A stretch of 64,000 nucleotides of DNA from Quatrionicoccus australiensis. Lineage in GTDB: Bacteria; Pseudomonadota; Gammaproteobacteria; Burkholderiales; Rhodocyclaceae. The notes beneath the pieces were generated by a model. The model searched no databases and had not been told where the DNA came from. It saw nothing but the letters and a program-made list of their open reading frames with translations. Where the stretch lies: contig NZ_CP075188.1 in assembly GCF_020510525.1 (NCBI RefSeq), positions 1,488,001 to 1,552,000 on the forward strand. The letters run 5' to 3'. Positions 1 through 64,000 of the stretch are shown here, in pieces. Within the stretch, counting starts at the first letter, position 1; each line of letters begins with the position of its first letter. The position numbers and the translations under genes were made by a program.

Positions 1-2679
1 ATCGGCTTCCTGCTCACGCTCATTGCCGTCCTCTGGTGGCTCGCCCGGCGGCGGCAATTGCTGCTCGCCGCGGGACTGCAGCCCGCAACGGGGGAGATGT
101 CTGTCCGGGATCTGCCAGGCAAGGGCCGGATCGGTCTGCGCACCTTTCTGCTCGGCGCCTTGCTGCTGGTCCTGTTGCCTATCATTGCGATCAGCGGCTG
201 GCTTTCCTATCTCAATGCGCAACAGTCGTCCGGGCAGTTTTCCCGGTCGCTTGCCAGTGCCCTCGGCGAGCGCATCCATGACCGGGTCAGCGACTTCTTC
301 GAGGTGCCGCGGCGCGTCGTCACCTTCAATGTCGAACAGGCACGGGCTGGTCTGCTCAGCGTTGATGCGCGCGAGCAGATGATGCAGCGCTTCCTGCTGC
401 AGATTCGCCAGCAGCCCCTGCTGACCTTCATTTCGGTTGGTCTGGCCGATGGCGAATACTACGGCGGAAGCCGCCCGCCGCTTGGTCCGGACAAGGGCTT
501 GCGCATGATGCGTGTCCGGCATGCCGATGCCGGCGCCCTGCACATCTATCGTGTCGACGATGCGATCCGGCCGGCCTCGCTGCTGGGCAAGGGGAACAGC
601 AATTTCGATCCGCGCACCCGCCCCTGGTACAAGGCCGCGATCAGCGCCGGGCGCATGGCCTGGTATCCGGCCTACAAGTACGTCATCAACGATGCCGAAG
701 GCGCCTATGACACCTGGGGCGTCGGGATGTCGGCGCCGCTCTACGATGCCTCCGGCAAACTGATCGGCGTGACGACCGCGGATGTGGCCCTGTCGCAGCT
801 GGAAGAATTCCTGCGCGAACTGACCGCCAATTCGAATGGCGTGGCCTTCATTGCCGAGAATGACGGCAAGCTGCTGGCCACCTCATCGTTCGATACGGTC
901 AACCGCAGCAAGAGCGGCGAAAGCAGCCGCCTGGATCTCGCCGGAAGCAGCAACCCGCTGCTCCGTGCTGCGGGCATGGCCCTGAAGGATGCCGGACAAC
1001 CCGAGGGAACGGTGCCGGTGACGCTCGATGGCAAGGAATATCTGATCGACTGGCGCAGGCACCAGCTCGAACAGGGGCCACAACTGACGATCGGGGTCAT
1101 TGTCCCGAATGACAGCCTCGATGGCCTGGTCAGCAGCATGCTGCGCAATGTCATGTATCTGGTGCTGATGGTCATGCTGTTCAGCGTTCTGATCGGCTTG
1201 TTCGCCGCCGAGTGGGTGTCCCGGCCGCTGATTCAGCTGTCGCGCGCCGCCGCCCGGCTGGTTGCCGGCCGCTGGCAGATCGAGGCTGGCCAGGCGAGTC
1301 CTATCCATGAAGTCGCCTCCCTGTTCGATGCAATGAGCGGCATGGCAGCCCAGTTGCAGCAGCATACCGACAGCCTGGAAAAGCAGGCGGCCGACCTGCG
1401 GCGCAGCAATGAGCAACTGCAAGTCGAGGTCGAGGAGCGGGCCAGGTCGGAACAGCGCATCCAGGCACTCAATGTCGACCTCGCAACACTCAATCAGACC
1501 CTGTTGCTCGCCAAGGAGGCGGCCGAATCGGCCAACCGCGCCAAATCGGCTTTCCTGGCGAACATGAGCCATGAATTGCGGACTCCGATGCACGGAATCA
1601 TGGGCATGATCCAGCTGGTCCGTGGCCGGGTCGGCGATGCCAAGGCACAACACCAGCTCGACATGGCGCGGGAGTCGGCCAACCGTCTGCTGCTGATCAT
1701 CAACGACATTCTCGATATTTCAAAAATCGAAGCGGATCGCCTGGTCCTCGATGTGGCCGACTTCAAGCTCGACCGTATGCTCGACAACGTCGTCAGCCTG
1801 GTCGGCCTGTCCGCCGAACAGAAGGGGCTGAGCCTGCAGGTCAGGGCCGCCCCGGACGTGCTGGATCGCACACTGCTCGGCGATAACCTGCGCCTTGGCC
1901 AGGTCCTGCTCAATCTGGTCGGCAACGCGGTCAAGTTCACCGAACGGGGTGGAGTCACCCTGGGAGTCGATCTGCTCGAGGACAAGCCGGGGGGCGTGGT
2001 CCTGCGTTTTGAAATTGCGGACAGCGGCATCGGCATTACTGCCGAACAACGCGAGCGCCTGTTCGCCGCCTTCGAACAGGCCGACAGCTCGATGACGCGA
2101 AAGTATGGCGGCACCGGCCTTGGTCTGACGATCAGCAAGCGCCTGGTTGAAATGATGGGCGGCAAAATAGGCGTCGATAGCGAGCCGGGACGGGGCAGCA
2201 CCTTCTGGTTCACCGTCTGCCTGGGCAAGGCCGCCAGCAATGCCCCGCCCTTGCCGCTGCCCGCCCCGGAAAGTGCGGAAAGCCGCCTGTTGCGCGAGTT
2301 TGCCGGCGCCCGCATCCTGCTCGTGGAAGACGAGCCGATAAGTCAGGAGGTGTCGTGCGGACTGCTTGAGGAAGTCGGCTGCAAGGTGGATCTCGCCGAC
2401 GATGGCGAGATGGCGCTGTGCCTGGCACGGGCCGGTCGCTACGACCTGATCCTGATGGACATGCAGATGCCGAAAATGAACGGGGTCGATGCGACGCGGG
2501 CGATCCGTGCCGAATCGCTGAACCGGGATGTGCCGATTCTGGCAATGACTGCCAATGCCTTCAACGAGGACAGGCTGCGTTGCCAGGAAGCCGGCATGAA
2601 CGATCACGTCGGCAAGCCGGTGGTGCCGGAAATCCTCTACGAAATGCTGCTCAAATGGCTGTCGACCGCGCCGCGCTGA
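1..2679 (+). CDS. Cache-domain hybrid sensor histidine kinase (5' end outside window)
   Basis: Membrane-bound hybrid kinase, predicted to sense a periplasmic small molecule and phosphorylate its own receiver domain. The frame is open from base 1. A Met codon at 97 exists, but the codons before it encode a hydrophobic stretch followed by an Arg cluster, so the true N-terminus probably lies outside the window. Order seen: a membrane helix (nt about 135-205); a dCACHE-like periplasmic region (about 215-1100, with the RPWYKAA motif); a second helix (about 1145-1210); HAMP; coiled coil; HisKA with SHELRTP (phospho-His at 1570-1572); HATPase with NAVKFTE, DSGIGI and [10 protein letters not shown]; and a receiver with LILMDMQMP (phospho-Asp at 2458-2460). 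No HPt domain is present, so a separate phosphotransfer partner is expected. The gene is convergent with the PhnD-like gene, with only 22 bases between them. Confidence 0.9.
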
Positions 2680-2701
2680 TGCAGGGCGTCCGCTGGCAGC
2701 G

Positions 2702-3580
2702 TCAGCGGGGATTGGCGAACAGGTTCCTGATCTCCCGGTAGCGTTCGTCCGAGGTCGGGAAAAAGCCGCTGATCTTCAACTCATGGAACATGCCGGTGAG
2801 TGGTGCCGGGTTGCCGAGAAAGACCTGTCTGATTTTTGCGGCCAGCGCCGGGCAGAGGCGGTCGCGCAGGACGAAGGGATCGTAGGGAATGGGGGGCGAT
2901 TGCCAGATGAGCTGCAGTTCATCCGGTTTGAGCTTGCCCTGGCGCTGTGCTTCGTCATAAACGCTGCTGGCCACGAAGACGGCATCGACCAGTCCTTTTT
3001 TCACGGCCTCGATGGAGCGGTCGTGCGAGCCGGAGAAAATGATCCGCTTGAAATAGGACTCGGCGGGCATGCCGGTCTGTCTGGCAATCGCCTGGCGCGG
3101 CAGGATGGCGCCCGAGGTGCTGGCCGGGTCGGTCAGGCCGAGTGTGCTGCCGCGCAGCTGTTCCAGTTTGTCGATGCCGCGGTCGCGCCGCACCAGCAGC
3201 ATCGAGTGGTAGCTGGCGGCGGTTTCCGGGCTGCTCCGGTCAACGCTCGAAAAAGTGGCAAAAGGCGTGATCCGGGCGCCGCGGCTGACTGCGATGGCAT
3301 AGGAGGCCGGACCCAGTTCGGCGAGGTCTATGCTTTCGCCGAGCAAACCTTCGATGGCGGAACTGTAGGACGGTGAGGGGACGACTTCGATGCGCCGCTC
3401 CAGGACTTTTTCCAGCTGCCGGATCAGCGGCTGGTATTGCGCGAGTTGCGCTTCCGGATTCTTGAATGGAATCAGGGCGAAGCGCAGCGGACGCGGGTTG
3501 TCGCAGGCCGGGGCGGCGCGGGCGGGCAAACTGGCGAACAGGGTAGAGGCGAGGATCAGGCAGGTGAGGATGTTTTTCAT
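2702..3580 (-). CDS. PhnD-like phosphate/phosphonate-type periplasmic binding protein
   Basis: Predicted periplasmic ligand-binding protein of the PhnD/phosphite family (292 aa). The start at MKNILTCL gives a clear signal peptide ending near ARA-AP; a longer frame upstream lacks one. Family features include the N-terminal segment LRFALIPFKNPE, the ELGPASYAIAV segment in the first lobe, and GLTDPASTSG, which resembles the ligand-binding loop of PhnD proteins. Its ATG overlaps the stop of the upstream GGDEF-EAL gene (ATGA), so translation is coupled. No ABC permease or ATPase lies next to it. The pairing therefore suggests the protein acts as a periplasmic sensor for the cyclic-di-GMP enzyme rather than in import. 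That role is inferred; the ligand is unknown. Confidence 0.85.
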   Translation of the reverse strand: MKNILTCLILASTLFASLPARAAPACDNPRPLRFALIPFKNPEAQLAQYQPLIRQLEKVLERRIEVVPSPSYSSAIEGLLGESIDLAELGPASYAIAVSRGARITPFATFSSVDRSSPETAASYHSMLLVRRDRGIDKLEQLRGSTLGLTDPASTSGAILPRQAIARQTGMPAESYFKRIIFSGSHDRSIEAVKKGLVDAVFVASSVYDEAQRQGKLKPDELQLIWQSPPIPYDPFVLRDRLCPALAAKIRQVFLGNPAPLTGMFHELKISGFFPTSDERYREIRNLFANPR

Positions 3581-5931
3581 GTCGGGGCGAGGGTGGAGGC
3601 TTGCAGCAACAGGCGGGCAGCCTCGCCGGGAACCGGGCGGCTCAGGAAATAGCCCTGCGCTTCGTCGCAACCGGCGGTTTTCAGGTGCACCAGCTGGTCG
3701 AGCAGTTCGACGCCTTCGGCGATGACCCGCATGCGCAGGTTGTGGGCCAGGGTGATGATGGAGGCGACGATCACCGCATCATCCGGGCTGTTGCGCAGGC
3801 TGCCGATGAACTCCTTGTCGATCTTCAGGCAGTGGATGGGCAGCGTGCGAATGTGGGCGAAGTTGGAGAAACCGTTGCCGAAGTCGTCGAGCGCAATGCC
3901 CATGCCCAGCGCTTCGACTTCGCGCAACACCTTGCCGGCGGTTTCGAGGGATTCGACCAGGCTGCTCTCGGTGATCTCGATTTCGAGAAGCGCCGGCGCC
4001 ACGCCGTGCCTGGCGAGAAAGCCGGCCAGACGCTGCGGCAGCTTCTCGTCGTGCAGTTGCCGGGCCGAGACATTGCAGGCGATCGGCACCAGCGGCAGGC
4101 CTTCGGCCTGCCAGGCCGCCAGTTCGCGGCAGCAGGCCTCGGCCACCCAGTCGCCGAGATCGATGATGAAGCCGGCGTGCTCGGCGAGCGGGATGAAGTC
4201 GTTCGGGTAGATCAGGCCGAACTCCGGATGCTGCCAGCGAACCAGCGCCTCGAAACCGACGATGCGATAGTCGGAAAGCCGCACCTTGGGCTGGAAATGC
4301 AGCACCAGTTCATTTTCGGCAATGGCCCTGGGCAGGCGCTGTTCGAGATTGAACAGGCGGTTGCCGGCCGGGTTCAGATCCGGGTCGTAAAAGGTGTATT
4401 TGCCGCGGCCGCTGCGTTTCGACTGGTACATCGCGGCATCGGCATGCCGGCACAGCGTGTCGAAGTCGTGGCCGTCGCGCGGAAAGAGGGTAATGCCGAT
4501 GCTGGTGCTGACCAGGATGTCGTTGCCGTCGAGCTTGTTGAACGGGTGTCCGATCTGTTCGACCAGCTTGGCCGCTATCGTTGCCGTGTCCTCGATGTTT
4601 TCCAGGCCGGTCAGCAGCACGGCAAACTCGTCGCCACCGAGGCGGGCGACCAGGTCGGATTCGCGCAGCGTCGAACGCAGGCGGGCGGCCACGGCCTGCA
4701 GCAAGAGGTCGCCGACATGGTGGCCGAGCGTGTCGTTGATGAATTTGAAACGGTCGAGGTCGAGATAGAGCAGCGCATAGTGCTTGCGGCTGCGCTTGGC
4801 GCGCGACAGGTGGCTGATCACCAGCTCATGGAACATGCGGCGATTGGGCAGTTCGGTCAGGTGGTCGTGGGCGGCCAGCTTGAAGGCGCGGCGCTTTTCT
4901 TCCTCGAGCTGCTCGATCAGGCCGAGCTTTTCGCCATCGGCGATGGCCAGCGCCGAGTACAACTGGCCCTGGCGACGGATGCTGCGCGCCACCCAGTAGG
5001 TGGCGAACGCAATGATTGCACTCAGGATGCTGAGCACGAAAAGAAAGCGGTTGCGGTTAACCTTGTGGCTGGCCAGGGTTTCCTCGACATCGCGGCTGAC
5101 CGCGACGCTGAAGGGATGCCGGGGCAGCGCGTGGAAGCTGGCCAGGTAGAAATTGCCTTCGCCGAACAGGTCGACCGTCACCGACCCCTGCTGCACGTCG
5201 CCGGCCGGCAGCAGGCGACCCGGCCCGGCCGGCTTGAGGACGAGCCCGGCCTGGCGGATTTCGGCGATGTTTTCGCCGCTGCTTTTGAGGATCTGGATGA
5301 CGCCCGACGGGCCGATGTCGATGTTCTGGTAGAAGGCGAGGAAATAGCCCAGGTCGAGAACGAGCAGCAGGACGCCCCGGGGCTGGCCATCCGTGCCGCG
5401 TACCGGATAGAGCAGCGGCACCTGCCAGGCATGTTCATCCGAGGCGGGCCGGGTGGCGACGCGCATGCCGACCGGCTGCTCGCCGGCGGCATCGCGCAGG
5501 ATGTGCTGCAAGTCGGCGAGCAGTTCGGGGGAGTCGCTGCCCGGCGAGGAGCCATACACGCGGTGCAGCCTGTTGTCGTACAGCGCCAGGCGCAGGAAGG
5601 CCCGGTCGGTGGCCCGCATTGCCGACAGGCGGCTGCCGGCGTCGTTGCGTTCGCCTTCGAAGTATTCGTTGGCGGCAATCGCCATCAACTGGCCGCGATC
5701 GAGTACTTGCGCCAGATTTTCGGAAATGATCCCGGCCAGGTTTTCCTGCTGGATGCGGGCATTCGTGCTGACCAGCGCCTTTTCGGCGTCCAGGCGCTGC
5801 CAGGTAATGCCCCAGGCGAGGGCGAGCAGCGCCAGGCTGAGGGCGACGCAACCGACAAGCAGGGCGCGCCAGTCGTTCCGGCTCAGACGCAGCAACCAGG
5901 CCTTGCAGCAGAGCGCGAACGAAAACCTCAC
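3577..5931 (-). CDS. Membrane GGDEF-EAL cyclic-di-GMP synthase/phosphodiesterase
   Basis: Bifunctional cyclic-di-GMP turnover protein of 784 aa. It has an N-terminal helix (residues 23-45), an extracytoplasmic sensor region of about 240 residues, and a second helix (295-316). A GGDEF domain follows, with GGDEF at 432-436 and an intact I-site RESD at 423-426. The EAL domain has EAL at 561-563, and the EITESSL and DDFGNGFSN motifs are conserved, so both activities look possible. The stop overlaps the start of the PhnD-like gene by four bases. In such pairs the binding protein commonly controls the periplasmic sensor domain; here that is an inference from gene order. Confidence 0.92.
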   Translation of the reverse strand: MRFSFALCCKAWLLRLSRNDWRALLVGCVALSLALLALAWGITWQRLDAEKALVSTNARIQQENLAGIISENLAQVLDRGQLMAIAANEYFEGERNDAGSRLSAMRATDRAFLRLALYDNRLHRVYGSSPGSDSPELLADLQHILRDAAGEQPVGMRVATRPASDEHAWQVPLLYPVRGTDGQPRGVLLLVLDLGYFLAFYQNIDIGPSGVIQILKSSGENIAEIRQAGLVLKPAGPGRLLPAGDVQQGSVTVDLFGEGNFYLASFHALPRHPFSVAVSRDVEETLASHKVNRNRFLFVLSILSAIIAFATYWVARSIRRQGQLYSALAIADGEKLGLIEQLEEEKRRAFKLAAHDHLTELPNRRMFHELVISHLSRAKRSRKHYALLYLDLDRFKFINDTLGHHVGDLLLQAVAARLRSTLRESDLVARLGGDEFAVLLTGLENIEDTATIAAKLVEQIGHPFNKLDGNDILVSTSIGITLFPRDGHDFDTLCRHADAAMYQSKRSGRGKYTFYDPDLNPAGNRLFNLEQRLPRAIAENELVLHFQPKVRLSDYRIVGFEALVRWQHPEFGLIYPNDFIPLAEHAGFIIDLGDWVAEACCRELAAWQAEGLPLVPIACNVSARQLHDEKLPQRLAGFLARHGVAPALLEIEITESSLVESLETAGKVLREVEALGMGIALDDFGNGFSNFAHIRTLPIHCLKIDKEFIGSLRNSPDDAVIVASIITLAHNLRMRVIAEGVELLDQLVHLKTAGCDEAQGYFLSRPVPGEAARLLLQASTLAPT

Positions 5932-5997
5932 CTTGGCATGATCCGGAATGTAATCGCGCGATTATGTTGCCGCGACGTGACAGGCGTGTGACACCGG

Positions 5998-6453
5998 TCA
6001 GCGCGCAAAGCGGCGCAGCATCAGGTAGCGGCCGTCGACGCCGCTCTTCGGCACCAGCGTGAAGCCATGATCGCGAAAACGCTTGGCCTTGGCGCTGGAG
6101 ACCAGGATGCGCCCGCTGGTGAAATTCTTTTCTATCCACTCGATGCGCGCCCCGAGCAGGGCGCGGCCTATGCCCTGGCCGCGATGTTCCTGGGCGACCG
6201 CCGAGAGATAGAGCAGATGCGTCTTGCTCGCCCAGTCGGCGGCCTTGACGCCGCCGATGCCGACGATCTTGCCGGCCTTCTGCGCGATGAAGAATTGCCG
6301 GTAAAGACGGCCGTCGACCGCCTGCAACTCGTCCTGCAGGCGGCGCTGGCCATAATGTTCGGGTTCGGCAAAGGCGTTGACGAGCAGCACCAGTGCCGCC
6401 TCGACCAAGGGCGCGCTGCTCGTATCCAGAATTTCGATTTGGAATTTGGTCAT
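5998..6453 (-). CDS. GNAT-family N-acetyltransferase
   Basis: Small soluble acetyl-CoA-dependent acetyltransferase, 151 aa from the ATG at 6453. The acetyl-CoA-binding motif A is clear in QEHRGQGIGRALL, preceded by the beta strand LYLSAVA. The substrate is not predictable. A second in-frame ATG at 6489 would add 12 residues, and neither start has a strong ribosome-binding site. The gene stands alone between the GGDEF-EAL gene (66 bases away, same strand) and the hydrolase gene upstream. Confidence 0.8.
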   Translation of the reverse strand: MTKFQIEILDTSSAPLVEAALVLLVNAFAEPEHYGQRRLQDELQAVDGRLYRQFFIAQKAGKIVGIGGVKAADWASKTHLLYLSAVAQEHRGQGIGRALLGARIEWIEKNFTSGRILVSSAKAKRFRDHGFTLVPKSGVDGRYLMLRRFAR

Positions 6454-6509
6454 CGGCTGGCTGCATCTTGACTGATTGCCTCGGGACATCAGCCTAGCCG
6501 GCCGATATT

Positions 6510-8045
6510 TCATTCCGATGAAGGCTGCCCGCTTGCCGTTTTCCGCTCGGCCTCTGCCGGCACCTGCGGTAGTTGCTGGCAGTCGCCGGGAGCGATGCTG
6601 GCGCTGTTGCCGCGCAGGAAATCGAGGCGCAGTTCGCTGACCAGCGCATTCAGGCTCGGTTTGAGCGCCGGGCGCCCGGCTTCGCGGGCGAGTAGCACGC
6701 CGCTCCAGTATTGGGTGTGTGAAGCGACCGTCGTGGCGAGCCAGCCATCGACGCAGGGGCGCACCGGGATGTCGCGCACGCCCTGGCCGAAGGCCGGGGC
6801 CAGCGGTCCACCGACCAGATCGCCGAAAATCAGTCGCGCGTACGGGAAATACAGGTTGCTCCAGCGGACGCAGGCAAATGGTGCGCCGTGATGCGGGACC
6901 GAGACGCTGCACAGGCTGTTGCCGACGCGGTAGGTCTGGTTATAGGCGAGGTCTTCGCCGGGATGCGGCGGGCAGGTCGGGAATTCGTACTCGAGTTTCT
7001 TGCGCGCGAAATCGGCGACATCGTCGGCCATCAGCAACTGGGCATGGGCGAGCGGCGAGCCCAGGGTGATGAAATCGGTGATCAGCCAGGGAATGCCGAT
7101 AGCGCGGAATTCCTGCCAGACATTGTGCTGGCTCTGCTGGAACAGCTCGGGGTTGCGGCTCTCGCCTGTCGTCAGGGGCTGCGCCTTTTTGCCGAATTCC
7201 TTGAGCAGGGCCTGTTTGCAGCGATAGGGATGGACCGGCTTGCGCAGTTCGGTCCATAGCGTGCGGATCAGGTCGTAGCCGATCACCGAGCCCAGGCTAT
7301 GGCCGACGATGACGATGCGCCGGTACTTGCCGGAGGCATGCAGGGTCTTGAGCAGCTTGATGCCTTCGCTGCGGATCTTGTTGCGCGCCTCGATGTTGCC
7401 GGGGTCGGGATGCAGGTAGCGCGCCGCATCGGCGACATAGCCGAGGATGAAGGTGCTGCCCACCCATTGGAGGACAAATGCGCCCAGGCCGGCGAGGATG
7501 GGCCAGCGCTCGCTCAGGCCGAGGCTGCCGGGCGTCCCGGCGCCGCGGATTTCGATGCCGAGGGCCCAGAGCAGGCAGAACAGGCCACTCAGGATGAGCC
7601 CCCGGCTCAGCCAGTAAGCTGCTTTCAGGCCGGGCGGAATCGCCGCCGGCGGCCGGCGCACCAGGCGGAGCAGCCAGCCGACGACTTGCGAATACTTGGC
7701 GTCGCGCATGTGATGCGCCCAGTAGAACTCGTAGAAATCGGTGAGCGGCCGTTCGCGCGTGCGCGGCGCCTGCAGGCAACGGGTTTCGAGCAGGTCGCTC
7801 ATGACGTCGGGCTTGCTGCGATAGCGCGGGTTTCTTTTGCTATCGGCCAGCACGGCATCGACGAAGCCGCGCAGGGTGGCCATCGGCCGCTGTTCGCCGA
7901 TGCCGTGGATGACGACGACGGCCTGGCGGATCTTCCTGTCGTTGTTGATCTGAACCGCGATTTGCGGCGTTTCGTCCGGTCGACCGCTGGCGGCGGCCGG
8001 TTTTTCGGTGTCGGCTGGCGTGTGTTCCTGGTCTGGCGTGTTCAT
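6510..8045 (-). CDS. Putative membrane-associated alpha/beta-hydrolase (lipase/esterase-like)
   Basis: Protein of 511 aa with an alpha/beta-hydrolase core. An early strand VVVIHGIGEQ is followed later by the nucleophile elbow GHSLGS, as in lipases and PGAP1-like esterases. Two hydrophobic segments lie between them (LILSGLFCLLWALGI and WPILAGLGAFVLQWVG), suggesting membrane association. A TLGSPLAHAQL segment further on fits the lipase fold. The start at 8045 is supported by GGGGGAAAACC before the ATG; an upstream in-frame ATG at 8063 lacks that support. Substrate unknown. It lies 69 bases after the last crotonase gene on the same strand, so read-through from the paa operon is possible, but no functional link is evident. 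Confidence 0.75.
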   Translation of the reverse strand: MNTPDQEHTPADTEKPAAASGRPDETPQIAVQINNDRKIRQAVVVIHGIGEQRPMATLRGFVDAVLADSKRNPRYRSKPDVMSDLLETRCLQAPRTRERPLTDFYEFYWAHHMRDAKYSQVVGWLLRLVRRPPAAIPPGLKAAYWLSRGLILSGLFCLLWALGIEIRGAGTPGSLGLSERWPILAGLGAFVLQWVGSTFILGYVADAARYLHPDPGNIEARNKIRSEGIKLLKTLHASGKYRRIVIVGHSLGSVIGYDLIRTLWTELRKPVHPYRCKQALLKEFGKKAQPLTTGESRNPELFQQSQHNVWQEFRAIGIPWLITDFITLGSPLAHAQLLMADDVADFARKKLEYEFPTCPPHPGEDLAYNQTYRVGNSLCSVSVPHHGAPFACVRWSNLYFPYARLIFGDLVGGPLAPAFGQGVRDIPVRPCVDGWLATTVASHTQYWSGVLLAREAGRPALKPSLNALVSELRLDFLRGNSASIAPGDCQQLPQVPAEAERKTASGQPSSE

Positions 8046-8114
8046 GGTTTTCCCCCGGTGCATGAAAGTTCGTTATAGAACATCGGCATGCACCGGGGCA
8101 AGCCCGGCGCCGGT

Positions 8115-8897
8115 TCAGGCCAGCCAGGCCGGTGGCCGCTTGTCGAGGAAGGCGGCGATGCCGTCCTTCGCTTCGTCGGTGGCGCGCTGCCGGGCGATGC
8201 GGCGGGCGGTTTCCTCGCTGATGATTTCGTCGATTTTTTGCCCGTCGACCGCTGCGATCAGGTCCTTGGCCGCCTTCTGCGCCTGCGGGCCGCCCTGCAG
8301 CAGGGTTTCGGCGAGTTGCGCGACGGCGGCGTCGAGCGCTTCCGGGGCGACCACTTCGCCGACCAGGCCGATCGCCAGGGCGCGCTCGGCGCTGATCCGC
8401 TCGGCACTCTGGAAATAGCGCAAGGCGTGGCGTGGACCGATGGCGCGCAGCACGTAGGGGCTGATCGCCGACGGGATGATGCCGAACTTCACTTCCGACG
8501 TGGAGAAGGCCGCCGTGGTGTCGGCAATCGCCATGTCGCAGGCCGCGGTCAGGCCGGTGCCGCCGCCCAGCGCGGCGCCCTGGACGCGGGCGATGGTCGG
8601 TTTCGACATCTGCGCCAGGGTTCTCAACATGTTGGCGAACTTGCGCGCATCGTCGAGATTCTGTTCCGGCGTGAATTGCGCGGCGCGCTTCATCCAGTTG
8701 AGGTCGGCGCCGGCCGAAAAGTGCTTGCCGCGCCCGCCGAGGACGACGACGCGCACCGAGGCATCGGCATCGAGTTCGCGGCAGGCGGTGGCGAGTTCGG
8801 CGATCAGCTGTTCGTCGAAGGCATTGAAGACGGCCGGGCGGTTCATCCAGATCGTGGCGATCCGGCCGGCGCGTTCGATTTCGAGGGTCTGGTACAT
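8115..8897 (-). CDS. Enoyl-CoA hydratase/isomerase family protein, LiuC (methylglutaconyl-CoA hydratase)-like
   Basis: Crotonase-fold enzyme of 260 aa. SAGADLNWM and the GGTGLTAACDMAIA / SEVKFGIIPSAISPYV region resemble LiuC-type 3-methylglutaconyl-CoA hydratases more than PaaF. The first catalytic Glu of classical hydratases is replaced (GGTG where the neighbour has GGCE), as in LiuC proteins; the second Glu (SEVKFG) is kept. It is the last gene of the paa-type operon, eight bases after the other crotonase. It may act on an acyl-CoA of this pathway or of leucine breakdown; the sequence does not decide. Confidence 0.82.
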   Translation of the reverse strand: MYQTLEIERAGRIATIWMNRPAVFNAFDEQLIAELATACRELDADASVRVVVLGGRGKHFSAGADLNWMKRAAQFTPEQNLDDARKFANMLRTLAQMSKPTIARVQGAALGGGTGLTAACDMAIADTTAAFSTSEVKFGIIPSAISPYVLRAIGPRHALRYFQSAERISAERALAIGLVGEVVAPEALDAAVAQLAETLLQGGPQAQKAAKDLIAAVDGQKIDEIISEETARRIARQRATDEAKDGIAAFLDKRPPAWLA

Positions 8898-8905
8898 GAT
8901 GGTTC

Positions 8906-9679
8906 TCAGCGGTTCTTGAAGCTCGGCTTGCGCTTCTCGGCGAAGGCGGCCATGCCTTCCTTCTGGTCTTCGAGGGCGAAAGTGGCGTGGAAGACGCGGC
9001 GCTCGAAGAGCAGGCCTTCGTTCAACGACGATTCAAAGGCGCGATTGACCGATTCCTTGATCATCATGATCACCGGCAGCGAGTAGCCGGCAATGGTCTG
9101 CGCCGCTTTCAGGGTTTCTTCGAGCAAAGCGTCGGCCGGGAAAATGCGCGCGACCAGGCCGGCGCGCTCGGCTTCGGCGGCATCCATCATGCGCGCCGAG
9201 AGGCACATGTCCATCGCCTTGGCCTTGCCGACGGCGCGCGGCAGGCGCTGCGAACCGCCGAGGCCGGGCATGGTGCCGAGCTTGATTTCCGGCTGGCCGA
9301 ATTTGGCGGTGTCGGCGGCATAGATCATGTCGCACATCATCGCCATCTCGCAGCCGCCGCCCAGCGCAAAGCCGGCCACCGCCGCGATCACCGGCTTGCG
9401 CGCCGTCTTGATGCGCTCCCAGCCCTGGGTGATGTAGTCGTTCTTGTAGGCGTGCATGTAGTCGTAATCCTTCATCGCACCGATGTCGGCGCCGGCGGCG
9501 AAGGCTTTTTCACTGCCGGTGATGACGATGCAGCCGATGTTTTCGTCGGCTTCGAAGGCGTCGACCGCCGCGTGGATGCCGGCGATCACGTCGGTATTGA
9601 GCGCATTGAGCGCTTCCGGGCGGTTGAGGCGGATCAGGCCGACCTTGCCGATGACTTCGGTGAGGACTGTCTGGTTCAT
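8906..9679 (-). CDS. paaF: Enoyl-CoA hydratase, probable PaaF (2,3-dehydroadipyl-CoA hydratase)
   Basis: Crotonase-fold hydratase of 257 aa. Both catalytic glutamates of the classical family are present ([11 protein letters not shown] and QPEIKLG), with the oxyanion-hole segment AAGADIGAM. In the aerobic phenylacetate route PaaF hydrates 2,3-dehydroadipyl-CoA before PaaH oxidises the product. The assignment to that step rests on position in the operon with paaG, paaH, paaJ and paaK; a general short-chain enoyl-CoA hydratase remains possible. The start has GGAG six bases before the ATG. Confidence 0.85.
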
Positions 9680-9749
9680 GGTGTTCTCCGAAAAAATGGC
9701 CGCCGGGCGTTAACCCTGGCGGCCGAACAGTGCAGCAGGGAAGATCGAA

Positions 9750-10895
9750 TTACTGGGCGATGCTCCAGTCGCCGCTCTTGACTTCGAGCATGCGGAAAGC
9801 GGACAGATCGAGGCCCATGTGGTCGGTGGCCGACATGTTCACGATGCCGCCGGTGCCGACGTAGCCCTTGGTGGCTTCGAGGGCGTCGCGGACCTTGGTC
9901 TTGTCGGTGGAATTGGCCCGTTTGATCGCGTCGACCGCCAGCATCAGGCCGTCGTAGGCATGGCCGCCGAAGGTCGAGACATCGGTCTTCCAGCGCGCTT
10001 CAAAAGCCTTGCTGTAGCCGACGGCGACCGGTTTCTGCGGGTCCTTGTCGTTGAGCTTGTTGGCGACGAGCAGGGCGGCAGCCGGCAGGCGGATGCCTTC
10101 TGCGGCCGGGCCGGCGAGCTTGATGAACTCTTCGGAAGCGACACCGTGCGCGTGGTAGAGCGGCAGATTGACGCTCAACTGCTTGAAGTTCTTGGTGGCG
10201 ATCGCCGGCCCCTGGCCGAGACCGAAGATGAACACCGCCTGCACGCCCGGCGTGCCCTTGATCTTGGTCAGCTGCGGGCTCATGTCGGTATCCTTCGGCC
10301 CGTAGGTTTCGTTGGCGACCAGGGTGATGCCGTACTTGGCGGCAACGCCTTCGCTTTCCTTCTTGCCGGAACCGCCGAAACCGCTGGTTTCAGAGAGCAG
10401 GGCGACCTTGCTGATGCCGCGCTTCTTCATGTCCTCGAAGACCTTTTCGGCCGCCATGCGGTCGGTGTGCGGCGTCTTGAACAGCCATTTCTTGACCGGC
10501 TCGACGATGACCACGGCGCCGGCCAGCGAGATAAACGGAATGCCCGCCTTCTCGACCAGCGGTGCGGCCGACATGGTGGCGCCGGTGGTGGTGCCGCCGA
10601 CCAGCACGTCGACCTTGTCGTCCTCGATCAGGCGCTTGGTGAAGCCGTTTGCCTTGCCGGCATCGCTGCCGTCGTCGTAATGGACCAGTTCCAGCGGTCG
10701 ACCGAGTACGCCGCCCTTTTTATTGATGTCCTCGACGTACATCTGCAGGGTTTTCAGTTCCGGATCGCCGAGGAAGGCGGCCGGACCGGTGACGGAAAGG
10801 ACCGAACCGATCTTGATCGGGTCGGCAGCGAAGGCACTGAATGCGCCAAGAATCAGGACGGCGCCGGCAGCAAGCTTTTTGATGCTTTTATTCAT
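9750..10895 (-). CDS. Liv-type ABC transporter substrate-binding protein
   Basis: Periplasmic type I binding protein of 381 aa (branched-chain amino-acid/aryl-acid class). The start at 10895 is fixed by GGAGGAGACAAACCC directly before the ATG and by the signal peptide MNKSIKKLAAGAVLILGAF ending near AFA-AD. The mature start PIKIGSVLSVTGPAAFLGDP is typical of LivK-like proteins. It is embedded in the paa operon, while matching LivH, LivM, LivG and LivF proteins are in the divergent operon from 21060. The transporter was therefore probably recruited for phenylacetate or a related aromatic acid rather than for leucine. That substrate is inferred from context only. Confidence 0.9.
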   Translation of the reverse strand: MNKSIKKLAAGAVLILGAFSAFAADPIKIGSVLSVTGPAAFLGDPELKTLQMYVEDINKKGGVLGRPLELVHYDDGSDAGKANGFTKRLIEDDKVDVLVGGTTTGATMSAAPLVEKAGIPFISLAGAVVIVEPVKKWLFKTPHTDRMAAEKVFEDMKKRGISKVALLSETSGFGGSGKKESEGVAAKYGITLVANETYGPKDTDMSPQLTKIKGTPGVQAVFIFGLGQGPAIATKNFKQLSVNLPLYHAHGVASEEFIKLAGPAAEGIRLPAAALLVANKLNDKDPQKPVAVGYSKAFEARWKTDVSTFGGHAYDGLMLAVDAIKRANSTDKTKVRDALEATKGYVGTGGIVNMSATDHMGLDLSAFRMLEVKSGDWSIAQ

Positions 10896-10981
10896 GGGTT
10901 TGTCTCCTCCACGGGGTGTTGTCGGTACTGCGGTTAAAACGGTTTTGCCCGGTCTACAAGCGTGGACCGGGCGGCGGGACT

Positions 10982-12187
10982 TCAGACGCGCTCGATCACC
11001 ATGGCGATGCCTTGCCCGACCCCGATGCACATCGTGCATAGGGCGTAGCGGCCACCACGGCGCTGGAGTTCATAGGCGGCGGTGGTGACCAGCCGGGCGC
11101 CGCTCATGCCGAGCGGGTGGCCGAGCGCGATCGCACCGCCGTTGGGATTCACATGCGCTGCATCGTCGGCCAGGCCGAGATCGCGCAACACGGCCAGCGC
11201 CTGCGCGGCGAAGGCTTCGTTGAGTTCGATGACGTCCATGTCGGCGAGGCTGAGGCCGGTCTGCGCCAGCACCTTGCGCACCGCGGGGGCGGGGCCGAAA
11301 CCCATGATGCGCGGCGCCACGCCGGCCGTCGCCATGCCGACGACGCGCGCCAGCGGCTTGAGACCATACTGGCCGGCGGCGGCTTCCGAAGCGATCAGCA
11401 GCGCACAGGCACCATCATTGACACCGGACGCATTGCCGGCGGTGACCGTGAGTTCCGGGCCGTTCACGCCCTTGAGCTTGGCGAGCTGTTCCAGCGTCGT
11501 TTCGGGACGCGGATGTTCGTCACGGTTGACCACTTTCGGATCGCCTTTTTTCTGGGCGATGACCACCGGCACCAGCTCGTCGGCGAAACGTCCGGCCGCA
11601 TCGGCGGCGCCCCAGCGCTGCTGCGAGCGAATCGCGAAGGCGTCCTGGTCGGCGCGGCTGATGCCGAACTGCTCGGCGACATTGTCGGCCGTCTGCGGCA
11701 TCGAATGCGTGTCGTAGAGTTTCTTCATCAGCGGGTTGGCGAAGCGCCAGCCGATGGTCGTGTCGTAGATCGCCGCATTGCGCGAGAAGGCGGAGTCCGC
11801 CTTGCCCATCACGAACGGAGCGCGCGACATGCTTTCGACGCCGCCGGCCAGCATCAGCGAAGTTTCGCCGGCCTTGATCGAACGCGCGGCGAGGCCGACC
11901 GCATCCATGCCGGAGCCGCACAGGCGGTTGACCGTCGTGCCCGGCACTTCGATCGGCAGGCCGGCCAACAGGCCGGACATGCGGGCGACGTTGCGGTTGT
12001 CTTCGCCGGCCTGGTTGGCGCAGCCGTAGATGATGTCATCGACGGCCGTCCAGTCGACCTGCGGATTGCGCTCCATCAGCGCCTTGAGCGGAATGGCGCC
12101 GAGGTCGTCGGCACGCACGCCGGACAGCGCGCCGCCGTAGCGGCCGATCGGGGTGCGGATGGCGTCGCAGATAAAGGCTTGAGTCAT
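10982..12187 (-). CDS. paaJ: 3-oxoadipyl-CoA / 3-oxo-5,6-dehydrosuberyl-CoA thiolase (PaaJ/PcaF)
   Basis: Thiolase of 401 aa, the usual PcaF/PaaJ length. The acyl-accepting Cys is in [11 protein letters not shown]; the C-terminal [10 protein letters not shown] and [10 protein letters not shown] motifs carry the catalytic His and second Cys. It cleaves 3-oxoadipyl-CoA to succinyl-CoA and acetyl-CoA at the end of the phenylacetate route, and in that pathway also acts on the ring-opened 3-oxo-dehydrosuberyl-CoA. The start at 12187 gives the family N-terminus [19 protein letters not shown]; open frame further upstream is antisense-like sequence of paaK. It lies 53 bases after paaK. Confidence 0.93.
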
Positions 12188-12240
12188 TTTTTTAGGATCC
12201 AGGATCGAGTTGTCAGGAGCGAGTGGTCGAGCCATCGGCC

Positions 12241-13566
12241 TCAGTCGCGTTTCGGGCGTTCGTCGAGCACGCGCTTGGCCTTGCCGACCTGGGTGCGCGG
12301 GATGGCGTCGAATTCCATGACGGTGATCTTGGTCGACACGCCGATGATGGTCTTGATGCGGTGCTGCAGTTCCTTGCTGATCTGCTGGATCTCGCTCTGC
12401 GGCAGCTTGCCGGACAGCTCGCGCTGGACTTCGCAGCGGACTTCGAGGTTGTCCATGTGACCGTCGCGGGTGACGACGACCTGGTAGTTGCCGGCCAGGC
12501 GCTTGTCGCGCAGGATCTGTTCCTCGATCTGGGTCGGGAAGACGTTCACGCCGCGGATGATCAGCATGTCGTCGGAGCGCCCGGTGATCTTGCCGATGCG
12601 GCGGAAGGAGCGGGCGGTCGGCGGCAGCAGGCGGGTCAGGTCGCGGGTACGGTAGCGGATGACCGGGAAGGCTTCCTTGGTCAGCGAGGTGAACACCAGT
12701 TCGCCTTCCGAACCGTCGGGCAGGACTTCGCCGGTTTCCGGGTCGATGATCTCGGGGTAGAAGTGGTCTTCCCAGATCACCGGGCCGTCCTTGGTTTCGA
12801 TGCATTCGCAGGCGACGCCGGGGCCCATGACTTCGGTCAGGCCGTAGATGTCGATCGCGTCGATGCCGAGCTTACGTTCGATTTCGCTGCGCATGCCTTC
12901 GCCCCAGGGTTCGGCACCGAAGATGCCGACCTTGAGCGAGATTTCGTCCGGCTTGATGCCGAGGCGCTCGAATTCTTCGGCGATCACCAGCGAGTAGGAC
13001 GGCGTCACCATGATGATCTCGGGCTTGAAGTCCATGATCTGCTGCACCTGCTTCTCGGTCTGGCCACCCGACATCGGCACGGCGCAGCAGCCGAGGCGCT
13101 CGACGCCGTAGTGGGCGCCGAGGCCGCCGGTGAACATGCCGTAACCGTAGGCGACATGCACCATGTCACCGGCGCGGCCACCGGCCGCACGGATCGAGCG
13201 GGCGACGACGTCGGCCCAGTTGTTGAGGTCGTTCTGCGTGTAGCCGACCACGACCGACTTGCCGGTCGTGCCGGAAGACGCATGCAGGCGGGCAATCTTG
13301 TTGCGCGGCACGGCGAACAGGCCGAACGGATAGTTGTCGCGCAGGTCGAGCTTGGTCATGAAGGGGAACTTGCCGAGGTCGCTCAGCGTCTTCAGGTCGT
13401 CCGGATGCACGCCCTTTTCCAGGCATTTGCGGCGATACGGCTCGACATTGTCGTAGCTGTGGCGCACCGACCACTTCAGGCGTTCGAGTTGCAGGGCCGA
13501 AATTTCGTCGCGGCTGGCGGTCTCGATAGCGTCGAGTTCGCCGGGCAGGGGTTTCTTGGCGGTCAT
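12241..13566 (-). CDS. paaK: Phenylacetate-CoA ligase
   Basis: Cytoplasmic AMP-forming ligase of 441 aa that activates phenylacetate to phenylacetyl-CoA, the entry step of the pathway. The ATP-binding P-loop is [21 protein letters not shown] and the C-terminal [17 protein letters not shown] region are characteristic of PaaK. The start at 13566 has AGAGGAGACAAAC before the ATG. It sits between paaI and paaJ. The enzyme can also feed anaerobic phenylacetate oxidation, but the neighbours here are all of the aerobic CoA-epoxide route. Confidence 0.95.
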
Positions 13567-13595
13567 GTTTGTCTCCTCTGTTGTTTGCTTGATCA

Positions 13596-13658
13596 TTAGT
13601 TGTTGGCGGCTAGAGCGGTCAGCGGTTTTGCTAACAGCTCTTGCTTCCTAACAACTAA
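13596..13658. repeat. Inverted repeat in the paaI-paaK gap
   Basis: TTAGTTGTT (13596-13604) pairs with AACAACTAA (13650-13658), with an inner GAGC/GCTC pair. The right arm covers the paaI stop codon. It could fold in the mRNA and affect stability or coupling between the two genes; no U-run follows, so it is not a clear terminator. Confidence 0.45.
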
Positions 13659-14119
13659 CTGCTGCTTTCCAGTCCGGCGATCACTTCGCCATTGATGCGA
13701 TAACTCTTGCCGCGGAACAGCGCGACGGTCTTGCCGCCGGCCACGCGCACGCTGATGTCGTAAACGCCGGTACGGCCGGCCGCGGAACGTTCGACAGCCT
13801 CGGCTTCGAGCGTGTCGCCTTCTTTCGCCGGGGCGAGGAAGTCGATATGGCAGGCCGACGCGACGGTGTTTTTGTTGTAGCTGTTGCAGGCATAGGCGAA
13901 GGCGGTATCGGCCAGGCTGAAGATCATGCCGCCGTGGCAGATGTGGTGGCCGTTCACCATGTCGCCGCGCACCGTCATGGTGAGCAGCGCGGCGCCCGGC
14001 TGGACGCGCACGATCTTCATGCCCAGTGCCTGCGCAGCGCGGTCACGGGAAAACATCGCCGTGGCGGTGGCTTCGGCCAGGGCTTGTGCCTCGGCCGGGG
14101 AGTGGTGGTGTTCAGTCAT
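13655..14119 (-). CDS. paaI: Phenylacetate pathway thioesterase PaaI
   Basis: Hotdog-fold acyl-CoA thioesterase of 154 aa. The active-site motif is HICHGGMIFSLADTAFAYA (HGG then AD), as in PaaI. It hydrolyses stalled hydroxyphenylacetyl-CoA or ring-opened CoA intermediates to rescue CoA. Start chosen at 14119: GGAAG lies eight bases upstream and the protein then begins MTEHHHSPAEAQ; the upstream open frame is the end of paaH read in another frame. It overlaps paaH by eight bases, indicating coupled translation. Confidence 0.92.
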   Translation of the reverse strand: MTEHHHSPAEAQALAEATATAMFSRDRAAQALGMKIVRVQPGAALLTMTVRGDMVNGHHICHGGMIFSLADTAFAYACNSYNKNTVASACHIDFLAPAKEGDTLEAEAVERSAAGRTGVYDISVRVAGGKTVALFRGKSYRINGEVIAGLESSS

Positions 14120-15641
14120 GGATGTTTCTTCCGGCAAAGACGGCGCGTTGCAGCAGCGGCGAAATGCGGTAGCGGTCCTCGCCGTAGCAGGTGCCGAGGT
14201 TGGCGAGCACGTCGCAGATGTTGCCGGCGCCGACCGCGTCGGCCCAGGCGAGCGGCCCTTGCGGGTAATTGACGCCGAGGCGCATCGCCGAGTCGGCGGC
14301 GGTTTCGGAGCAAACGCCCTGGTTGACCGCATCGGCCGCTTCGTTGGCGAGCATGGCAACCGTACGCATCACGGCCAGGCCGGGCACGTCGAGAAAGCGC
14401 GAGACGGCAAAGCCGGCGGCCTGCAGCAGGCCGACGGCCGAGTTGATGGCGGCCGGTTCGCACTGTTCGGCGGCAGCAATCGCAATGCGGCTGGCCGTGG
14501 CGTAGTCGAGTGCGAGGTCGATCAATACCGTATTGGCGACGCCGGATTCGGCGGCACATTGCGTCGCGCTGCGTCCGTCGGTGACGTAGAGCGTCGCGAG
14601 CCCGATGTCGGCGATACGGCCGTCCGTTTCCGGCGCGCGCGCAAAGGACAGGCCGCTGTGCGAAAGACGGTCAGCCAGTGCATCCGCAGCGGTCGACTCG
14701 CCAAAAACGGTGATTTTGCCGGCCGGCGTTTGCGCCGCTTCGGTCTGCGCGGCCGGTTTCACGGCGCCGTCGCGGTAATCGTAGAAGCCGCGGCCGCTCT
14801 TCTTGCCGTAGAAGCCGGCATCGACCAGTTCCTGCTGGATCAGCGAGGGCAAAAAGCGCTGGTCGTTGTAGAAGGCGCGCCAGACCGAGTTGGTCACGGC
14901 GAAATTGACGTCGTGGCCGATCATGTCCATCAGCTCGAACGGCCCCATGCGGAAGCCGCCGGCCTCGCGCATCACGGCGTCGATGGTGGCGTAGTCGGCA
15001 GCGCCTTCCTGCGCCAGGCGCAGCGCCTCGGCGTAGTAGGGGCGGGCGACGCGATTGACGATGAAACCGGGCGTCGATTTGGCATGCACCGGCGTCTTGC
15101 CCCAGGCCGCGGCGGTCGCGAACAGGGTGTCGGCGATGGCGCGGTCGGTCGCCAGGCCGGAGACGATTTCAACCAGGGCCATGAGCGGCGCCGGATTGAA
15201 GAAGTGCAGGCCGGCCAGGCGTTCCGGATGCTTGAGCGCGGCCCCGATGGCGGTGACCGAGATCGACGAGGTATTGGTGCCGAAGATGCAGTCGGCGGCG
15301 ACGATGTCCTCAAGCTCGGCGTACAGCTTCTGCTTGGCTTCGAGGTTTTCGACGATGGCTTCGACGACGAGTGCGCAGCCGGCCAGATCGGCGAGGTTTT
15401 CGACCGCTTGCAGGCGCCCGCCGGCAGCCGTAGCCGCCGCAGCGGTCAACCTGCCTTTTTCGGCCATTTTGCCGAACTGGGTGCGGATGCCGTCAACGGC
15501 CTTGGCGGCGGCGCCCGGCCGGTTGTCGAGCAGACGCACGACATGGCCGGCGGCGGCTGCCACCTGGGCGATGCCGGCGCCCATGGCACCGGTGCCGACG
15601 ACGGCTACGATGGCCGGTTGGGGGCTGCCGTATGCGTTCAT
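14112..15641 (-). CDS. paaH: 3-hydroxyacyl-CoA dehydrogenase PaaH
   Basis: NAD-dependent 3-hydroxyadipyl-CoA dehydrogenase, 509 aa. The Rossmann motif is VGTGAMGAGIAQ at the N-terminus; HFFNPAPLMALVEIV is the family signature around the catalytic His. The C-terminus has a second dehydrogenase-type helical domain (LGVNYPQGPLAWAD), as in PaaH/PaaC proteins. Start at 15641 (MNAYGSPQPAIVAVVG) because the fold begins within ten residues; longer upstream frame runs through the palindromic repeat. Confidence 0.93.
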   Translation of the reverse strand: MNAYGSPQPAIVAVVGTGAMGAGIAQVAAAAGHVVRLLDNRPGAAAKAVDGIRTQFGKMAEKGRLTAAAATAAGGRLQAVENLADLAGCALVVEAIVENLEAKQKLYAELEDIVAADCIFGTNTSSISVTAIGAALKHPERLAGLHFFNPAPLMALVEIVSGLATDRAIADTLFATAAAWGKTPVHAKSTPGFIVNRVARPYYAEALRLAQEGAADYATIDAVMREAGGFRMGPFELMDMIGHDVNFAVTNSVWRAFYNDQRFLPSLIQQELVDAGFYGKKSGRGFYDYRDGAVKPAAQTEAAQTPAGKITVFGESTAADALADRLSHSGLSFARAPETDGRIADIGLATLYVTDGRSATQCAAESGVANTVLIDLALDYATASRIAIAAAEQCEPAAINSAVGLLQAAGFAVSRFLDVPGLAVMRTVAMLANEAADAVNQGVCSETAADSAMRLGVNYPQGPLAWADAVGAGNICDVLANLGTCYGEDRYRISPLLQRAVFAGRNIHD

Positions 15642-15684
15642 TTTCCAGCGTGCATTCAATGCCGGATCAGGGGGCGCCTCAGTT

Positions 15685-15790
15685 CCCTCCCCTTCAAGGG
15701 GAGGGGTAGGGTGGGGATGGGTTTGATTTCCTTGCCCTTGGCGGGGAAACCCATCCCCATCCCGGCCTTCCCCTTGAAGGGGAAGGGGAG
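15685..15790. repeat. Composite palindromic intergenic repeat between paaG and paaH
   Basis: The left arm (15685-15724) contains CCTCCCCTTCAAGGGGAGGG then a GGTGGGGATGGGTTT tract. The right arm (15746-15789) contains the complementary AAACCCATCCCCATCC then TTCCCCTTGAAGGGGAAGG. Each end is itself a palindrome, so the RNA could form a cruciform-like double hairpin about 100 bases long. It resembles the REP/BIME-like G/C tract palindromes common between proteobacterial genes. It lies inside an operon, so it may influence mRNA processing or differential expression. Confidence 0.75.
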
Positions 15791-15829
15791 AGTCATCACG
15801 GGGTGTTGGGAGCGGAGCGTGGCTCATGC

Positions 15830-16624
15830 TCATTCCCCGGTGAACTTCGGTACCCGTTTTTCCATGAAGGCGGCGACGCCTTCGGCGTAGTCCGGGCTCC
15901 AGCCCAGCTCGCGCATGTAGCTGCCTTCCAGCGACAGTTGCTGCTCCAGCGTGTGGCCGGGGGCGGCGTGCATCGCCTGGCGGGTGCGCACCAGCGCCTT
16001 GGTCGGCGCCGTGGAAAGTTGCCTGGCCAGGGCGTCGACCGCTGCGGCGAACTCGGCATCTTCGACGCATTGCCAGATCAGGCCCCAGTCGGCGGCCTTT
16101 TCGGCGGGCAGCTTGTCGGCGAGCAGGGCGAGGCCCATGGCGCGCGCCATGCCGACGCGCTGCGGCAGGAACCAGGTGCCGCCGGTGTCCGGAATCAGGC
16201 CGATCTTGGAGAAGGCTTGCAGGAAGGAGGCGGACTTGGTGGCGAGCACCAGGTCGCAGGCCAGCGCGACCGAAGCACCGGCGCCGGCGGCGATGCCGTT
16301 GACCGCCGCGATGGTCGGCACGCGCAGGTTCTGCAGGCGCAGGATCAGCGGCTTGTAATTGGCTTCGACGACATTGCCGATGTCCGGCATCTTGCCGTTG
16401 ATGCTGGCCATGTCCGGATCGGCCAGGTCCTGGCCGGCACAGAAGGCGCGGCCGGCACCGGTCAACACCAGAACGCGGATGTTTTTGTTGGTCTGGACGT
16501 GGTCGAGCGCGTCGCGCAGCTCGGCATGCATGGCGCCGGTGAAGCTGTTCAGCTTGTCCGGGCGGTTCAGGGTCAGGCGGGCGACGCCGGCCTCGACGTC
16601 AAACTTGATGTTTTCGTAGGTCAT
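15830..16624 (-). CDS. paaG: 1,2-epoxyphenylacetyl-CoA isomerase PaaG
   Basis: Crotonase-fold isomerase of 264 aa that turns ring-1,2-epoxyphenylacetyl-CoA into the oxepin-CoA and also moves double bonds during beta-oxidation. PaaG hallmarks are AFCAGQDL and the LIPDTGGTWFLPQRVG segment carrying the acidic residue. The start has GGAG six bases before the ATG. Its presence implies that a ring epoxide is made in the cell, although no paaABCE gene is in the window. Confidence 0.94.
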   Translation of the reverse strand: MTYENIKFDVEAGVARLTLNRPDKLNSFTGAMHAELRDALDHVQTNKNIRVLVLTGAGRAFCAGQDLADPDMASINGKMPDIGNVVEANYKPLILRLQNLRVPTIAAVNGIAAGAGASVALACDLVLATKSASFLQAFSKIGLIPDTGGTWFLPQRVGMARAMGLALLADKLPAEKAADWGLIWQCVEDAEFAAAVDALARQLSTAPTKALVRTRQAMHAAPGHTLEQQLSLEGSYMRELGWSPDYAEGVAAFMEKRVPKFTGE

Positions 16625-16754
16625 TCAATTCTCCAAAACGCGTGCAGAAATCGTCGCGAGCCCGTTCAGGCCGGCCTGAGCAGCGCAGTCGTACGCATGT
16701 ACGGCGAGCAGCGCAGGGCCGGGATGGGCGGGCGCAGTAGATTTATGCATGCGT

Positions 16755-18419
16755 TCAAACGTGGTAGCGGCGCTGGACGACTACGAATCGGTTGGCGACG
16801 AAAGCGGCATCGGCATAGGACGCATTGGCGGCCGGATTGCCGCCGGTGCCGTGGTAGTCGGAATAGGCCGCCGACTGGTTCACGAAGACGCCGCCGGTCA
16901 GGTTGATCGACAGGGCGACCTTGGAACGCATGGTGGCGGCGGTCATCGCGTCGAGTACGTCGGCGCTGGTCGAGTAGATGCCGGCGGTCAGGGCGCCGTG
17001 GGTGGAAATGATGCGTTCGGACAGCGCAATCGCGGCGGCGGTGTCGGCGACCTTGACGATGAAGCTGATCGGGCCGAAGCGCTCTTCCATGTAGGCCTTC
17101 TCGTCGGCGGCATCGCAGGCGAGCAGGACCGGGGTGCGCACTTCCGACTTCGGGAATTCCGGGTTGTCGAGCCTGGTCGAGGCGAGGATGACCTTGCCCA
17201 GCGCGCCGCTGTCGGCTTCATTGATGCGCTTCAGCGTATCGGCCGACTGCACGGCGCCGAGCACGGCGAGGGCAACTTCCGGCTTGGACAGGAAGCCGGA
17301 GACGGCTTTTGCCAGGTCGGCACAGACCTCGTCGTAGCTCTTGTGGCCGTCTTCCGTTTCGATGCCGCCGGCCGGCACGAAGATCGCCTGCGAGGTGGTG
17401 CACATCTGGCCGGAGTAGAGCGACAGCGTGAAGGCCAGGTTGCGCAGCATCGGCTTGTAGGCGTCGGTCGAGTCGATGACGATGTTGTTAACGCCGGCCA
17501 GCTCGGCATAGACGCGGGCCTGGCGGCAGTTGTCGATCAGCCATTGGCCGAAGACGTTGCTGCCGGTGAAGTCGATCGACTTGACGGCCGGATCGGTCAC
17601 CAGCTTTTGCGTCGTGGCGCGGTCGGCAACGCACAGCGTGACCAGGTTGGGATCGATGCCGTTCTCGGCCAGCACGGCGCGGATGGTGCGTACGGTGATC
17701 GCGGCCGGCAGGATGGCGTTGCTGTGCGGCTTGACGATCACGGCATTGCCGGTGGCGAGCGTGGCAAACAGGCCGGGGTAGGTGTTCCAGGTCGGGAAGG
17801 TGCCGCAGCCGACCACAACGCCGACGCCATGGCCGACCAGTTCGAAGTGCTTCTTCATGACCAGCGGCGGGTTCTTGCCCTGCGGCTTTTCCCAGGTCGT
17901 TTCAGTCGGCACGAAGCTTTGTTCGCGGTAGGCGTAGGCCACGGCTTCGAGGCCGCGGTCCTGGGCGTGCGGGGCGCCGGCCTGGAAGGCCATCATCCAG
18001 CCCTGGCCGGTGGTCATCATCACGGCATGGGCGAGTTCAAAGCTCTGCTGGTTAAGGCGCGACAAAATTTCCAGGCAGATGCCGGTGCGGCCGTCGGCGC
18101 CGGCTTTCTGCCAGCCGAACATGGCCTGCTGGCCGGCAGCGATCAGCGCAGCGTGGTCGCAGACGGGATATTGCACATTCAAATCGATGCCGTAGGGCGA
18201 CTGTTCGCCACCGGTCCAGCCGCTCTGGCCGGGCTGGCCGAGTTCGAAGTTCTGACCGAGGTGGGCCTCGAAAGCTTTCTTGCCATCTTCGGCCGCCGTT
18301 TCGCCATAAGTCTTCGGGCTCGGCATCTCGTTATAGGCCGACCAGTAGCCACGGGTGTGAATGGCGTTGAGGGCACCGTCGAGCGTGGCGCGGTGTTTTT
18401 CCAGTAGTTGGGCGGACAT
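16755..18419 (-). CDS. paaN: Phenylacetate degradation aldehyde dehydrogenase PaaN
   Basis: Aldehyde-dehydrogenase-fold protein of 554 aa, PaaN type. The NAD-binding region contains TWNTYPGLFATLATGNAVIVKP, broken here as TWNTYPGLF and ATGNAVIVKPH. The catalytic Cys is in QMCTTSQAIF. The bifunctional PaaZ protein has an extra MaoC hydratase domain; this protein lacks it, so oxepin-CoA ring hydrolysis would need another enzyme. First gene of the minus operon; AAGGAGATATGG precedes the ATG at 18419, and the shared divergent control region lies just upstream. Confidence 0.92.
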   Translation of the reverse strand: MSAQLLEKHRATLDGALNAIHTRGYWSAYNEMPSPKTYGETAAEDGKKAFEAHLGQNFELGQPGQSGWTGGEQSPYGIDLNVQYPVCDHAALIAAGQQAMFGWQKAGADGRTGICLEILSRLNQQSFELAHAVMMTTGQGWMMAFQAGAPHAQDRGLEAVAYAYREQSFVPTETTWEKPQGKNPPLVMKKHFELVGHGVGVVVGCGTFPTWNTYPGLFATLATGNAVIVKPHSNAILPAAITVRTIRAVLAENGIDPNLVTLCVADRATTQKLVTDPAVKSIDFTGSNVFGQWLIDNCRQARVYAELAGVNNIVIDSTDAYKPMLRNLAFTLSLYSGQMCTTSQAIFVPAGGIETEDGHKSYDEVCADLAKAVSGFLSKPEVALAVLGAVQSADTLKRINEADSGALGKVILASTRLDNPEFPKSEVRTPVLLACDAADEKAYMEERFGPISFIVKVADTAAAIALSERIISTHGALTAGIYSTSADVLDAMTAATMRSKVALSINLTGGVFVNQSAAYSDYHGTGGNPAANASYADAAFVANRFVVVQRRYHV

Positions 18420-18482
18420 CCATATCTCCTTGGGGCTTTTTTCTTGGGCAAGTGCGCTGCAGTGCGGCGCGAATCTGGGCGA

Positions 18483-18524
18483 ACGATACGAAGTTGCTCG
18501 CATGTTGTCAATTGTTTGTATCGT
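18483..18524 (-). promoter_or_regulatory. paaN operon promoter with spaced operator (copy A)
   Basis: On the minus strand: -35 TTGACA (18511-18506), a 17-base spacer, then -10 TATCGT (18488-18483). The promoter is bracketed by inverted half-sites CGATAC (18523-18518) and GTATCG (18489-18484) with 28 bases between them. The same arrangement with the same 28-base gap occurs at the divergent promoter. A repressor binding across -35 and -10 is expected; the regulator is not in the window. Confidence 0.65.
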
Positions 18525-18643
18525 AAAAATACCAATTTTTCGTGGTTATGTTTAGTAAAAACGATTTTGACGCAGTGCAAAAAATGAATAAAAACAATGG
18601 CGAAAAATGTTTTGTGCGCAAAATTTTTTGCGAGATTCTGAAA

Positions 18644-18673
18644 TGTAAAATTTGTTCTGAAAAATATTTTACA
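18644..18673. promoter_or_regulatory. Perfect inverted repeat TGTAAAAT-N14-ATTTTACA
   Basis: Eight-base perfect arms at 18644-18651 and 18666-18673 in an A/T-rich stretch. It ends about 20 bases before the -35 of the plus-strand promoter, a usual position for an activator site. The 372-base gap between paaN and the oxygenase gene holds this site, the two promoters and no gene. Confidence 0.45.
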
Positions 18674-18678
18674 CAAAG

Positions 18679-18719
18679 CGATACAAAAAACGTTGACACG
18701 TGGTGTTGGTAAGTATCAT
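18679..18719 (+). promoter_or_regulatory. Oxygenase/liv operon promoter with spaced operator (copy B)
   Basis: -35 TTGACA at 18693-18698. The best -10 candidates are TATCAT (18714-18719, short 15-base spacer) or CATTAT (18717-18722, 18-base spacer). Half-sites CGATAC (18679-18684) and GTATC (18713-18717) enclose exactly 28 bases, as in copy A. Confidence 0.6.
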
Positions 18720-18791
18720 TATTCGATCCACGCCATCCGGGCACCTGGATGACTTACCAACCTGAGACGAAAACCCCGCCAAGGAGGAGAT

Positions 18792-19820
18792 ATGGCTAGC
18801 AACAAGGAACGTTTTGCCGACAAGATGGAATTCCCGCCGGAAATCCAGCAGCCCAACATCTATCCGCTGTCCTGGAACAGCAAGACCAAGAAGTTGCAGG
18901 AAGTCTGGGAAGCCGCCCGTCGCGAAGACTGGGATCCGGAAAAACTGCCCTGGGATACGCTGGATGTAGACAGCTACACCTGGGAAGAGCGCGAATCCAT
19001 CGCCTACTGGTGGAGCCTGCTCTCCGTGTTCGATGCTTCCGCACCGCCGGTTTTTGCCGAAGCGCTGATCAAGACCTATGAAGTGCATGAGGAAGATCCG
19101 GTTCGCAAGTGCTTCTTCTCTGTCACCCGCGACGAGCAGAACCACGAAATCATGTGCGGCCTGGCTATCACCAAGCTGCTCGGCCATCCGGACCCGATCA
19201 CCTACGTGCCGAAGACCGACCTCGGCCGCCGCCTGCAGAAGAACGTGCAGTGGCTGTACTTCAACGGCGCCCGCTACTGGACCGGCTACAAGCAAGCCGT
19301 GCCCAAGTACGACCTGGCGGTATTGTTCAGCTCCTTCCTGATGGGCGAAATCGCTGCCGCCACCATCTTCAAGCAGATGTTCGACAACTCCCGCGAAGCC
19401 GTCTTCAAGGAAGGTTTCAAGAACATCGGCCGCGACGAAGGCCGCCACATGGCGATCTGCATGGCCGTCATGGAACGCGACTACCCGGGCCTCAAGGAAG
19501 AAACCAAGGCTGTCGTCACCAAGCAGATCCGCGCCGGTTACCTGTTCCTGTCGGCCGTGCTGTTCGAGCCGCCGATGGAATTCTGGGACCTGCCGGAAGA
19601 CTTCATCGCCAACCAGCGTGAAGGCGAAGAAGTTGCCCGCGGCGCCGGTTTCGGCATCCCGAGCTACGAAGCCAAGCTGGAAAACTGGCGCAACGCGATG
19701 ATCAACCTGAAGGGCGTGCTCGACAAATACAACATCCCCTTCCCGGCGATTCCGGAAGTCGGCATCACCGGTCAGGAAGTCAGCGACGTCGATCTGGACG
19801 ACATCATTCCGGTCTTCTGA
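18792..19820 (+). CDS. Ferritin-like di-iron carboxylate oxygenase, substrate unknown
   Basis: Soluble helical protein of 342 aa with the ligand pattern of di-iron oxygenases. Two ExxH motifs (E115-H118 in DEQNH and E216-H219 in DEGRH) alternate with single glutamates at about 90 (FAEAL) and 186 (MGEIAA). That is the Glu / ExxH / Glu / ExxH layout of ribonucleotide reductase R2, ferritin-like oxidases and bacterial multicomponent monooxygenases. It does not resemble PaaA or BoxB as I know them. A strong AAGGAGGAGAT precedes the ATG. The reductase gene downstream could supply electrons. Placement in a divergent, apparently co-regulated operon next to paa suggests an aromatic or CoA-thioester substrate; this is an inference. 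Confidence 0.8.
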   Translation: MASNKERFADKMEFPPEIQQPNIYPLSWNSKTKKLQEVWEAARREDWDPEKLPWDTLDVDSYTWEERESIAYWWSLLSVFDASAPPVFAEALIKTYEVHEEDPVRKCFFSVTRDEQNHEIMCGLAITKLLGHPDPITYVPKTDLGRRLQKNVQWLYFNGARYWTGYKQAVPKYDLAVLFSSFLMGEIAAATIFKQMFDNSREAVFKEGFKNIGRDEGRHMAICMAVMERDYPGLKEETKAVVTKQIRAGYLFLSAVLFEPPMEFWDLPEDFIANQREGEEVARGAGFGIPSYEAKLENWRNAMINLKGVLDKYNIPFPAIPEVGITGQEVSDVDLDDIIPVF

Positions 19821-19832
19821 TCGGTCGACCGT
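19821..19832. repeat. Dispersed GGTCGACC palindrome, copy 1
   Basis: CGGTCGACCG directly after the oxygenase stop codon, followed by an A-run. Short member of the family best seen at 20984. Confidence 0.5.
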
Positions 19833-19850
19833 GTAAAAAAAGCAAAAACG

Positions 19851-19876
19851 GCCGGTACCCCGCAAGGGGCGCCGGC
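19851..19876 (+). terminator. Intercistronic GC hairpin
   Basis: GCCGG-ta-CCCC, loop GCAA, then GGGG-c-GCCGGC: a strong stem-loop with a stable GNRA-type tetraloop. It is followed by TTTGCC, not a long U-run. It probably acts as an attenuator or 3'-end stabiliser that keeps oxygenase mRNA more abundant than the downstream genes. Confidence 0.55.
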
Positions 19877-19916
19877 TTTGCCGCAATAGAGAAAACAAAA
19901 GCGAGGAAGAGACAAA

Positions 19917-20966
19917 ATGGCGAAGATCATCATGCAGCCGTCTGGTAAATCGGTCGATTGCGCCTACGGCGATACCGTCCTGATGGCATTGGAAAAATCC
20001 GGCTACGCGCTGCCCAACAACTGCCGCGCCGGTGCCTGTGGCGAATGCAAGGTCAAGGTCACGTCCGGCCAGTTCGACCAGGGCATGGTGCTCGACATGG
20101 CGCTGTCGCAGGACGAACGCAAGCAGGGCTATGGCCTGATGTGTATGGCCAAGCCGATTTCCGAGGAAATCAGCATCGAGTGGGGCACCGAGGACGCCAA
20201 GCCGAAACTCTTCCCGCCGCGCGAAGACGCGCTCTTTGTGGTTACTGACAAGAAACAGATCGCCGCCCGCGTCGTCGAGCTGCGCTTGCGTCCGGTCGGC
20301 CAGCCGATCCGCTACTGGCCCGGCCAGTACGTGACGCTCGGCAATCCGCGCGCCGACATTCCGGCCCGCGCCTATTCCATTTCCAACGCACCGCGCCCGG
20401 ATGGCGAACTGGTGCTGCAAATTGCCCGCGCCGAAGGCGGCGTGACCAGCAACTGGGTGCATGACCAGCTTGCGGTCGGCGAGGGCGTCAAGGTTTCCGG
20501 CGCCTACGGCACCTTCATCGGCGATCCGTCGGTCGATACGCCGGTGCTCTGCATCGCCGCCGGCACCGGCCTGGCGCCCGTGCTGGCGCTGGCCGAAGCG
20601 GCACTGCGTCGCGGCTTCAAGAAGCCGGTGACCATGCTCTTCTCGGCGCGCACCAAGGCTGACGTCTATAGCCAGGGCATGATGGCCTGGTGGCGCACCA
20701 AGCACCGCAACTTCGACTACAAGGTGACGCTGACCCGCGAAGAAGCCGAGGGTTTCCTCAAGGGCCGCATCGATGTCGTGCTGCCGCAGATGTTCAAGGA
20801 TCTCTCCAAGCACACCATCTTCATTGCCGGCAGCCCGGAGTTTGTCGATGCCGGCGTTGCCGCCGTCAAAGCGCTCGGCGCGCAGGACGAGTTGGTGCAT
20901 AGCGAGGGCTTCTTCGCGCAGCAGCAGCCGGTCACGGCGGATGCCGACCATCTGCTGGCCCACTGA
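19917..20966 (+). CDS. 2Fe-2S/FAD/NAD(P)H oxidoreductase (oxygenase reductase component)
   Basis: Reductase of 349 aa. The N-terminal plant-type 2Fe-2S ferredoxin has cysteines at 36, 41, 44 and 76. A ferredoxin-reductase FAD domain (RAYSISNAP) and an NAD-binding domain (CIAAGTGLAPVLALAEAAL) follow. This order matches phenol/toluene monooxygenase and methane monooxygenase reductases. GAGGAAGAGACAAA precedes the ATG. It should pass electrons from NAD(P)H to the di-iron protein encoded just upstream. PaaE has the opposite order (flavin domain first, ferredoxin last), so this is not PaaE. Confidence 0.9.
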   Translation: MAKIIMQPSGKSVDCAYGDTVLMALEKSGYALPNNCRAGACGECKVKVTSGQFDQGMVLDMALSQDERKQGYGLMCMAKPISEEISIEWGTEDAKPKLFPPREDALFVVTDKKQIAARVVELRLRPVGQPIRYWPGQYVTLGNPRADIPARAYSISNAPRPDGELVLQIARAEGGVTSNWVHDQLAVGEGVKVSGAYGTFIGDPSVDTPVLCIAAGTGLAPVLALAEAALRRGFKKPVTMLFSARTKADVYSQGMMAWWRTKHRNFDYKVTLTREEAEGFLKGRIDVVLPQMFKDLSKHTIFIAGSPEFVDAGVAAVKALGAQDELVHSEGFFAQQQPVTADADHLLAH

Positions 20967-20983
20967 TCGATTTTTGCCCATTT

Positions 20984-21001
20984 GCAGCGGTCGACCGCTG
21001 C
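20984..21001. repeat. Dispersed GGTCGACC palindrome, copy 2 (18-bp perfect)
   Basis: GCAGCGGTCGACCGCTGC, a perfect 18-base palindrome, followed by an A-rich run, between the reductase gene and livH. Confidence 0.7.
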
Positions 21002-21024
21002 AAAACAATAAAAACGGAGACGAC

Positions 21025-21060
21025 ATGAACAACCATCGCCCGCGGGCAGGGAGGCTGTGA
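21025..21060 (+). CDS. Possible 11-residue leader peptide upstream of livH
   Basis: ATG at 21025 preceded by ACGGAGACGAC opens MNNHRPRAGRL, whose TGA overlaps the livH ATG at 21060. The arrangement would couple livH translation to the short frame. It has no run of a regulatory amino acid, so attenuation is not evident, and it may be chance. Confidence 0.35.
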   Translation: MNNHRPRAGRL

Positions 21061-21935
21061 TGCTTGCCCAGTTCCTGCAATTCCTCTTTTCCGGGATCAC
21101 GGTCGGCGCCACCTACGCGCTGGCTGCGCTCGGCTTCACGCTGATCTACAACGCCAGCAACGTGATCAACTTCGCCCAAGGCGAATTCATCATGCTGGGC
21201 GGCATGCTTGCCGTGTTCTTCACGCAGGCCGGGCTGCCGCTGCCGGTCGCGCTGCTGCTCGCCATCCTGATCCCGGCCATCGTCGGCGTGCTGATCGAAA
21301 AGCTCGCCATCGAGCCGGTCAAGGGCGCCGAACCGGTCACCCTGATCATCATCACCATCGGTGCCTCGCTGGTCATTCGCGGCCTGACCGCGGTGATCTT
21401 CGGCAAGGGCACGCACAGCCTGCCGGCCTTCTCGGGCGATGCACCGATCGAGATTCTCGGTGCGACGCTGCTGCCGCAGAGCCTGTGGGTGCTCGGCGTG
21501 ACCGCCGTGGTGGTTGTGGCGCTGTGGTATTTCTTCAACCGCACGCTGCACGGCAAGGCCATGCTGGCGACCTCGTTCAACCGCCTGGCGGCTGAGCTGG
21601 TCGGCATCAACACCTCCTGGGTGCTGTTCATGAGCTTCGCGATGTCGGCGGCGCTCGGTGCGCTGGGCGGCATTCTGCTCACCCCGATCACGCTGACCTC
21701 CTACGACGTCGGGATCATGCTCGGCCTCAAGGGCTTCGTCGCCGCCGTGCTGGGCGGCCTGGGCAACGGCCTCGGTGCCGTGGTTGGCGGCCTGCTGGTC
21801 GGCATCCTCGAAGCGATGGGCGCCGGCTACATTTCGTCCGCCTACAAGGACGCGATGCCTTTCGTGCTCATCCTGTTCATTCTCTTCTTCATGCCGCGCG
21901 GCCTGTTCGGCGGCAAATCGACGGATCGGGTCTGA
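21060..21935 (+). CDS. livH: Liv-type ABC permease LivH
   Basis: Inner-membrane permease of 291 aa with about eight hydrophobic segments. GATYALAALGFTLIYNASNVINFAQGEF is the LivH signature near the N-terminus (seen as ALAALGFTLIYNASNVINFA). GGGAGG lies seven bases before the ATG; a GTG three bases earlier is the alternative start. It forms the translocation pore with LivM. Genes livH, livM, livG and livF follow with gaps of 1, 2 and 13 bases. Confidence 0.93.
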   Translation: MLAQFLQFLFSGITVGATYALAALGFTLIYNASNVINFAQGEFIMLGGMLAVFFTQAGLPLPVALLLAILIPAIVGVLIEKLAIEPVKGAEPVTLIIITIGASLVIRGLTAVIFGKGTHSLPAFSGDAPIEILGATLLPQSLWVLGVTAVVVVALWYFFNRTLHGKAMLATSFNRLAAELVGINTSWVLFMSFAMSAALGALGGILLTPITLTSYDVGIMLGLKGFVAAVLGGLGNGLGAVVGGLLVGILEAMGAGYISSAYKDAMPFVLILFILFFMPRGLFGGKSTDRV

Positions 21936-21936
21936 C

Positions 21937-22869
21937 ATGAAGAAATCTGTCTACAACGGCCTTTACCTGGTCATCGCCATCCTGCTGGTGCTGCCTTTCG
22001 TGCTGCCCAACAGCTTCTACCTCGATCTGGCCATCCGCATGGCGATCAATGCCGTGATCGTGCTCGGCCTCAACCTCCTGATCGGCTTTGCCGGCCAGAT
22101 CAGTCTTGGCCACGCCGGTTTCCTCGGTATCGGCGCCTATGCCTCGGCCGTGTTGCCGACGCATTTCGGCTGGCATCCGCTGCTTGCCATGGGCGCCGGC
22201 GCCGCCACCACCGGCATTCTTGCCGCCCTGGTGGCGCGTCCGATCTTCAAGCTCAAGGGCAACTACCTGGCGATGGCGACGCTCGGGCTGGGCATCATCA
22301 TCAACATCGCCCTGCGCAACGAAGCGCAATGGACGGGCGGGCCGGACGGCATGCCGGTGCCGGGCATGGGCCTGTTCGGCTTCGAGCTGGCCAGCGACAA
22401 GCACTGGTACTGGGTCGTCGCGCTGCTGCTCTCGGTGTCGGTGTGGGCTTCGCTCAACCTGATCGATTCGCCCTTCGGCCGGGCGCTGCGTGCGCTGCAC
22501 GGCTCCGAAGTCGCGGCGCAGGTGGTCGGCGTCGATATCGTGCGCTACAAGGTCGCGATCTTCGTGCTCTCCGCCGTTTTCGCCAGCCTGATGGGCAGCG
22601 TCACGGCGCATTACGTCGGTTTCGTCAGCCCCAACTTCGCCGACTTCTTCCATTCCATCGAACTGGTCACCATGGTGGTGATCGGCGGCATGGCCTCGGT
22701 GTACGGCTCGCTGGTCGGCGCCGTGCTGCTGACCGCGCTGCCGCAGGCGCTGGCCACCTTCGAAGGCTGGGAAACCGTGGTCTTCGGCGCCATCCTGATG
22801 CTCTCGATGATCTTCCTGCCCAAGGGCCTGGTGCCGACGCTGGCAGCCAAATTCGGCAAGGGGAACTGA
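21937..22869 (+). CDS. livM: Liv-type ABC permease LivM
   Basis: Second inner-membrane permease, 310 aa. LivM features: LNLLIGFAGQISLGHAGFLG and GNYLAMATLGLG near the N-terminal half, and RALHGSEVAAQVVGVDI, the cytoplasmic coupling-helix region that contacts the ATPases. Starts one base after the livH stop. Confidence 0.93.
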   Translation: MKKSVYNGLYLVIAILLVLPFVLPNSFYLDLAIRMAINAVIVLGLNLLIGFAGQISLGHAGFLGIGAYASAVLPTHFGWHPLLAMGAGAATTGILAALVARPIFKLKGNYLAMATLGLGIIINIALRNEAQWTGGPDGMPVPGMGLFGFELASDKHWYWVVALLLSVSVWASLNLIDSPFGRALRALHGSEVAAQVVGVDIVRYKVAIFVLSAVFASLMGSVTAHYVGFVSPNFADFFHSIELVTMVVIGGMASVYGSLVGAVLLTALPQALATFEGWETVVFGAILMLSMIFLPKGLVPTLAAKFGKGN

Positions 22870-22871
22870 AC

Positions 22872-23633
22872 ATGTCGCTACTCGAAGTCAAGGACCTGTC
22901 CATCCATTTTGGTGGCGTCAAGGCGGTGCAGAACGTCTCGTTCAACATCGACGCCGGCATCGTCTATTCCGTGATCGGCCCGAACGGCGCCGGCAAGACG
23001 ACGCTGTTCAACCTGATCACCGGCGTCTACAAGCCGACTACGGGCGAAATCCGTCTCGACGGCGAAGCCATCCACGGCAAGTCGCCCAACGAACTGGCCC
23101 GGCGCGGCGTGGCGCGCACCTTCCAGAACCTGCAGATCTGCATGAACATGACGGCCATCGAAAACGTCATGGTCGGCGCCCACCTGCGTCTGGACCGCAA
23201 CCTGGTCAAGGCGGCGCTGCGCTTCCCCGGCCTGAAAAGGCGCGACCGCGAAATGCGTGCCGAAGCAGCGCAACTGATGGACTTCGTCGGCCTCGGCCAG
23301 TACGTCGAAACCCGCGCCGACGCGATGTCCTACGGTGCCCTCAAACGCCTGGAAATCGCCCGCGCCCTGGCCATGCAGCCGCGCCTGATCTTCCTCGACG
23401 AACCCGCCGCCGGCCTGAATCCCAAGGAAACCATCGAGATCGACCACCTGGTGCGCAAGATCGCCGACTCCGGCGTGACCGTGGTGCTCGTCGAACACGA
23501 CATGAAGATGGTCATGAACCTGTCGGACCGCATCTTGGTGCTCGACTACGGCAAGAAGCTGACCGAGGGCACGGGCGAGGAAATCAGAAAAAATCCCGAT
23601 GTGATTGCGGCTTATCTGGGCGCTCACGCGTAA
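22872..23633 (+). CDS. livG: Liv-type ABC ATPase LivG
   Basis: ATP-binding subunit of 253 aa. Walker A GPNGAGKTT, signature region MSYGALKRLEIARAL (the usual LSGG is MSYG here, common in LivG), Walker B LIFLDEPAAGLNP and the H-loop VLVEHDMKMVM are all present. It should pair with the hemerythrin-LivF protein to form the ATPase heterodimer. Confidence 0.94.
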   Translation: MSLLEVKDLSIHFGGVKAVQNVSFNIDAGIVYSVIGPNGAGKTTLFNLITGVYKPTTGEIRLDGEAIHGKSPNELARRGVARTFQNLQICMNMTAIENVMVGAHLRLDRNLVKAALRFPGLKRRDREMRAEAAQLMDFVGLGQYVETRADAMSYGALKRLEIARALAMQPRLIFLDEPAAGLNPKETIEIDHLVRKIADSGVTVVLVEHDMKMVMNLSDRILVLDYGKKLTEGTGEEIRKNPDVIAAYLGAHA

Positions 23634-23646
23634 CAAGGGGAAGAAC

Positions 23647-24963
23647 ATGGAAGCACTACGCATCATCACCGAAGAGCACCAGAACCTCTGGCGCATCGCC
23701 ACCACGCTGGACATGGTGGCTGACGAGATCGACGCCGGCAGCAAGGTCGAGACGCCGTTCTTCAGCTCGGTCTTCGACTACATCGAGCAGTTCATGGACC
23801 GCGCCCACCACGCCAAGGAAGACGCCTTCCTCTTCCCGGCGCTGCGCCTGCGCTCGCCGGCAGCGGCGGCGATCCTCGACCGCCTGCAGGTCGAGCACGT
23901 CAACGGCCCGGAAGTGCTGCGCGATTTGCGCACCAAACTGGCGTCGACCGCTGGCGGCGGCGAAAGCAATGCCGCCTTCACGGCGGCGCTACGCAACTAC
24001 ACGTCGGCGATCAAGAACCACATCCGCAGCGAGGAAAAGGACGCCATGCCGCTCGCCCGCGAGGTGCTGACCGGCGACGACTGGGCCGAAATCGACCGTG
24101 CCTTTCTCGACAACGACGACCCGCTGTTCGGCGGCAAGGCGCGCGCCGAATTCCGCGAACTGTTCCACCGCATCGCCAGCCTGGCGCCGGAATCGATCGG
24201 CCTCGGCGCGCACAGCACCGGCGAGCTGCAACCCGGCGCCGCCAGCGGGCCGGGCGATGTGCTGCTCTCGGTCAAGGGCATGGAAAGCTGCTACGGCCGG
24301 ATCAAGGCCCTCAAAGGCATCGACCTTGAAGTGCGCAAGGGCGAACTGGTCGCGCTGGTCGGCGCCAACGGTGCCGGCAAGACCACCTTCCTGCGCACGC
24401 TCTCCGGCGTGCAGGCGATGAGCGCCGGCCAGATCATGTTCGACGGCGAAGACATCAGCAAACTGCGCGCTGACCTGCGCATGCGCCGCGGCATCTGCCA
24501 AAGCCCGGAAGGCCGCCAGGTCTTCGGCCCGCTCAGCATCGAGGACAACCTGCGCCTGGGCGCCTACACCCAGCCGAAAGGGCAGGTCGAAGGCGATCTC
24601 GAAAAGATTTTTGCGATGTTCCCGATCCTCAAGGAAAAGCGCAACCTGCCGGCCGGCACGCTCTCCGGCGGCCAGCAGCAGATGCTCGCCATCGGCCGCG
24701 CCCTGATGGGCCGCCCGAAAATGCTCCTGCTCGACGAACCGTCGATGGGCCTCGCGCCGCTGCTCGTCGAAGAAGTCTTCAACGTCGTCAAGACGCTGAA
24801 AGCCCAGGGCATGACCATCTTCCTCGTCGAACAGAACGCCTTCGCCGCCCTCGCCATCGCCGACCGCGGCTACGTCCTCGAAACCGGCCACATCACCCTG
24901 ACCGGCACCGGCCAGGAACTGATCAGCAACGAACAGGTCCGGGCGGCTTATCTCGGGATGTAG
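23647..24963 (+). CDS. livF: Hemerythrin domain fused to LivF ABC ATPase
   Basis: Protein of 438 aa with two parts in one unbroken frame. Residues 1-185 are a hemerythrin-like four-helix domain with a full di-iron ligand set: His11, H54xxxE58, His84 and H125xxxE129. Residues 204-438 are a complete LivF ATPase: Walker A GANGAGKTT (239-247), signature LSGGQQQML, Walker B MLLLDEPSMGLAP and H-loop IFLVEQNAFAAL. AAGGGGAAGAAC before the ATG at 23647 makes translation as a single fusion likely. LivF proteins are normally about 235 aa without this domain. A hemerythrin could bind O2 or sense redox state and gate ATP hydrolysis; that function is inferred. Confidence 0.92.
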   Translation: MEALRIITEEHQNLWRIATTLDMVADEIDAGSKVETPFFSSVFDYIEQFMDRAHHAKEDAFLFPALRLRSPAAAAILDRLQVEHVNGPEVLRDLRTKLASTAGGGESNAAFTAALRNYTSAIKNHIRSEEKDAMPLAREVLTGDDWAEIDRAFLDNDDPLFGGKARAEFRELFHRIASLAPESIGLGAHSTGELQPGAASGPGDVLLSVKGMESCYGRIKALKGIDLEVRKGELVALVGANGAGKTTFLRTLSGVQAMSAGQIMFDGEDISKLRADLRMRRGICQSPEGRQVFGPLSIEDNLRLGAYTQPKGQVEGDLEKIFAMFPILKEKRNLPAGTLSGGQQQMLAIGRALMGRPKMLLLDEPSMGLAPLLVEEVFNVVKTLKAQGMTIFLVEQNAFAALAIADRGYVLETGHITLTGTGQELISNEQVRAAYLGM

Positions 24964-24973
24964 GGAAATGGGT

Positions 24974-25026
24974 GGTTTTTAGCGGTTGACCGGTGAAAAC
25001 GGGCGCTTTTTGGGGCGCCCGTTTTT
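24974..25026. repeat. 53-bp terminator-associated repeat, left copy
   Basis: Contains the degenerate palindrome AGCGGTTGACCGGT (24981-24994) followed by AAAACGGGC and a hairpin ending GCCCGTTTTT. A same-length copy at 36074-36126 matches at about 40 of 53 positions by my alignment. The two copies bracket the defence island. Confidence 0.6.
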
Positions 25027-25028
25027 TT
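25000..25028 (+). terminator. Rho-independent terminator of the liv operon
   Basis: CGGGCGC / GCGCCCG stem with an eight-base loop, then seven T. The 25029-25232 stretch after it is less G/C-rich and should hold the promoter of the restriction operon, but I see no convincing -35/-10 pair there. Confidence 0.85.
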
Positions 25029-25232
25029 GGGGGGAGGGCTGTTGTTCGGCCAATGTGGTCGTTAGCATCAGCTAATTCAGATGGCCGTTATCTGACTTCT
25101 ACCAGACGTTACTTATCAAAATACATCTAATAGACAACGCAAATGCATAAGTGATGGTCTTCAACCGGCTTTTGCTAGAAAATGCCCAGCTATTCTTGGA
25201 ACAACAATAACGAAAAAGCGTAAGCCACCGCC

Positions 25233-28200
25233 ATGTCGAACCCTTTCTTCGATCATCCGATCCTGAATTCCCCGTATGAGCGCCCTGCACGTCACTGGGA
25301 GTTGGACGAATCGGGGCAGCCAACGCAGCAAGTTCTGGATGCGCGTCGCCGTGCCGAGTTCATCACACCGATACCCAAGCCGAAGAAGCAAAAGAAGATG
25401 CCAAGGCAGGAAGGTTTCATCTTCGACGAAGGCGTGGGGCTATCCACCAAAGCGCAGCAGTACGATCCAACCTCGATCATTAACGAGGTGCGTAACCACG
25501 TAGACGCGTGGCGCGCGCTCCCGAATCCGAACCAGTGGCAGGTTACGCCTGAGACGGCGCGCCTGCTCCTGCACTGGCGGCACCACGGTTTCAACGGTGT
25601 TCGGCCCTTTTTCTGTCAGGTCGAAGCGGCTGAAACAGCCATCTGGCTGACCGAGGTTGCACCCAGCACAAAGCACGGCAAACGCCTGCTCGAACACCTC
25701 GCAGCCGCCAACAAGGACGCCAACCCGGAGTTGATGCGGCTGGCCCTCAAGCTAGCCACTGGGGCGGGCAAGACAACCGTGATGGCCATGCTGATTGCCT
25801 GGCAGACCATCAACGCGGTGCGTCGTCCGAGCAGCAAACAGTTCACACGTGGCTTTCTTATCTGTGCGCCGGGCCTCACCATCAAGGACCGGCTACGCGT
25901 ACTGCAACCACATGACCCCGACAGCTACTACAAAGAACGGGAACTGGTGCCGGCCGACATGCTCGATGACATGGGCCGCGCCAAGATCGTCATCACCAAC
26001 TATCACGCCTTCAAGCTGCGCGAGCGCATCGATATTTCCAAGGGTGGGCGGCAACTGCTCAAGGGGCGCACTGGCGACGAAATCGTCACCACGGAAACCG
26101 AAGGCCAGATGCTCCAGCGTGTCATGCCCGACCTGATGGGCATGAAGAACATCCTGGCCATCAACGATGAAGCCCACCACTGCTACCGTGAAAAGCCCCT
26201 GGGCGCAGGCATTGGTGACGATGAAGAACTGAAAGGCGACGAGAAGAAAGAGGCCGATAAAAACAACGAAGCCGCCCGGTTGTGGATCTCCGGGCTCGAA
26301 GCCGTCAATCGCAAGCTGGGTCTATCCCGCGTCTTCGATCTATCCGCCACGCCGTTTTTCCTACGCGGTTCAGGCTACGCCGAAGGCACGCTATTCCCCT
26401 GGACGATGAGCGACTTCTCGCTAATGGACGCCATCGAATGCGGCATCGTCAAACTGCCGCGCGTGCCGGTCGCGGAAAACATCCCCGGTGAAGAAATGCC
26501 GGTCTTCCGCAACCTCTGGGAGAACATCCGCAAGGACATGCCCAAAAAAGGGCGCGGCTCCAATCAGGAACTCGACCCGCTCAAGCTGCCGACCCGGCTG
26601 CAAACCGCGCTGCAAGCGCTTTACGGGCATTACGAGAAGACCTTCAAGCTCTGGCAGGATGCCGGAATCTCCGTGCCGCCGTGTTTCATCGTGGTCTGCC
26701 AGAACACCGCCATTTCCAAGCTCGTCTATGACTTCATCTCGGGCTTTCAACGCAAGAACGACGACGGCAGCAGCACGCTGGAAAACGGCCGTTTGCCCCT
26801 GTTCCGCAACTTCGACGACACCACCGGCAACCCCCTACCACGCCCCAATACGCTGCTGATCGACAGCGAGCAACTCGAAGCTGGTGACGCGCTGGACGAC
26901 AAGTTTCATGACATGGCGGCCGATGAAATCGAGCGCTTTCGTCGCGAAATCATCGAGCGCACCGGCGATGTCCGCGCCGGTGACAACATCACTGATCAGG
27001 CCCTGCTGCGCGAAGTCATGAACACCGTCGGCAAGGCCGGGCAACTCGGCGGTGCGATCCGCTGCGTCGTCTCGGTGTCGATGCTCACCGAAGGCTGGGA
27101 CGCGAATACCGTGACCCACGTGCTGGGCATTCGCGCTTTCGGCACGCAACTGCTGTGCGAACAGGTCATCGGCCGCGCCCTGCGTCGCCAGTCCTACGAA
27201 CTCAACGACGAGGGCCAGTTCAACGTCGAATACGCCGACGTTTTCGGCATCCCCTTCGACTTCACCGCCAAGCCGGTCATCAGCCCGCCGCAACCGCCAC
27301 GCGAAACGGTGCAGGTCAAAGCCATGCGCCCCGAGCGCGACGCCCTCGAAATCACCTTCCCGCGGGTCGAGGGCTACCGCGTCGAATTGCCCGAAGAACG
27401 CCTGCTGGCCAACTTCAACGAGGAATCCACGCTTGTCCTGACGCCCGATCTCGTCGGGCCGTCACAAACCCAGAACTCGGGGATCATCGGTCAGTCGGCC
27501 GACATGACCCTGCAGCATCTGGGCGATGTGCGCTCCTCCACCTTGCTCTTCCACCTCACCCAGCGCCTGCTCTACACCAAGTGGCGCGACCCCGGCGAGG
27601 AACCCAAGCTGCACCTGTTCGGCCAGCTCAAGCGCATTACCAAGGAATGGCTCGACAATCATCTGGAATGCAAGGGCGGAACCTACCCCGCGCTGCTCAT
27701 GTATCAGGAACTGGCCGACATGGCCTGCAACCGGATCACCGCCGCCATCACCCGCCACTTTCTCGGCGAACGGCCCATCAAGGCGCTGCTCGATCCTTAC
27801 AACCCCAGCGGCTCGACCCGCCACGTGCGGTTCAACACCTCCAAGGCCGACCGCTGGCAAACCAGTTCCCAGCGCTGCCACATCAACTGGGTTGTGCTCG
27901 ATAGCGACTGGGAGGGCGAATTCTGCCGCGTCGCTGAAATGCACCCCAAGGTCAGTGCCTACGTCAAGAACCATGGCCTCGGCTTTGAAGTGCCCTATCG
28001 CTACGGCTCGGAAACGCGCAAATACCTGCCCGACTTCATCGTGCTGGTCGACGACGGCCACGGGCCGGATGACCTGTTGCGCCTGGTCGTCGAAATCAAA
28101 GGCTATCGACGCGAGGACGCCAAGGAAAAGAAATCGACCATGGACACCTACTGGGTGCCCGGCGTCAATCACCTTGGCTCCTACGGGCGCTGGGCCTTTG

Positions 28201-28310
28201 CCGAGTTCACCGACGTCTTCCAGATGCAGGACGATTTCGCCAAGAAGGTGGAGGCCGAATTCGGACGCATGATAGCTGTGGCCGTTCAGAAGGGAGTGGA
28301 TCATGAATAA
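25233..28310 (+). CDS. BPTD_3080-type restriction endonuclease (type III Res-like helicase-nuclease)
   Basis: Restriction subunit of 1025 aa: an SF2 helicase with a C-terminal nuclease. Walker A LATGAGKTT (about 174-182), DEAHH box (about 311), SATPFF (motif III) and the VIGRALRR arginine finger (motif VI) are intact. The C-terminal PD-(D/E)xK nuclease shows YLPDFIVLV then LVVEIKGYR (about 930-957). It should translocate on DNA and cut unmethylated sites together with the methyltransferase encoded at 29154. No strong Shine-Dalgarno sequence precedes the ATG. Its stop overlaps the next gene by eight bases. Confidence 0.88.
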   Translation: MSNPFFDHPILNSPYERPARHWELDESGQPTQQVLDARRRAEFITPIPKPKKQKKMPRQEGFIFDEGVGLSTKAQQYDPTSIINEVRNHVDAWRALPNPNQWQVTPETARLLLHWRHHGFNGVRPFFCQVEAAETAIWLTEVAPSTKHGKRLLEHLAAANKDANPELMRLALKLATGAGKTTVMAMLIAWQTINAVRRPSSKQFTRGFLICAPGLTIKDRLRVLQPHDPDSYYKERELVPADMLDDMGRAKIVITNYHAFKLRERIDISKGGRQLLKGRTGDEIVTTETEGQMLQRVMPDLMGMKNILAINDEAHHCYREKPLGAGIGDDEELKGDEKKEADKNNEAARLWISGLEAVNRKLGLSRVFDLSATPFFLRGSGYAEGTLFPWTMSDFSLMDAIECGIVKLPRVPVAENIPGEEMPVFRNLWENIRKDMPKKGRGSNQELDPLKLPTRLQTALQALYGHYEKTFKLWQDAGISVPPCFIVVCQNTAISKLVYDFISGFQRKNDDGSSTLENGRLPLFRNFDDTTGNPLPRPNTLLIDSEQLEAGDALDDKFHDMAADEIERFRREIIERTGDVRAGDNITDQALLREVMNTVGKAGQLGGAIRCVVSVSMLTEGWDANTVTHVLGIRAFGTQLLCEQVIGRALRRQSYELNDEGQFNVEYADVFGIPFDFTAKPVISPPQPPRETVQVKAMRPERDALEITFPRVEGYRVELPEERLLANFNEESTLVLTPDLVGPSQTQNSGIIGQSADMTLQHLGDVRSSTLLFHLTQRLLYTKWRDPGEEPKLHLFGQLKRITKEWLDNHLECKGGTYPALLMYQELADMACNRITAAITRHFLGERPIKALLDPYNPSGSTRHVRFNTSKADRWQTSSQRCHINWVVLDSDWEGEFCRVAEMHPKVSAYVKNHGLGFEVPYRYGSETRKYLPDFIVLVDDGHGPDDLLRLVVEIKGYRREDAKEKKSTMDTYWVPGVNHLGSYGRWAFAEFTDVFQMQDDFAKKVEAEFGRMIAVAVQKGVDHE

Positions 28311-29151
28311 CATCAAGCTATTCGAGTCGAAGCAAATTCGCTCCGCTTGGGATGATGCCGCCCAACGCTGGGTTTTTGCCATTGTCGATGTGATCGCGGT
28401 GCTCACCGAAAGCCCCAATCCGCCGGTCTATTGGCGCGTGCTCAAGAAGCGCCTGCTGGCCGAAGGAAATGAAACCGTTACAAGCTGTAACGCTTTGAAG
28501 CTGACCGCAGCCGACGGCAAACAGCGCCTTACCGATGTGGCGGATACTGAGCAACTCCTGCGCCTAATCCAGTCCATTCCTTCCCCCAAGGCCGAACCCT
28601 TCAAACGTTGGCTGGCCAAGGTCGGCTACGAACGCCTTGAAGAAATTGAAAACCCGGAACTCGCCGCCGCCCGCATGCGCGAGATTTACAAGGCCAAGGG
28701 CTACAGCGACGCCTGGATCGAAAAGCGGGTGCGCGGCATCGCCATTCGCGACGAACTGACCAACGAATGGCAGAAACGCGGCGTCAAGGAACAACGTGAA
28801 TACGCCATCCTCACCGCCGAAATCAGCCGCGCCACCTTCGGCATGACGCCGAGCGAGTACAAGACCTTCAAGCAACTCGACAAGCCCGCCGACAACCTGC
28901 GCGACCACATGACCGACCTGGAACTGATTTTTTCCATGCTCGGCGAAGCCTCCACCACCGAGATTGCCCGCCAGCGCGAGGCCCAGGGCTACGACGAAAA
29001 CCGTGCAGCCGCCATCGCCGGGGGCAGCGTGGCCGGCAAGGCCCGGCAAGACCTGGAACAAAAATCCGGCCGCCGCGTCACCAGTCCGGAAAACTACAAG
29101 GCACTGCCCGAGGCCGTTGCCCGCAAAAAGTTGAACAGGAAAGAAGATTGA
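28303..29151 (+). CDS. Bro-N (phage antirepressor-like) domain protein within the restriction operon
   Basis: Protein of 282 aa whose N-terminus (FESKQIRSAWDDAAQRW, VYWRVLKKRL) is a Bro-N DNA-binding fold known from phage antirepressors and baculovirus BRO proteins. The rest is helical and charged, ending in a basic tail. It overlaps the restriction gene by eight bases and is followed at once by the methyltransferase, so all three are co-translated. A role in target recognition or control of the restriction system is inferred; no experimental function is known to me. Confidence 0.75.
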   Translation: MNNIKLFESKQIRSAWDDAAQRWVFAIVDVIAVLTESPNPPVYWRVLKKRLLAEGNETVTSCNALKLTAADGKQRLTDVADTEQLLRLIQSIPSPKAEPFKRWLAKVGYERLEEIENPELAAARMREIYKAKGYSDAWIEKRVRGIAIRDELTNEWQKRGVKEQREYAILTAEISRATFGMTPSEYKTFKQLDKPADNLRDHMTDLELIFSMLGEASTTEIARQREAQGYDENRAAAIAGGSVAGKARQDLEQKSGRRVTSPENYKALPEAVARKKLNRKED

Positions 29152-29153
29152 GC

Positions 29154-31937
29154 ATGGCCAAAGCACCCAGCACCACGAACGTCGAGCAGATCACCCACGA
29201 CGACGCCAAACGCAAGAACATCCCCACCGCCGAATACCAGTCGGTGCTCGACGACAACCAGAAAAACCCAAAGCAGGTCCGCTACCCGCGCAACACCGAT
29301 CTCGACCCGCAACTGGTCTGGCGCGGCAAGGACGAGCAGGACTGGAGCGACCTCGTCGTCCACGCCCCGCCGCTCTACATCCAGGAAAAGGTGCACCCCA
29401 AGGCGCTGATCGACGAGCTGCTGCGCGAATCCAAGGACCGCGAACACGAAGCGGGGCAGGCAACGCCCGATCTCTTCGCCGACTTCAACGGCATCCCCAA
29501 GGACGCCGACAAGACCGAGTTCTACCAGCACGACCAGAACTGGAGCAACCGCATGATCCTCGGCGACAGCCTACAGGTCATGGCCAGCTTGGCCGAGCGC
29601 GAAGGCCTGCGTGGCAAGGTGCAGTGCATCTATTTCGATCCGCCCTACGGCATCAAATTCAACAGCAACTTCCAGTGGTCAACCACCAGCCGCGACGTCA
29701 AGGACGGCAAGGCCGACCACATCACCCGCGAGCCGGAACAGGTCAAGGCGTTTCGGGATACCTGGCGGGATGGGATTCATTCCTACCTGACTTACCTGCG
29801 CGACCGGCTGACCGTGGCGCGCGATCTGCTGACGGACTCGGGGTCAATCTTTGTGCAAATCGGGGATGAGAATGTGCACCGGGTGCGGGCGGTGATGGAT
29901 GAGGTTTTTGGGGACGATAACTGCTGCGCCGAAATTGTGTTCCGTAAGACGACTGGCAAAGGAAGTGCGCTTCTGGATAGCAGCTATGATGTGCTGCTCT
30001 GGTATGCGAGGGATAAGCAACACGTCAAATATAGATCGCTGTTTGACGACAGAACTTACGTTGGCGACGACAATCTTCGCTTTTTCGAGGATGCGGTATA
30101 TCAGACCTTCACAATGACGCCAGAGCAGTTGGCTGGATTTGCCCCATTGCCAGCCGGCAGCAAGGTCTATCATCCAAACCCAATCACGAGCGCACGATCC
30201 AGCGGCGAGAACGACGTCCGTGATTTCGAGTTCAATGGAAGACGCTTCACTCCTGGAACAAGAACTTTCAGTACCAATGAAACCGGGCTGCGGCGATTAC
30301 GTTCCGCTGGTCGCCTGCTCGCCATTGGTAATACGCTGAGGTTCAAGCGTTACCTTGACGACTTCCGCGTAATGACGCGGACGAATATCTGGGACAACAC
30401 GAGGCAAAGTGGGTTCGGTGATGCGAAAGTCTATGTGGTGCAAACGCCTAGCATCGCCATACAGCAGGCAATGCTAATGACCTCCGACCCCGGCGACCTC
30501 GTCCTCGACCCGACCTGCGGTTCTGGTACCACCGCCACCGTCGCCGAACAATGGGGCCGCCGCTGGATCACCATCGACACTTCCCGAGTCGCACTGGCGC
30601 TGGCTCGCGCCCGCATCATGGGCGCCCGCTATCCCTACTATCTGCTCGCCGATTCCCGCGAAGGGCAGTTGAAGGAGGCGGCAGTTACTCGCACGGCACC
30701 CAGTTCGCAACCGACCCACGGCAATATCCGCCACGGCTTTGTCTATGAGCGCGTGCCGCACATCACGCTGAAAGCCATCGCCAACAACGCCGAGATCGAC
30801 GTGATCTGGGATCAGTGGCAGGAAAAACTGGCGATTTCCTGCGGTCAACTGCAAAAATTGCTCAAAAACAATTGGCAGGAATGGGAAGTTCCGCGCGAAG
30901 CCGGCAAGGATTGGCCGGCCGCGGCCAAGCAGGCGCACGCCGACTGGTGGCAGGCGCGCATTGCCCGGCAGAAGGAAATCGACGCCTCCATCGCCGCCAA
31001 GGCCGATTTCGAGTACCTCTACGACAAGCCCTATGAAAACAAAAAGGCGGTGCGCGTGGCCGGCCCCTTCACCGTCGAGAGCCTCTCGCCGCACCGCGTG
31101 CTGGGTGTCGATGAAGATGACGAGTTGATTGACACCCTGCGCCAGCAGGAAGCCAAATATGCGGCGAAGCAGTCCTTCCCGCAGATGATCCTGGACAACC
31201 TGAAAACTGCCGGCGTGCAGCAGGCGCACAAAGCCGACCGCATCAGCTTCGTTTCGCTGGTCGCCTGGCCGGGCGACATGGTCTGTGCAGAAGGCCGCTA
31301 CCTGGAAGCCGAAGGGGTAGAAAAACGCGCTGCCATTTTCATCGGCCCCGAATTCGGCACCGTGCAGCGCGCCGATCTGGTCGAAGCAGCCCGCGAAGCC
31401 GCCGACGCCGGCTTCGACGTGCTGATCGCCTGCGCCTTCAACTTCGAAGCGCACACCACGGACTTTGCCAAGCTCGGCAAACTGCCGGTCCTGAAGGCGC
31501 GCATGAATGCCGATCTGCACATGGCGGAAGACCTCAAGAACACCGGCAAGGGCAACCTGTTCGTGATCTTCGGCGAGCCGGACATCACGCTTCTACCTGA
31601 AGGCGACAGCCTGCGCGTGAAGGTGAATGGCGTCGACGTGTTCAAGCCGCAAACCGGCGAAGTCATCAGCGACGGCGCCGACGGCATCGCCTGCTGGTTC
31701 ATCGACACCGACTACAACGAAGAAAGCTTCTTCGTCCGCCATGCCTACTTCCTCGGCGCCAACGACCCCTACAGCGCCCTGAAAACCACGCTGAAAGCCG
31801 AAATCGACGCCGAAGCCTGGGCCTCGCTCAACAGCGACACCTCACGCCCATTCAAGAAACCGAAGTCCGGGCGGATTGCGGTGAAGGTAATCAATCACCT
31901 GGGGGATGAGGTGATGAAGGTGTTTCGCGTGGCATGA
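29154..31937 (+). CDS. Site-specific DNA (adenine-N6) methyltransferase, type III Mod-like
   Basis: Beta-class N6-adenine methyltransferase of 927 aa. The catalytic motif DPPY is at 162-165; the AdoMet-binding motif follows as DPTCGSGT at 452-459. That order defines the beta class used by type III Mod proteins. The intervening region (about 240-440) should contain the target-recognition domain and has visibly different base composition. A C-terminal extension of about 300 residues goes beyond most Mod proteins. Start at ATG 29154 (AGGAAAGAAG upstream); a TTG at 29148 overlapping the bro stop is an alternative. Confidence 0.9.
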   Translation: MAKAPSTTNVEQITHDDAKRKNIPTAEYQSVLDDNQKNPKQVRYPRNTDLDPQLVWRGKDEQDWSDLVVHAPPLYIQEKVHPKALIDELLRESKDREHEAGQATPDLFADFNGIPKDADKTEFYQHDQNWSNRMILGDSLQVMASLAEREGLRGKVQCIYFDPPYGIKFNSNFQWSTTSRDVKDGKADHITREPEQVKAFRDTWRDGIHSYLTYLRDRLTVARDLLTDSGSIFVQIGDENVHRVRAVMDEVFGDDNCCAEIVFRKTTGKGSALLDSSYDVLLWYARDKQHVKYRSLFDDRTYVGDDNLRFFEDAVYQTFTMTPEQLAGFAPLPAGSKVYHPNPITSARSSGENDVRDFEFNGRRFTPGTRTFSTNETGLRRLRSAGRLLAIGNTLRFKRYLDDFRVMTRTNIWDNTRQSGFGDAKVYVVQTPSIAIQQAMLMTSDPGDLVLDPTCGSGTTATVAEQWGRRWITIDTSRVALALARARIMGARYPYYLLADSREGQLKEAAVTRTAPSSQPTHGNIRHGFVYERVPHITLKAIANNAEIDVIWDQWQEKLAISCGQLQKLLKNNWQEWEVPREAGKDWPAAAKQAHADWWQARIARQKEIDASIAAKADFEYLYDKPYENKKAVRVAGPFTVESLSPHRVLGVDEDDELIDTLRQQEAKYAAKQSFPQMILDNLKTAGVQQAHKADRISFVSLVAWPGDMVCAEGRYLEAEGVEKRAAIFIGPEFGTVQRADLVEAAREAADAGFDVLIACAFNFEAHTTDFAKLGKLPVLKARMNADLHMAEDLKNTGKGNLFVIFGEPDITLLPEGDSLRVKVNGVDVFKPQTGEVISDGADGIACWFIDTDYNEESFFVRHAYFLGANDPYSALKTTLKAEIDAEAWASLNSDTSRPFKKPKSGRIAVKVINHLGDEVMKVFRVA

Positions 31938-31971
31938 TGCTTAACTGGATTAAAGAGTACGGAGAAAGCAA

Positions 31972-33207
31972 ATGGCGTTGATCGAAGGATTTCGGGTCAA
32001 GAATTACCGGGCGCTCCGGGATGTGACGCTGGGCAAGTTGTCGACTGGACAGCAGCAGGTTGAACCGCTTACGCCCTTCACAGTGGTGATCGGCAAGAAT
32101 GGCGCCGGCAAGAGTACTTTGTTCGACGCCTTTGGTTTCGTCGCCGATTGTCTATCGACGGACTTGGAAACTGCCTGCGACGCCAAACAACGTGGCGGGT
32201 TCGAGCGGATGCGTTCACTGGGAACAGATGAGCCGATTTGTTTTGAGATTTACTACCGCGAATCCAAGAGCGAGCGGCCGATTACCTACGAGCTGCACAT
32301 CAACCTGGATGAGTCGGGCCGCCCCTTTGTGCAGTATGAGTTTCTCGGGCAACGCCGAAAAGGACAGCGCTTTGGTCGTCCCTACCCCTTTTTGCGCTTG
32401 ACGCACGGTTCGGGTACGGCATGGGCGGGTGACACCGCTATTGAGGGCGAGGGCGACGAGGAGCCGAACACCAAAATGGACGTTACCCTCACTGATCTTC
32501 GGCAACTGGGTATCGCCACGTTAGGAACGCTCAAGGAGCATCCTCGCATCAAACGGTTCAGGGATTTTTTGAAAGGCTGGTATCTGTCTTACTTCCACCC
32601 TGACTCAGCACGCTCGATTCCCTCTGCTGGTGCACAGCGTCACCTGAATATGCATGGCGACAACATCGGTAACGTAGTGCAGTACATGGAAAGGGAGCAC
32701 AAGGAGCGTTTCCAGTCGATTCTTGATCGGATTGCAGCAAAAATTCCCGGCATCCAAAGCATCAAGACATTGGTGACGGCAGACAAACGGGTGCTACTCC
32801 AGTTCAATGATGGAGCGTTCGCCGATCCATTTTACGCAGGACAGATGTCAGATGGGACGCTGAAAATTTTTGCCTATCTGTTGCTGATGGAAGACCCCGA
32901 GCCGCCACCGTTTATTTGTATCGAAGAACCAGAAAATGGTCTTTATCACAGGTTGCTGGATGCGCTGGCCACCGAATTACGAAATCATGCGACCGGCAAA
33001 AAAAACGCGCCGCAGATTTTCGTGACGACCCATCAGCCTTATTTCGTGGACGCGCTGACGCCTCAGGAAGTGTGGATATTGAAAAAAGGGGCAGACGGGT
33101 ACTCGACGGTACGACGCGTATCCGAACTGGCGTTGGTAAACAACTTGGTCGATGAGGGCTTGCCGCTTGGTAGCCTCTGGTATAGCGACTATCTGGACGC
33201 GGACTGA
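31972..33207 (+). CDS. AAA/ABC-type ATPase (OLD/RecF-like, AAA_21)
   Basis: ATPase of 411 aa starting MALIEGFRVKNYRAL, the RecF/OLD-type opening. Walker A IGKNGAGKST (about 40-49), signature-like QMSDGTLKIFAYLLL, Walker B FICIEEPENGL (about 313) and switch His VTTHQPYFVDAL are conserved. No nuclease domain is fused, unlike OLD proteins; the following gene supplies a Toprim-like protein. It lies 34 bases after the methyltransferase. Confidence 0.87.
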   Translation: MALIEGFRVKNYRALRDVTLGKLSTGQQQVEPLTPFTVVIGKNGAGKSTLFDAFGFVADCLSTDLETACDAKQRGGFERMRSLGTDEPICFEIYYRESKSERPITYELHINLDESGRPFVQYEFLGQRRKGQRFGRPYPFLRLTHGSGTAWAGDTAIEGEGDEEPNTKMDVTLTDLRQLGIATLGTLKEHPRIKRFRDFLKGWYLSYFHPDSARSIPSAGAQRHLNMHGDNIGNVVQYMEREHKERFQSILDRIAAKIPGIQSIKTLVTADKRVLLQFNDGAFADPFYAGQMSDGTLKIFAYLLLMEDPEPPPFICIEEPENGLYHRLLDALATELRNHATGKKNAPQIFVTTHQPYFVDALTPQEVWILKKGADGYSTVRRVSELALVNNLVDEGLPLGSLWYSDYLDAD

Positions 33208-33210
33208 GCC

Positions 33211-33855
33211 ATGCATATTGAAGTGCTTGTGGAGGATAGTTCGGGCGCGAAGTTGGTCGAAACTTTGCTGCCTGCTTTGATCGGGGGCTACGGAGAGCCA
33301 CATACCTGGCGCGTTCACTCGTACAAAGGGATCGGTCGTCTGCCCCCCAATCTGGCAGCCGGAGGCGACCCCGCCAAGCGGGCCTTGCTTAATCAATTGC
33401 CAAGATTATTGTCTGGATATGGCAAAACGCCTGGCATTGACGCCGTCGTGGTGATCGTTGATAACGACGAGCGCGATTGGAAGGTTTTCCTGGGGGAACT
33501 GAAAGCGCTTTTGGCAACGTGCGACCCTGCACCGAATACCCTTTTTCAATTGGCGATTGAGGAAATGGAGGCCTGGTATCTCGGTGACAGGCAGGCGATT
33601 GTGGCTGCTTACCCAAAAGCAAAAATAGCTGTACTGGATAGCTACAAGCAAGACAGCATTTGCGGGACATGGGAACGCCTTGCGGATGCGGTGTATCCAG
33701 GGGGTAGCGCCGCAATACATAAAGCAGGCTGGCCATTACCAGGCCAAGTTAAGCATCAATGGGCCGATGCTATCGCGCGCCACATGAATGTGGAGGAAAA
33801 CAAGTCTCCCAGCTTTGCAAAATTCCGTAACGGAATATTGGGCTTGATTGCTTAA
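33211..33855 (+). CDS. DUF4276-family protein (Toprim-like), partner of the AAA ATPase
   Basis: Protein of 214 aa. VLVEDSSGAKLVETLLP at the N-terminus, VVVIVDNDERDW and IEEMEAWYLGD give a Toprim-like acidic pattern (Glu, then DxD, then Glu). It starts three bases after the ATPase stop. The pair resembles an OLD nuclease split into two chains, a layout often found in defence islands. Nuclease activity is predicted, not shown. Confidence 0.8.
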   Translation: MHIEVLVEDSSGAKLVETLLPALIGGYGEPHTWRVHSYKGIGRLPPNLAAGGDPAKRALLNQLPRLLSGYGKTPGIDAVVVIVDNDERDWKVFLGELKALLATCDPAPNTLFQLAIEEMEAWYLGDRQAIVAAYPKAKIAVLDSYKQDSICGTWERLADAVYPGGSAAIHKAGWPLPGQVKHQWADAIARHMNVEENKSPSFAKFRNGILGLIA

Positions 33856-33868
33856 CTTGAGGTTGCAC

Positions 33869-35956
33869 ATGGAGTTTCGCATCGCCGACACCTTCACTGA
33901 CAGTCTTGCCAGACTGACCGGTGACGAGCAGAAGCAGGTCAAAACAACGGCCTTCGACTTACAGTTGAATCCGGCCAGCCCTGGCATGAGTTTCCACAAG
34001 CTGGATCGCGCCAAGGACAAGAACTTCTGGTCGGTGCGGGTGGGCAGTGACATTCGACTGATTGTTCACCGTAGCGAAGCCAGTCTGTTGCTCTGCTACG
34101 TAGATCACCACGACAAGGCCTACGAATGGGCCGAGCGCCGCAAGCTGGAGACGCACCCGAAGACCGGTGCGGCGCAACTGATTGAAATCCGCGAGACGGT
34201 GCAGGAAATCATCGTGCCGGTCTATGTGCAGAGCCCGTTGCCATTGCCGGCAAGCGCTACACAGCTTCTGTTCCGGGGCGTGGCCGATGACCTGTTGCTG
34301 AGCTATGGTGTTCCGCCGGAGTGGCTGCCTGATGTGAAACTAGCTACCGAGGACACACTGCTCGCGCTCGCAGATCATTTGCCGGCAGAAGCGGCCGAAG
34401 CGCTTCTCGAATTGGCGACGGGCGGCAAGCCGCGCATGCCGACGCCTGCAACCGCCAATCCGTTTGACCACCCCGACGCGCAACGCCGCTTCCGGGTGAT
34501 GAGCAATGTCGAGGAACTGCAACGGGCGCTCGATTTCCCGTGGGAGAAATGGACGGTCTTCCTTCACCCCGAGCAGCGCCAATGGGTGGAGCGAGACTAC
34601 GCCGGTCCGGCCCGCGTCTCCGGCTCGGCGGGTACCGGCAAGACCATCGTTGCCCTGCACCGTGCAGCCTACTTGGCGCGCCAGCATCCCGATGCACGGG
34701 TATTGCTGACCACGTTTTCCGATACTTTGGCCAATGCCCTGCAATCGAAGCTGAACCGGCTGCTGACTTCCCAACCACGCCTTGCCGAGCGGATTGACGT
34801 GTATTCCCTCGAAGCCATCGGGCTGCGCCTGCACAAGACTCAGGTCGGCTCGGCCAGGCTGGCGTCCAGCGAAGACATTCGCCAACTCATGGCCGATGCC
34901 GCCAAGGCGGTGCCGGGGCATAAATTCGGCCGTCACTTTCTACTCACCGAATGGGAGCATGTGGTCGATGCTTGGCAACTCGATCACTGGGAAACTTATC
35001 GCGACGTGGCGCGCCTCGGCCGCAAAACCCGGTTGCCGGAAGCCCAACGGGCGGTGTTGTGGGAGATCTTCGAGCACCTTCGTTCCGGCTTGCGCGAAAA
35101 GGGTTTGCTTACGGCCTCGGGGCTGTTCACTGCTTTGGCTAATGCCCTGAAGGCTAGGAGCAACCCCGTTTTCGATTTTGCTGTGGTTGATGAAGCGCAG
35201 GATATCGGGATCGCGCATTTGCGCTTTCTGGCAGCACTGGCCGGCGGCGAGGGTGCGATTCGCCCGAATGCACTGTTCTTTGCTGGCGATCTCGGGCAGC
35301 GCATCTTTCAGCAACCTTTTTCATGGAAGTCACTTGGCGTCGATGTACGCGGACGTTCGCGCACACTACGCGTCAACTACCGGACCTCGCATCAGATTCG
35401 CAGCCAGGCTGACCGATTGCTTGGCCCGGCGGTAACCGATGTGGACGGCAATAGCGAAGATCGCAGCGATACCGTTTCGGTATTCAATGGCCCGCCGCCC
35501 TGCATCCAGACCCTGCGCGATGCGGCGGAAGAAAGTACGGTGGTCGGTCGGTGGCTCGCTGACTGCGCAAGCGCAGGCATCCAGCCGCACGAGATCGGCG
35601 TATTCGTTCGTTCCGACGCGCAAATTGCTCGGGCCGAGGAAGCCGTTCGCCTCGCTGCTTTGCCTTACCTGATTCTGGACGAGCATGTGGCTATGGAACA
35701 CGATCATGTTTCGATCAGCACCATGCATCTGGCGAAAGGACTGGAGTTCCGCGCAGTGGCCGTGATGGCCTGCGACGATGAGGTTATTCCTTTGCAGGAG
35801 CGGATCGAAACGGTTGGCGATGACGGCGATCTGCAGGAGGTTTACGACACCGAGCGGCAATTGCTCTATGTAGCGTGTACCCGAGCCAGGGATCGTTTGC
35901 TGGTTACTGGTACAACGCCATCATCTGAATTTTTGGATGACCTACAAGGCAAGTGA
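33869..35956 (+). CDS. RelE/ParE-like domain fused to UvrD-type helicase
   Basis: Protein of 695 aa. Residues 1-85 look like a RelE/ParE toxin fold (LDRAKDKNFWSVRVGSDIRL, then YVDHHDKAYEWAERR). The rest is an SF1 helicase: Walker A SGSAGTGKT (about 251-259), VVDEAQDI (Walker B), the VNYRTSHQIR motif, and the C-terminal STMHLAKGLEFRAVAV and RQLLYVACTRARD motifs. TTGAGG eight bases before the ATG at 33869 supports this start. Last gene of the island, 13 bases after the DUF4276 gene. Confidence 0.85.
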   Translation: MEFRIADTFTDSLARLTGDEQKQVKTTAFDLQLNPASPGMSFHKLDRAKDKNFWSVRVGSDIRLIVHRSEASLLLCYVDHHDKAYEWAERRKLETHPKTGAAQLIEIRETVQEIIVPVYVQSPLPLPASATQLLFRGVADDLLLSYGVPPEWLPDVKLATEDTLLALADHLPAEAAEALLELATGGKPRMPTPATANPFDHPDAQRRFRVMSNVEELQRALDFPWEKWTVFLHPEQRQWVERDYAGPARVSGSAGTGKTIVALHRAAYLARQHPDARVLLTTFSDTLANALQSKLNRLLTSQPRLAERIDVYSLEAIGLRLHKTQVGSARLASSEDIRQLMADAAKAVPGHKFGRHFLLTEWEHVVDAWQLDHWETYRDVARLGRKTRLPEAQRAVLWEIFEHLRSGLREKGLLTASGLFTALANALKARSNPVFDFAVVDEAQDIGIAHLRFLAALAGGEGAIRPNALFFAGDLGQRIFQQPFSWKSLGVDVRGRSRTLRVNYRTSHQIRSQADRLLGPAVTDVDGNSEDRSDTVSVFNGPPPCIQTLRDAAEESTVVGRWLADCASAGIQPHEIGVFVRSDAQIARAEEAVRLAALPYLILDEHVAMEHDHVSISTMHLAKGLEFRAVAVMACDDEVIPLQERIETVGDDGDLQEVYDTERQLLYVACTRARDRLLVTGTTPSSEFLDDLQGK

Positions 35957-36073
35957 GTTAACGTCGAGTTTAGAAATTCTGATATAGGAAATATCGGGAA
36001 TTTATCCCGTCGTTGGCCTATTGGATTGCCTGTGCCTACGGGAATGAAGGCCGAACAACCTCCGAAAATTGGC

Positions 36074-36126
36074 AGTTTTTACCGGTCGACCGCTCAAAAC
36101 GGGCATTTTTCACAATGCCCGTTTTT
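36074..36126. repeat. 53-bp terminator-associated repeat, right copy, with terminator
   Basis: ACCGGTCGACCGCT at 36081-36094, AAAACGGGC, then stem CGGGCATT/AATGCCCG (36100-36121) and five T. Plus-strand terminator for the defence operon. The rest of 35957-36236 holds nothing I recognise. Confidence 0.7.
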
Positions 36127-36236
36127 CCTGCCCAAATTTTGTGCTGCACCCGTTCTCCATACAACCCCGCTTTCCCCCAGGAAATCCGGATAATGGCGCC
36201 CAATCCATTTCTTCACGCCTTTTCTGGAATTCCCGC

Positions 36237-38429
36237 ATGGAAATCAAGGTCAATTTTCTCGACAAGCTTCGTCTCGAGGCCAAGTTCGACGACTTCACGG
36301 TCATCGCCGATCAGCCGATCCGCTACAAGGGCGATGGCTCGGCGCCGGGGCCGTTCGATTACTTTCTGGCTTCGTCGGCCTTGTGTGCGGCTTACTTCGT
36401 CAAGTTGTACTGCGACACGCGCAACATTCCGACCGAACACATCCGTCTGTCGCAGAACAACATCGTCGATCCGGAAAACCGCTACCAGCAAATTTTCAAG
36501 ATCCAGGTCGAGTTGCCGGCGGATATTTCCGCCAAGGACCGGCAGGGCATTTTGCGCTCCATCGAGCGGTGTACCGTCAAGAAGGTGGTGCAGACCGGGC
36601 CGGAGTTCGTCATCGAGGAGGTCGAGAATCTCGATGCCGATGCGCAGGCCTTGCTGACGCTGAATCCGGACTCGGAGGCGAGCACCTATATCGCCGGCAA
36701 GGATCTGCCGCTCGAGCAGACCATCGCCAACATGTCCGGCATTCTGGCCGGGCTGGGCATGAAGATCGAGATCGCCTCCTGGCGCAATCTGGTGCCCAAC
36801 GTCTGGTCGCTGCATATCCGCGATGCGCATTCGCCGATGTGCTTCACCAACGGCAAGGGCGCCACCAAGGAAAGCGCGCTGGCCTCGGCCTTGGGCGAGT
36901 TCATCGAGCGGGCCAATTGCAATCACTTCTACAACGACAATTACTGGGGTCCGGAGATCGCCAACGCGGCCTTCGTGCATTACCCGAGCGAGCGCTGGTT
37001 CAAGCCCGGCAAGAAGGATGCGCTGCCCAAGGGCCTGCTCGACGACTACTGTCTGGAAATCTATAACCCGGACGGCGAGCTGCGCGGCTCGCATCTCTAC
37101 GACACCAATTCCGGCAACACCGAACGCGGCATCTGCGCGCTGCCCTATGTGCGCCAGTCGGACGGCGAGACGGTGTATTTCCCGACCAACCTGATCGACA
37201 ACCTCTTTCTCAGCAACGGCATGAGCGCCGGCAACACGCTGGCCGAGGCGCAGGTGCAGTGCCTGTCGGAAATCTTCGAGCGGGCCGTCAAACGCGAAAT
37301 CCTCGAAGGCGAAATCGCGCTGCCCGATGTGCCGGCCGAGGTGCTGGCGAAATACCCCGGCATCGTCGCCGGCATTGCCGAACTGGAAAACCAGGGCTTC
37401 CCGGTGCTGGTCAAGGATGCGTCGCTGGGCGGCGAATTCCCGGTGATGTGCGTGACCCTGATGAACCCGCGCACCGGTGGCGTCTTCGCCTCCTTCGGCG
37501 CGCATCCGAGCCTGGAAGTGGCGCTCGAACGCAGCCTGACCGAACTGCTGCAGGGGCGCAGCTTCGAAGGCCTAAACGACCTGCCGCGCCCGACTTTCGA
37601 GAGCAATGCAGTCACCGAGCCGAACAATTTCGTCGAGCACTTCATCGATTCGAGCGGCGTGGTGTCCTGGCGCTTCTTCAGCGCCAAGGCGGATTACGAA
37701 TTCGTCGAGTGGGATTTCTCGGGTGAGGGTGAAAATTCCAACGCCGACGAGGCCGCGACGCTGTTCGGCATCCTCGAAGACCTGGGCAAGGAAGTGTACA
37801 TGGCGGTTTACGACCAGCTCGGCGCCACCGCCTGCCGCATCCTGGTGCCGGGTTATTCGGAAATCTACCCGGTCGACGACCTGATCTGGGACAACACCAA
37901 CAAGGCGCTGGCCTTCCGCGCCGACATCCTGAACCTGCACCGCCTCGACGATGCTGCGCTGGAAGCCTTGCTGGAGCGTCTGGAAGAGAGCGAACTCGAC
38001 GACTACACCGACATCATTACGCTGATCGGCGTCGAATTCGACGAGAACACGGACTGGGGCCAGCTGACGATTCTGGAATTGAAGCTGCTGATCAATCTTG
38101 CCTTGCAGGACTTCGCAGCCGCCAAGGAACAGGTCGAGGCCTACCTGCAGTACAACGAAAACACCGTCGAGCGCGGCCTGTTCTACCAGGCGCTCAACGT
38201 GGTGCTGGAAGTGCTGCTCGACGACGAACTGGAACTGGACGATTACGTGGTGAATTTCCGCCGCATGTTCGGCAACCCGCGCATGGATGCGGTGCTCGGC
38301 TCGGTGGACGGCAGCGTGCGTTTCCATGGCCTGACGCCGACCAGCCTGCAACTCGAAGGCCTGGACCGCCACCAGCGCCTGATCGACAGCTACAGGAAAC
38401 TGCACACGGCGCGGGGCAGGGCGGCCTGA
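36237..38429 (+). CDS. OsmC-YcaO fusion protein
   Basis: Protein of 730 aa with two enzymes' folds. Residues 1 to about 135 are OsmC-like (peroxide-handling fold); PGPFDYFLASSALCAAYFVKLYC carries the active-site Cys region (seen as FLASSALCAAYF). From about 150 it matches full-length E. coli YcaO, beginning YIAGKDLPLEQTI and including NVWSLHIRD, CFTNGKGATKESALASALGE and GFPVLVKDASLGG. The C-terminal part is the helical region of YcaO. E. coli YcaO takes part with RimO in methylthiolation of ribosomal protein S12; YcaO folds are ATP-dependent cyclodehydratases. Start at 36237 gives the OsmC start MEIKVNFLDKL; a frame 168 bases longer crosses the terminator. Confidence 0.88.
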   Translation: MEIKVNFLDKLRLEAKFDDFTVIADQPIRYKGDGSAPGPFDYFLASSALCAAYFVKLYCDTRNIPTEHIRLSQNNIVDPENRYQQIFKIQVELPADISAKDRQGILRSIERCTVKKVVQTGPEFVIEEVENLDADAQALLTLNPDSEASTYIAGKDLPLEQTIANMSGILAGLGMKIEIASWRNLVPNVWSLHIRDAHSPMCFTNGKGATKESALASALGEFIERANCNHFYNDNYWGPEIANAAFVHYPSERWFKPGKKDALPKGLLDDYCLEIYNPDGELRGSHLYDTNSGNTERGICALPYVRQSDGETVYFPTNLIDNLFLSNGMSAGNTLAEAQVQCLSEIFERAVKREILEGEIALPDVPAEVLAKYPGIVAGIAELENQGFPVLVKDASLGGEFPVMCVTLMNPRTGGVFASFGAHPSLEVALERSLTELLQGRSFEGLNDLPRPTFESNAVTEPNNFVEHFIDSSGVVSWRFFSAKADYEFVEWDFSGEGENSNADEAATLFGILEDLGKEVYMAVYDQLGATACRILVPGYSEIYPVDDLIWDNTNKALAFRADILNLHRLDDAALEALLERLEESELDDYTDIITLIGVEFDENTDWGQLTILELKLLINLALQDFAAAKEQVEAYLQYNENTVERGLFYQALNVVLEVLLDDELELDDYVVNFRRMFGNPRMDAVLGSVDGSVRFHGLTPTSLQLEGLDRHQRLIDSYRKLHTARGRAA

Positions 38430-38430
38430 T

Positions 38431-38460
38431 CAAAAAAAAGCCCCCGAAAAATCGGGGGCT
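38431..38460 (-). terminator. Terminator of katG
   Basis: AGCCCCCGA / TCGGGGGCT stem (38439-38460) with a short A-loop. On the minus strand it is followed by eight T, fitting termination of katG; it may also stop ycaO transcripts less efficiently. Confidence 0.85.
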
Positions 38461-38489
38461 GGACTGCAGTTGATATGCCTTGGCCGGAC

Positions 38490-40736
<2,247 letters not shown>

Positions 40737-40739
40737 CTA

Positions 40740-40776
40740 ATTGATTGGTCGGATTTGATTGATAGGGATCGGCTAT
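40740..40776 (-). promoter_or_regulatory. OxyR-like site upstream of katG
   Basis: Reads ATTG-N7-GGAT-N7-ATAG-N7-CTAT: 13 of 16 matches to the OxyR consensus ATAG-N7-CTAT-N7-ATAG-N7-CTAT, two quarter-sites perfect. A -10-like TAGATA (minus strand, 40739-40734) overlaps its edge. The rest of the 354-base gap 40665-41018 shows nothing I recognise. Confidence 0.5.
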
Positions 40777-41018
40777 TGGTGTTCCTGTCGCCGGAGATTT
40801 GCTGCGGGGTGATGCGCTGCTGGCGCTGCGGGGAGGTGGGGTTGGGTCGGCTGCTTGTGACAGGCGAGGGCCGGTCGTCCGGGCGATCAATCTAGCATAA
40901 ATAGATGCCGGGTATTCCGGGGTGTGCATGGCGGGCTGGCGCCGGGCACGTTGGGCGGAGTCGGTCGGTCGCGCCATGGAGATTCTCGCCGTTTGCGGCA
41001 ACAACTTACAATGCCGCC

Positions 41019-41570
41019 ATGACCGCAAACAAGTCTCCCACGCCTTATCTGACCGGTTATCCGGCCGACCTGGTGGCGCAGGTGCGGACGCTGATCGAAA
41101 ACGATCAGCTGGCCGGCATCCTGCTCAAGAAGTATCCGCAGCCGCATGCGGTGCGTACCGACCGGGCGCTTTACGATTACGTGCTGGACCTGAAGAACAC
41201 CTATCTGCGCAACGCCGGGCAGATCAGCAAGGTGGCTTTCGACAGCAAGCTGCATGTGATCCGCAATGCGCTCGGCACGCACACCAGCATTGCGCGGGTG
41301 CAGGGCACCAAGCTCAAGGCCAAGCGCGAAATCCACGTATCGACGCTGTTTCGCGAGGTGCCTGAGGATTTCCTGCGCATGATCGTCGTGCATGAACTGG
41401 CGCACACCAAGGAGCGGGCGCACGACAAGGCTTTCTACCAGTTATGCCGGCACATGGCGCCGGATTACTTCCAGCTCGAGTTCGACCTGCGCACCTACCT
41501 TTGCCATCTCGATGCCGGCGGGCGGGCGTTGTGGCCGGCTACGCCCGACAGTCAGGTGCCGGATGCCTAG
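41019..41570 (+). CDS. YgjP-like metallopeptidase-domain protein
   Basis: Protein of 183 aa with the zinc motif VVHELAHTKERAHDKAFY (HExxH plus a downstream His) of the YgjP/DUF45 WLM-type family. E. coli YgjP has been associated with nucleotide hydrolysis, but family function is poorly settled. Start ATG at 41019; another ATG at 41011 is out of frame. Its stop overlaps the convergent XRE gene by four bases. Confidence 0.8.
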   Translation: MTANKSPTPYLTGYPADLVAQVRTLIENDQLAGILLKKYPQPHAVRTDRALYDYVLDLKNTYLRNAGQISKVAFDSKLHVIRNALGTHTSIARVQGTKLKAKREIHVSTLFREVPEDFLRMIVVHELAHTKERAHDKAFYQLCRHMAPDYFQLEFDLRTYLCHLDAGGRALWPATPDSQVPDA

Positions 41571-41911
41571 GCTGCGGCGGATAGACTGCCGGATTTCGTG
41601 TTGGCCGGCCGTTGCCGCTTGATGCTCAGAGTGCCGCTACGGGTTGGCTGGGGCAACATCGCGAGTTGCTTGCGATCGGGACGTTGCAGCCAGTCGAGTA
41701 GTTCGCCGAGCTGTTTTTCCGATCCGAAGGCAATCTGCAGCAGATATTGCACAGACTTCGGGATGTCGCGCCCGGCCTCATAGTGCGATCCGCCGGACTG
41801 GGTGACTGATACGCGCGCCCAGAATTCATGCTGGCTCATGCCCAGTAGTTTCCTGAGCTGGCGCGCTTGTTCGCCGGTCTTGAAAACAAGTTTAGGTTGT
41901 CTGATTGTCAT
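41567..41911 (-). CDS. XRE-family helix-turn-helix regulator
   Basis: DNA-binding protein of 114 aa. RQLRKLLGMSQHEFWARVSV is the recognition HTH (seen as LGMSQHEFWARVSVTQSGG), followed by HYEAGRDIPKSVQYLL. A C-terminal tail of low complexity follows. GTGAGGAGAGGCAGGA precedes the ATG. A perfect 19-base inverted repeat just upstream of its -10 suggests autoregulation. Confidence 0.85.
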   Translation of the reverse strand: MTIRQPKLVFKTGEQARQLRKLLGMSQHEFWARVSVTQSGGSHYEAGRDIPKSVQYLLQIAFGSEKQLGELLDWLQRPDRKQLAMLPQPTRSGTLSIKRQRPANTKSGSLSAAA

Positions 41912-41978
41912 TCCTGCCTCTCCTCACGGTTTTCGGGCTTGGCTTGGCTAGTGGTCGGGATATCAACCATCAGGCGAA

Positions 41979-42034
41979 ATCATAGCGCAAATAAACGATT
42001 AAATTGATACTAAATTATCAATTTAATCGTTTAT
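41979..42034 (-). promoter_or_regulatory. XRE promoter and 19-bp perfect inverted-repeat operator
   Basis: Arms at 41991-42009 and 42016-42034 are perfectly complementary with a six-base centre; the inner core is TTGATA-N6-TATCAA. A good minus-strand -10, TATGAT, lies at 41984-41979, so the operator covers the -35 region. A bound regulator would block transcription of the XRE gene. No U-run, so not a terminator. Confidence 0.65.
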
Positions 42035-42082
42035 GTGTGAGGGGTGGGCAGGCTCGCTCTGCGCAATCGTATGGTTGCGGAC

Positions 42083-42114
42083 AAAAAAATGGCGCGGATT
42101 ACGCTCCGCGCCAT
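42083..42114 (-). terminator. Terminator of dbpA
   Basis: ATGGCGCGGA / TCCGCGCCAT stem (42089-42114) with a six-base loop, followed on the minus strand by seven T. Confidence 0.85.
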
Positions 42115-42123
42115 CTTGGTTTT

Positions 42124-42157
42124 TGTGCTTTTCCAGCGGTCGACCGCTAAAAAAGCA
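42124..42157. repeat. Dispersed GGTCGACC palindrome, extended copy
   Basis: AGCGGTCGACCGCT (42134-42147) nested inside GTGCTTTT / AAAAGCAC arms, making a 34-base palindrome with two small internal mismatched bulges. Lies just after the dbpA stop. Confidence 0.65.
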
Positions 42158-42163
42158 CGATTT

Positions 42164-43561
42164 CTACAGCGTACGTACCTTGACCGTCTTGCCCTTGACC
42201 TTGCCGGCCGAGAGTTTGCGCACGGCGTCGCGGGCGATGTCGCGATTGACGGCGACGTAGCTGCTCTGGTCGGTGACGGTGATCTTGCCGATCTGTTCGC
42301 GGGTGAAGCCGGCTTCGCCGGTCAGCGCGCCGAGAATGTCGCCGGGGCGGATCTTTTCCTTGCGCCCGCCGAGGATCTGGAGCGTGGACATCGGCGGCAC
42401 CAGCGGCGAGGTATCGTCGTTCTTGAGGTCGCTCAGGCTATCGACTTCGAGCGGGCAGTTCATCGCCTGGGCAATCGCGGTGATGCGCCGGCGGTCGCTG
42501 TTGCTGCACAGGCTGAGCGCCCAGCCGTCCTGCTCGGCACGGCCGGTACGGCCGATGCGGTGGATGTGGATTTCCGGATCGGGCGTCACGTCGACGTTGA
42601 TCACCGCTTCCAGATTGGCGATGTCGAGGCCGCGCGCCGCGACGTCGGTGGCGACGAGCACGGAGACGCTGCGGTTGGCGAACTGGATCAGCACCTGGTC
42701 GCGCTCGCGCTGTTCGAGGTCGCCGTTCAGGGTTAGCGCCTGGATGCCTTCGTGGCGCAGCACGTTGAGCAGGTCGCGGCATTGCTGCTTGGTGTTGCAG
42801 AAGGCAAGCGTGCTGACCGGGCGGTAATGCTTGAGCAGCATCGCGACGGCCTGCAGGCGCTCTTCGTTCTTGACCTCGTAGAAGCGCTGGCGGATCTTGG
42901 TTTCGGCGTGCTGTTCAAGGAGCTTCACTTCCTTGGGCTGGCGCAGGAACTGTTTGGCGAGCTGGGCAATGCCTTCCGGATAGGTCGCCGAGAAGAGCAG
43001 GGTCTGGCGCTCGGCCGGCAGGCGCTTGACGACGTAGGCGATGTCGTCGTGGAAGCCCATGTCGAGCATGCGGTCGGCTTCGTCGAGAACCAGGGTGTTG
43101 AGTTCTTCAAGACGGATGCTGCCGCGTTGCATGTGGTCCATGATGCGGCCGGGCGTGCCGACCACGATATGGACGCCGTTTTCCAGGCTGGTGATCTGGT
43201 TGCGCATGGCCGAGCCGCCGCACAGCGGCAGGACCTTGATGTTTTCTTCAAAGCGCGCCAGACGGCGGATTTCCTGCGTTACCTGGTCGGCCAGCTCGCG
43301 CGTCGGGCAGAGCACCAGTGCCTGGATGGCAAAGCGCTTCGGGTTCAGGTTGTTGAGCAGGGCGAGGCCGAAGGCGGCGGTCTTGCCGCTGCCGGTCTTG
43401 GCTTGCGCGATCAGGTCGTTGCCGGCCAGCGCGAGCGGCAGGCTGGCCGCCTGGATCGGCGTCATGCTGTGGTATTCGAGCTGCTGCAGGGTCGCCTGCA
43501 TGGCGGCCGGCAAAGGCAGCTCGGCGAAGGACGGGCTGGCGGTTTCGGTGATTTCGCTCAT
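42164..43561 (-). CDS. dbpA: ATP-dependent RNA helicase DbpA
   Basis: DEAD-box helicase of 465 aa acting in 50S ribosome assembly. Motifs AKTGSGKTAA, PTRELADQV, DEADRMLDMGF, SATYPEG and HRIGRTGRAEQ are intact. The C-terminal domain (KIRPGDILGALTGEAGF, ending KGKTVKVRTL) matches the RRM-like domain by which DbpA binds 23S rRNA hairpin 92. Start at 43561 with AAGGACTGAG upstream, one base after the stop of the small upstream gene. Confidence 0.94.
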   Translation of the reverse strand: MSEITETASPSFAELPLPAAMQATLQQLEYHSMTPIQAASLPLALAGNDLIAQAKTGSGKTAAFGLALLNNLNPKRFAIQALVLCPTRELADQVTQEIRRLARFEENIKVLPLCGGSAMRNQITSLENGVHIVVGTPGRIMDHMQRGSIRLEELNTLVLDEADRMLDMGFHDDIAYVVKRLPAERQTLLFSATYPEGIAQLAKQFLRQPKEVKLLEQHAETKIRQRFYEVKNEERLQAVAMLLKHYRPVSTLAFCNTKQQCRDLLNVLRHEGIQALTLNGDLEQRERDQVLIQFANRSVSVLVATDVAARGLDIANLEAVINVDVTPDPEIHIHRIGRTGRAEQDGWALSLCSNSDRRRITAIAQAMNCPLEVDSLSDLKNDDTSPLVPPMSTLQILGGRKEKIRPGDILGALTGEAGFTREQIGKITVTDQSSYVAVNRDIARDAVRKLSAGKVKGKTVKVRTL

Positions 43562-43562
43562 C

Positions 43563-44054
43563 TCAGTCCTTGCGGCGACGCGCCGGCATCGGCTTGCGCT
43601 GGCGCTGGCCGGGGCGTTGTGCCGACTTGTCTTCCGGTTTCGGCTTCGGCACCAGCAGGTTCTTGACCGGGCTGGCCGCGGCGGCGCGGTGTGCGGTGAT
43701 GGCGGCGTTGACGGCGGCTTCCTCAACCGTGACGACCGGGTGTTCGCCCTTGCTGGCGTACATCGAGAGCTTGTCGCGGATGATGAACAGGCGTTCGGCG
43801 GTATCGGCCTTTTTCGGCAGCTTGTTGACGATTTCCTGGGCGTCCGGCGTCAGCGCATAGCCTTCGCCAGCCTGCACCAGCAGGCCGTTGGCGGCGAGGC
43901 GGGTGAAGGCTTCGGCGAGCTTGGGCGCGGCCGGGACATTGCCCTGCAACAGGTCGATGGCGGCGACGATGTCGAGCAGTTCGGCAGGTTTGCGCTTGGC
44001 GCCGAGCATTGCGGCGAGCAGGAGGAGGACGTCTACATCATGAATGGCTTGCAT
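43563..44054 (-). CDS. Hypothetical protein coupled to dbpA
   Basis: Protein of 163 aa, not recognised. The N-terminal 80 residues look like a winged-helix-type helical domain (LDIVAAIDLLQGNVP, LTRLAANGLLV-like segment, YALTPDAQEIV). The C-terminus is a disordered basic tail (GQRQRKPMPARRRKD), which suggests nucleic-acid binding. AAAGGTCAAAG precedes the ATG. The stop is one base from the dbpA start, so a role in RNA or ribosome metabolism is a reasonable guess. Confidence 0.7.
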   Translation of the reverse strand: MQAIHDVDVLLLLAAMLGAKRKPAELLDIVAAIDLLQGNVPAAPKLAEAFTRLAANGLLVQAGEGYALTPDAQEIVNKLPKKADTAERLFIIRDKLSMYASKGEHPVVTVEEAAVNAAITAHRAAAASPVKNLLVPKPKPEDKSAQRPGQRQRKPMPARRRKD

Positions 44055-44227
44055 CTTTGACCTTTGAAATTCGGTGAAATGGGTGCCGGGCGGGTGCGGG
44101 CACCAAACATCCGCGCGCAGGGAGGCGCGGATGGAAAGCAGTGCTTTTCGGTGAGGGTGAGAGTGTAAGGGCTGGCACCCCAAAATAACGAGTGCTTTCA
44201 GGCCTTAAACCGGGAGAGAATGCAACT

Positions 44228-44968
44228 ATGAAGCCAAACGCCACAGATATAGCCGCGCCGTACGACTGTGACAGCGCTTTTCCCGAGGCCCAACCCGCTG
44301 CCGATATTCCGGAATATCTCGGCCAGCATTACTGGTGGGCCTACCTGCATCCAGGCGCCGTGCGCTTCTTCGAGCGCGAATGGCTGGTCAACCTGATCCT
44401 GTGGGGCAATTTTCGTCGCCTGCGCGATGCGGCCCTGGCCGAACTGGGGCCGAGCATCAAGGGTCGCTGCCTGCAGATCGCCTGCGTCTATGGCGATTTC
44501 AGCCAGCGCATCGCGGCCCGCCTCGCACCCGAGGCCCGGCTCGACATCATCGACGTGGCGCCGGTCCAGATTGCCAACCTGCGCAACAAGCTGGCGCCCG
44601 ATCCGCGCATCCACCTCGGGCAGCAGGACGCGAGCGCCCTGCGTTTTGCCGACGCGAGTTTCGATTCGACACTGCTCTTCTTCCTGCTCCACGAGCAGCC
44701 GGCCGCCGTGCGTGCCGCGACGCTGGCCGAAGCCATGCGCGTCACCAAACCGGGCGGGCAGATCGTCATTGTCGATTACCACAAGCCGCGCGCCAGCAAT
44801 CCGCTGCGCTACGTCATGCATCTGGTGCTGAAAACCCTGGAGCCCTTTGCGCTCGACCTGTGGCGGCACGAGATCGCCAGCTGGCTGCCGGCTGGTGTGG
44901 CGCCGGCGTCGATCAAGAAAAGCACTTCGTTCGGCGAGCTCTACCAGAAGATCGTCATCCGGCGCTAG
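44228..44968 (+). CDS. rquA: Rhodoquinone biosynthesis protein RquA
   Basis: Class I methyltransferase-fold protein of 246 aa. YWWAYLHPGAVRFFEREW, then LVNLILWGNFRRLRDAAL and CVYGDFSQRIA, are typical of RquA and distinguish it from ordinary ubiquinone methyltransferases (which have a GCGTG-type motif at that place). RquA converts ubiquinone to rhodoquinone by replacing a methoxy with an amino group. Rhodoquinone serves fumarate reduction and reversed complex II electron flow at low O2. An upstream in-frame GTG at 44192 is possible. Recognition is by remembered family motifs, not by a search. Confidence 0.85.
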   Translation: MKPNATDIAAPYDCDSAFPEAQPAADIPEYLGQHYWWAYLHPGAVRFFEREWLVNLILWGNFRRLRDAALAELGPSIKGRCLQIACVYGDFSQRIAARLAPEARLDIIDVAPVQIANLRNKLAPDPRIHLGQQDASALRFADASFDSTLLFFLLHEQPAAVRAATLAEAMRVTKPGGQIVIVDYHKPRASNPLRYVMHLVLKTLEPFALDLWRHEIASWLPAGVAPASIKKSTSFGELYQKIVIRR

Positions 44969-44982
44969 AAAACGGGTTTTTT

Positions 44983-44996
44983 GCGGCGTCGACCGC
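44983..44996. repeat. Dispersed GGTCGACC palindrome, degenerate copy
   Basis: GCGGCGTCGACCGC preceded by a T-run, abutting the stop codon of the SprA-like gene and 15 bases after rquA. Confidence 0.4.
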
Positions 44997-45572
44997 TCAG
45001 GCCCAGGCCGTGAAGCTCTTTTGCTGCGCCGTTTCGCTGCTGCCGTAGTAGCGCTCGATCTGGCGCTGGCGTGCCGCGCCGGATTCGTCTTTACCTTCGT
45101 CCGGTTGCTCGCGGGCCAGTTCAAGTTGAGCTTCCTGTGCCATCTGGCTGGCCTGGGCGGCGACTGCCAGGTCCTGTCCGGAAGGATCGGCCGGGGCCAG
45201 TGCCGCAGCGCGGATGGTCCGGGCGCGGCTGATGGTTTCTTCCGGCGTCCGGCCGGGCGAGGTATCGATGCTGACTTCGCCACCGACTGCATAGCTGACG
45301 CCGTCCGGACCCTTCTGATAAGTGAAGCTGGCCGCCGATACGGCGAGCCCGCCGGCCGCGGCCAGATGCGCCTGCTCATGGCGGCGGACCTGCTGGTCGC
45401 GGGCCTTGAGTTTGGCGATCAACGCGGCGTCGGCCTTGTTGCCACTGGTGTCGCTTGCGCTGCCGGCCTGGCCTGCAGCGGCTTTGGGCGTGGCGCTGCC
45501 GCCGTTTGCCGCCGGCCCGGCGGTCGACGCTGCATAAGAAGGTGAATTGAAGCGCAGGCCGGAAATGTTCAT
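44997..45572 (-). CDS. SprA-related putative metalloprotease
   Basis: Protein of 191 aa of the SprA-related/CJM1_0395 family. The zinc-type motif is RRHEQAHLAAAGG (HExxH). The middle has FTYQKGPDGVSYAVGGEVSID, conserved in the family. N- and C-terminal parts are Ala-rich and probably disordered; no signal peptide is seen. Its ATG overlaps the stop of the GGDEF-EAL gene upstream (four bases). Function unknown. Confidence 0.82.
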   Translation of the reverse strand: MNISGLRFNSPSYAASTAGPAANGGSATPKAAAGQAGSASDTSGNKADAALIAKLKARDQQVRRHEQAHLAAAGGLAVSAASFTYQKGPDGVSYAVGGEVSIDTSPGRTPEETISRARTIRAAALAPADPSGQDLAVAAQASQMAQEAQLELAREQPDEGKDESGAARQRQIERYYGSSETAQQKSFTAWA

Positions 45573-47707
45573 GGGCGTGCCAGTTCGCGCCAGGTGGCGC
45601 CTATCTGCCAGCTTTCCATCCAGGCTGGCAGGCTTTCGGGGGGCATCGGGCGGGCGATGCCGTAGCCTTGCACGATGTGGCAGTCGAGCTGGTAGAGACT
45701 GGCGGCGTGCTGCATGCTTTCGACGCCCTCGGCAATGACGGCACGCTCGAAGGCCTGCGCCAGGCGGATGACGCTTTCGACAATGCTGCGGTCGCCGGGC
45801 GCGGTCAGCATGTTGCGGACGAAGCCCTGGTCGATCTTGAGCGTCTGGATCGGCAGGCGCTGGAAATAGGTCAGCGACGAATAGCCGGTGCCGAAGTCGT
45901 CAAGGGCGATGCTGATGCCGAGCGCACGGCATTCGAGCAGGGTTTTCGAGACATCTTCAAGGCGGGTGATGGCCGCCGTTTCGAGGATTTCGAGTTCGAG
46001 GCCGCGCGGGTCGATGCCGTCAAAGCGGGCGATGGCATCCTGCAGTTGCCGGGTGAAATCGGGCTGTTGCAGGTGGTGCGCGCTGATGTTGATGCTGATT
46101 CCGAACCGTCGCCCGGCGGCCTGCCAGCGGGCGAGCTGGCGCAGGGCGTGGTGGATGACCCATTGGCCAACGCCGATTTCGAGTTCGGTGCCGGCCAGCG
46201 CGGGCAGAAAGGTGGCCGGGGCGAGCAGGCCGAGTTCCGGATGCTGCCAGCGGATCAATGCTTCGACGCCGACGATTTCGCCGCTGCGCAGGTCGACCTT
46301 GGGTTGGTAAAAAAGGCACAGTTCGTTGTTTTGCAGCGCCCAGGCCAGACGCAGGCGCGATTCGCGGTGCGCCTGCACTTGCCGGTCCTGCTGTGTGTCG
46401 AACAGGTGGTAGCGGTTCTTGCCGCTCTGTTTGGCGAGGTACATCGCCTGGTCGGCATGGCGGATCAGGGTGTCGGCATCGGCGTCGTCACTCGGGAAGA
46501 AGGTGATGCCGATGCTGGCCGAGACCTGGCAAGTGATGTCGCCGTGGCGGATCGGCGTGGCCGCGGCATTCAGGATGCGGCGCATGATTTCGTCGCATTC
46601 GCCGGGCCCCGCGATGCCCTGCAGGACGATCACGAATTCGTCACCGCCCAGGCGGGCGATGGTGTCGTCCTCGCGGACGCAGGCTTGCAGGCGGGTGGCG
46701 ATGGTGCTGAGCAGGATGTCGCCGGTTTTGTGCCCGTGCGCATCGTTGACCGCCTTGAAGCCGTCGAGGTCGAGCAGGCAGATGCCGAGCGAGCCTTCGG
46801 TGCGGTGCGCATGAGCCATGGCCTGGCGCAGGCGGTCATCGAGCAGGCGGCGGTTGGGCAAGCCGGTCAGCGGGTCGAAGTGCGAGATGCGGTAGAGCTC
46901 GGCCTCGTGCTCCTTCAGGTGATTGATGTCGGTAAACACCGCCAGATGGTTCTTGACGGCGCCCTGCGGGTCGCGAATCACCGCAATCGACAGCATTTCC
47001 GCGTAAATTTCGCCGGTCTTGCGGCGGTTCCAGATTTCTCCCCGCCAGCTGTCATGGTTCAGGAGATCCCGCCAGAGGGCCTGGTAGAAGGCGGCTTCCT
47101 GCATGCCGGAACTGAGCAGGCGGGGATCGCGGCCGAGCACTTCGTCGCGCGTGAAACCGGTGATCCGCGAGAAGGCACGATTGACATCGACGATACGGTT
47201 GTCGGCGTCGCTGATCATGATGCCTTCCTGGCTGTTCTCGAAGACGCTGGCAGCCAGTTGCATGCTGTCCTTGATCAGGCAGGCGACGGCGGCCTGGGCC
47301 AGCTTTTCGGCCAGCGGCAGAAAGGCCAGTTGCAGCGTCTGGCTGAGCGCTTCGCCCTGGCGACCGAAAACCAGCGTGCCGAAGCCGGGCAGGTGATAGA
47401 AGTGGAAGTGGGTGTCGCCGATTTCACGCACTTGCGGTGCAGTCGGCTGCTCGGCCAGGCCGGAGCCGTAAAGCAGGAAAGCGTGGAAACTCGGATTGGC
47501 CAGCGGATGGCGCGGCAGCAGGCAGGCCGCTTCGGCTGGCTGGCCGTCGTGGGCGGCCGGTGTGGCGCGCAGGATGGCGCAACTGGTGCCGTTGAGCAGG
47601 CGCAGCAGGGTGCGCGCGGTGCGCTGCAGCATCGGACTGAGTTCGCTGCTCGATCCGATGACCAGGGAGATCTGGTAGAGGATTTCGGTTTCGAGGCAGA
47701 TGTTCAT
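45569..47707 (-). CDS. GAF-like/PAS/GGDEF-EAL cyclic-di-GMP protein
   Basis: Cytoplasmic protein of 712 aa. Residues 1-145 form a GAF-like sensor. A PAS domain (about 152-262) has SRITGFTRDEVLGRDPRLL. The GGDEF domain has GGDEF (354-358) and I-site REDD (345-348). The EAL domain has EAL (482-484) and DDFGTGYSS. No membrane helix, so the input is intracellular. It overlaps the FIST gene upstream by four bases (ATGA) and the SprA-like gene downstream by four bases, so the three are one translationally coupled operon. Confidence 0.92.
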   Translation of the reverse strand: MNICLETEILYQISLVIGSSSELSPMLQRTARTLLRLLNGTSCAILRATPAAHDGQPAEAACLLPRHPLANPSFHAFLLYGSGLAEQPTAPQVREIGDTHFHFYHLPGFGTLVFGRQGEALSQTLQLAFLPLAEKLAQAAVACLIKDSMQLAASVFENSQEGIMISDADNRIVDVNRAFSRITGFTRDEVLGRDPRLLSSGMQEAAFYQALWRDLLNHDSWRGEIWNRRKTGEIYAEMLSIAVIRDPQGAVKNHLAVFTDINHLKEHEAELYRISHFDPLTGLPNRRLLDDRLRQAMAHAHRTEGSLGICLLDLDGFKAVNDAHGHKTGDILLSTIATRLQACVREDDTIARLGGDEFVIVLQGIAGPGECDEIMRRILNAAATPIRHGDITCQVSASIGITFFPSDDADADTLIRHADQAMYLAKQSGKNRYHLFDTQQDRQVQAHRESRLRLAWALQNNELCLFYQPKVDLRSGEIVGVEALIRWQHPELGLLAPATFLPALAGTELEIGVGQWVIHHALRQLARWQAAGRRFGISINISAHHLQQPDFTRQLQDAIARFDGIDPRGLELEILETAAITRLEDVSKTLLECRALGISIALDDFGTGYSSLTYFQRLPIQTLKIDQGFVRNMLTAPGDRSIVESVIRLAQAFERAVIAEGVESMQHAASLYQLDCHIVQGYGIARPMPPESLPAWMESWQIGATWRELARP

Positions 47708-48816
47708 GATCTGGCCAGCAGGCCGAGTACGGCGGTCTTGTTGAGGAACTCGGGGTAGTCGCGCCCGTTGTTGCAGATTTCGCCGATCGCCAGCATGCCG
47801 ATCAGCGGCTCCTCGCCCTGGACGCTGGCCAGTTCCTCGGTGAAGCGCTCGCCGAGAAAGAGAACGCGCGAAATGCAGTCGATGAACAGGCGCAGTTCGC
47901 CCGGTCCGGCACCGCTGCAGGCACGTCGGGCCGCTTCGCCGGCGGCGGCGATCAGGGCCTGCGGTTCGCCGTGCAGAACATGGACAAATGCGCCGGTGGC
48001 GACTTCGCCGACACAGGTCAGGCTGCCATCGCTGCCGACGCTGATCGGGTCGCGCACCACGACTTCGCTGCCGAGTTTGTGAATGCCGAAGGGGTAGGCC
48101 TTGGCGACCGCAAAGAAGTTGTCCGGGCCGGGTTCCTGGCCGCCATGGGCGCTGACGATTTCGCGGTAGACCTCCAGGGCCGGCCGGTAATTGAGGCTGT
48201 GGATAGTGTTCTGGTGCGCCGCGGTGACCTTGATCGAATCCGAGATGATTGTCCAGCCGTGGCTTCTGCCGATGCGACTATCGATTTCCAGGTGAACCAG
48301 CAGGGCGACATCCTGTTGCAGGCCGGCATTGCTGATTACGCAAGGTTTCTGCATCAGCGACAGCGAGCCGGCGCCACCGCCGATCTGGTTCATGCCCAGC
48401 CCGAGGTGTTCGAACAGGGCGCCGATCAGGTCGCCGATGCGGCCGGCAAAGCCGTCCACGAAGATGAGCAGGCTGCCCTGTGCGGCGCGCAGGTCGGCGC
48501 AGGCAGCGGCCGCCTGGTCGATGTCGAGTGCCGGATCACTCAGTTGCCCGATGCAGCGGATGTCGGGCCGTACCGGCAGGGCAACGACGATGCTGCCGCG
48601 GGCAAAGTGCTCGCGACCGAAGATGAGGCGCGGAAAGATGCCGCCAAAAACGGGCTTGCCGAGTTTGCGCAGGATCGGGTCGAGGGTTTCCGGCGAAAAG
48701 CCGTTGTCGTCGCAGGTCAGCAGCAACAGCCCGCCGGTTTCGGGTCGGGCGTCGAATGCGTCGAGAATCTGCGTCAGCGCGGCGAGCGTTCCTGTCGCTT
48801 CGAACCTGACCTGCAT
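47704..48816 (-). CDS. FIST-domain sensory protein
   Basis: Protein of 370 aa with FIST_N (about 1-190, including LLLLTCDDNGFSPETLDPIL and GGGAGSLSLMQ) and FIST_C (about 200-350, KAYPFGIHKLG, then DCISRVLFLGE). FIST domains are predicted to bind small ligands, perhaps amino acids. Coupling to a GGDEF-EAL gene suggests it is that protein's sensor partner. Start at 48816 (GGGAG ten bases upstream); ATG at 48852 with GGAGACAA upstream is an equally good alternative. Confidence 0.85.
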   Translation of the reverse strand: MQVRFEATGTLAALTQILDAFDARPETGGLLLLTCDDNGFSPETLDPILRKLGKPVFGGIFPRLIFGREHFARGSIVVALPVRPDIRCIGQLSDPALDIDQAAAACADLRAAQGSLLIFVDGFAGRIGDLIGALFEHLGLGMNQIGGGAGSLSLMQKPCVISNAGLQQDVALLVHLEIDSRIGRSHGWTIISDSIKVTAAHQNTIHSLNYRPALEVYREIVSAHGGQEPGPDNFFAVAKAYPFGIHKLGSEVVVRDPISVGSDGSLTCVGEVATGAFVHVLHGEPQALIAAAGEAARRACSGAGPGELRLFIDCISRVLFLGERFTEELASVQGEEPLIGMLAIGEICNNGRDYPEFLNKTAVLGLLARS

Positions 48817-48954
48817 GTGAGAAAGCTCCCTGAATACGGCGCCATGAAACATTTGTCTCCAGTCGGGATGACGGGGAGGCCGCGTTTTTTGCGTTGTTTC
48901 GGGAAATTCTACACTCGCCCGGCATGGATGGTCAGTGCAAGAAAATAATGAGTT

Positions 48955-48998
48955 TGTCCGTGACAATGTGTCACGGACACTGACGAAAGGCGTATTAT
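48955..48998 (+). promoter_or_regulatory. Palindromic operator and -10 of the light-sensing operon
   Basis: TGTCCGTGACA (48955-48965), three bases, TGTCACGGACA (48969-48979): perfect 11-base arms. A -10-like TATTAT follows at 48993-48998, with the operator over the -35 position. The predicted transcript would start near 49005, next to the ATG at 49007, so the mRNA may be leaderless. The site also lies about 140 bases upstream of the divergent FIST gene and could control both. Binding by the MerR-B12 protein itself is inferred. Confidence 0.6.
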
Positions 48999-49006
48999 CC
49001 GGGCCC

Positions 49007-49936
49007 ATGAATTCAGCCAGTGTTGTCGATGCTGCGGAGCTTGAACGTGAAACCGGTCTGGGCAAGGATCTCTTGCGCAAATGGCGTTCCCGTTACGGTT
49101 TTCCGACGCCCTTGTCCGGTAGCGACGGGGTGTCCGGCTATCCGCGCGAGCAGGTTGCCCAGCTGCGGCTGATCAAGCGTCTGCAGAACACCGGTTATCG
49201 CGCCCGGCAGGTAGTTGGCAAGTCGCTGGAAGAGTTGCAGCAACTGGCTCTGGTGGCGGTCTGCGCCGACAATGCGCAGCCGGAATCGGCATCGACCCGG
49301 CGGGCGCTGGATTTGCTGAAACAATTCGACCTGGCCGGCCTTGATGCTTTCCTGCTGGCCGAGCGGCAGCGGCAGAGCTTGCACGATTTTGTCATCGACA
49401 CGGTTTCGCCGCTGGTCACCGGGCTCGGAGATGCCTGGGCGCGGGGTGAAATCGAGATTTACCACGAACATTTATGTACTGGCATCCTCAGTCGCCTGCT
49501 GCTTGCAGAAATCGGCAAGGCGATCCCGAAAGCCGGTTACCCGCGCGTCCTGTTTGCCACGCCCAGCGACGAGATGCATGTTCTCGGTCTGTACATGGTC
49601 CAGGCCGTGCTGGCGGATGCGGGGGCCTGGTGCACCGATATCGGCCCGCATGTGCCGCCAGGCGAGCTGGCATCGGCCGCGCGGGCCTGTCAGGCGGATA
49701 TCGTTGCCCTGTCGTTCAGTTTTTCCTATCCCGAATGGCGGGTGCGACCGCTCCTGACGCATTTGCGCCAGAGTCTCCCGGCGACAGTGGCGTTGTGGGC
49801 CGGCGGGGCTGGTGTTTCCTTCATCAAACGCCCGTCGCGCGGGATTCGTGTGTTTTCCGACCTGGGCGCTGCGGTGGCGGCCCTTGAGCAGCGCGCCAAT
49901 AAGACTGACGCGCCCGACCCGGCAAAGGAAGCTTGA
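49007..49936 (+). CDS. CarH/LitR-like MerR-type cobalamin-binding regulator
   Basis: Transcription regulator of 309 aa. Residues 8-70 are a MerR-type winged helix (GLGKDLLRKWRSRYGFPTP). A helical B12-cap and a Rossmann B12-binding domain follow. The CarH signature Wx9EH is exact (Trp144, Glu154, His155), and ExHxxG (E189, H191, G194) provides the lower cobalt-binding His. CarH proteins bind adenosylcobalamin and DNA in the dark and let go in light. The residue after Trp144 is Ala145; in Thermus CarH the corresponding His132 caps cobalt after light, so photochemistry may differ. No Shine-Dalgarno is visible. The heme oxygenase TTG start overlaps its stop. Confidence 0.85.
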   Translation: MNSASVVDAAELERETGLGKDLLRKWRSRYGFPTPLSGSDGVSGYPREQVAQLRLIKRLQNTGYRARQVVGKSLEELQQLALVAVCADNAQPESASTRRALDLLKQFDLAGLDAFLLAERQRQSLHDFVIDTVSPLVTGLGDAWARGEIEIYHEHLCTGILSRLLLAEIGKAIPKAGYPRVLFATPSDEMHVLGLYMVQAVLADAGAWCTDIGPHVPPGELASAARACQADIVALSFSFSYPEWRVRPLLTHLRQSLPATVALWAGGAGVSFIKRPSRGIRVFSDLGAAVAALEQRANKTDAPDPAKEA

Positions 49937-50577
49937 ATTTGGCCAAGCCGACCGATCTTTCTGATGTCCGCCGCCTGTTGCGGGATGGCACCCATGCCGA
50001 ACATGTCCGGCTGAATCAGCATCCCCTGCTGGCGGGTATCACCCGGCCTGACTATGCACTGACGACATACCAGCTCGTACTGACCGCCTACTTCCATTTT
50101 TACCGTGCCCTCGAGGCAGCCATCGACCAGGCGCTGGCCGCCGGCTTGAGCCGCTTTGATTATGCGCCGCGCCGCAAGCTGCCCTGGCTGGTGGAAGATC
50201 TGGCGTATTTCGGGATCGATCCCGAGCTTGCTTTCCGGCAAGCCGGCATTTCACTGCCGGCGATGAGGTTGACCGATGAGGGGCAACTGCTGGGCGCGCT
50301 CTACACCATCGAAGGTTCTTCGCTGGGCGGCCAGGTCATCTCGCGGCATCTGGCAGCGCATTTGGCGCTCTCGCCGGAGCAGGGGGCGCGGTTTTTCTAC
50401 GGCTATGGTGATCAAACCATGCCCTTATGGCAGCAGTTCGACAGTTTTATCAATGCCGCCCTGACGCACGAAGCAGCTCGCCTTGCTGCGCTGCAGACCG
50501 CCCAAACGACATTTGCCACGATGGAAGCAGTTCTCGATGAATACCTTGCCCGAAGCCAGCCAGCAAGCAGCGCTTGA
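49933..50577 (+). CDS. bphO: Biliverdin-producing heme oxygenase
   Basis: Bacterial heme oxygenase of 214 aa. The heme-ligand His is in GTHAEHVRLNQHP near the N-terminus; GALYTIEGSSLGGQVISRHL is the distal helix (EGSSLGG). It makes biliverdin IX-alpha, the chromophore of the phytochrome encoded next. The start is TTG at 49933, with AAAGGAAGC directly upstream. The last 41 bases overlap the phytochrome gene. Confidence 0.92.
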   Translation: MNLAKPTDLSDVRRLLRDGTHAEHVRLNQHPLLAGITRPDYALTTYQLVLTAYFHFYRALEAAIDQALAAGLSRFDYAPRRKLPWLVEDLAYFGIDPELAFRQAGISLPAMRLTDEGQLLGALYTIEGSSLGGQVISRHLAAHLALSPEQGARFFYGYGDQTMPLWQQFDSFINAALTHEAARLAALQTAQTTFATMEAVLDEYLARSQPASSA

Positions 50578-53500
50578 AGAAGCCCTGAAGGTTTGCGCCA
50601 GCGAACCGATTCACCTGATCGGCAACATACAGCCGGTGGGCGTTCTGCTCGCGGTGGATAGACAGTCATTCATCATCCGGGCGGCGAGCGCGAATCTGGA
50701 CAGTATCTTTCCGGCGACCGCCGGCGGGGTGATTGGCCAGGCGCTGGCCACGCTGATCAGCGCCGAGCAACTGGACTGGCTGCACACCCTGATCGAACTC
50801 GGTGACTGGGGCGGGGCCAAGGTCTGGTCGGTCGACCTGCCAATCGATGGCAAATTGCGCACTTATGATGCCCAAGTCTTTCTCGCCGGCGATCTTTTCG
50901 TGATCGAGGTGGAGCAGGCGCAGGCATCGACCGGCGACGTCTTTCACAAGCTTTTCATCCCGATTCGCGATGCACTGTGGAAACTGGATGCGGAAAACGA
51001 TCTCGATCAATACGCCCGCATGGCGGTCGAGCAGGTCCGTTCGCTGACCGGTTTCGACCGGGTCATGATGTATCGCTTCGATGCCAACTGGGATGGCGAA
51101 GTGATTGCCGAAAGCAAGATCGAGGAAGCCGACTCCTATCTCGGCAACCATTTTCCTGCTTCCGACATCCCGCCGCAGGCGCGCGCCTTGTACACCAAAA
51201 ACCTGGTGCGCGTCATTGCCGACGTCAATGCCGAGCCGGTGGCGCTGCTCTCGGTCGACGGCAAGCAGCCGGCACAGGCGATCGATCTGAGTCATTCCTG
51301 GTTGCGCAGCATGTCGCCGGTGCATATCGAATATCTGCGCAACATGGGAGTCTGCGCCAGCCTGAGCATTTCGCTGGTGCAAAACGACCGGCTGTGGGGG
51401 CTGATCGCCTGCCATCATTTCACGCCGCGCTATGTCAGCCTGCGTTCGCGCGAACTCGACGAGTTCATCGGTCGCGTGGTCTCCCTGAAACTGATCAACA
51501 TGGACGCCGTGGAGCGCGATGCGATGAGTCTGCGCATCCGCGACCTGCTTTACGAACTGACCAGCCTGATCCGGACTTCGGACGAGCTTGATTCGATCAT
51601 CGTGCTGCTCAAGGAAAAGCTGCTCGGCCTGGTCCGCGCCGAGGGCGCCGTCGTCACCATCGAGGGGACTCGTCACCTGCTGGGCAATGTGCCGCCGCCG
51701 GCGGTGCTTGATCGTCTGGTCGGCCTGCTGCGGGAGCTGCCGGTGGCGCCGGTGTTTCATACCGATGATCTGCGCCAGTTGCTGGAAGGGGCGGGCCTGA
51801 CGGTCGATGATGACGCGCTGAGCGGCATGATGGTGGCGCCGCTGGATCACAAGCTGAACAACTTCGTCATCTGGTTCCGCCCCGGTATCCTGCGTACCTT
51901 GCGCTGGGCCGGCAACCCGCAAAAGACAGTGATTCGCGATGGCGACGGCTTGCGGATCTCGCCGCGGACTTCCTTCGATACCTGGATCCAGACCTACCAC
52001 GACAAATCGATGCCCTGGTCGCAGGTCGAGATCGATGCGGCCAATTCGCTGTCGCTCGCCCTGATCGAGGTGCTCGCCCAGAAGGCCCTGAAAAGCAGCG
52101 AGGAGAGTTACCGCCTGCTTGCTGAAAACTCGACCGACATGATTGCCCGCCTGCAACTGGATGGCCATTTCCGCTTTGCCTCGCCGGCCTGCCGTGAATT
52201 GTTCGGGCGCGAGAGCCTGCAGTTGAACGACCTGTGCCTGAGCGATGTCGTGGATGAAGCGCCCGAGGTGATCGCCAGCCTGCTGCAATCCTTGCAGTCG
52301 CTGGGGGCAATGACGACCCGGGTGATGCGGGGGCGGCGGCTGGATGGCTCCGATTTATGGGTCGAAGCGACCCTCAAGCACACCATCGGTGCGCATGGCG
52401 AGAGCGAGATCCTGCTCAATGCGCGCGATGTGACACAGCGCTACAACTATCAGCTGGCGATCGAGGATGTGCATCGTCGCCACACGCAGATTCTTGAGGC
52501 GGCGGGCGAGGGGCTGGTCAGCATCGACAATCGCGGCAATGTGGTTTACGCCAACGAGGTGGCGGTCAAACTCCTCGGTCACGACGAAGAGGAACTGGTC
52601 GGACGTTACTGCTGCGAGGTCTTTTGCTGGGAGGTGCCTGAGGTTTGCGGCACTGACGCAGGCTTTGGCTGCCCCTTCATCGCCACGCTGAAGGACGGCG
52701 AAACCCGTCAGGGAACGCAGCTGGTCGAGGCCGGCGAGGGGCGCCCGCACATGTTGCTGCAGTATGTGTGCACGCCTTTGTCCGATCATCAGCAGGTCAG
52801 CGGCTGCGTCATCGTGTTCAGTGAAATCGCCCCCAAGGCCGAGACCGGACAGAGCCTGCCGACCGAGGTGATTCTCGACGAGGCGGCCGAGGCGGTCATG
52901 GTGACCAACAGTGCGGGGCACATTACCTCGATCAACCGGGCCTTTACCGAAATCACCGGCTACAGCAGCAGTGAAGCCCTCGGGCAGAGCCCGCGCCTGC
53001 TCAAGTCGGGGGTGCATACGCCGCATTTTTATGCCGAGTTGTGGCGCTTCCTGCAGGAAAAGCGGCGCTGGTCCGGAGAAATCTGGAATCGGCGCAAGAA
53101 TGGCGAGATTTATCCGCAGTGGGGCAGCATTTCGGCCGTGCTCGACAATGCCGGCAACGTGCAGAACTACGTTTCGGTGTTTTCCGATATCTCGAAGGCG
53201 AAGCAGGCGGAAGAGCGGCTTTTCCATCTGGCCAATCACGATCCGCTGACCTGCCTGCCCAACCGGATGAACTTCACCGAAGTCCTGGATCAGAGCCTGC
53301 AGCGCTGCAAGCGCCAGAAATATGGTGCCGCGGTGATTTTCATCGATCTGGATCGTTTCAAGATCATTAACGACACCCTGGGCCATGCGGTCGGTGACAA
53401 GTACCTGAAGATTATCGCCGAGCGCCTGCAGGCGGCGACGCGCAAGCAGGATGTTCTTGCCCGCTGGGGCGGTGACGAATTCGTGTTGTTCATGGAAGGC

Positions 53501-54499
53501 TTCGACGACGTGCACATGATCGGCGAGACGATGAGCCGCATGCTCGCCGGCCTGGCCGAACCGTTGCTGATGGGCGGGCATGAACTGATTCCGACGGCGA
53601 GTATCGGGATTGCCATTTATCCGAACGATGGCCGGCGCTCGGCGGAACTGATCAAGGCTGCCGATACGGCGATGTACGGCGCCAAGCAGCGCGGCCGCAA
53701 TTGCTACGAGTTCTACTCGCAGGACATGGTGAAGGGGCTCAACGACAAGTTGCAGATGACCAGCGAGCTGCGCCACGCCTTGCTGGAGCAGCAGTTTTTC
53801 CTGGTCTACCAGCCGCAGGTTGATCCGGCCGACGGCAGCGTCAAGGGCGTCGAAGCGCTGGCGCGCTGGCGGCACCCGCAACGCGGCGTGCTTCCGCCGG
53901 CGGCTTTCCTGCCGATGATCGAGGAAATGGGGCTGATCGGCGATTTCGGACTCTGGGTGCTCAACGAAGCCTGCCGCCAGATGCGGCTATGGAGCGAGCA
54001 GGCGCTGCCGATTCCCAAGGTGGCCATCAACGTTGCGCCGGCCCAGCTCAAGGATTCCTTCATTGGCGAGGTGGACGCGGCGATCCGGAAGTCGGGCATA
54101 GATCCGGCCCGGCTCGAACTGGAAATCACCGAAGGCGCGCTCGAATCCGGCGAAACCGCCCGCCGCATTACGGCCGGCCTGCGTGCACTCGGGACGCTGC
54201 TCGCGGTCGACGACTTCGGTACCGGCTATTCCTCGCTCTCCCACATCAAGCTTTTTCCGATTACCTGTTTCAAGATCGACAAGTCCTTTGTGGACGGCAT
54301 TCCGGACAATGCCGCCGACGTCGCCATCGTGCGCGCCATCCTCGCGCTGGGTTCGAGCTTCAAGGTCGAAATAGTTGCCGAAGGTGTCGAAACCGTCGAG
54401 CAGATGCAGTTTCTCAAAAACGAAGGGGTGAGCAACATCCAGGGCTACTACTTCGCCCGTCCGATGCTGCCGGAGGATTTGTTGGGCTGGCTGAGCTGA
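50537..54499 (+). CDS. bphP: Bacteriophytochrome with PAS, GGDEF and EAL output
   Basis: Red/far-red photoreceptor of 1320 aa with cyclic-di-GMP output. Biliverdin-attachment Cys20 precedes a PAS domain (EPIHLIGNIQPVG; the usual IQPHG has Val for His). The GAF domain has the FPASDIPPQAR motif (Asp210 in DIP); the PHY region runs to about 515. Two or three PAS domains follow (about 530-900), then GGDEF (978-982) with I-site RKQD before it, and EAL (1106-1108) with DDFGTGYSS. Both enzymatic domains look intact. Light would shift the balance between making and breaking cyclic-di-GMP. The start at 50537 lies inside bphO, giving coupled translation. Confidence 0.93.
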   Translation: MNTLPEASQQAALEEALKVCASEPIHLIGNIQPVGVLLAVDRQSFIIRAASANLDSIFPATAGGVIGQALATLISAEQLDWLHTLIELGDWGGAKVWSVDLPIDGKLRTYDAQVFLAGDLFVIEVEQAQASTGDVFHKLFIPIRDALWKLDAENDLDQYARMAVEQVRSLTGFDRVMMYRFDANWDGEVIAESKIEEADSYLGNHFPASDIPPQARALYTKNLVRVIADVNAEPVALLSVDGKQPAQAIDLSHSWLRSMSPVHIEYLRNMGVCASLSISLVQNDRLWGLIACHHFTPRYVSLRSRELDEFIGRVVSLKLINMDAVERDAMSLRIRDLLYELTSLIRTSDELDSIIVLLKEKLLGLVRAEGAVVTIEGTRHLLGNVPPPAVLDRLVGLLRELPVAPVFHTDDLRQLLEGAGLTVDDDALSGMMVAPLDHKLNNFVIWFRPGILRTLRWAGNPQKTVIRDGDGLRISPRTSFDTWIQTYHDKSMPWSQVEIDAANSLSLALIEVLAQKALKSSEESYRLLAENSTDMIARLQLDGHFRFASPACRELFGRESLQLNDLCLSDVVDEAPEVIASLLQSLQSLGAMTTRVMRGRRLDGSDLWVEATLKHTIGAHGESEILLNARDVTQRYNYQLAIEDVHRRHTQILEAAGEGLVSIDNRGNVVYANEVAVKLLGHDEEELVGRYCCEVFCWEVPEVCGTDAGFGCPFIATLKDGETRQGTQLVEAGEGRPHMLLQYVCTPLSDHQQVSGCVIVFSEIAPKAETGQSLPTEVILDEAAEAVMVTNSAGHITSINRAFTEITGYSSSEALGQSPRLLKSGVHTPHFYAELWRFLQEKRRWSGEIWNRRKNGEIYPQWGSISAVLDNAGNVQNYVSVFSDISKAKQAEERLFHLANHDPLTCLPNRMNFTEVLDQSLQRCKRQKYGAAVIFIDLDRFKIINDTLGHAVGDKYLKIIAERLQAATRKQDVLARWGGDEFVLFMEGFDDVHMIGETMSRMLAGLAEPLLMGGHELIPTASIGIAIYPNDGRRSAELIKAADTAMYGAKQRGRNCYEFYSQDMVKGLNDKLQMTSELRHALLEQQFFLVYQPQVDPADGSVKGVEALARWRHPQRGVLPPAAFLPMIEEMGLIGDFGLWVLNEACRQMRLWSEQALPIPKVAINVAPAQLKDSFIGEVDAAIRKSGIDPARLELEITEGALESGETARRITAGLRALGTLLAVDDFGTGYSSLSHIKLFPITCFKIDKSFVDGIPDNAADVAIVRAILALGSSFKVEIVAEGVETVEQMQFLKNEGVSNIQGYYFARPMLPEDLLGWLS

Positions 54500-54530
54500 A
54501 ACGAAGGCCGGCTGGTACATGGATAAAAAA

Positions 54531-54556
54531 ATGCCTCCGGAGTCGGAGGCATTTTT
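54531..54556. terminator. Bidirectional terminator between bphP and cysN
   Basis: ATGCCTCC / GGAGGCAT stem with a six-base loop. On the plus strand it is followed by four T, on the minus strand by seven T. It ends the convergent bphP and cysN transcripts. Confidence 0.85.
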
Positions 54557-54567
54557 GCTCTTTTGAT

Positions 54568-54578
54568 GCGGTCGACCG
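54568..54578. repeat. Dispersed GGTCGACC palindrome, short copy
   Basis: GCGGTCGACCG abutting the cysN stop codon, preceded by a T-run. Confidence 0.45.
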
Positions 54579-55853
54579 TTACAGGATCATCCCCGCGCCA
54601 ACCGTGTTGTTGTTGCTTTCATCAATGATGATGAAAGCGCCGGTGCCGCGGTTTTCCAGGTAGGGGTCGGCGAACAGCGGCTGGGCCAGCTTGAAGGTCA
54701 CCTGGGCGATGTCGTTCATCGCCAGTTTCTCGGCCGGCACCTTTTCCAGCGTGTTCACGTCCAGGCGATGGTCAATGGCGGCGAGCTTGGCTTTGCTGTC
54801 GCGCGTCGTGTGGCGGATCAGGTAGGTGCGGGCACGGTCCATCGGCGCTTCGGCCATCCAGCAGACGGTGGCTTCGATCTGTTTGACGGCAGCCGGCACT
54901 TCGTTCGACTTGACGATCATGTCGCCGCGCGAGGTGTCGATTTCATCGGCAAGCAGCAGGGTGATCGATTGTTCGGTGAAGGCTTCCCCGATATCGACGC
55001 CACCGAGTTGCACGGCCTTGACGGTCGACTCGCGGCCGGAGGGCAAAACCGTGACGGCGTCGCCGACCTTGATCGAACCGGCTTCGACGCGGCCCATGAA
55101 ACCGCGGTAGTCGTGCAGTTCCGGGTTGGCGGAATCCTGCGGGCGGCAGACGTACTGGACCGGGAAGCGGAATTTCTCGGTGTGCTCGGTATGCGCGGCC
55201 GGGGCGGCTTCGAGCATTTCGAGCAGGGTCGGGCCTTCGTACCAGTTCAGGTTGTCGCCACGGTCCACGATCATGTCGCCGTTCAAGGCGGACAGCGGAA
55301 TGAAGCGGATGTCTTCGATGCCGACCTTGGCGGCGAATTCGAGATAGTCGGCCTTGATCTTCTCGTAGGTTTCCTGCGCGTAGTCCACTAAATCCATCTT
55401 GTTGATGGCGACGATCAGGTGCGGGATGCCGACCAGCGAGGCGAGCTTCGAGTGGCGACGGGTTTGCGTCAGCATGCCCTTGCGCGCATCGATCAGGATG
55501 ATGGCGAGGTTGGCGGTCGAGGCGGCGGTCACCATGTTGCGGGTGTACTGCTCGTGGCCCGGCGCGTCGGCGATGATGTACTTGCGCGTGCCGGTCGAGA
55601 AATAGCGGTAGGCGACGTCGATGGTGATGCCCTGTTCGCGCTCGGCTTGCAGGCCGTCGGTGAGCAGCGACAGGTCGACGGCGCCGAGGCCGCGCTTTTC
55701 CGAAGTCTTGGCGATGGCCGACAGCGTGTCGGCGAGAATGGTCTTGGTGTCGTACAGCAGGCGACCGATCAGGGTGCTCTTGCCGTCATCGACGCTGCCG
55801 CAGGTCAGGAAGCGGAGCAGGCCGTGGTCTTCGATTTTGTCTTGTGTGGTCAT
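54579..55853 (-). CDS. cysN: Sulfate adenylyltransferase subunit 1 (GTPase) CysN
   Basis: GTP-driven regulatory subunit of ATP sulfurylase, 424 aa. G1 GSVDDGKST (19-27), the DAPGHEQYTRNM switch II and NKMDLVDY (G4) are present, followed by EF-Tu-like beta-barrel domains. No C-terminal CysC kinase domain is fused. With CysD it makes adenosine phosphosulfate for assimilatory sulfate reduction. It follows cysD with an 87-base structured gap. Confidence 0.95.
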   Translation of the reverse strand: MTTQDKIEDHGLLRFLTCGSVDDGKSTLIGRLLYDTKTILADTLSAIAKTSEKRGLGAVDLSLLTDGLQAEREQGITIDVAYRYFSTGTRKYIIADAPGHEQYTRNMVTAASTANLAIILIDARKGMLTQTRRHSKLASLVGIPHLIVAINKMDLVDYAQETYEKIKADYLEFAAKVGIEDIRFIPLSALNGDMIVDRGDNLNWYEGPTLLEMLEAAPAAHTEHTEKFRFPVQYVCRPQDSANPELHDYRGFMGRVEAGSIKVGDAVTVLPSGRESTVKAVQLGGVDIGEAFTEQSITLLLADEIDTSRGDMIVKSNEVPAAVKQIEATVCWMAEAPMDRARTYLIRHTTRDSKAKLAAIDHRLDVNTLEKVPAEKLAMNDIAQVTFKLAQPLFADPYLENRGTGAFIIIDESNNNTVGAGMIL

Positions 55854-55868
55854 GTCTTTTTTCCGTAA

Positions 55869-55941
55869 GGATCGAGGATTCAGGATCGAGGATCGAGTGG
55901 CCTGCGGTTTTGCCGGGGCCTCGATCCTAATAACTCGATCC
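55869..55941. repeat. GGATCGAG direct/inverted repeats between cysD and cysN
   Basis: GGATCGAG at 55869, 55883 and 55890; the complement CTCGATCC at 55920 and 55934. The mRNA can fold into alternative long hairpins between the two genes. A related AGGATCGAG lies in the paaK-paaJ gap (about 12196). Confidence 0.6.
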
Positions 55942-56879
55942 TAGAAATACCCTTCTTTCTTGCGTTGTTCCATGGAGGCGTCGCTGGTCTGGTCGTCCAG
56001 ACGCGTTGCGCCGCGCTCGGTGATGGTGGTGGTGGCGGTTTCGAGCACGATCTTGCTGACAGTGTCGGCGTCCGACTCGACCGGTGCGGTGCAGGAGATG
56101 TCGCCAACGGTGCGGAAGCGCACCAGCAGGTCGATGACCTCTTCACCGGCTTTCACCGGGTTGGCGAGTTCGCCGGAGACGAGCGGTACATTGACCGGCA
56201 CGATGGCGCCCTGGCGCATGACGACCGGGCGGGTGTGGGCAAAGTAGATGCTCGGCAGTTCCAGGCCTTCGCGCTCGATGTATTGCCAGACGTCCATTTC
56301 CGTCCAGTTCGAGATCGGGAAGGCGCGGATGTTCTCGCCCTTGTGGCTGCGGGCGTTGTACAGGCTCCACAGTTCCGGGCGCTGGTTTTTCGGGTCCCAC
56401 TGGCCGAATTCGTCGCGGAAGGAAAAGATGCGTTCCTTGGCGCGGGCCTTTTCCTCGTCGCGACGGGCGCCGCCGATGCAGGCGTCGAAGCCGAATTCCT
56501 CGATGGCTTCGAGCAGCGTCACCGACTGGTGCTTGTTGCGCGATTCGCCTTCATGCTTGAGCACGACCGTGCCGCGCGCCATGGAGTCTTCGACCGAGCG
56601 CACGATCAGGCGCTCGCCGAGTTCGGCGGCACGCTGGTCGCGGAAGGCGATGACTTCCTTGTAATTGTGGCCGGTGTCGATGTGCAGCAGCGGGAAGGGG
56701 AACTTGCCGGGGCGGAAGGCCTTCTCGGCGAGGCGCAAGAGGCACAGCGAATCCTTGCCGCCGGAGAAGAGCAGCACCGGGTTGGAACACTGGCCGGCCA
56801 CTTCACGCATGATGTGGATGGCTTCGGCTTCGAGCCAGTCGAGATGGCTGAGCGTGGAGGAGGTGGAGCGTTGGGTCAT
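55941..56879 (-). CDS. cysD: Sulfate adenylyltransferase subunit 2 CysD
   Basis: Catalytic subunit of ATP sulfurylase, 312 aa. PP-loop SGGKDS at 39-44; the family motifs HIDTGHNYKEVI, GGARRDEEKARAKER and FPISNWTEMDVWQYI are all present. It forms adenosine phosphosulfate from ATP and sulfate with CysN. First gene of the pair; no cysH, cysI or cysG lies nearby. Confidence 0.96.
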   Translation of the reverse strand: MTQRSTSSTLSHLDWLEAEAIHIMREVAGQCSNPVLLFSGGKDSLCLLRLAEKAFRPGKFPFPLLHIDTGHNYKEVIAFRDQRAAELGERLIVRSVEDSMARGTVVLKHEGESRNKHQSVTLLEAIEEFGFDACIGGARRDEEKARAKERIFSFRDEFGQWDPKNQRPELWSLYNARSHKGENIRAFPISNWTEMDVWQYIEREGLELPSIYFAHTRPVVMRQGAIVPVNVPLVSGELANPVKAGEEVIDLLVRFRTVGDISCTAPVESDADTVSKIVLETATTTITERGATRLDDQTSDASMEQRKKEGYF

Positions 56880-57050
56880 TGCTGGGTAATCCGCAGGGAT
56901 TGTCGAATGGGCGCCATTGTAGCAAGGCCTTAATATTCAATTAAGAACATGTGAGCATCTGTTTATCGTGTTTTGATATAAAGAGATGTGTTTTCACGTC
57001 TCGGCACCAGCGCAGCGGTCAACTCGCGATTTTGGGCAAAAACCGTCGTT

Positions 57051-60000
57051 TCAGGAGGTGGCCGCCTGGCGCAACCATTTCAGGATGGTCTGGTAGAGCC
57101 GGTCCGGATCGACCGGCTTGGAAACGAAGTCGTTCATGCCGGCGTGCAGGCAGCGCTCCCGGTCCTCGTTGAAGGCATTGGCGGTCATCGCGATGATCGG
57201 AATGGCCTGGCCGCCAGGCAGGGCACGAATCCGGCGGGTGGCTTCCAGCCCGTCCATGCGCGGCATCTGCATGTCCATCAGGATCAGCGCGTAAGGGGCA
57301 TGACTGCTCTGCCGGAAGATGTCGACGGCGATCTGGCCGTCTTCGGCGACATCGATTTCCAGGCCGGCTTCGCACAGGAGTTCGCGGGCGACTTCCTGAT
57401 TGATCAGGTCGTCCTCGACCAGCAACAGGCGCCGGCCGGGATAATCCCGGCGCAGGCTGTTTTCGAGTTTGCCATCGGCTGCGCTCGGTTCGAGGGCCGC
57501 AGCGTCGCTGTTTGTCTTGTCCAGGTTTGCCGTGAACCAGAAGGTGCTGCCTTCACCGAGGCTGCTCTCGACACCCGCTTCGCCGCCCATCAGTTCGGCC
57601 AGGCGCCGGGTGATGGCGAGGCCGAGACCGGTACCACCGAAATTGCGGGTGGTCGAACCGTCGGCCTGCTCGAATGCATTGAACAGCCTGGACTGGACTT
57701 CGGGCGTGATGCCGATGCCGGTGTCACTGACGGCAAACCGGACCAGCACCTGAGTTTCGTCTTCCCGCTGTTTCCTGACCTGCAGGGTGACACTGCCTTG
57801 CTCGGTGAATTTGATCGCGTTGTTGGCCAGATTGAGAAAGGCCTGGGTCAGCCGGGTCGAGTCGCCCAGCAGCGTGCCCAGATCCTGATCGTTATCGACG
57901 CGAAGTTCTATCCCTTTTTCCTCGGCAACTTCGGTCAGCATCGAGATGATGTTGATGCTCAGGGCGCGCGGGTCGAGCGGGCGTTGTTCGAGTTCGAGCT
58001 TGCCCGCCTCGATCTTCGAGAAATCGAGGATGTCGTTGATGATTGCCAGCAGGTGGTTGCCCGAGGTGGCGATCTTGCGCAGGCGCTCGACGTGCCCGGG
58101 ATCGCTGATCTGCCGGCCGAGAATGCGCGCCATGCCAAGAATGGCGTTCATCGGGGTGCGGATTTCATGGCTCATGTTGGCGAGAAATTCGGACTTGGTC
58201 CGCGTTGCGATTTCGGCCGTTTCCTTGGCCTGGCGCAGCACGGCGAGTGTTTCCCGTTCGCTGGTGATGTCCTCGATGACCGCCATGGCGCCGCGTTCCG
58301 GATGGTTCGGGTCGAGGAGCTGGCCGCGCAAGCGCGCCCAGAAGGTCGAGCCGTCCTTGCGGATCATTTCCTGCTCGCGGCAATGCACCTTGCCGAGCGC
58401 CATTTCTGCATAGGCGACACTGCCGCCCAGTTCCCAGCCTGCCTGGTCGATGTACCAGAGGCGGGTCGAGCAATCATCGAATTCACCCGGTCCGTAGCCG
58501 AAGATGATTTCGAGCTGACGGTTGCAGCGCTGGATGATGCGGTCGCGAATCAGCACGATGCCGACGCTGGCCGAGTTGAAAATGGCCCGCTGTTCGATGT
58601 TTGCGTTGCGCAGTTCGATCTCCAGGGTCTTGCGCTGGGTGATGTCGGTATGCGTGCCGACCGCCCGGGTCGGGCGGCCGCTCGCGTCACGGCCGACGAC
58701 CTTGGCGCGACTCAGTATCCACAAGTAGTTGCCGTTGCCACTGCGCAGCCGGAACTCCAGTTCGTAATGGCCGATCTGGTTCAGGCGGCGCTGCGCCTCG
58801 GCGGCCACCCGTTCGCGTTCTTCCGGATGCAGCAGATTTAGCCAGCAACTGGCCAGCGAATTGTCGAAGAGGGCCGGGTCGTGGCCGAGCATGCGGAAAT
58901 AGGCCGGGGTGCAGTAGCACTCGTCGCTTTCCATATTCCAGTCCCACAGGCCATCGGTCGATGCTTCCATGGCCAGCGACAGGCGTTCCTCACTCTGGCG
59001 CAACTGGTCCTCCAGCTTGCGGTAGCCGCTCAGGTCGGTGAAGGTGGCGAGCAGGCCGTTGTCGAGCAGGCGACCACCGATCAGCATGGTGGCCTGCTCG
59101 CCATTCTTGCGACTGACCCGGTATTCCCTGGCCTCGATTTCGCCGGCGCTCAGGCGAGCCTGGGCGACAGCCTTTTCCCATGTCGTGCGGACCCATTGCC
59201 GATAGTCCGGATCCGGATAGGCGCGCCACCACCATTCGTCTATGGTCGGCAATTCCTCCGGGGCATAGCCGAATGTTTCGGTAAAACGCCGGTTGAAGAA
59301 CACGATCTGCTCGCCATCGAGAAAAACCATGGGGATAGGGGCTGCCTCGAAGAGCTCGCGCAACTGGCGGTCGTTTTCCGTACTGATCGCCGCCTGGCGC
59401 GCCATGGCCAGGGCCTGTTCGGCCTCCAGGCGGGAGCTCACGTCACGCGACAGCATCAGGTAGCGTTCGCCACCTGCGCTGGCCGTCTTCATCTGGGCGA
59501 CGGAAAGTTCGAACCAGTGTGTCCGGCCGTCGATCGGCAGCATGATCACCCGGCCGTAGTCAGTCCCGCGCTCGCGGGCCGCCTGCAGCGCCTGATGCAC
59601 ACTTTCGGCTGCTTCTGGCGGCAGTGCCTCATCCACCGTCAGTCCGAGCAGTTCCTGCCGGGACGCAGCGAGCAGGCTTTCCTTGCTGGCGTGAATGTCG
59701 ATGTAGCGGGCATCGCCGTCCAGTTCAAAAAGCAGGTCGGGAATGGCTTCCAGTGTTGCGGCAAGGTGGTCCTTGGCACTTTCACTCGCCGCGCGCGCGG
59801 CTTCGAGATCGTCCAGGGCCTGCTTCAGCGTTTGGGTCTTGCTGGCGACGCGGCCGACCAGCATACGGTTCCAGATGAAGAGCAGGGTGCCGAGCGCGAG
59901 GAGGACGAGCAGCGCGCCGCCGGCATAGCGTCCGTAAGTGCTGAAATCGAGTGTTGTGCCCAGCCATTTCCGGCGCAGGGCGGCGTCCTCTTCTTGACTG

Positions 60001-60731
60001 ATCGCACGCATGCCGGCAACGACCAGGGCCAGCGTCGCCTCATCGCCCTTCTTGACCGCCCGGTGGAACTGGCCTTGTTGCAGATTGAAGGCTTTGCGGA
60101 ACTGCGTTTCGACCTTGAGCCGGTACATGTAGAAATTGGCTGGGTATTCGTCGAGACAGAAGACCTTGACCTCGCCGGCTGCGGCGGCCTGGATCAGTTC
60201 GGTATAGCTGCGGTAGTACTTGTGATTGACGATGCCTTCGCCATTGAGCGCCTCGATGCAGGCATCGCCTTCCATGAGGCCGACCTGGAAGCCCCTCAGG
60301 GTTTCGCTGCCGGATATGCCGGAAATCGATGCATGGCTGTAGATGGCGACCGGCAAGTCGGCGTAGGGCGGCGAGAAGTCGTAATAGGGAGCGCGGCCCG
60401 GTGTTGCGAAAATGGTTTCGATGACATCCGCCCCGCCTTTTTGCATGACTTTCTGTGCATCGGCCCAGTTCATCGCAATGAAATTGACCTTGACGCCGGT
60501 TTTGCTTTCCCAGAGTTGCCAGTAGTCGAGCAGGTAGCCGGCCGGCTCGCCGGCATCGGTACGGAACAGGAAGGGCGGATAGTTGTCGTCACCAACCACG
60601 GTGATTGCCACCGGTCGGGTCGGAATCGGCTGTGCGTCGGCAGCAGGTGCATGCGGCGGGACCAGATAGCCGCTTGCAGCAAGGACGAGACAGCATGTCA
60701 GGGCACGTTGGCGCCACAGGGTCCTGATCAT
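57051..60731 (-). CDS. SBP-PAS hybrid sensor histidine kinase
   Basis: Membrane kinase of 1226 aa. A signal-like N-terminus is followed by a periplasmic solute-binding domain of the SBP_bac_3 class (about 38-262, [20 protein letters not shown]), as in BvgS/EvgS. After a helix (about 272-292, [15 protein letters not shown]) come several PAS/PAC domains (about 315-815). HisKA has [11 protein letters not shown], the ATPase has [15 protein letters not shown] and [10 protein letters not shown], and the receiver has [23 protein letters not shown] precedes the ATG. The ligand is unknown; polar amino acids are common for this domain. No response regulator is adjacent. Confidence 0.92.
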
Positions 60732-60869
60732 TTCCGCTCCTGGTTGATCGAAAGCCGGATGCGCCGTGTTGGCGCATCAGCTTGGTCAGGCTTGAGCGTT
60801 AATAATAAGGGGAAAAGCGATGCGCAGGTTATGCCTTGATGCTATTCCTTTGGCAATTTTTGCTGGTTC

Positions 60870-62585
60870 TCAGATGCCGTTGTGAACCTTGGTGTATTCC
60901 TGCAACAGCTGCTGGTGCAGTTCGCAGCCGGCCAGGTCGGGGCCGGGCGAGACCAGGCCGAAAAAGCGGATGTCGCCGTCGATCAGGTCGGTGGCGAGAT
61001 CCAGCGTTGCATCACCGTAGAGAGTGACCAGGGCGGCTTCGAAATTGTCCGGATTCTCCATGTCGAGCAGGGTTTCGATGCAGTCGTAGGTGCGGCGACG
61101 GCCGGCATCAAGCTGTTCGAACTGGCGCACCCAGGCGCAACCCTCGCGGATTGCAGCGCCATCGCCAATGGCCAGCGCGAGCATGGTCTTCAGTTCGCCG
61201 ACACGCAGGTCGGCCCACAGCGAGCCGGCATCCGGGGCGAGGCCGATCAGCGCGGCGACCGGGCGCTCGTCGGCGATGTTGAGTGCGTTCAGGGTGTCGA
61301 GCAGGTCGATGCACTCGTCATCGTCGAGTTCGGCGAGGTTGAGGATGGCCGGGCGAAGGATGGCGCCGTGGCTGTTGTTTTCCCATTCCAGATCGTCGAT
61401 CGGGTAGATCTCCGACATGCCGGGGACCAGGATGCGGCAGGCGTACACGCCGAGATGCTCGAAGTCGGCGACGTAGATGTCGTGGCCGGCGGCGTGGATG
61501 CAGTCGCACAGCCAGGCGTAGTCGGCGGCCGTGCTGTCGCTGAAGTTCCAGTCGACAAAGGCGAAATCGGCTTCCTCGCCGAGAAATTCCCAGCTGATCA
61601 GGCCGCTCGAGTCGACGAAGTGGATTTCGAGGTTCGGTGCGCTGGCGATTTCCTCGAGATTGAAGCCGGGCGCCGGGAAGCCGTCGAGAGCATCGAGGGC
61701 ACGGCCCTGTAGCAACTCGGTCAAGGCCCGTTCGAGAGCGATTTCAAAACGCGGATGCGCACCGAAGCTGGCGAACACGCCCTGGTCGTGCGGGTTGAGC
61801 AGGGTTACGCAGAGCACCGGGTACTTGCCGCCGAGCGAGGCGTCCTTGACCTGAATGCCGAAGCCGGCCGCACACAAGCCGGCAATGCTGGCGGCAATCG
61901 CCGGGTAACGGCCAATGACTTCTGCCGGCACGTCCGGCAGGCAAAGACCTTCCGCAATGACCTTGAACTTGACGTGGCGCTCGAGGATTTCGGCGAGTGC
62001 CTGGGCGCGTGCCTCGGCTGGCGTGTTGCCGGCCGCCATGCCGTTGCTGACGTAGAGGTTGCTGATCAGGTTGACCGGAAAGAAGACCTCGGCCGCATCG
62101 GCCTGGCGTACGTAGGGCAGGGCGCAGATGCCGCGCTCGAAGTTGCCGCTGTTCAGGTCGACCAGCATGTCGGCCGGAATGCTGTTGTCCGGGTTGTAGA
62201 AGGCCTGCAACTCGGGGGTCAGCAATTCGGCCGGCCAGGCGGCGTCGACCGCCGGGAACCAGCGTTCGCGCGGGTAATGCACGAATTCGCCTGTGGCCCA
62301 CTGTTCGCCGAGATAGTAGTGGTTCCAGAAATAGTTGCAGGCCAGGCGTTCACAGAATTCGCCCAGCGCGCTGGCACGCGCAGCCAGCTGGCTGGTGCCC
62401 TTGCCGTTGGTGAACATCAGGTGGCAGGCGCGGTTGCGGACATGGACCGACCATACGTTGTCGACCGGGTTGAGCCAGGTACATTCCTCGAGATCGAAAC
62501 CGCGTGCCGCCAGGCTGGCTTGCATTGAGGCGATGGATTGTTCGAGGGAGGCGTCTTTGCCCGGAATGAAATGTTCGTTTTGCAT
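60870..62585 (-). CDS. ycaO: YcaO-domain protein (second copy)
   Basis: Stand-alone YcaO of 571 aa, close in length to E. coli YcaO (586 aa). It begins MQNEHFIPGKDASLEQSI, matching the E. coli start, so the ATG at 62585 is chosen over earlier ones. LNPVDNVWSVHVRN, CHLMFTNGKGTSQLAA and GFGIQVKDASLGGKYPV align with the fusion protein at 36237, but without its OsmC domain. Likely role: ATP-dependent backbone activation or S12 methylthiolation support. Divergent from the CBS-PAS gene. Confidence 0.9.
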   Translation of the reverse strand: MQNEHFIPGKDASLEQSIASMQASLAARGFDLEECTWLNPVDNVWSVHVRNRACHLMFTNGKGTSQLAARASALGEFCERLACNYFWNHYYLGEQWATGEFVHYPRERWFPAVDAAWPAELLTPELQAFYNPDNSIPADMLVDLNSGNFERGICALPYVRQADAAEVFFPVNLISNLYVSNGMAAGNTPAEARAQALAEILERHVKFKVIAEGLCLPDVPAEVIGRYPAIAASIAGLCAAGFGIQVKDASLGGKYPVLCVTLLNPHDQGVFASFGAHPRFEIALERALTELLQGRALDALDGFPAPGFNLEEIASAPNLEIHFVDSSGLISWEFLGEEADFAFVDWNFSDSTAADYAWLCDCIHAAGHDIYVADFEHLGVYACRILVPGMSEIYPIDDLEWENNSHGAILRPAILNLAELDDDECIDLLDTLNALNIADERPVAALIGLAPDAGSLWADLRVGELKTMLALAIGDGAAIREGCAWVRQFEQLDAGRRRTYDCIETLLDMENPDNFEAALVTLYGDATLDLATDLIDGDIRFFGLVSPGPDLAGCELHQQLLQEYTKVHNGI

Positions 62586-62740
62586 CGGGCAAGCTGCCAG
62601 GTAGTCAAGGTGAGCAGTGTACGCCAAGGCGGCAGAAATGGCGATTTGACGCCCTCCGGAATGCTCTGTCGCCATCGACTGGGAGTACACTCAGCGAAGC
62701 GCATTACCTGAAAACCATTACCGTCGCGCCCGCGGACAAA

Positions 62741-64000
62741 ATGACAATGAACTCGGTTTCCCATTTGAAGCTTTCCGATATTGCCACGCAGGCGGTGTCT
62801 ACCGTATCGCCCGATACGCCGCTTGATGAAGCGGTCAGGCGTTTTGCCGCAAGGCATGTGTCGTCGCTGGTCGTTGTCGAGAACGGCCGGCCGGTTGGGA
62901 TCGTCACCGAGCGTGATCTGGTGCGTCTGATGTATACCGGTTCTGCCGATGCGCGGCCGGTGCGGGCTGTGATGAGCGCGCCGCTGCTGACCGTGCCGCA
63001 CAATCTCGATTTTTCGTCGGCACAGATCATGATGGCCAATTGCGGCATACGCCATCTGGTACTGGTCGATGAGGCCGGCGCCTTGTGCGGACTGGCCAGC
63101 GAAACCGATTTTCGCCGGCATCTGGGTACCGACCTGCTGGCCTTGATCCAGAGCCTGAATACCGTGATCGACCAGGGCGGCAAGCTGATTCATCCGGACC
63201 TGCCCCTGGCCTTTGCGCTGGAAACCATGGCTTCATGCAAGCTCGATTACGTCATCGTCGGGCGCGATGGCGTGGCCGAGGGCATCCTGACCGAGCGCGA
63301 CGTGCCGGCGTTGCTGGCGCAGCATCTTGATCCGCACTCGGTCCGCCTGGCTGAGGTGATGAGTGCGCCGCTTCTCACGATCAGTATCGATGCTTCCGTC
63401 GACGAAGCATCCCGGTGCATGGAGCAATCCGGTTTTCGCCATCTTGGCGTCGTTGACCGGAGCGGCCTGTTTGTCGGTGTGCTCAGCCAGCATCGCATGC
63501 TGGAAAAGCTGGGCATGGCCCTGATGGGGCAAAGTCGCGTGCAGCTCGAGGATCGCATGAGCATGGTGCTTGAGGCGACCGGTGTCGGTACCTGGGAGTT
63601 TGACGACATCCGCGGGCAACTGGTGCGCAGCACCGCCCTGAACGGCATGATGGAGAGCGTTTCCGGCAGCACGCTGGAGGCGATCGACAGCGTGCTGCAG
63701 CGCCTCAAGCCGGCTGATCGCGAACTTCTGGTCGCCGGCCTGGAGCGGATGCGGCGCGGTGAACAGGAGCTTTTGTCCCTCGATTGCAGTATTCGCAATG
63801 GCGAAGGCAAGCCGCGCTGGGTTTCGATCCGCGGCAAGGTGCTGGAGCGTGACGCCGATGGCCGGCCGGTGCGCTCGGCCGGGGTGGCGATCGATATTTC
63901 GGCCCAGAAGGAATCGGAAGCGCTGCTGCGTCAGAGCGAGGCCCGCTTTCGTGATCTCATGGAAAAGGTGCCGCTGGCGATTGCCCATTTGAATGCGCGC
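62741..64000 (+). CDS. CBS-PAS signalling protein (3' end outside window)
   Basis: The frame is open for 420 codons to the window edge. It encodes two CBS pairs (residues about 8-125 and 145-270; VVVENGRPVGIVTERDLVRL and LGVVDRSGLFVGVLSQHRM), a PAS domain (about 275-400, ending GVAIDISAQKESEALLRQSE) and the start of another PAS (RFRDLMEKVPLAIAHLNA). CBS pairs usually bind adenine nucleotides. The output domain is not visible; GGDEF or histidine kinase is likely. ATG at 62741 or 62747; no strong Shine-Dalgarno. Confidence 0.88.
   Translation, partial: MTMNSVSHLKLSDIATQAVSTVSPDTPLDEAVRRFAARHVSSLVVVENGRPVGIVTERDLVRLMYTGSADARPVRAVMSAPLLTVPHNLDFSSAQIMMANCGIRHLVLVDEAGALCGLASETDFRRHLGTDLLALIQSLNTVIDQGGKLIHPDLPLAFALETMASCKLDYVIVGRDGVAEGILTERDVPALLAQHLDPHSVRLAEVMSAPLLTISIDASVDEASRCMEQSGFRHLGVVDRSGLFVGVLSQHRMLEKLGMALMGQSRVQLEDRMSMVLEATGVGTWEFDDIRGQLVRSTALNGMMESVSGSTLEAIDSVLQRLKPADRELLVAGLERMRRGEQELLSLDCSIRNGEGKPRWVSIRGKVLERDADGRPVRSAGVAIDISAQKESEALLRQSEARFRDLMEKVPLAIAHLNAR

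Follow-up and report, generated by a model that had tools for sequence, protein, structure and literature searches.

A hemerythrin-like domain fused to the LivF-type ATPase of an ABC importer in Quatrionicoccus australiensis and its relatives

Results and Discussion

A single gene of Quatrionicoccus australiensis encodes a protein, here called Hr-LivF, in which an N-terminal HHE hemerythrin-like domain is joined by a linker to a LivF-type ABC ATPase. The gene lies at 23647-24963 (plus strand) of the window, the whole 64,000-nucleotide stretch of DNA analysed here (contig NZ_CP075188.1, positions 1,488,001 to 1,552,000). Judged from sequence comparisons, the fusion is old and under selection. 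Domains of this iron-binding type respond to oxygen, redox state or iron in other proteins, and the presence of one on an uptake pump hints that import may be adjusted to the oxygen or redox status of the cell. We give even chances to the reading that the domain is a cis-acting, O2- or redox-responsive regulator of a phenylacetate importer, where we infer both the signal and the effect on the ATPase.

Gene structure and domains

The frame is unbroken from the ATG at 23647 to the TAG at 24961-24963 (438 codons). Its start codon lies 13 nt past the LivG stop and is immediately preceded by AAGGGGAAG, a good ribosome-binding site. One continuous frame with one good ribosome-binding site, as reported in the first-pass annotation of this DNA, is thus borne out. 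A free LivF might conceivably be started internally, from the in-frame GTG at 24259 (V205). Hr-LivF is the final gene of a livH-livM-livG operon:

23647..24216, plus strand, HHE hemerythrin-like module of Hr-LivF (aa 1-190; PF01814, ligands, domain model)
24217..24258, plus strand, variable linker of Hr-LivF (aa 191-204; low pLDDT, low identity)
24259..24963, plus strand, LivF-type ABC ATPase of Hr-LivF (NF008626 at aa 205-437, PF00005, motifs)
22872..23633, plus strand, LivG, the partner ATPase (NF008449 top match, below cut-off; BCA_ABC_TP_C)
21937..22869, plus strand, LivM permease (PF02653)
21057..21935, plus strand, LivH permease (PF02653)
19917..20966, plus strand, Fer2/FAD/NAD reductase, BenC/PaaE-like (all NCBIfam matches below cut-off)
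18792..19820, plus strand, AurF-like di-iron protein upstream of Hr-LivF (PF11583 below cut-off)
16755..18419, minus strand, PaaN-type aldehyde dehydrogenase (TIGR02288, 896 bits)
15830..16624, minus strand, PaaG isomerase (TIGR02280 above cut-off)
12241..13566, minus strand, PaaK phenylacetate-CoA ligase (TIGR02155 above cut-off)
9750..10895, minus strand, probable substrate-binding protein of this transporter, located among the paa genes (Peripla_BP_6)

The Pfam Hemerythrin family PF01814 (IPR012312) matches aa 4-137 with 67.5 bits against a cut-off of 25.3, which places the N-terminal part among HHE proteins. This module consists of a four-helix bundle (aa 1-140) and a conserved C-terminal extension; in the domain model the helices span residues 2-29, 36-69, 71-102 and 108-140 with a mean pLDDT of 88.4. 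The C-terminal part carries Walker A (GANGAGKT), signature (LSGGQ) and Walker B (MLLLDEP) motifs and a PF00005 ABC_tran match at aa 222-366, and its top Foldseek match is 1ji0 with 53% identity. Together with the adjacent LivH, LivM and LivG, the ABC motifs and PF00005 identify it as the ATPase of a HAAT (Liv-type) importer. LivF NF008626 is the top NCBIfam model for aa 205-437, at 271.8 bits against the 441 required of an equivalog, and assignment as an E. coli-type LivF equivalog is rejected on this score. With pLDDT below 50 at aa 181-202 in the linker region and a pTM of 0.48, the predicted structure resolves no interface between the HHE and LivF parts.

Metal ligands

The six iron ligands are H11, H54xxxE58, H84 and H125xxxE129, exactly as numbered in the first-pass annotation, giving the motif H-HxxxE-H-HxxxE. 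A di-iron site is predicted from this set. Among 212 distinct fused proteins, H11, H54, H84, H125 and E129 are present in 212/212 and E58 in 211/212, with one Asp; Y45, E130 and W146 are likewise found in all 212. The six ligands are also invariant across 75 fused and unfused hemerythrin modules (20 fused to LivF, 20 behind livF, 29 elsewhere, five fused to a universal stress protein (USP) domain and one on another ABC ATPase).

The ligands of a canonical O2-carrying hemerythrin (H-HxxxE-HxxxH-HxxxxD) are missing: of the 212 fused proteins, one has His at position 88 and none has Asp at 130. Assignment to that class was rejected, since both the third-helix HxxxH and the fourth-helix HxxxxD are absent. 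Profile comparison with the PDB retrieved NMB1532 (2p0n), YtfE and FBXL5; no canonical O2 carrier is among the PDB matches listed, which by itself excludes nothing. The HHE domains of BTS have the motif H-HxxxE-H-HxxxE and are described as iron-sensing and redox-active, with centres that are likened to those of FBXL5 and autoxidise fast (PMC12022348, in the part available to us). Because the ligands of Hr-LivF are of this FBXL5/BTS kind and not the O2-carrier set, reversible O2 carriage is unlikely. Of the “di-iron O2- or redox-sensing module” originally described, the complete set of di-iron ligands, attached to the ATPase of an importer, is supported, and classical O2 binding is not.

Conservation and history of the fusion

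Scanning genome contigs with patterns from the window's own hemerythrin domain gave 74 named loci, from Dechloromonas, Azonexus, Zoogloea, Rhodoferax, Polaromonas, Glaciimonas, Brachymonas and others. Hemerythrin and LivF share one frame at all 74; the end of the open reading frame was checked at 30 of these, and one (L114) stops early within LivF. Both Pfam domains were present in every row of the best 120 in a whole-protein search (7999 scored) as well as in a search with residues 1-200 (546 matches). Combining 135 of 139 database proteins with 77 from the loci, each with a match beginning at or before aa 15 and reaching at least aa 420, produced the set of 212 distinct fused proteins. In this set, mean column identity is 0.70 over aa 1-137, 0.56 over the linker (aa 190-205) and 0.90 over LivF. 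The 74 loci and 212 proteins rule out a frameshift or chimera. The first-pass annotation had suggested looking for the same domain order in other genomes, where it was found; the two things that it thought might undo the fusion, a frameshift or sequencing error and homologues always encoded as separate genes, did not materialize.

The LivF part also exists without the hemerythrin domain. With a LivF clade threshold of E <= 1e-84, 23 of 199 genomes of the family contained the clade, 17 with fused and 6 with unfused copies. A class sample of 369 genomes added fused copies in three more genomes (G400, G282, G406), and unfused close LivF was found in six genomes of other families (G212, G259, G332, G285, G409, G266), a count that leaves out the unfused G397 and G509 (52-55% identity). 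The notion that this LivF is always fused was rejected on these unfused copies. In a hemerythrin tree (75 rows), a branch with 100/97 support separates all 20 fused sequences from the rest, so that they form a single clade. In a LivF tree (40 rows), the fused label takes 5 changes, at least 3 of which are forced by starred branches.

One unfused copy, L157:7707-8504 (minus strand), is 80% identical to the window's LivF and falls inside the Dechloromonas/Zoogloea-type LivF group (support 100/99). In place of the hemerythrin domain it has only some 30 residues, and its neighbours include AurF-like and reductase genes as well as, by eye, PaaX-like ones. Because L157 lies within the fused group with this short stretch instead, the domain can apparently be lost; by its sequence, L157 seems to be a natural deletion of the hemerythrin domain with the transporter kept.

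Genomic context and likely cargo

Partner genes of the transporter accompany nearly all of the 74 named loci (LivG at 72, LivM at 71, LivH at 70), and some contigs end nearby. PaaN, PaaG or PaaK (any) occurs at 47 of the loci, the Fer2/FAD/NAD reductase at 40 and the AurF-like gene at 36; at 21 loci, none of the paa, AurF-like and reductase genes was found within the available flank. In the window, the minus-strand neighbours further include PaaH, PaaI, a 3-oxoadipyl-CoA thiolase and two enoyl-CoA hydratases. On the 3' side of the operon (25233-33207), a large ResIII-type protein (PF04851) is followed by an apparent AAA ATPase and an apparent DNA methyltransferase; these genes resemble, by eye, a type III restriction-like system.

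Other fused copies adjoin further phenylacetate genes. PaaA lies beside L039, and a PaaX match just under cut-off beside L101. At L037, the neighbours are PadG and PadH (phenylglyoxylate dehydrogenase subunits), a PaaK-like ligase and a BoxB over cut-off; the fused L035, L036 and L048 and the unfused L161 are of the same pad type (by eye). Binding proteins encoded next to Hr-LivF in L035-L037 and L048 share 78-80% identity with the one at 9750-10895 of the window. The paa and pad neighbours and this shared binding protein indicate that the transporter probably carries phenylacetate or a close aryl acetate, whether the setting is aerobic or anaerobic.

The AurF-like gene and the BenC/PaaE-like reductase (18792-20966) are divergent from the paa genes. 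The window's genome has the lower phenylacetate pathway and lacks PaaA/PaaC (0 matches to PF05138), proteins that have been used as markers of the pathway (PMC13186573, in the part available to us). Scoring PaaA/PaaC over the PF05138 cut-off in the 13 genomes with a Dechloromonas/Zoogloea-type transporter, we found the AurF-like protein only in eight, both in three, PaaA/PaaC only in two and neither in none. The AurF-like protein and the reductase are a candidate undescribed phenylacetyl-CoA oxygenase. The AurF-like protein has 918 homologues, the best 120 of which are 76-96% identical; the matches listed are unnamed or called hypothetical, rubrerythrin, ferritin-like, AurF or diiron oxygenase. 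No PDB relative of it was found, nor did our literature search find a paper combining AurF and phenylacetyl-CoA.

Possible association with oxygen

If either a PF05138 match above cut-off (PaaA/PaaC) or an AurF-like protein is counted as an oxygenase candidate, 17 of 20 genomes with the fusion have one compared to 1 of 12 unfused (Fisher p 3e-5), a contrast that has only three independent pairs on starred branches and that kinship may explain. The contrast is 14/20 against 1/12 (p 0.001) if G181, G282 and G406, whose PF05138 matches are weak (best 83-89 bits), are scored absent. Neither candidate is present in the fused G055, G088 and G132. Fused copies with intact ligands also occur in pad operons for anaerobic phenylacetate degradation, and L037 has box genes too. 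A comparison of fused aerobes with unfused anaerobes was dropped, as all 32 genomes compared have COX1 and there are no strict anaerobes to contrast. The first-pass annotation considered O2-gated import logical beside O2-requiring genes. The setting of the fusion next to paa genes and a di-iron-oxygenase-like gene, the 17/20 against 1/12 contrast and the sister hemerythrins beside box genes or USP and CcoG genes fit this idea, and the fusions in pad operons and the apparent loss in L157 speak against it.

Unfused hemerythrins and other partners of LivF

Separate hemerythrin relatives are also found next to livF. A hemerythrin gene follows a livF-type gene within 300 nt on the same strand at 14 of 40 loci of high-ranked unfused relatives. 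The expected adjacency is about 0.6% if the window's genome is typical, with its 20 LivF-like matches at E <= 1e-20 that include LivG and other ABC ATPases. The 40 loci follow a similarity ranking and are a non-random sample, in which the unfused-type G130, G065, G163 and G104 are omitted; the rows are mutually related, so a binomial p for the livF pairing overstates the case. Six further loci lie outside this sample (L042, L043, L044, L046, L050, L051), and three of them have the gene behind livF, which would give 17/46 overall. The pairs are spread over more than one part of the hemerythrin tree, where several clades contain them (the best tree requires 5 changes, of which starred branches force at least 2), and the paired LivF lineages are distant from the fused one (36-47% identity). 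The window's own genome holds one such pair, L052, beside genes for a 4-hydroxy-2-oxovalerate aldolase, an acetaldehyde dehydrogenase and a BphD-like hydrolase (below cut-off); two of its six best LivF-like genes are tied to a hemerythrin.

In four unfused relatives from other families that belong to the same LivF clade (L151, L152, L153, L154; 4/4 tested with Pfam), a CBS-pair gene follows livF, and by eye L155 has a fifth. No CBS gene was seen behind livF in the six unfused genomes of the family (by eye), and replacement by another regulator is therefore not general. CBS pairs are regulators of OpuA and similar importers, which resemble Hr-LivF in having a regulatory module on or beside the importer ATPase, with a different domain and signal. 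That another, usually regulatory, domain type takes the LivF slot in L151-L154 favours regulation over scavenging.

By eye, L151, L153 and L154 also have a rubrerythrin-like gene, which Pfam was used to test in L153, together with genes that are 2-oxoacid oxidoreductase-like or PadB-like; NCBIfam did not confirm the PadB-like gene of L151. Some sister hemerythrins adjoin BoxB/box genes, or genes for CcoG (a cytochrome oxidase accessory protein) and USP. Hemerythrin genes beside USP and CcoG-like genes were seen at L178, L183, L185, L189 and L197, where USP was tested with Pfam in L178 and CcoG/FixG in L178 and L185, and the remainder was assigned by eye. The same hemerythrin module is fused to a USP domain in L053 (Pfam) and in L054, L056, L057 and L058 (by eye). 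A reverse fusion, L055:5938-7236 (plus strand), has an N-terminal ABC ATPase (PF00005) followed by hemerythrin PF01814; its ATPase is 29% identical to the window's LivG.

Possible roles of the hemerythrin-like domain

Under the cis-regulator reading, Hr-LivF would be the ATP-hydrolysing subunit that pairs with LivG on LivH/LivM and imports phenylacetate or a close aryl acetate, and its N-terminal HHE domain would regulate in cis. The di-iron site would switch state with O2 or redox through fast autoxidation, as in same-ligand relatives, and this state would be relayed via the linker, raising or lowering ATPase activity or assembly. Uptake would thereby be matched to the oxic or anoxic state of a facultative bacterium. 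We favour this reading because the ligands hardly vary although the domain evolves fast, their motif is that of the redox-active BTS domains, all fused hemerythrins belong to a single clade, unfused relatives follow livF in trans more often than expected and CBS-pair genes fill the LivF slot in four unfused relatives. The sister hemerythrins beside box or USP and CcoG genes, the phenylacetate-pathway neighbours and the 17/20 against 1/12 contrast also speak for it. It is weakened by the pad-operon fusions, the three fused genomes with neither oxygenase candidate, the apparent loss in L157, the lack of a CBS gene behind livF in the six unfused genomes of the family, COX1 in all 32 genomes, the low-confidence linker of the model and confounding by kinship. 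More broadly, HHE modules may form a “hemerythrin switch” on LivF-type ATPases of aromatic-acid ABC importers, with O2/redox (or NO or iron) setting uptake in facultative bacteria, acting in trans where the gene lies behind livF, as in several transporter lineages, and in cis in the phenylacetate importer, through a single ancient fusion. We advance this extension tentatively, as a possibility short of even odds.

Another possibility is that the domain does not regulate transport and instead scavenges or buffers O2, peroxide or NO locally at the membrane, near the entry of toxic aromatic acids and near oxygen-sensitive or O2-using enzymes. We consider this rather unlikely: a scavenger has no need to sit on LivF or to follow livF this often, one copy per ATPase would be poor stoichiometry, and the CBS genes at the equivalent slot indicate regulation. 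The domain could instead sense iron, unfolding or blocking the ATPase when iron is missing, so that import proceeds only when iron suffices for di-iron and Fe-S enzymes; this appears improbable, as unfused sisters beside CcoG-type genes hint at O2 over iron. A domain that receives no signal, and either assists assembly or stability or is carried along as a dispensable passenger, would agree with the many same-clade unfused LivF (6 of 23 genomes of the family) and with the apparent loss of the domain in L157. Ligands that are near-absolute in 212 proteins despite a mean identity of 0.70 make such a role very improbable.

Relation to known systems and significance

A hemerythrin on a transport ATPase and a separate HHE gene in benzoate clusters are both already known. 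The closest precedent is found in the P1B-5 transport ATPases, which likewise have a hemerythrin-like domain covalently attached, with an unsettled role (O2/redox or iron). These differ from Hr-LivF in being P-type metal transporters and not ABC importers, in the C-terminal position of the domain and in its ligands, H-HxxxE-HxE-HxxxxD as opposed to H-HxxxE-H-HxxxE (PMC9388753, in the part available to us). A P1B-5 assignment of Hr-LivF itself was rejected, as Pfam found only Hemerythrin, ABC_tran and the related AAA_21 in it. DcrH, Bhr-DGC and Bhr-HD-GYP are also hemerythrins fused to an output domain, which in the latter two (c-di-GMP enzymes) is controlled by the di-iron redox state; unlike Hr-LivF, they have the canonical H-HxxxE-HxxxH-HxxxxD ligands and outputs in chemotaxis or c-di-GMP, not transport (same partial source, PMC9388753). 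FBXL5 and BTS share the ligand-motif kind (stated for BTS) and an iron- or redox-responsive domain on another activity, and differ in being eukaryotic E3 ligases (PMC12022348, same part). Benzoate clusters of Rhodocyclales hold a COG3945 HHE protein together with a benzoate-type ABC transporter; this protein is encoded by a separate gene, the accessible part of the paper mentions no LivF fusion, and its role was published as unclear, possibly protection or an O2 store (PMC6449761).

An architecture survey of O2-binding hemerythrins names chemotaxis and cyclase fusions, and the main text available, supplement aside, has no word starting with “ABC” (PMC4919030). Among the papers listed in our literature search, whose coverage mostly excludes subscription journals, none deals with a fusion of hemerythrin and an ABC ATPase. 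Natural fused, separate and domain-lost versions of this transporter offer a ready comparison. If the cis-regulator reading is correct, a sensor within the ATPase of an ABC importer would provide a direct post-translational link from the oxic or anoxic state of the cell to its carbon uptake, and would suggest a testable role for the HHE proteins of aromatic-acid clusters (such as those described in the accessible part of PMC6449761).
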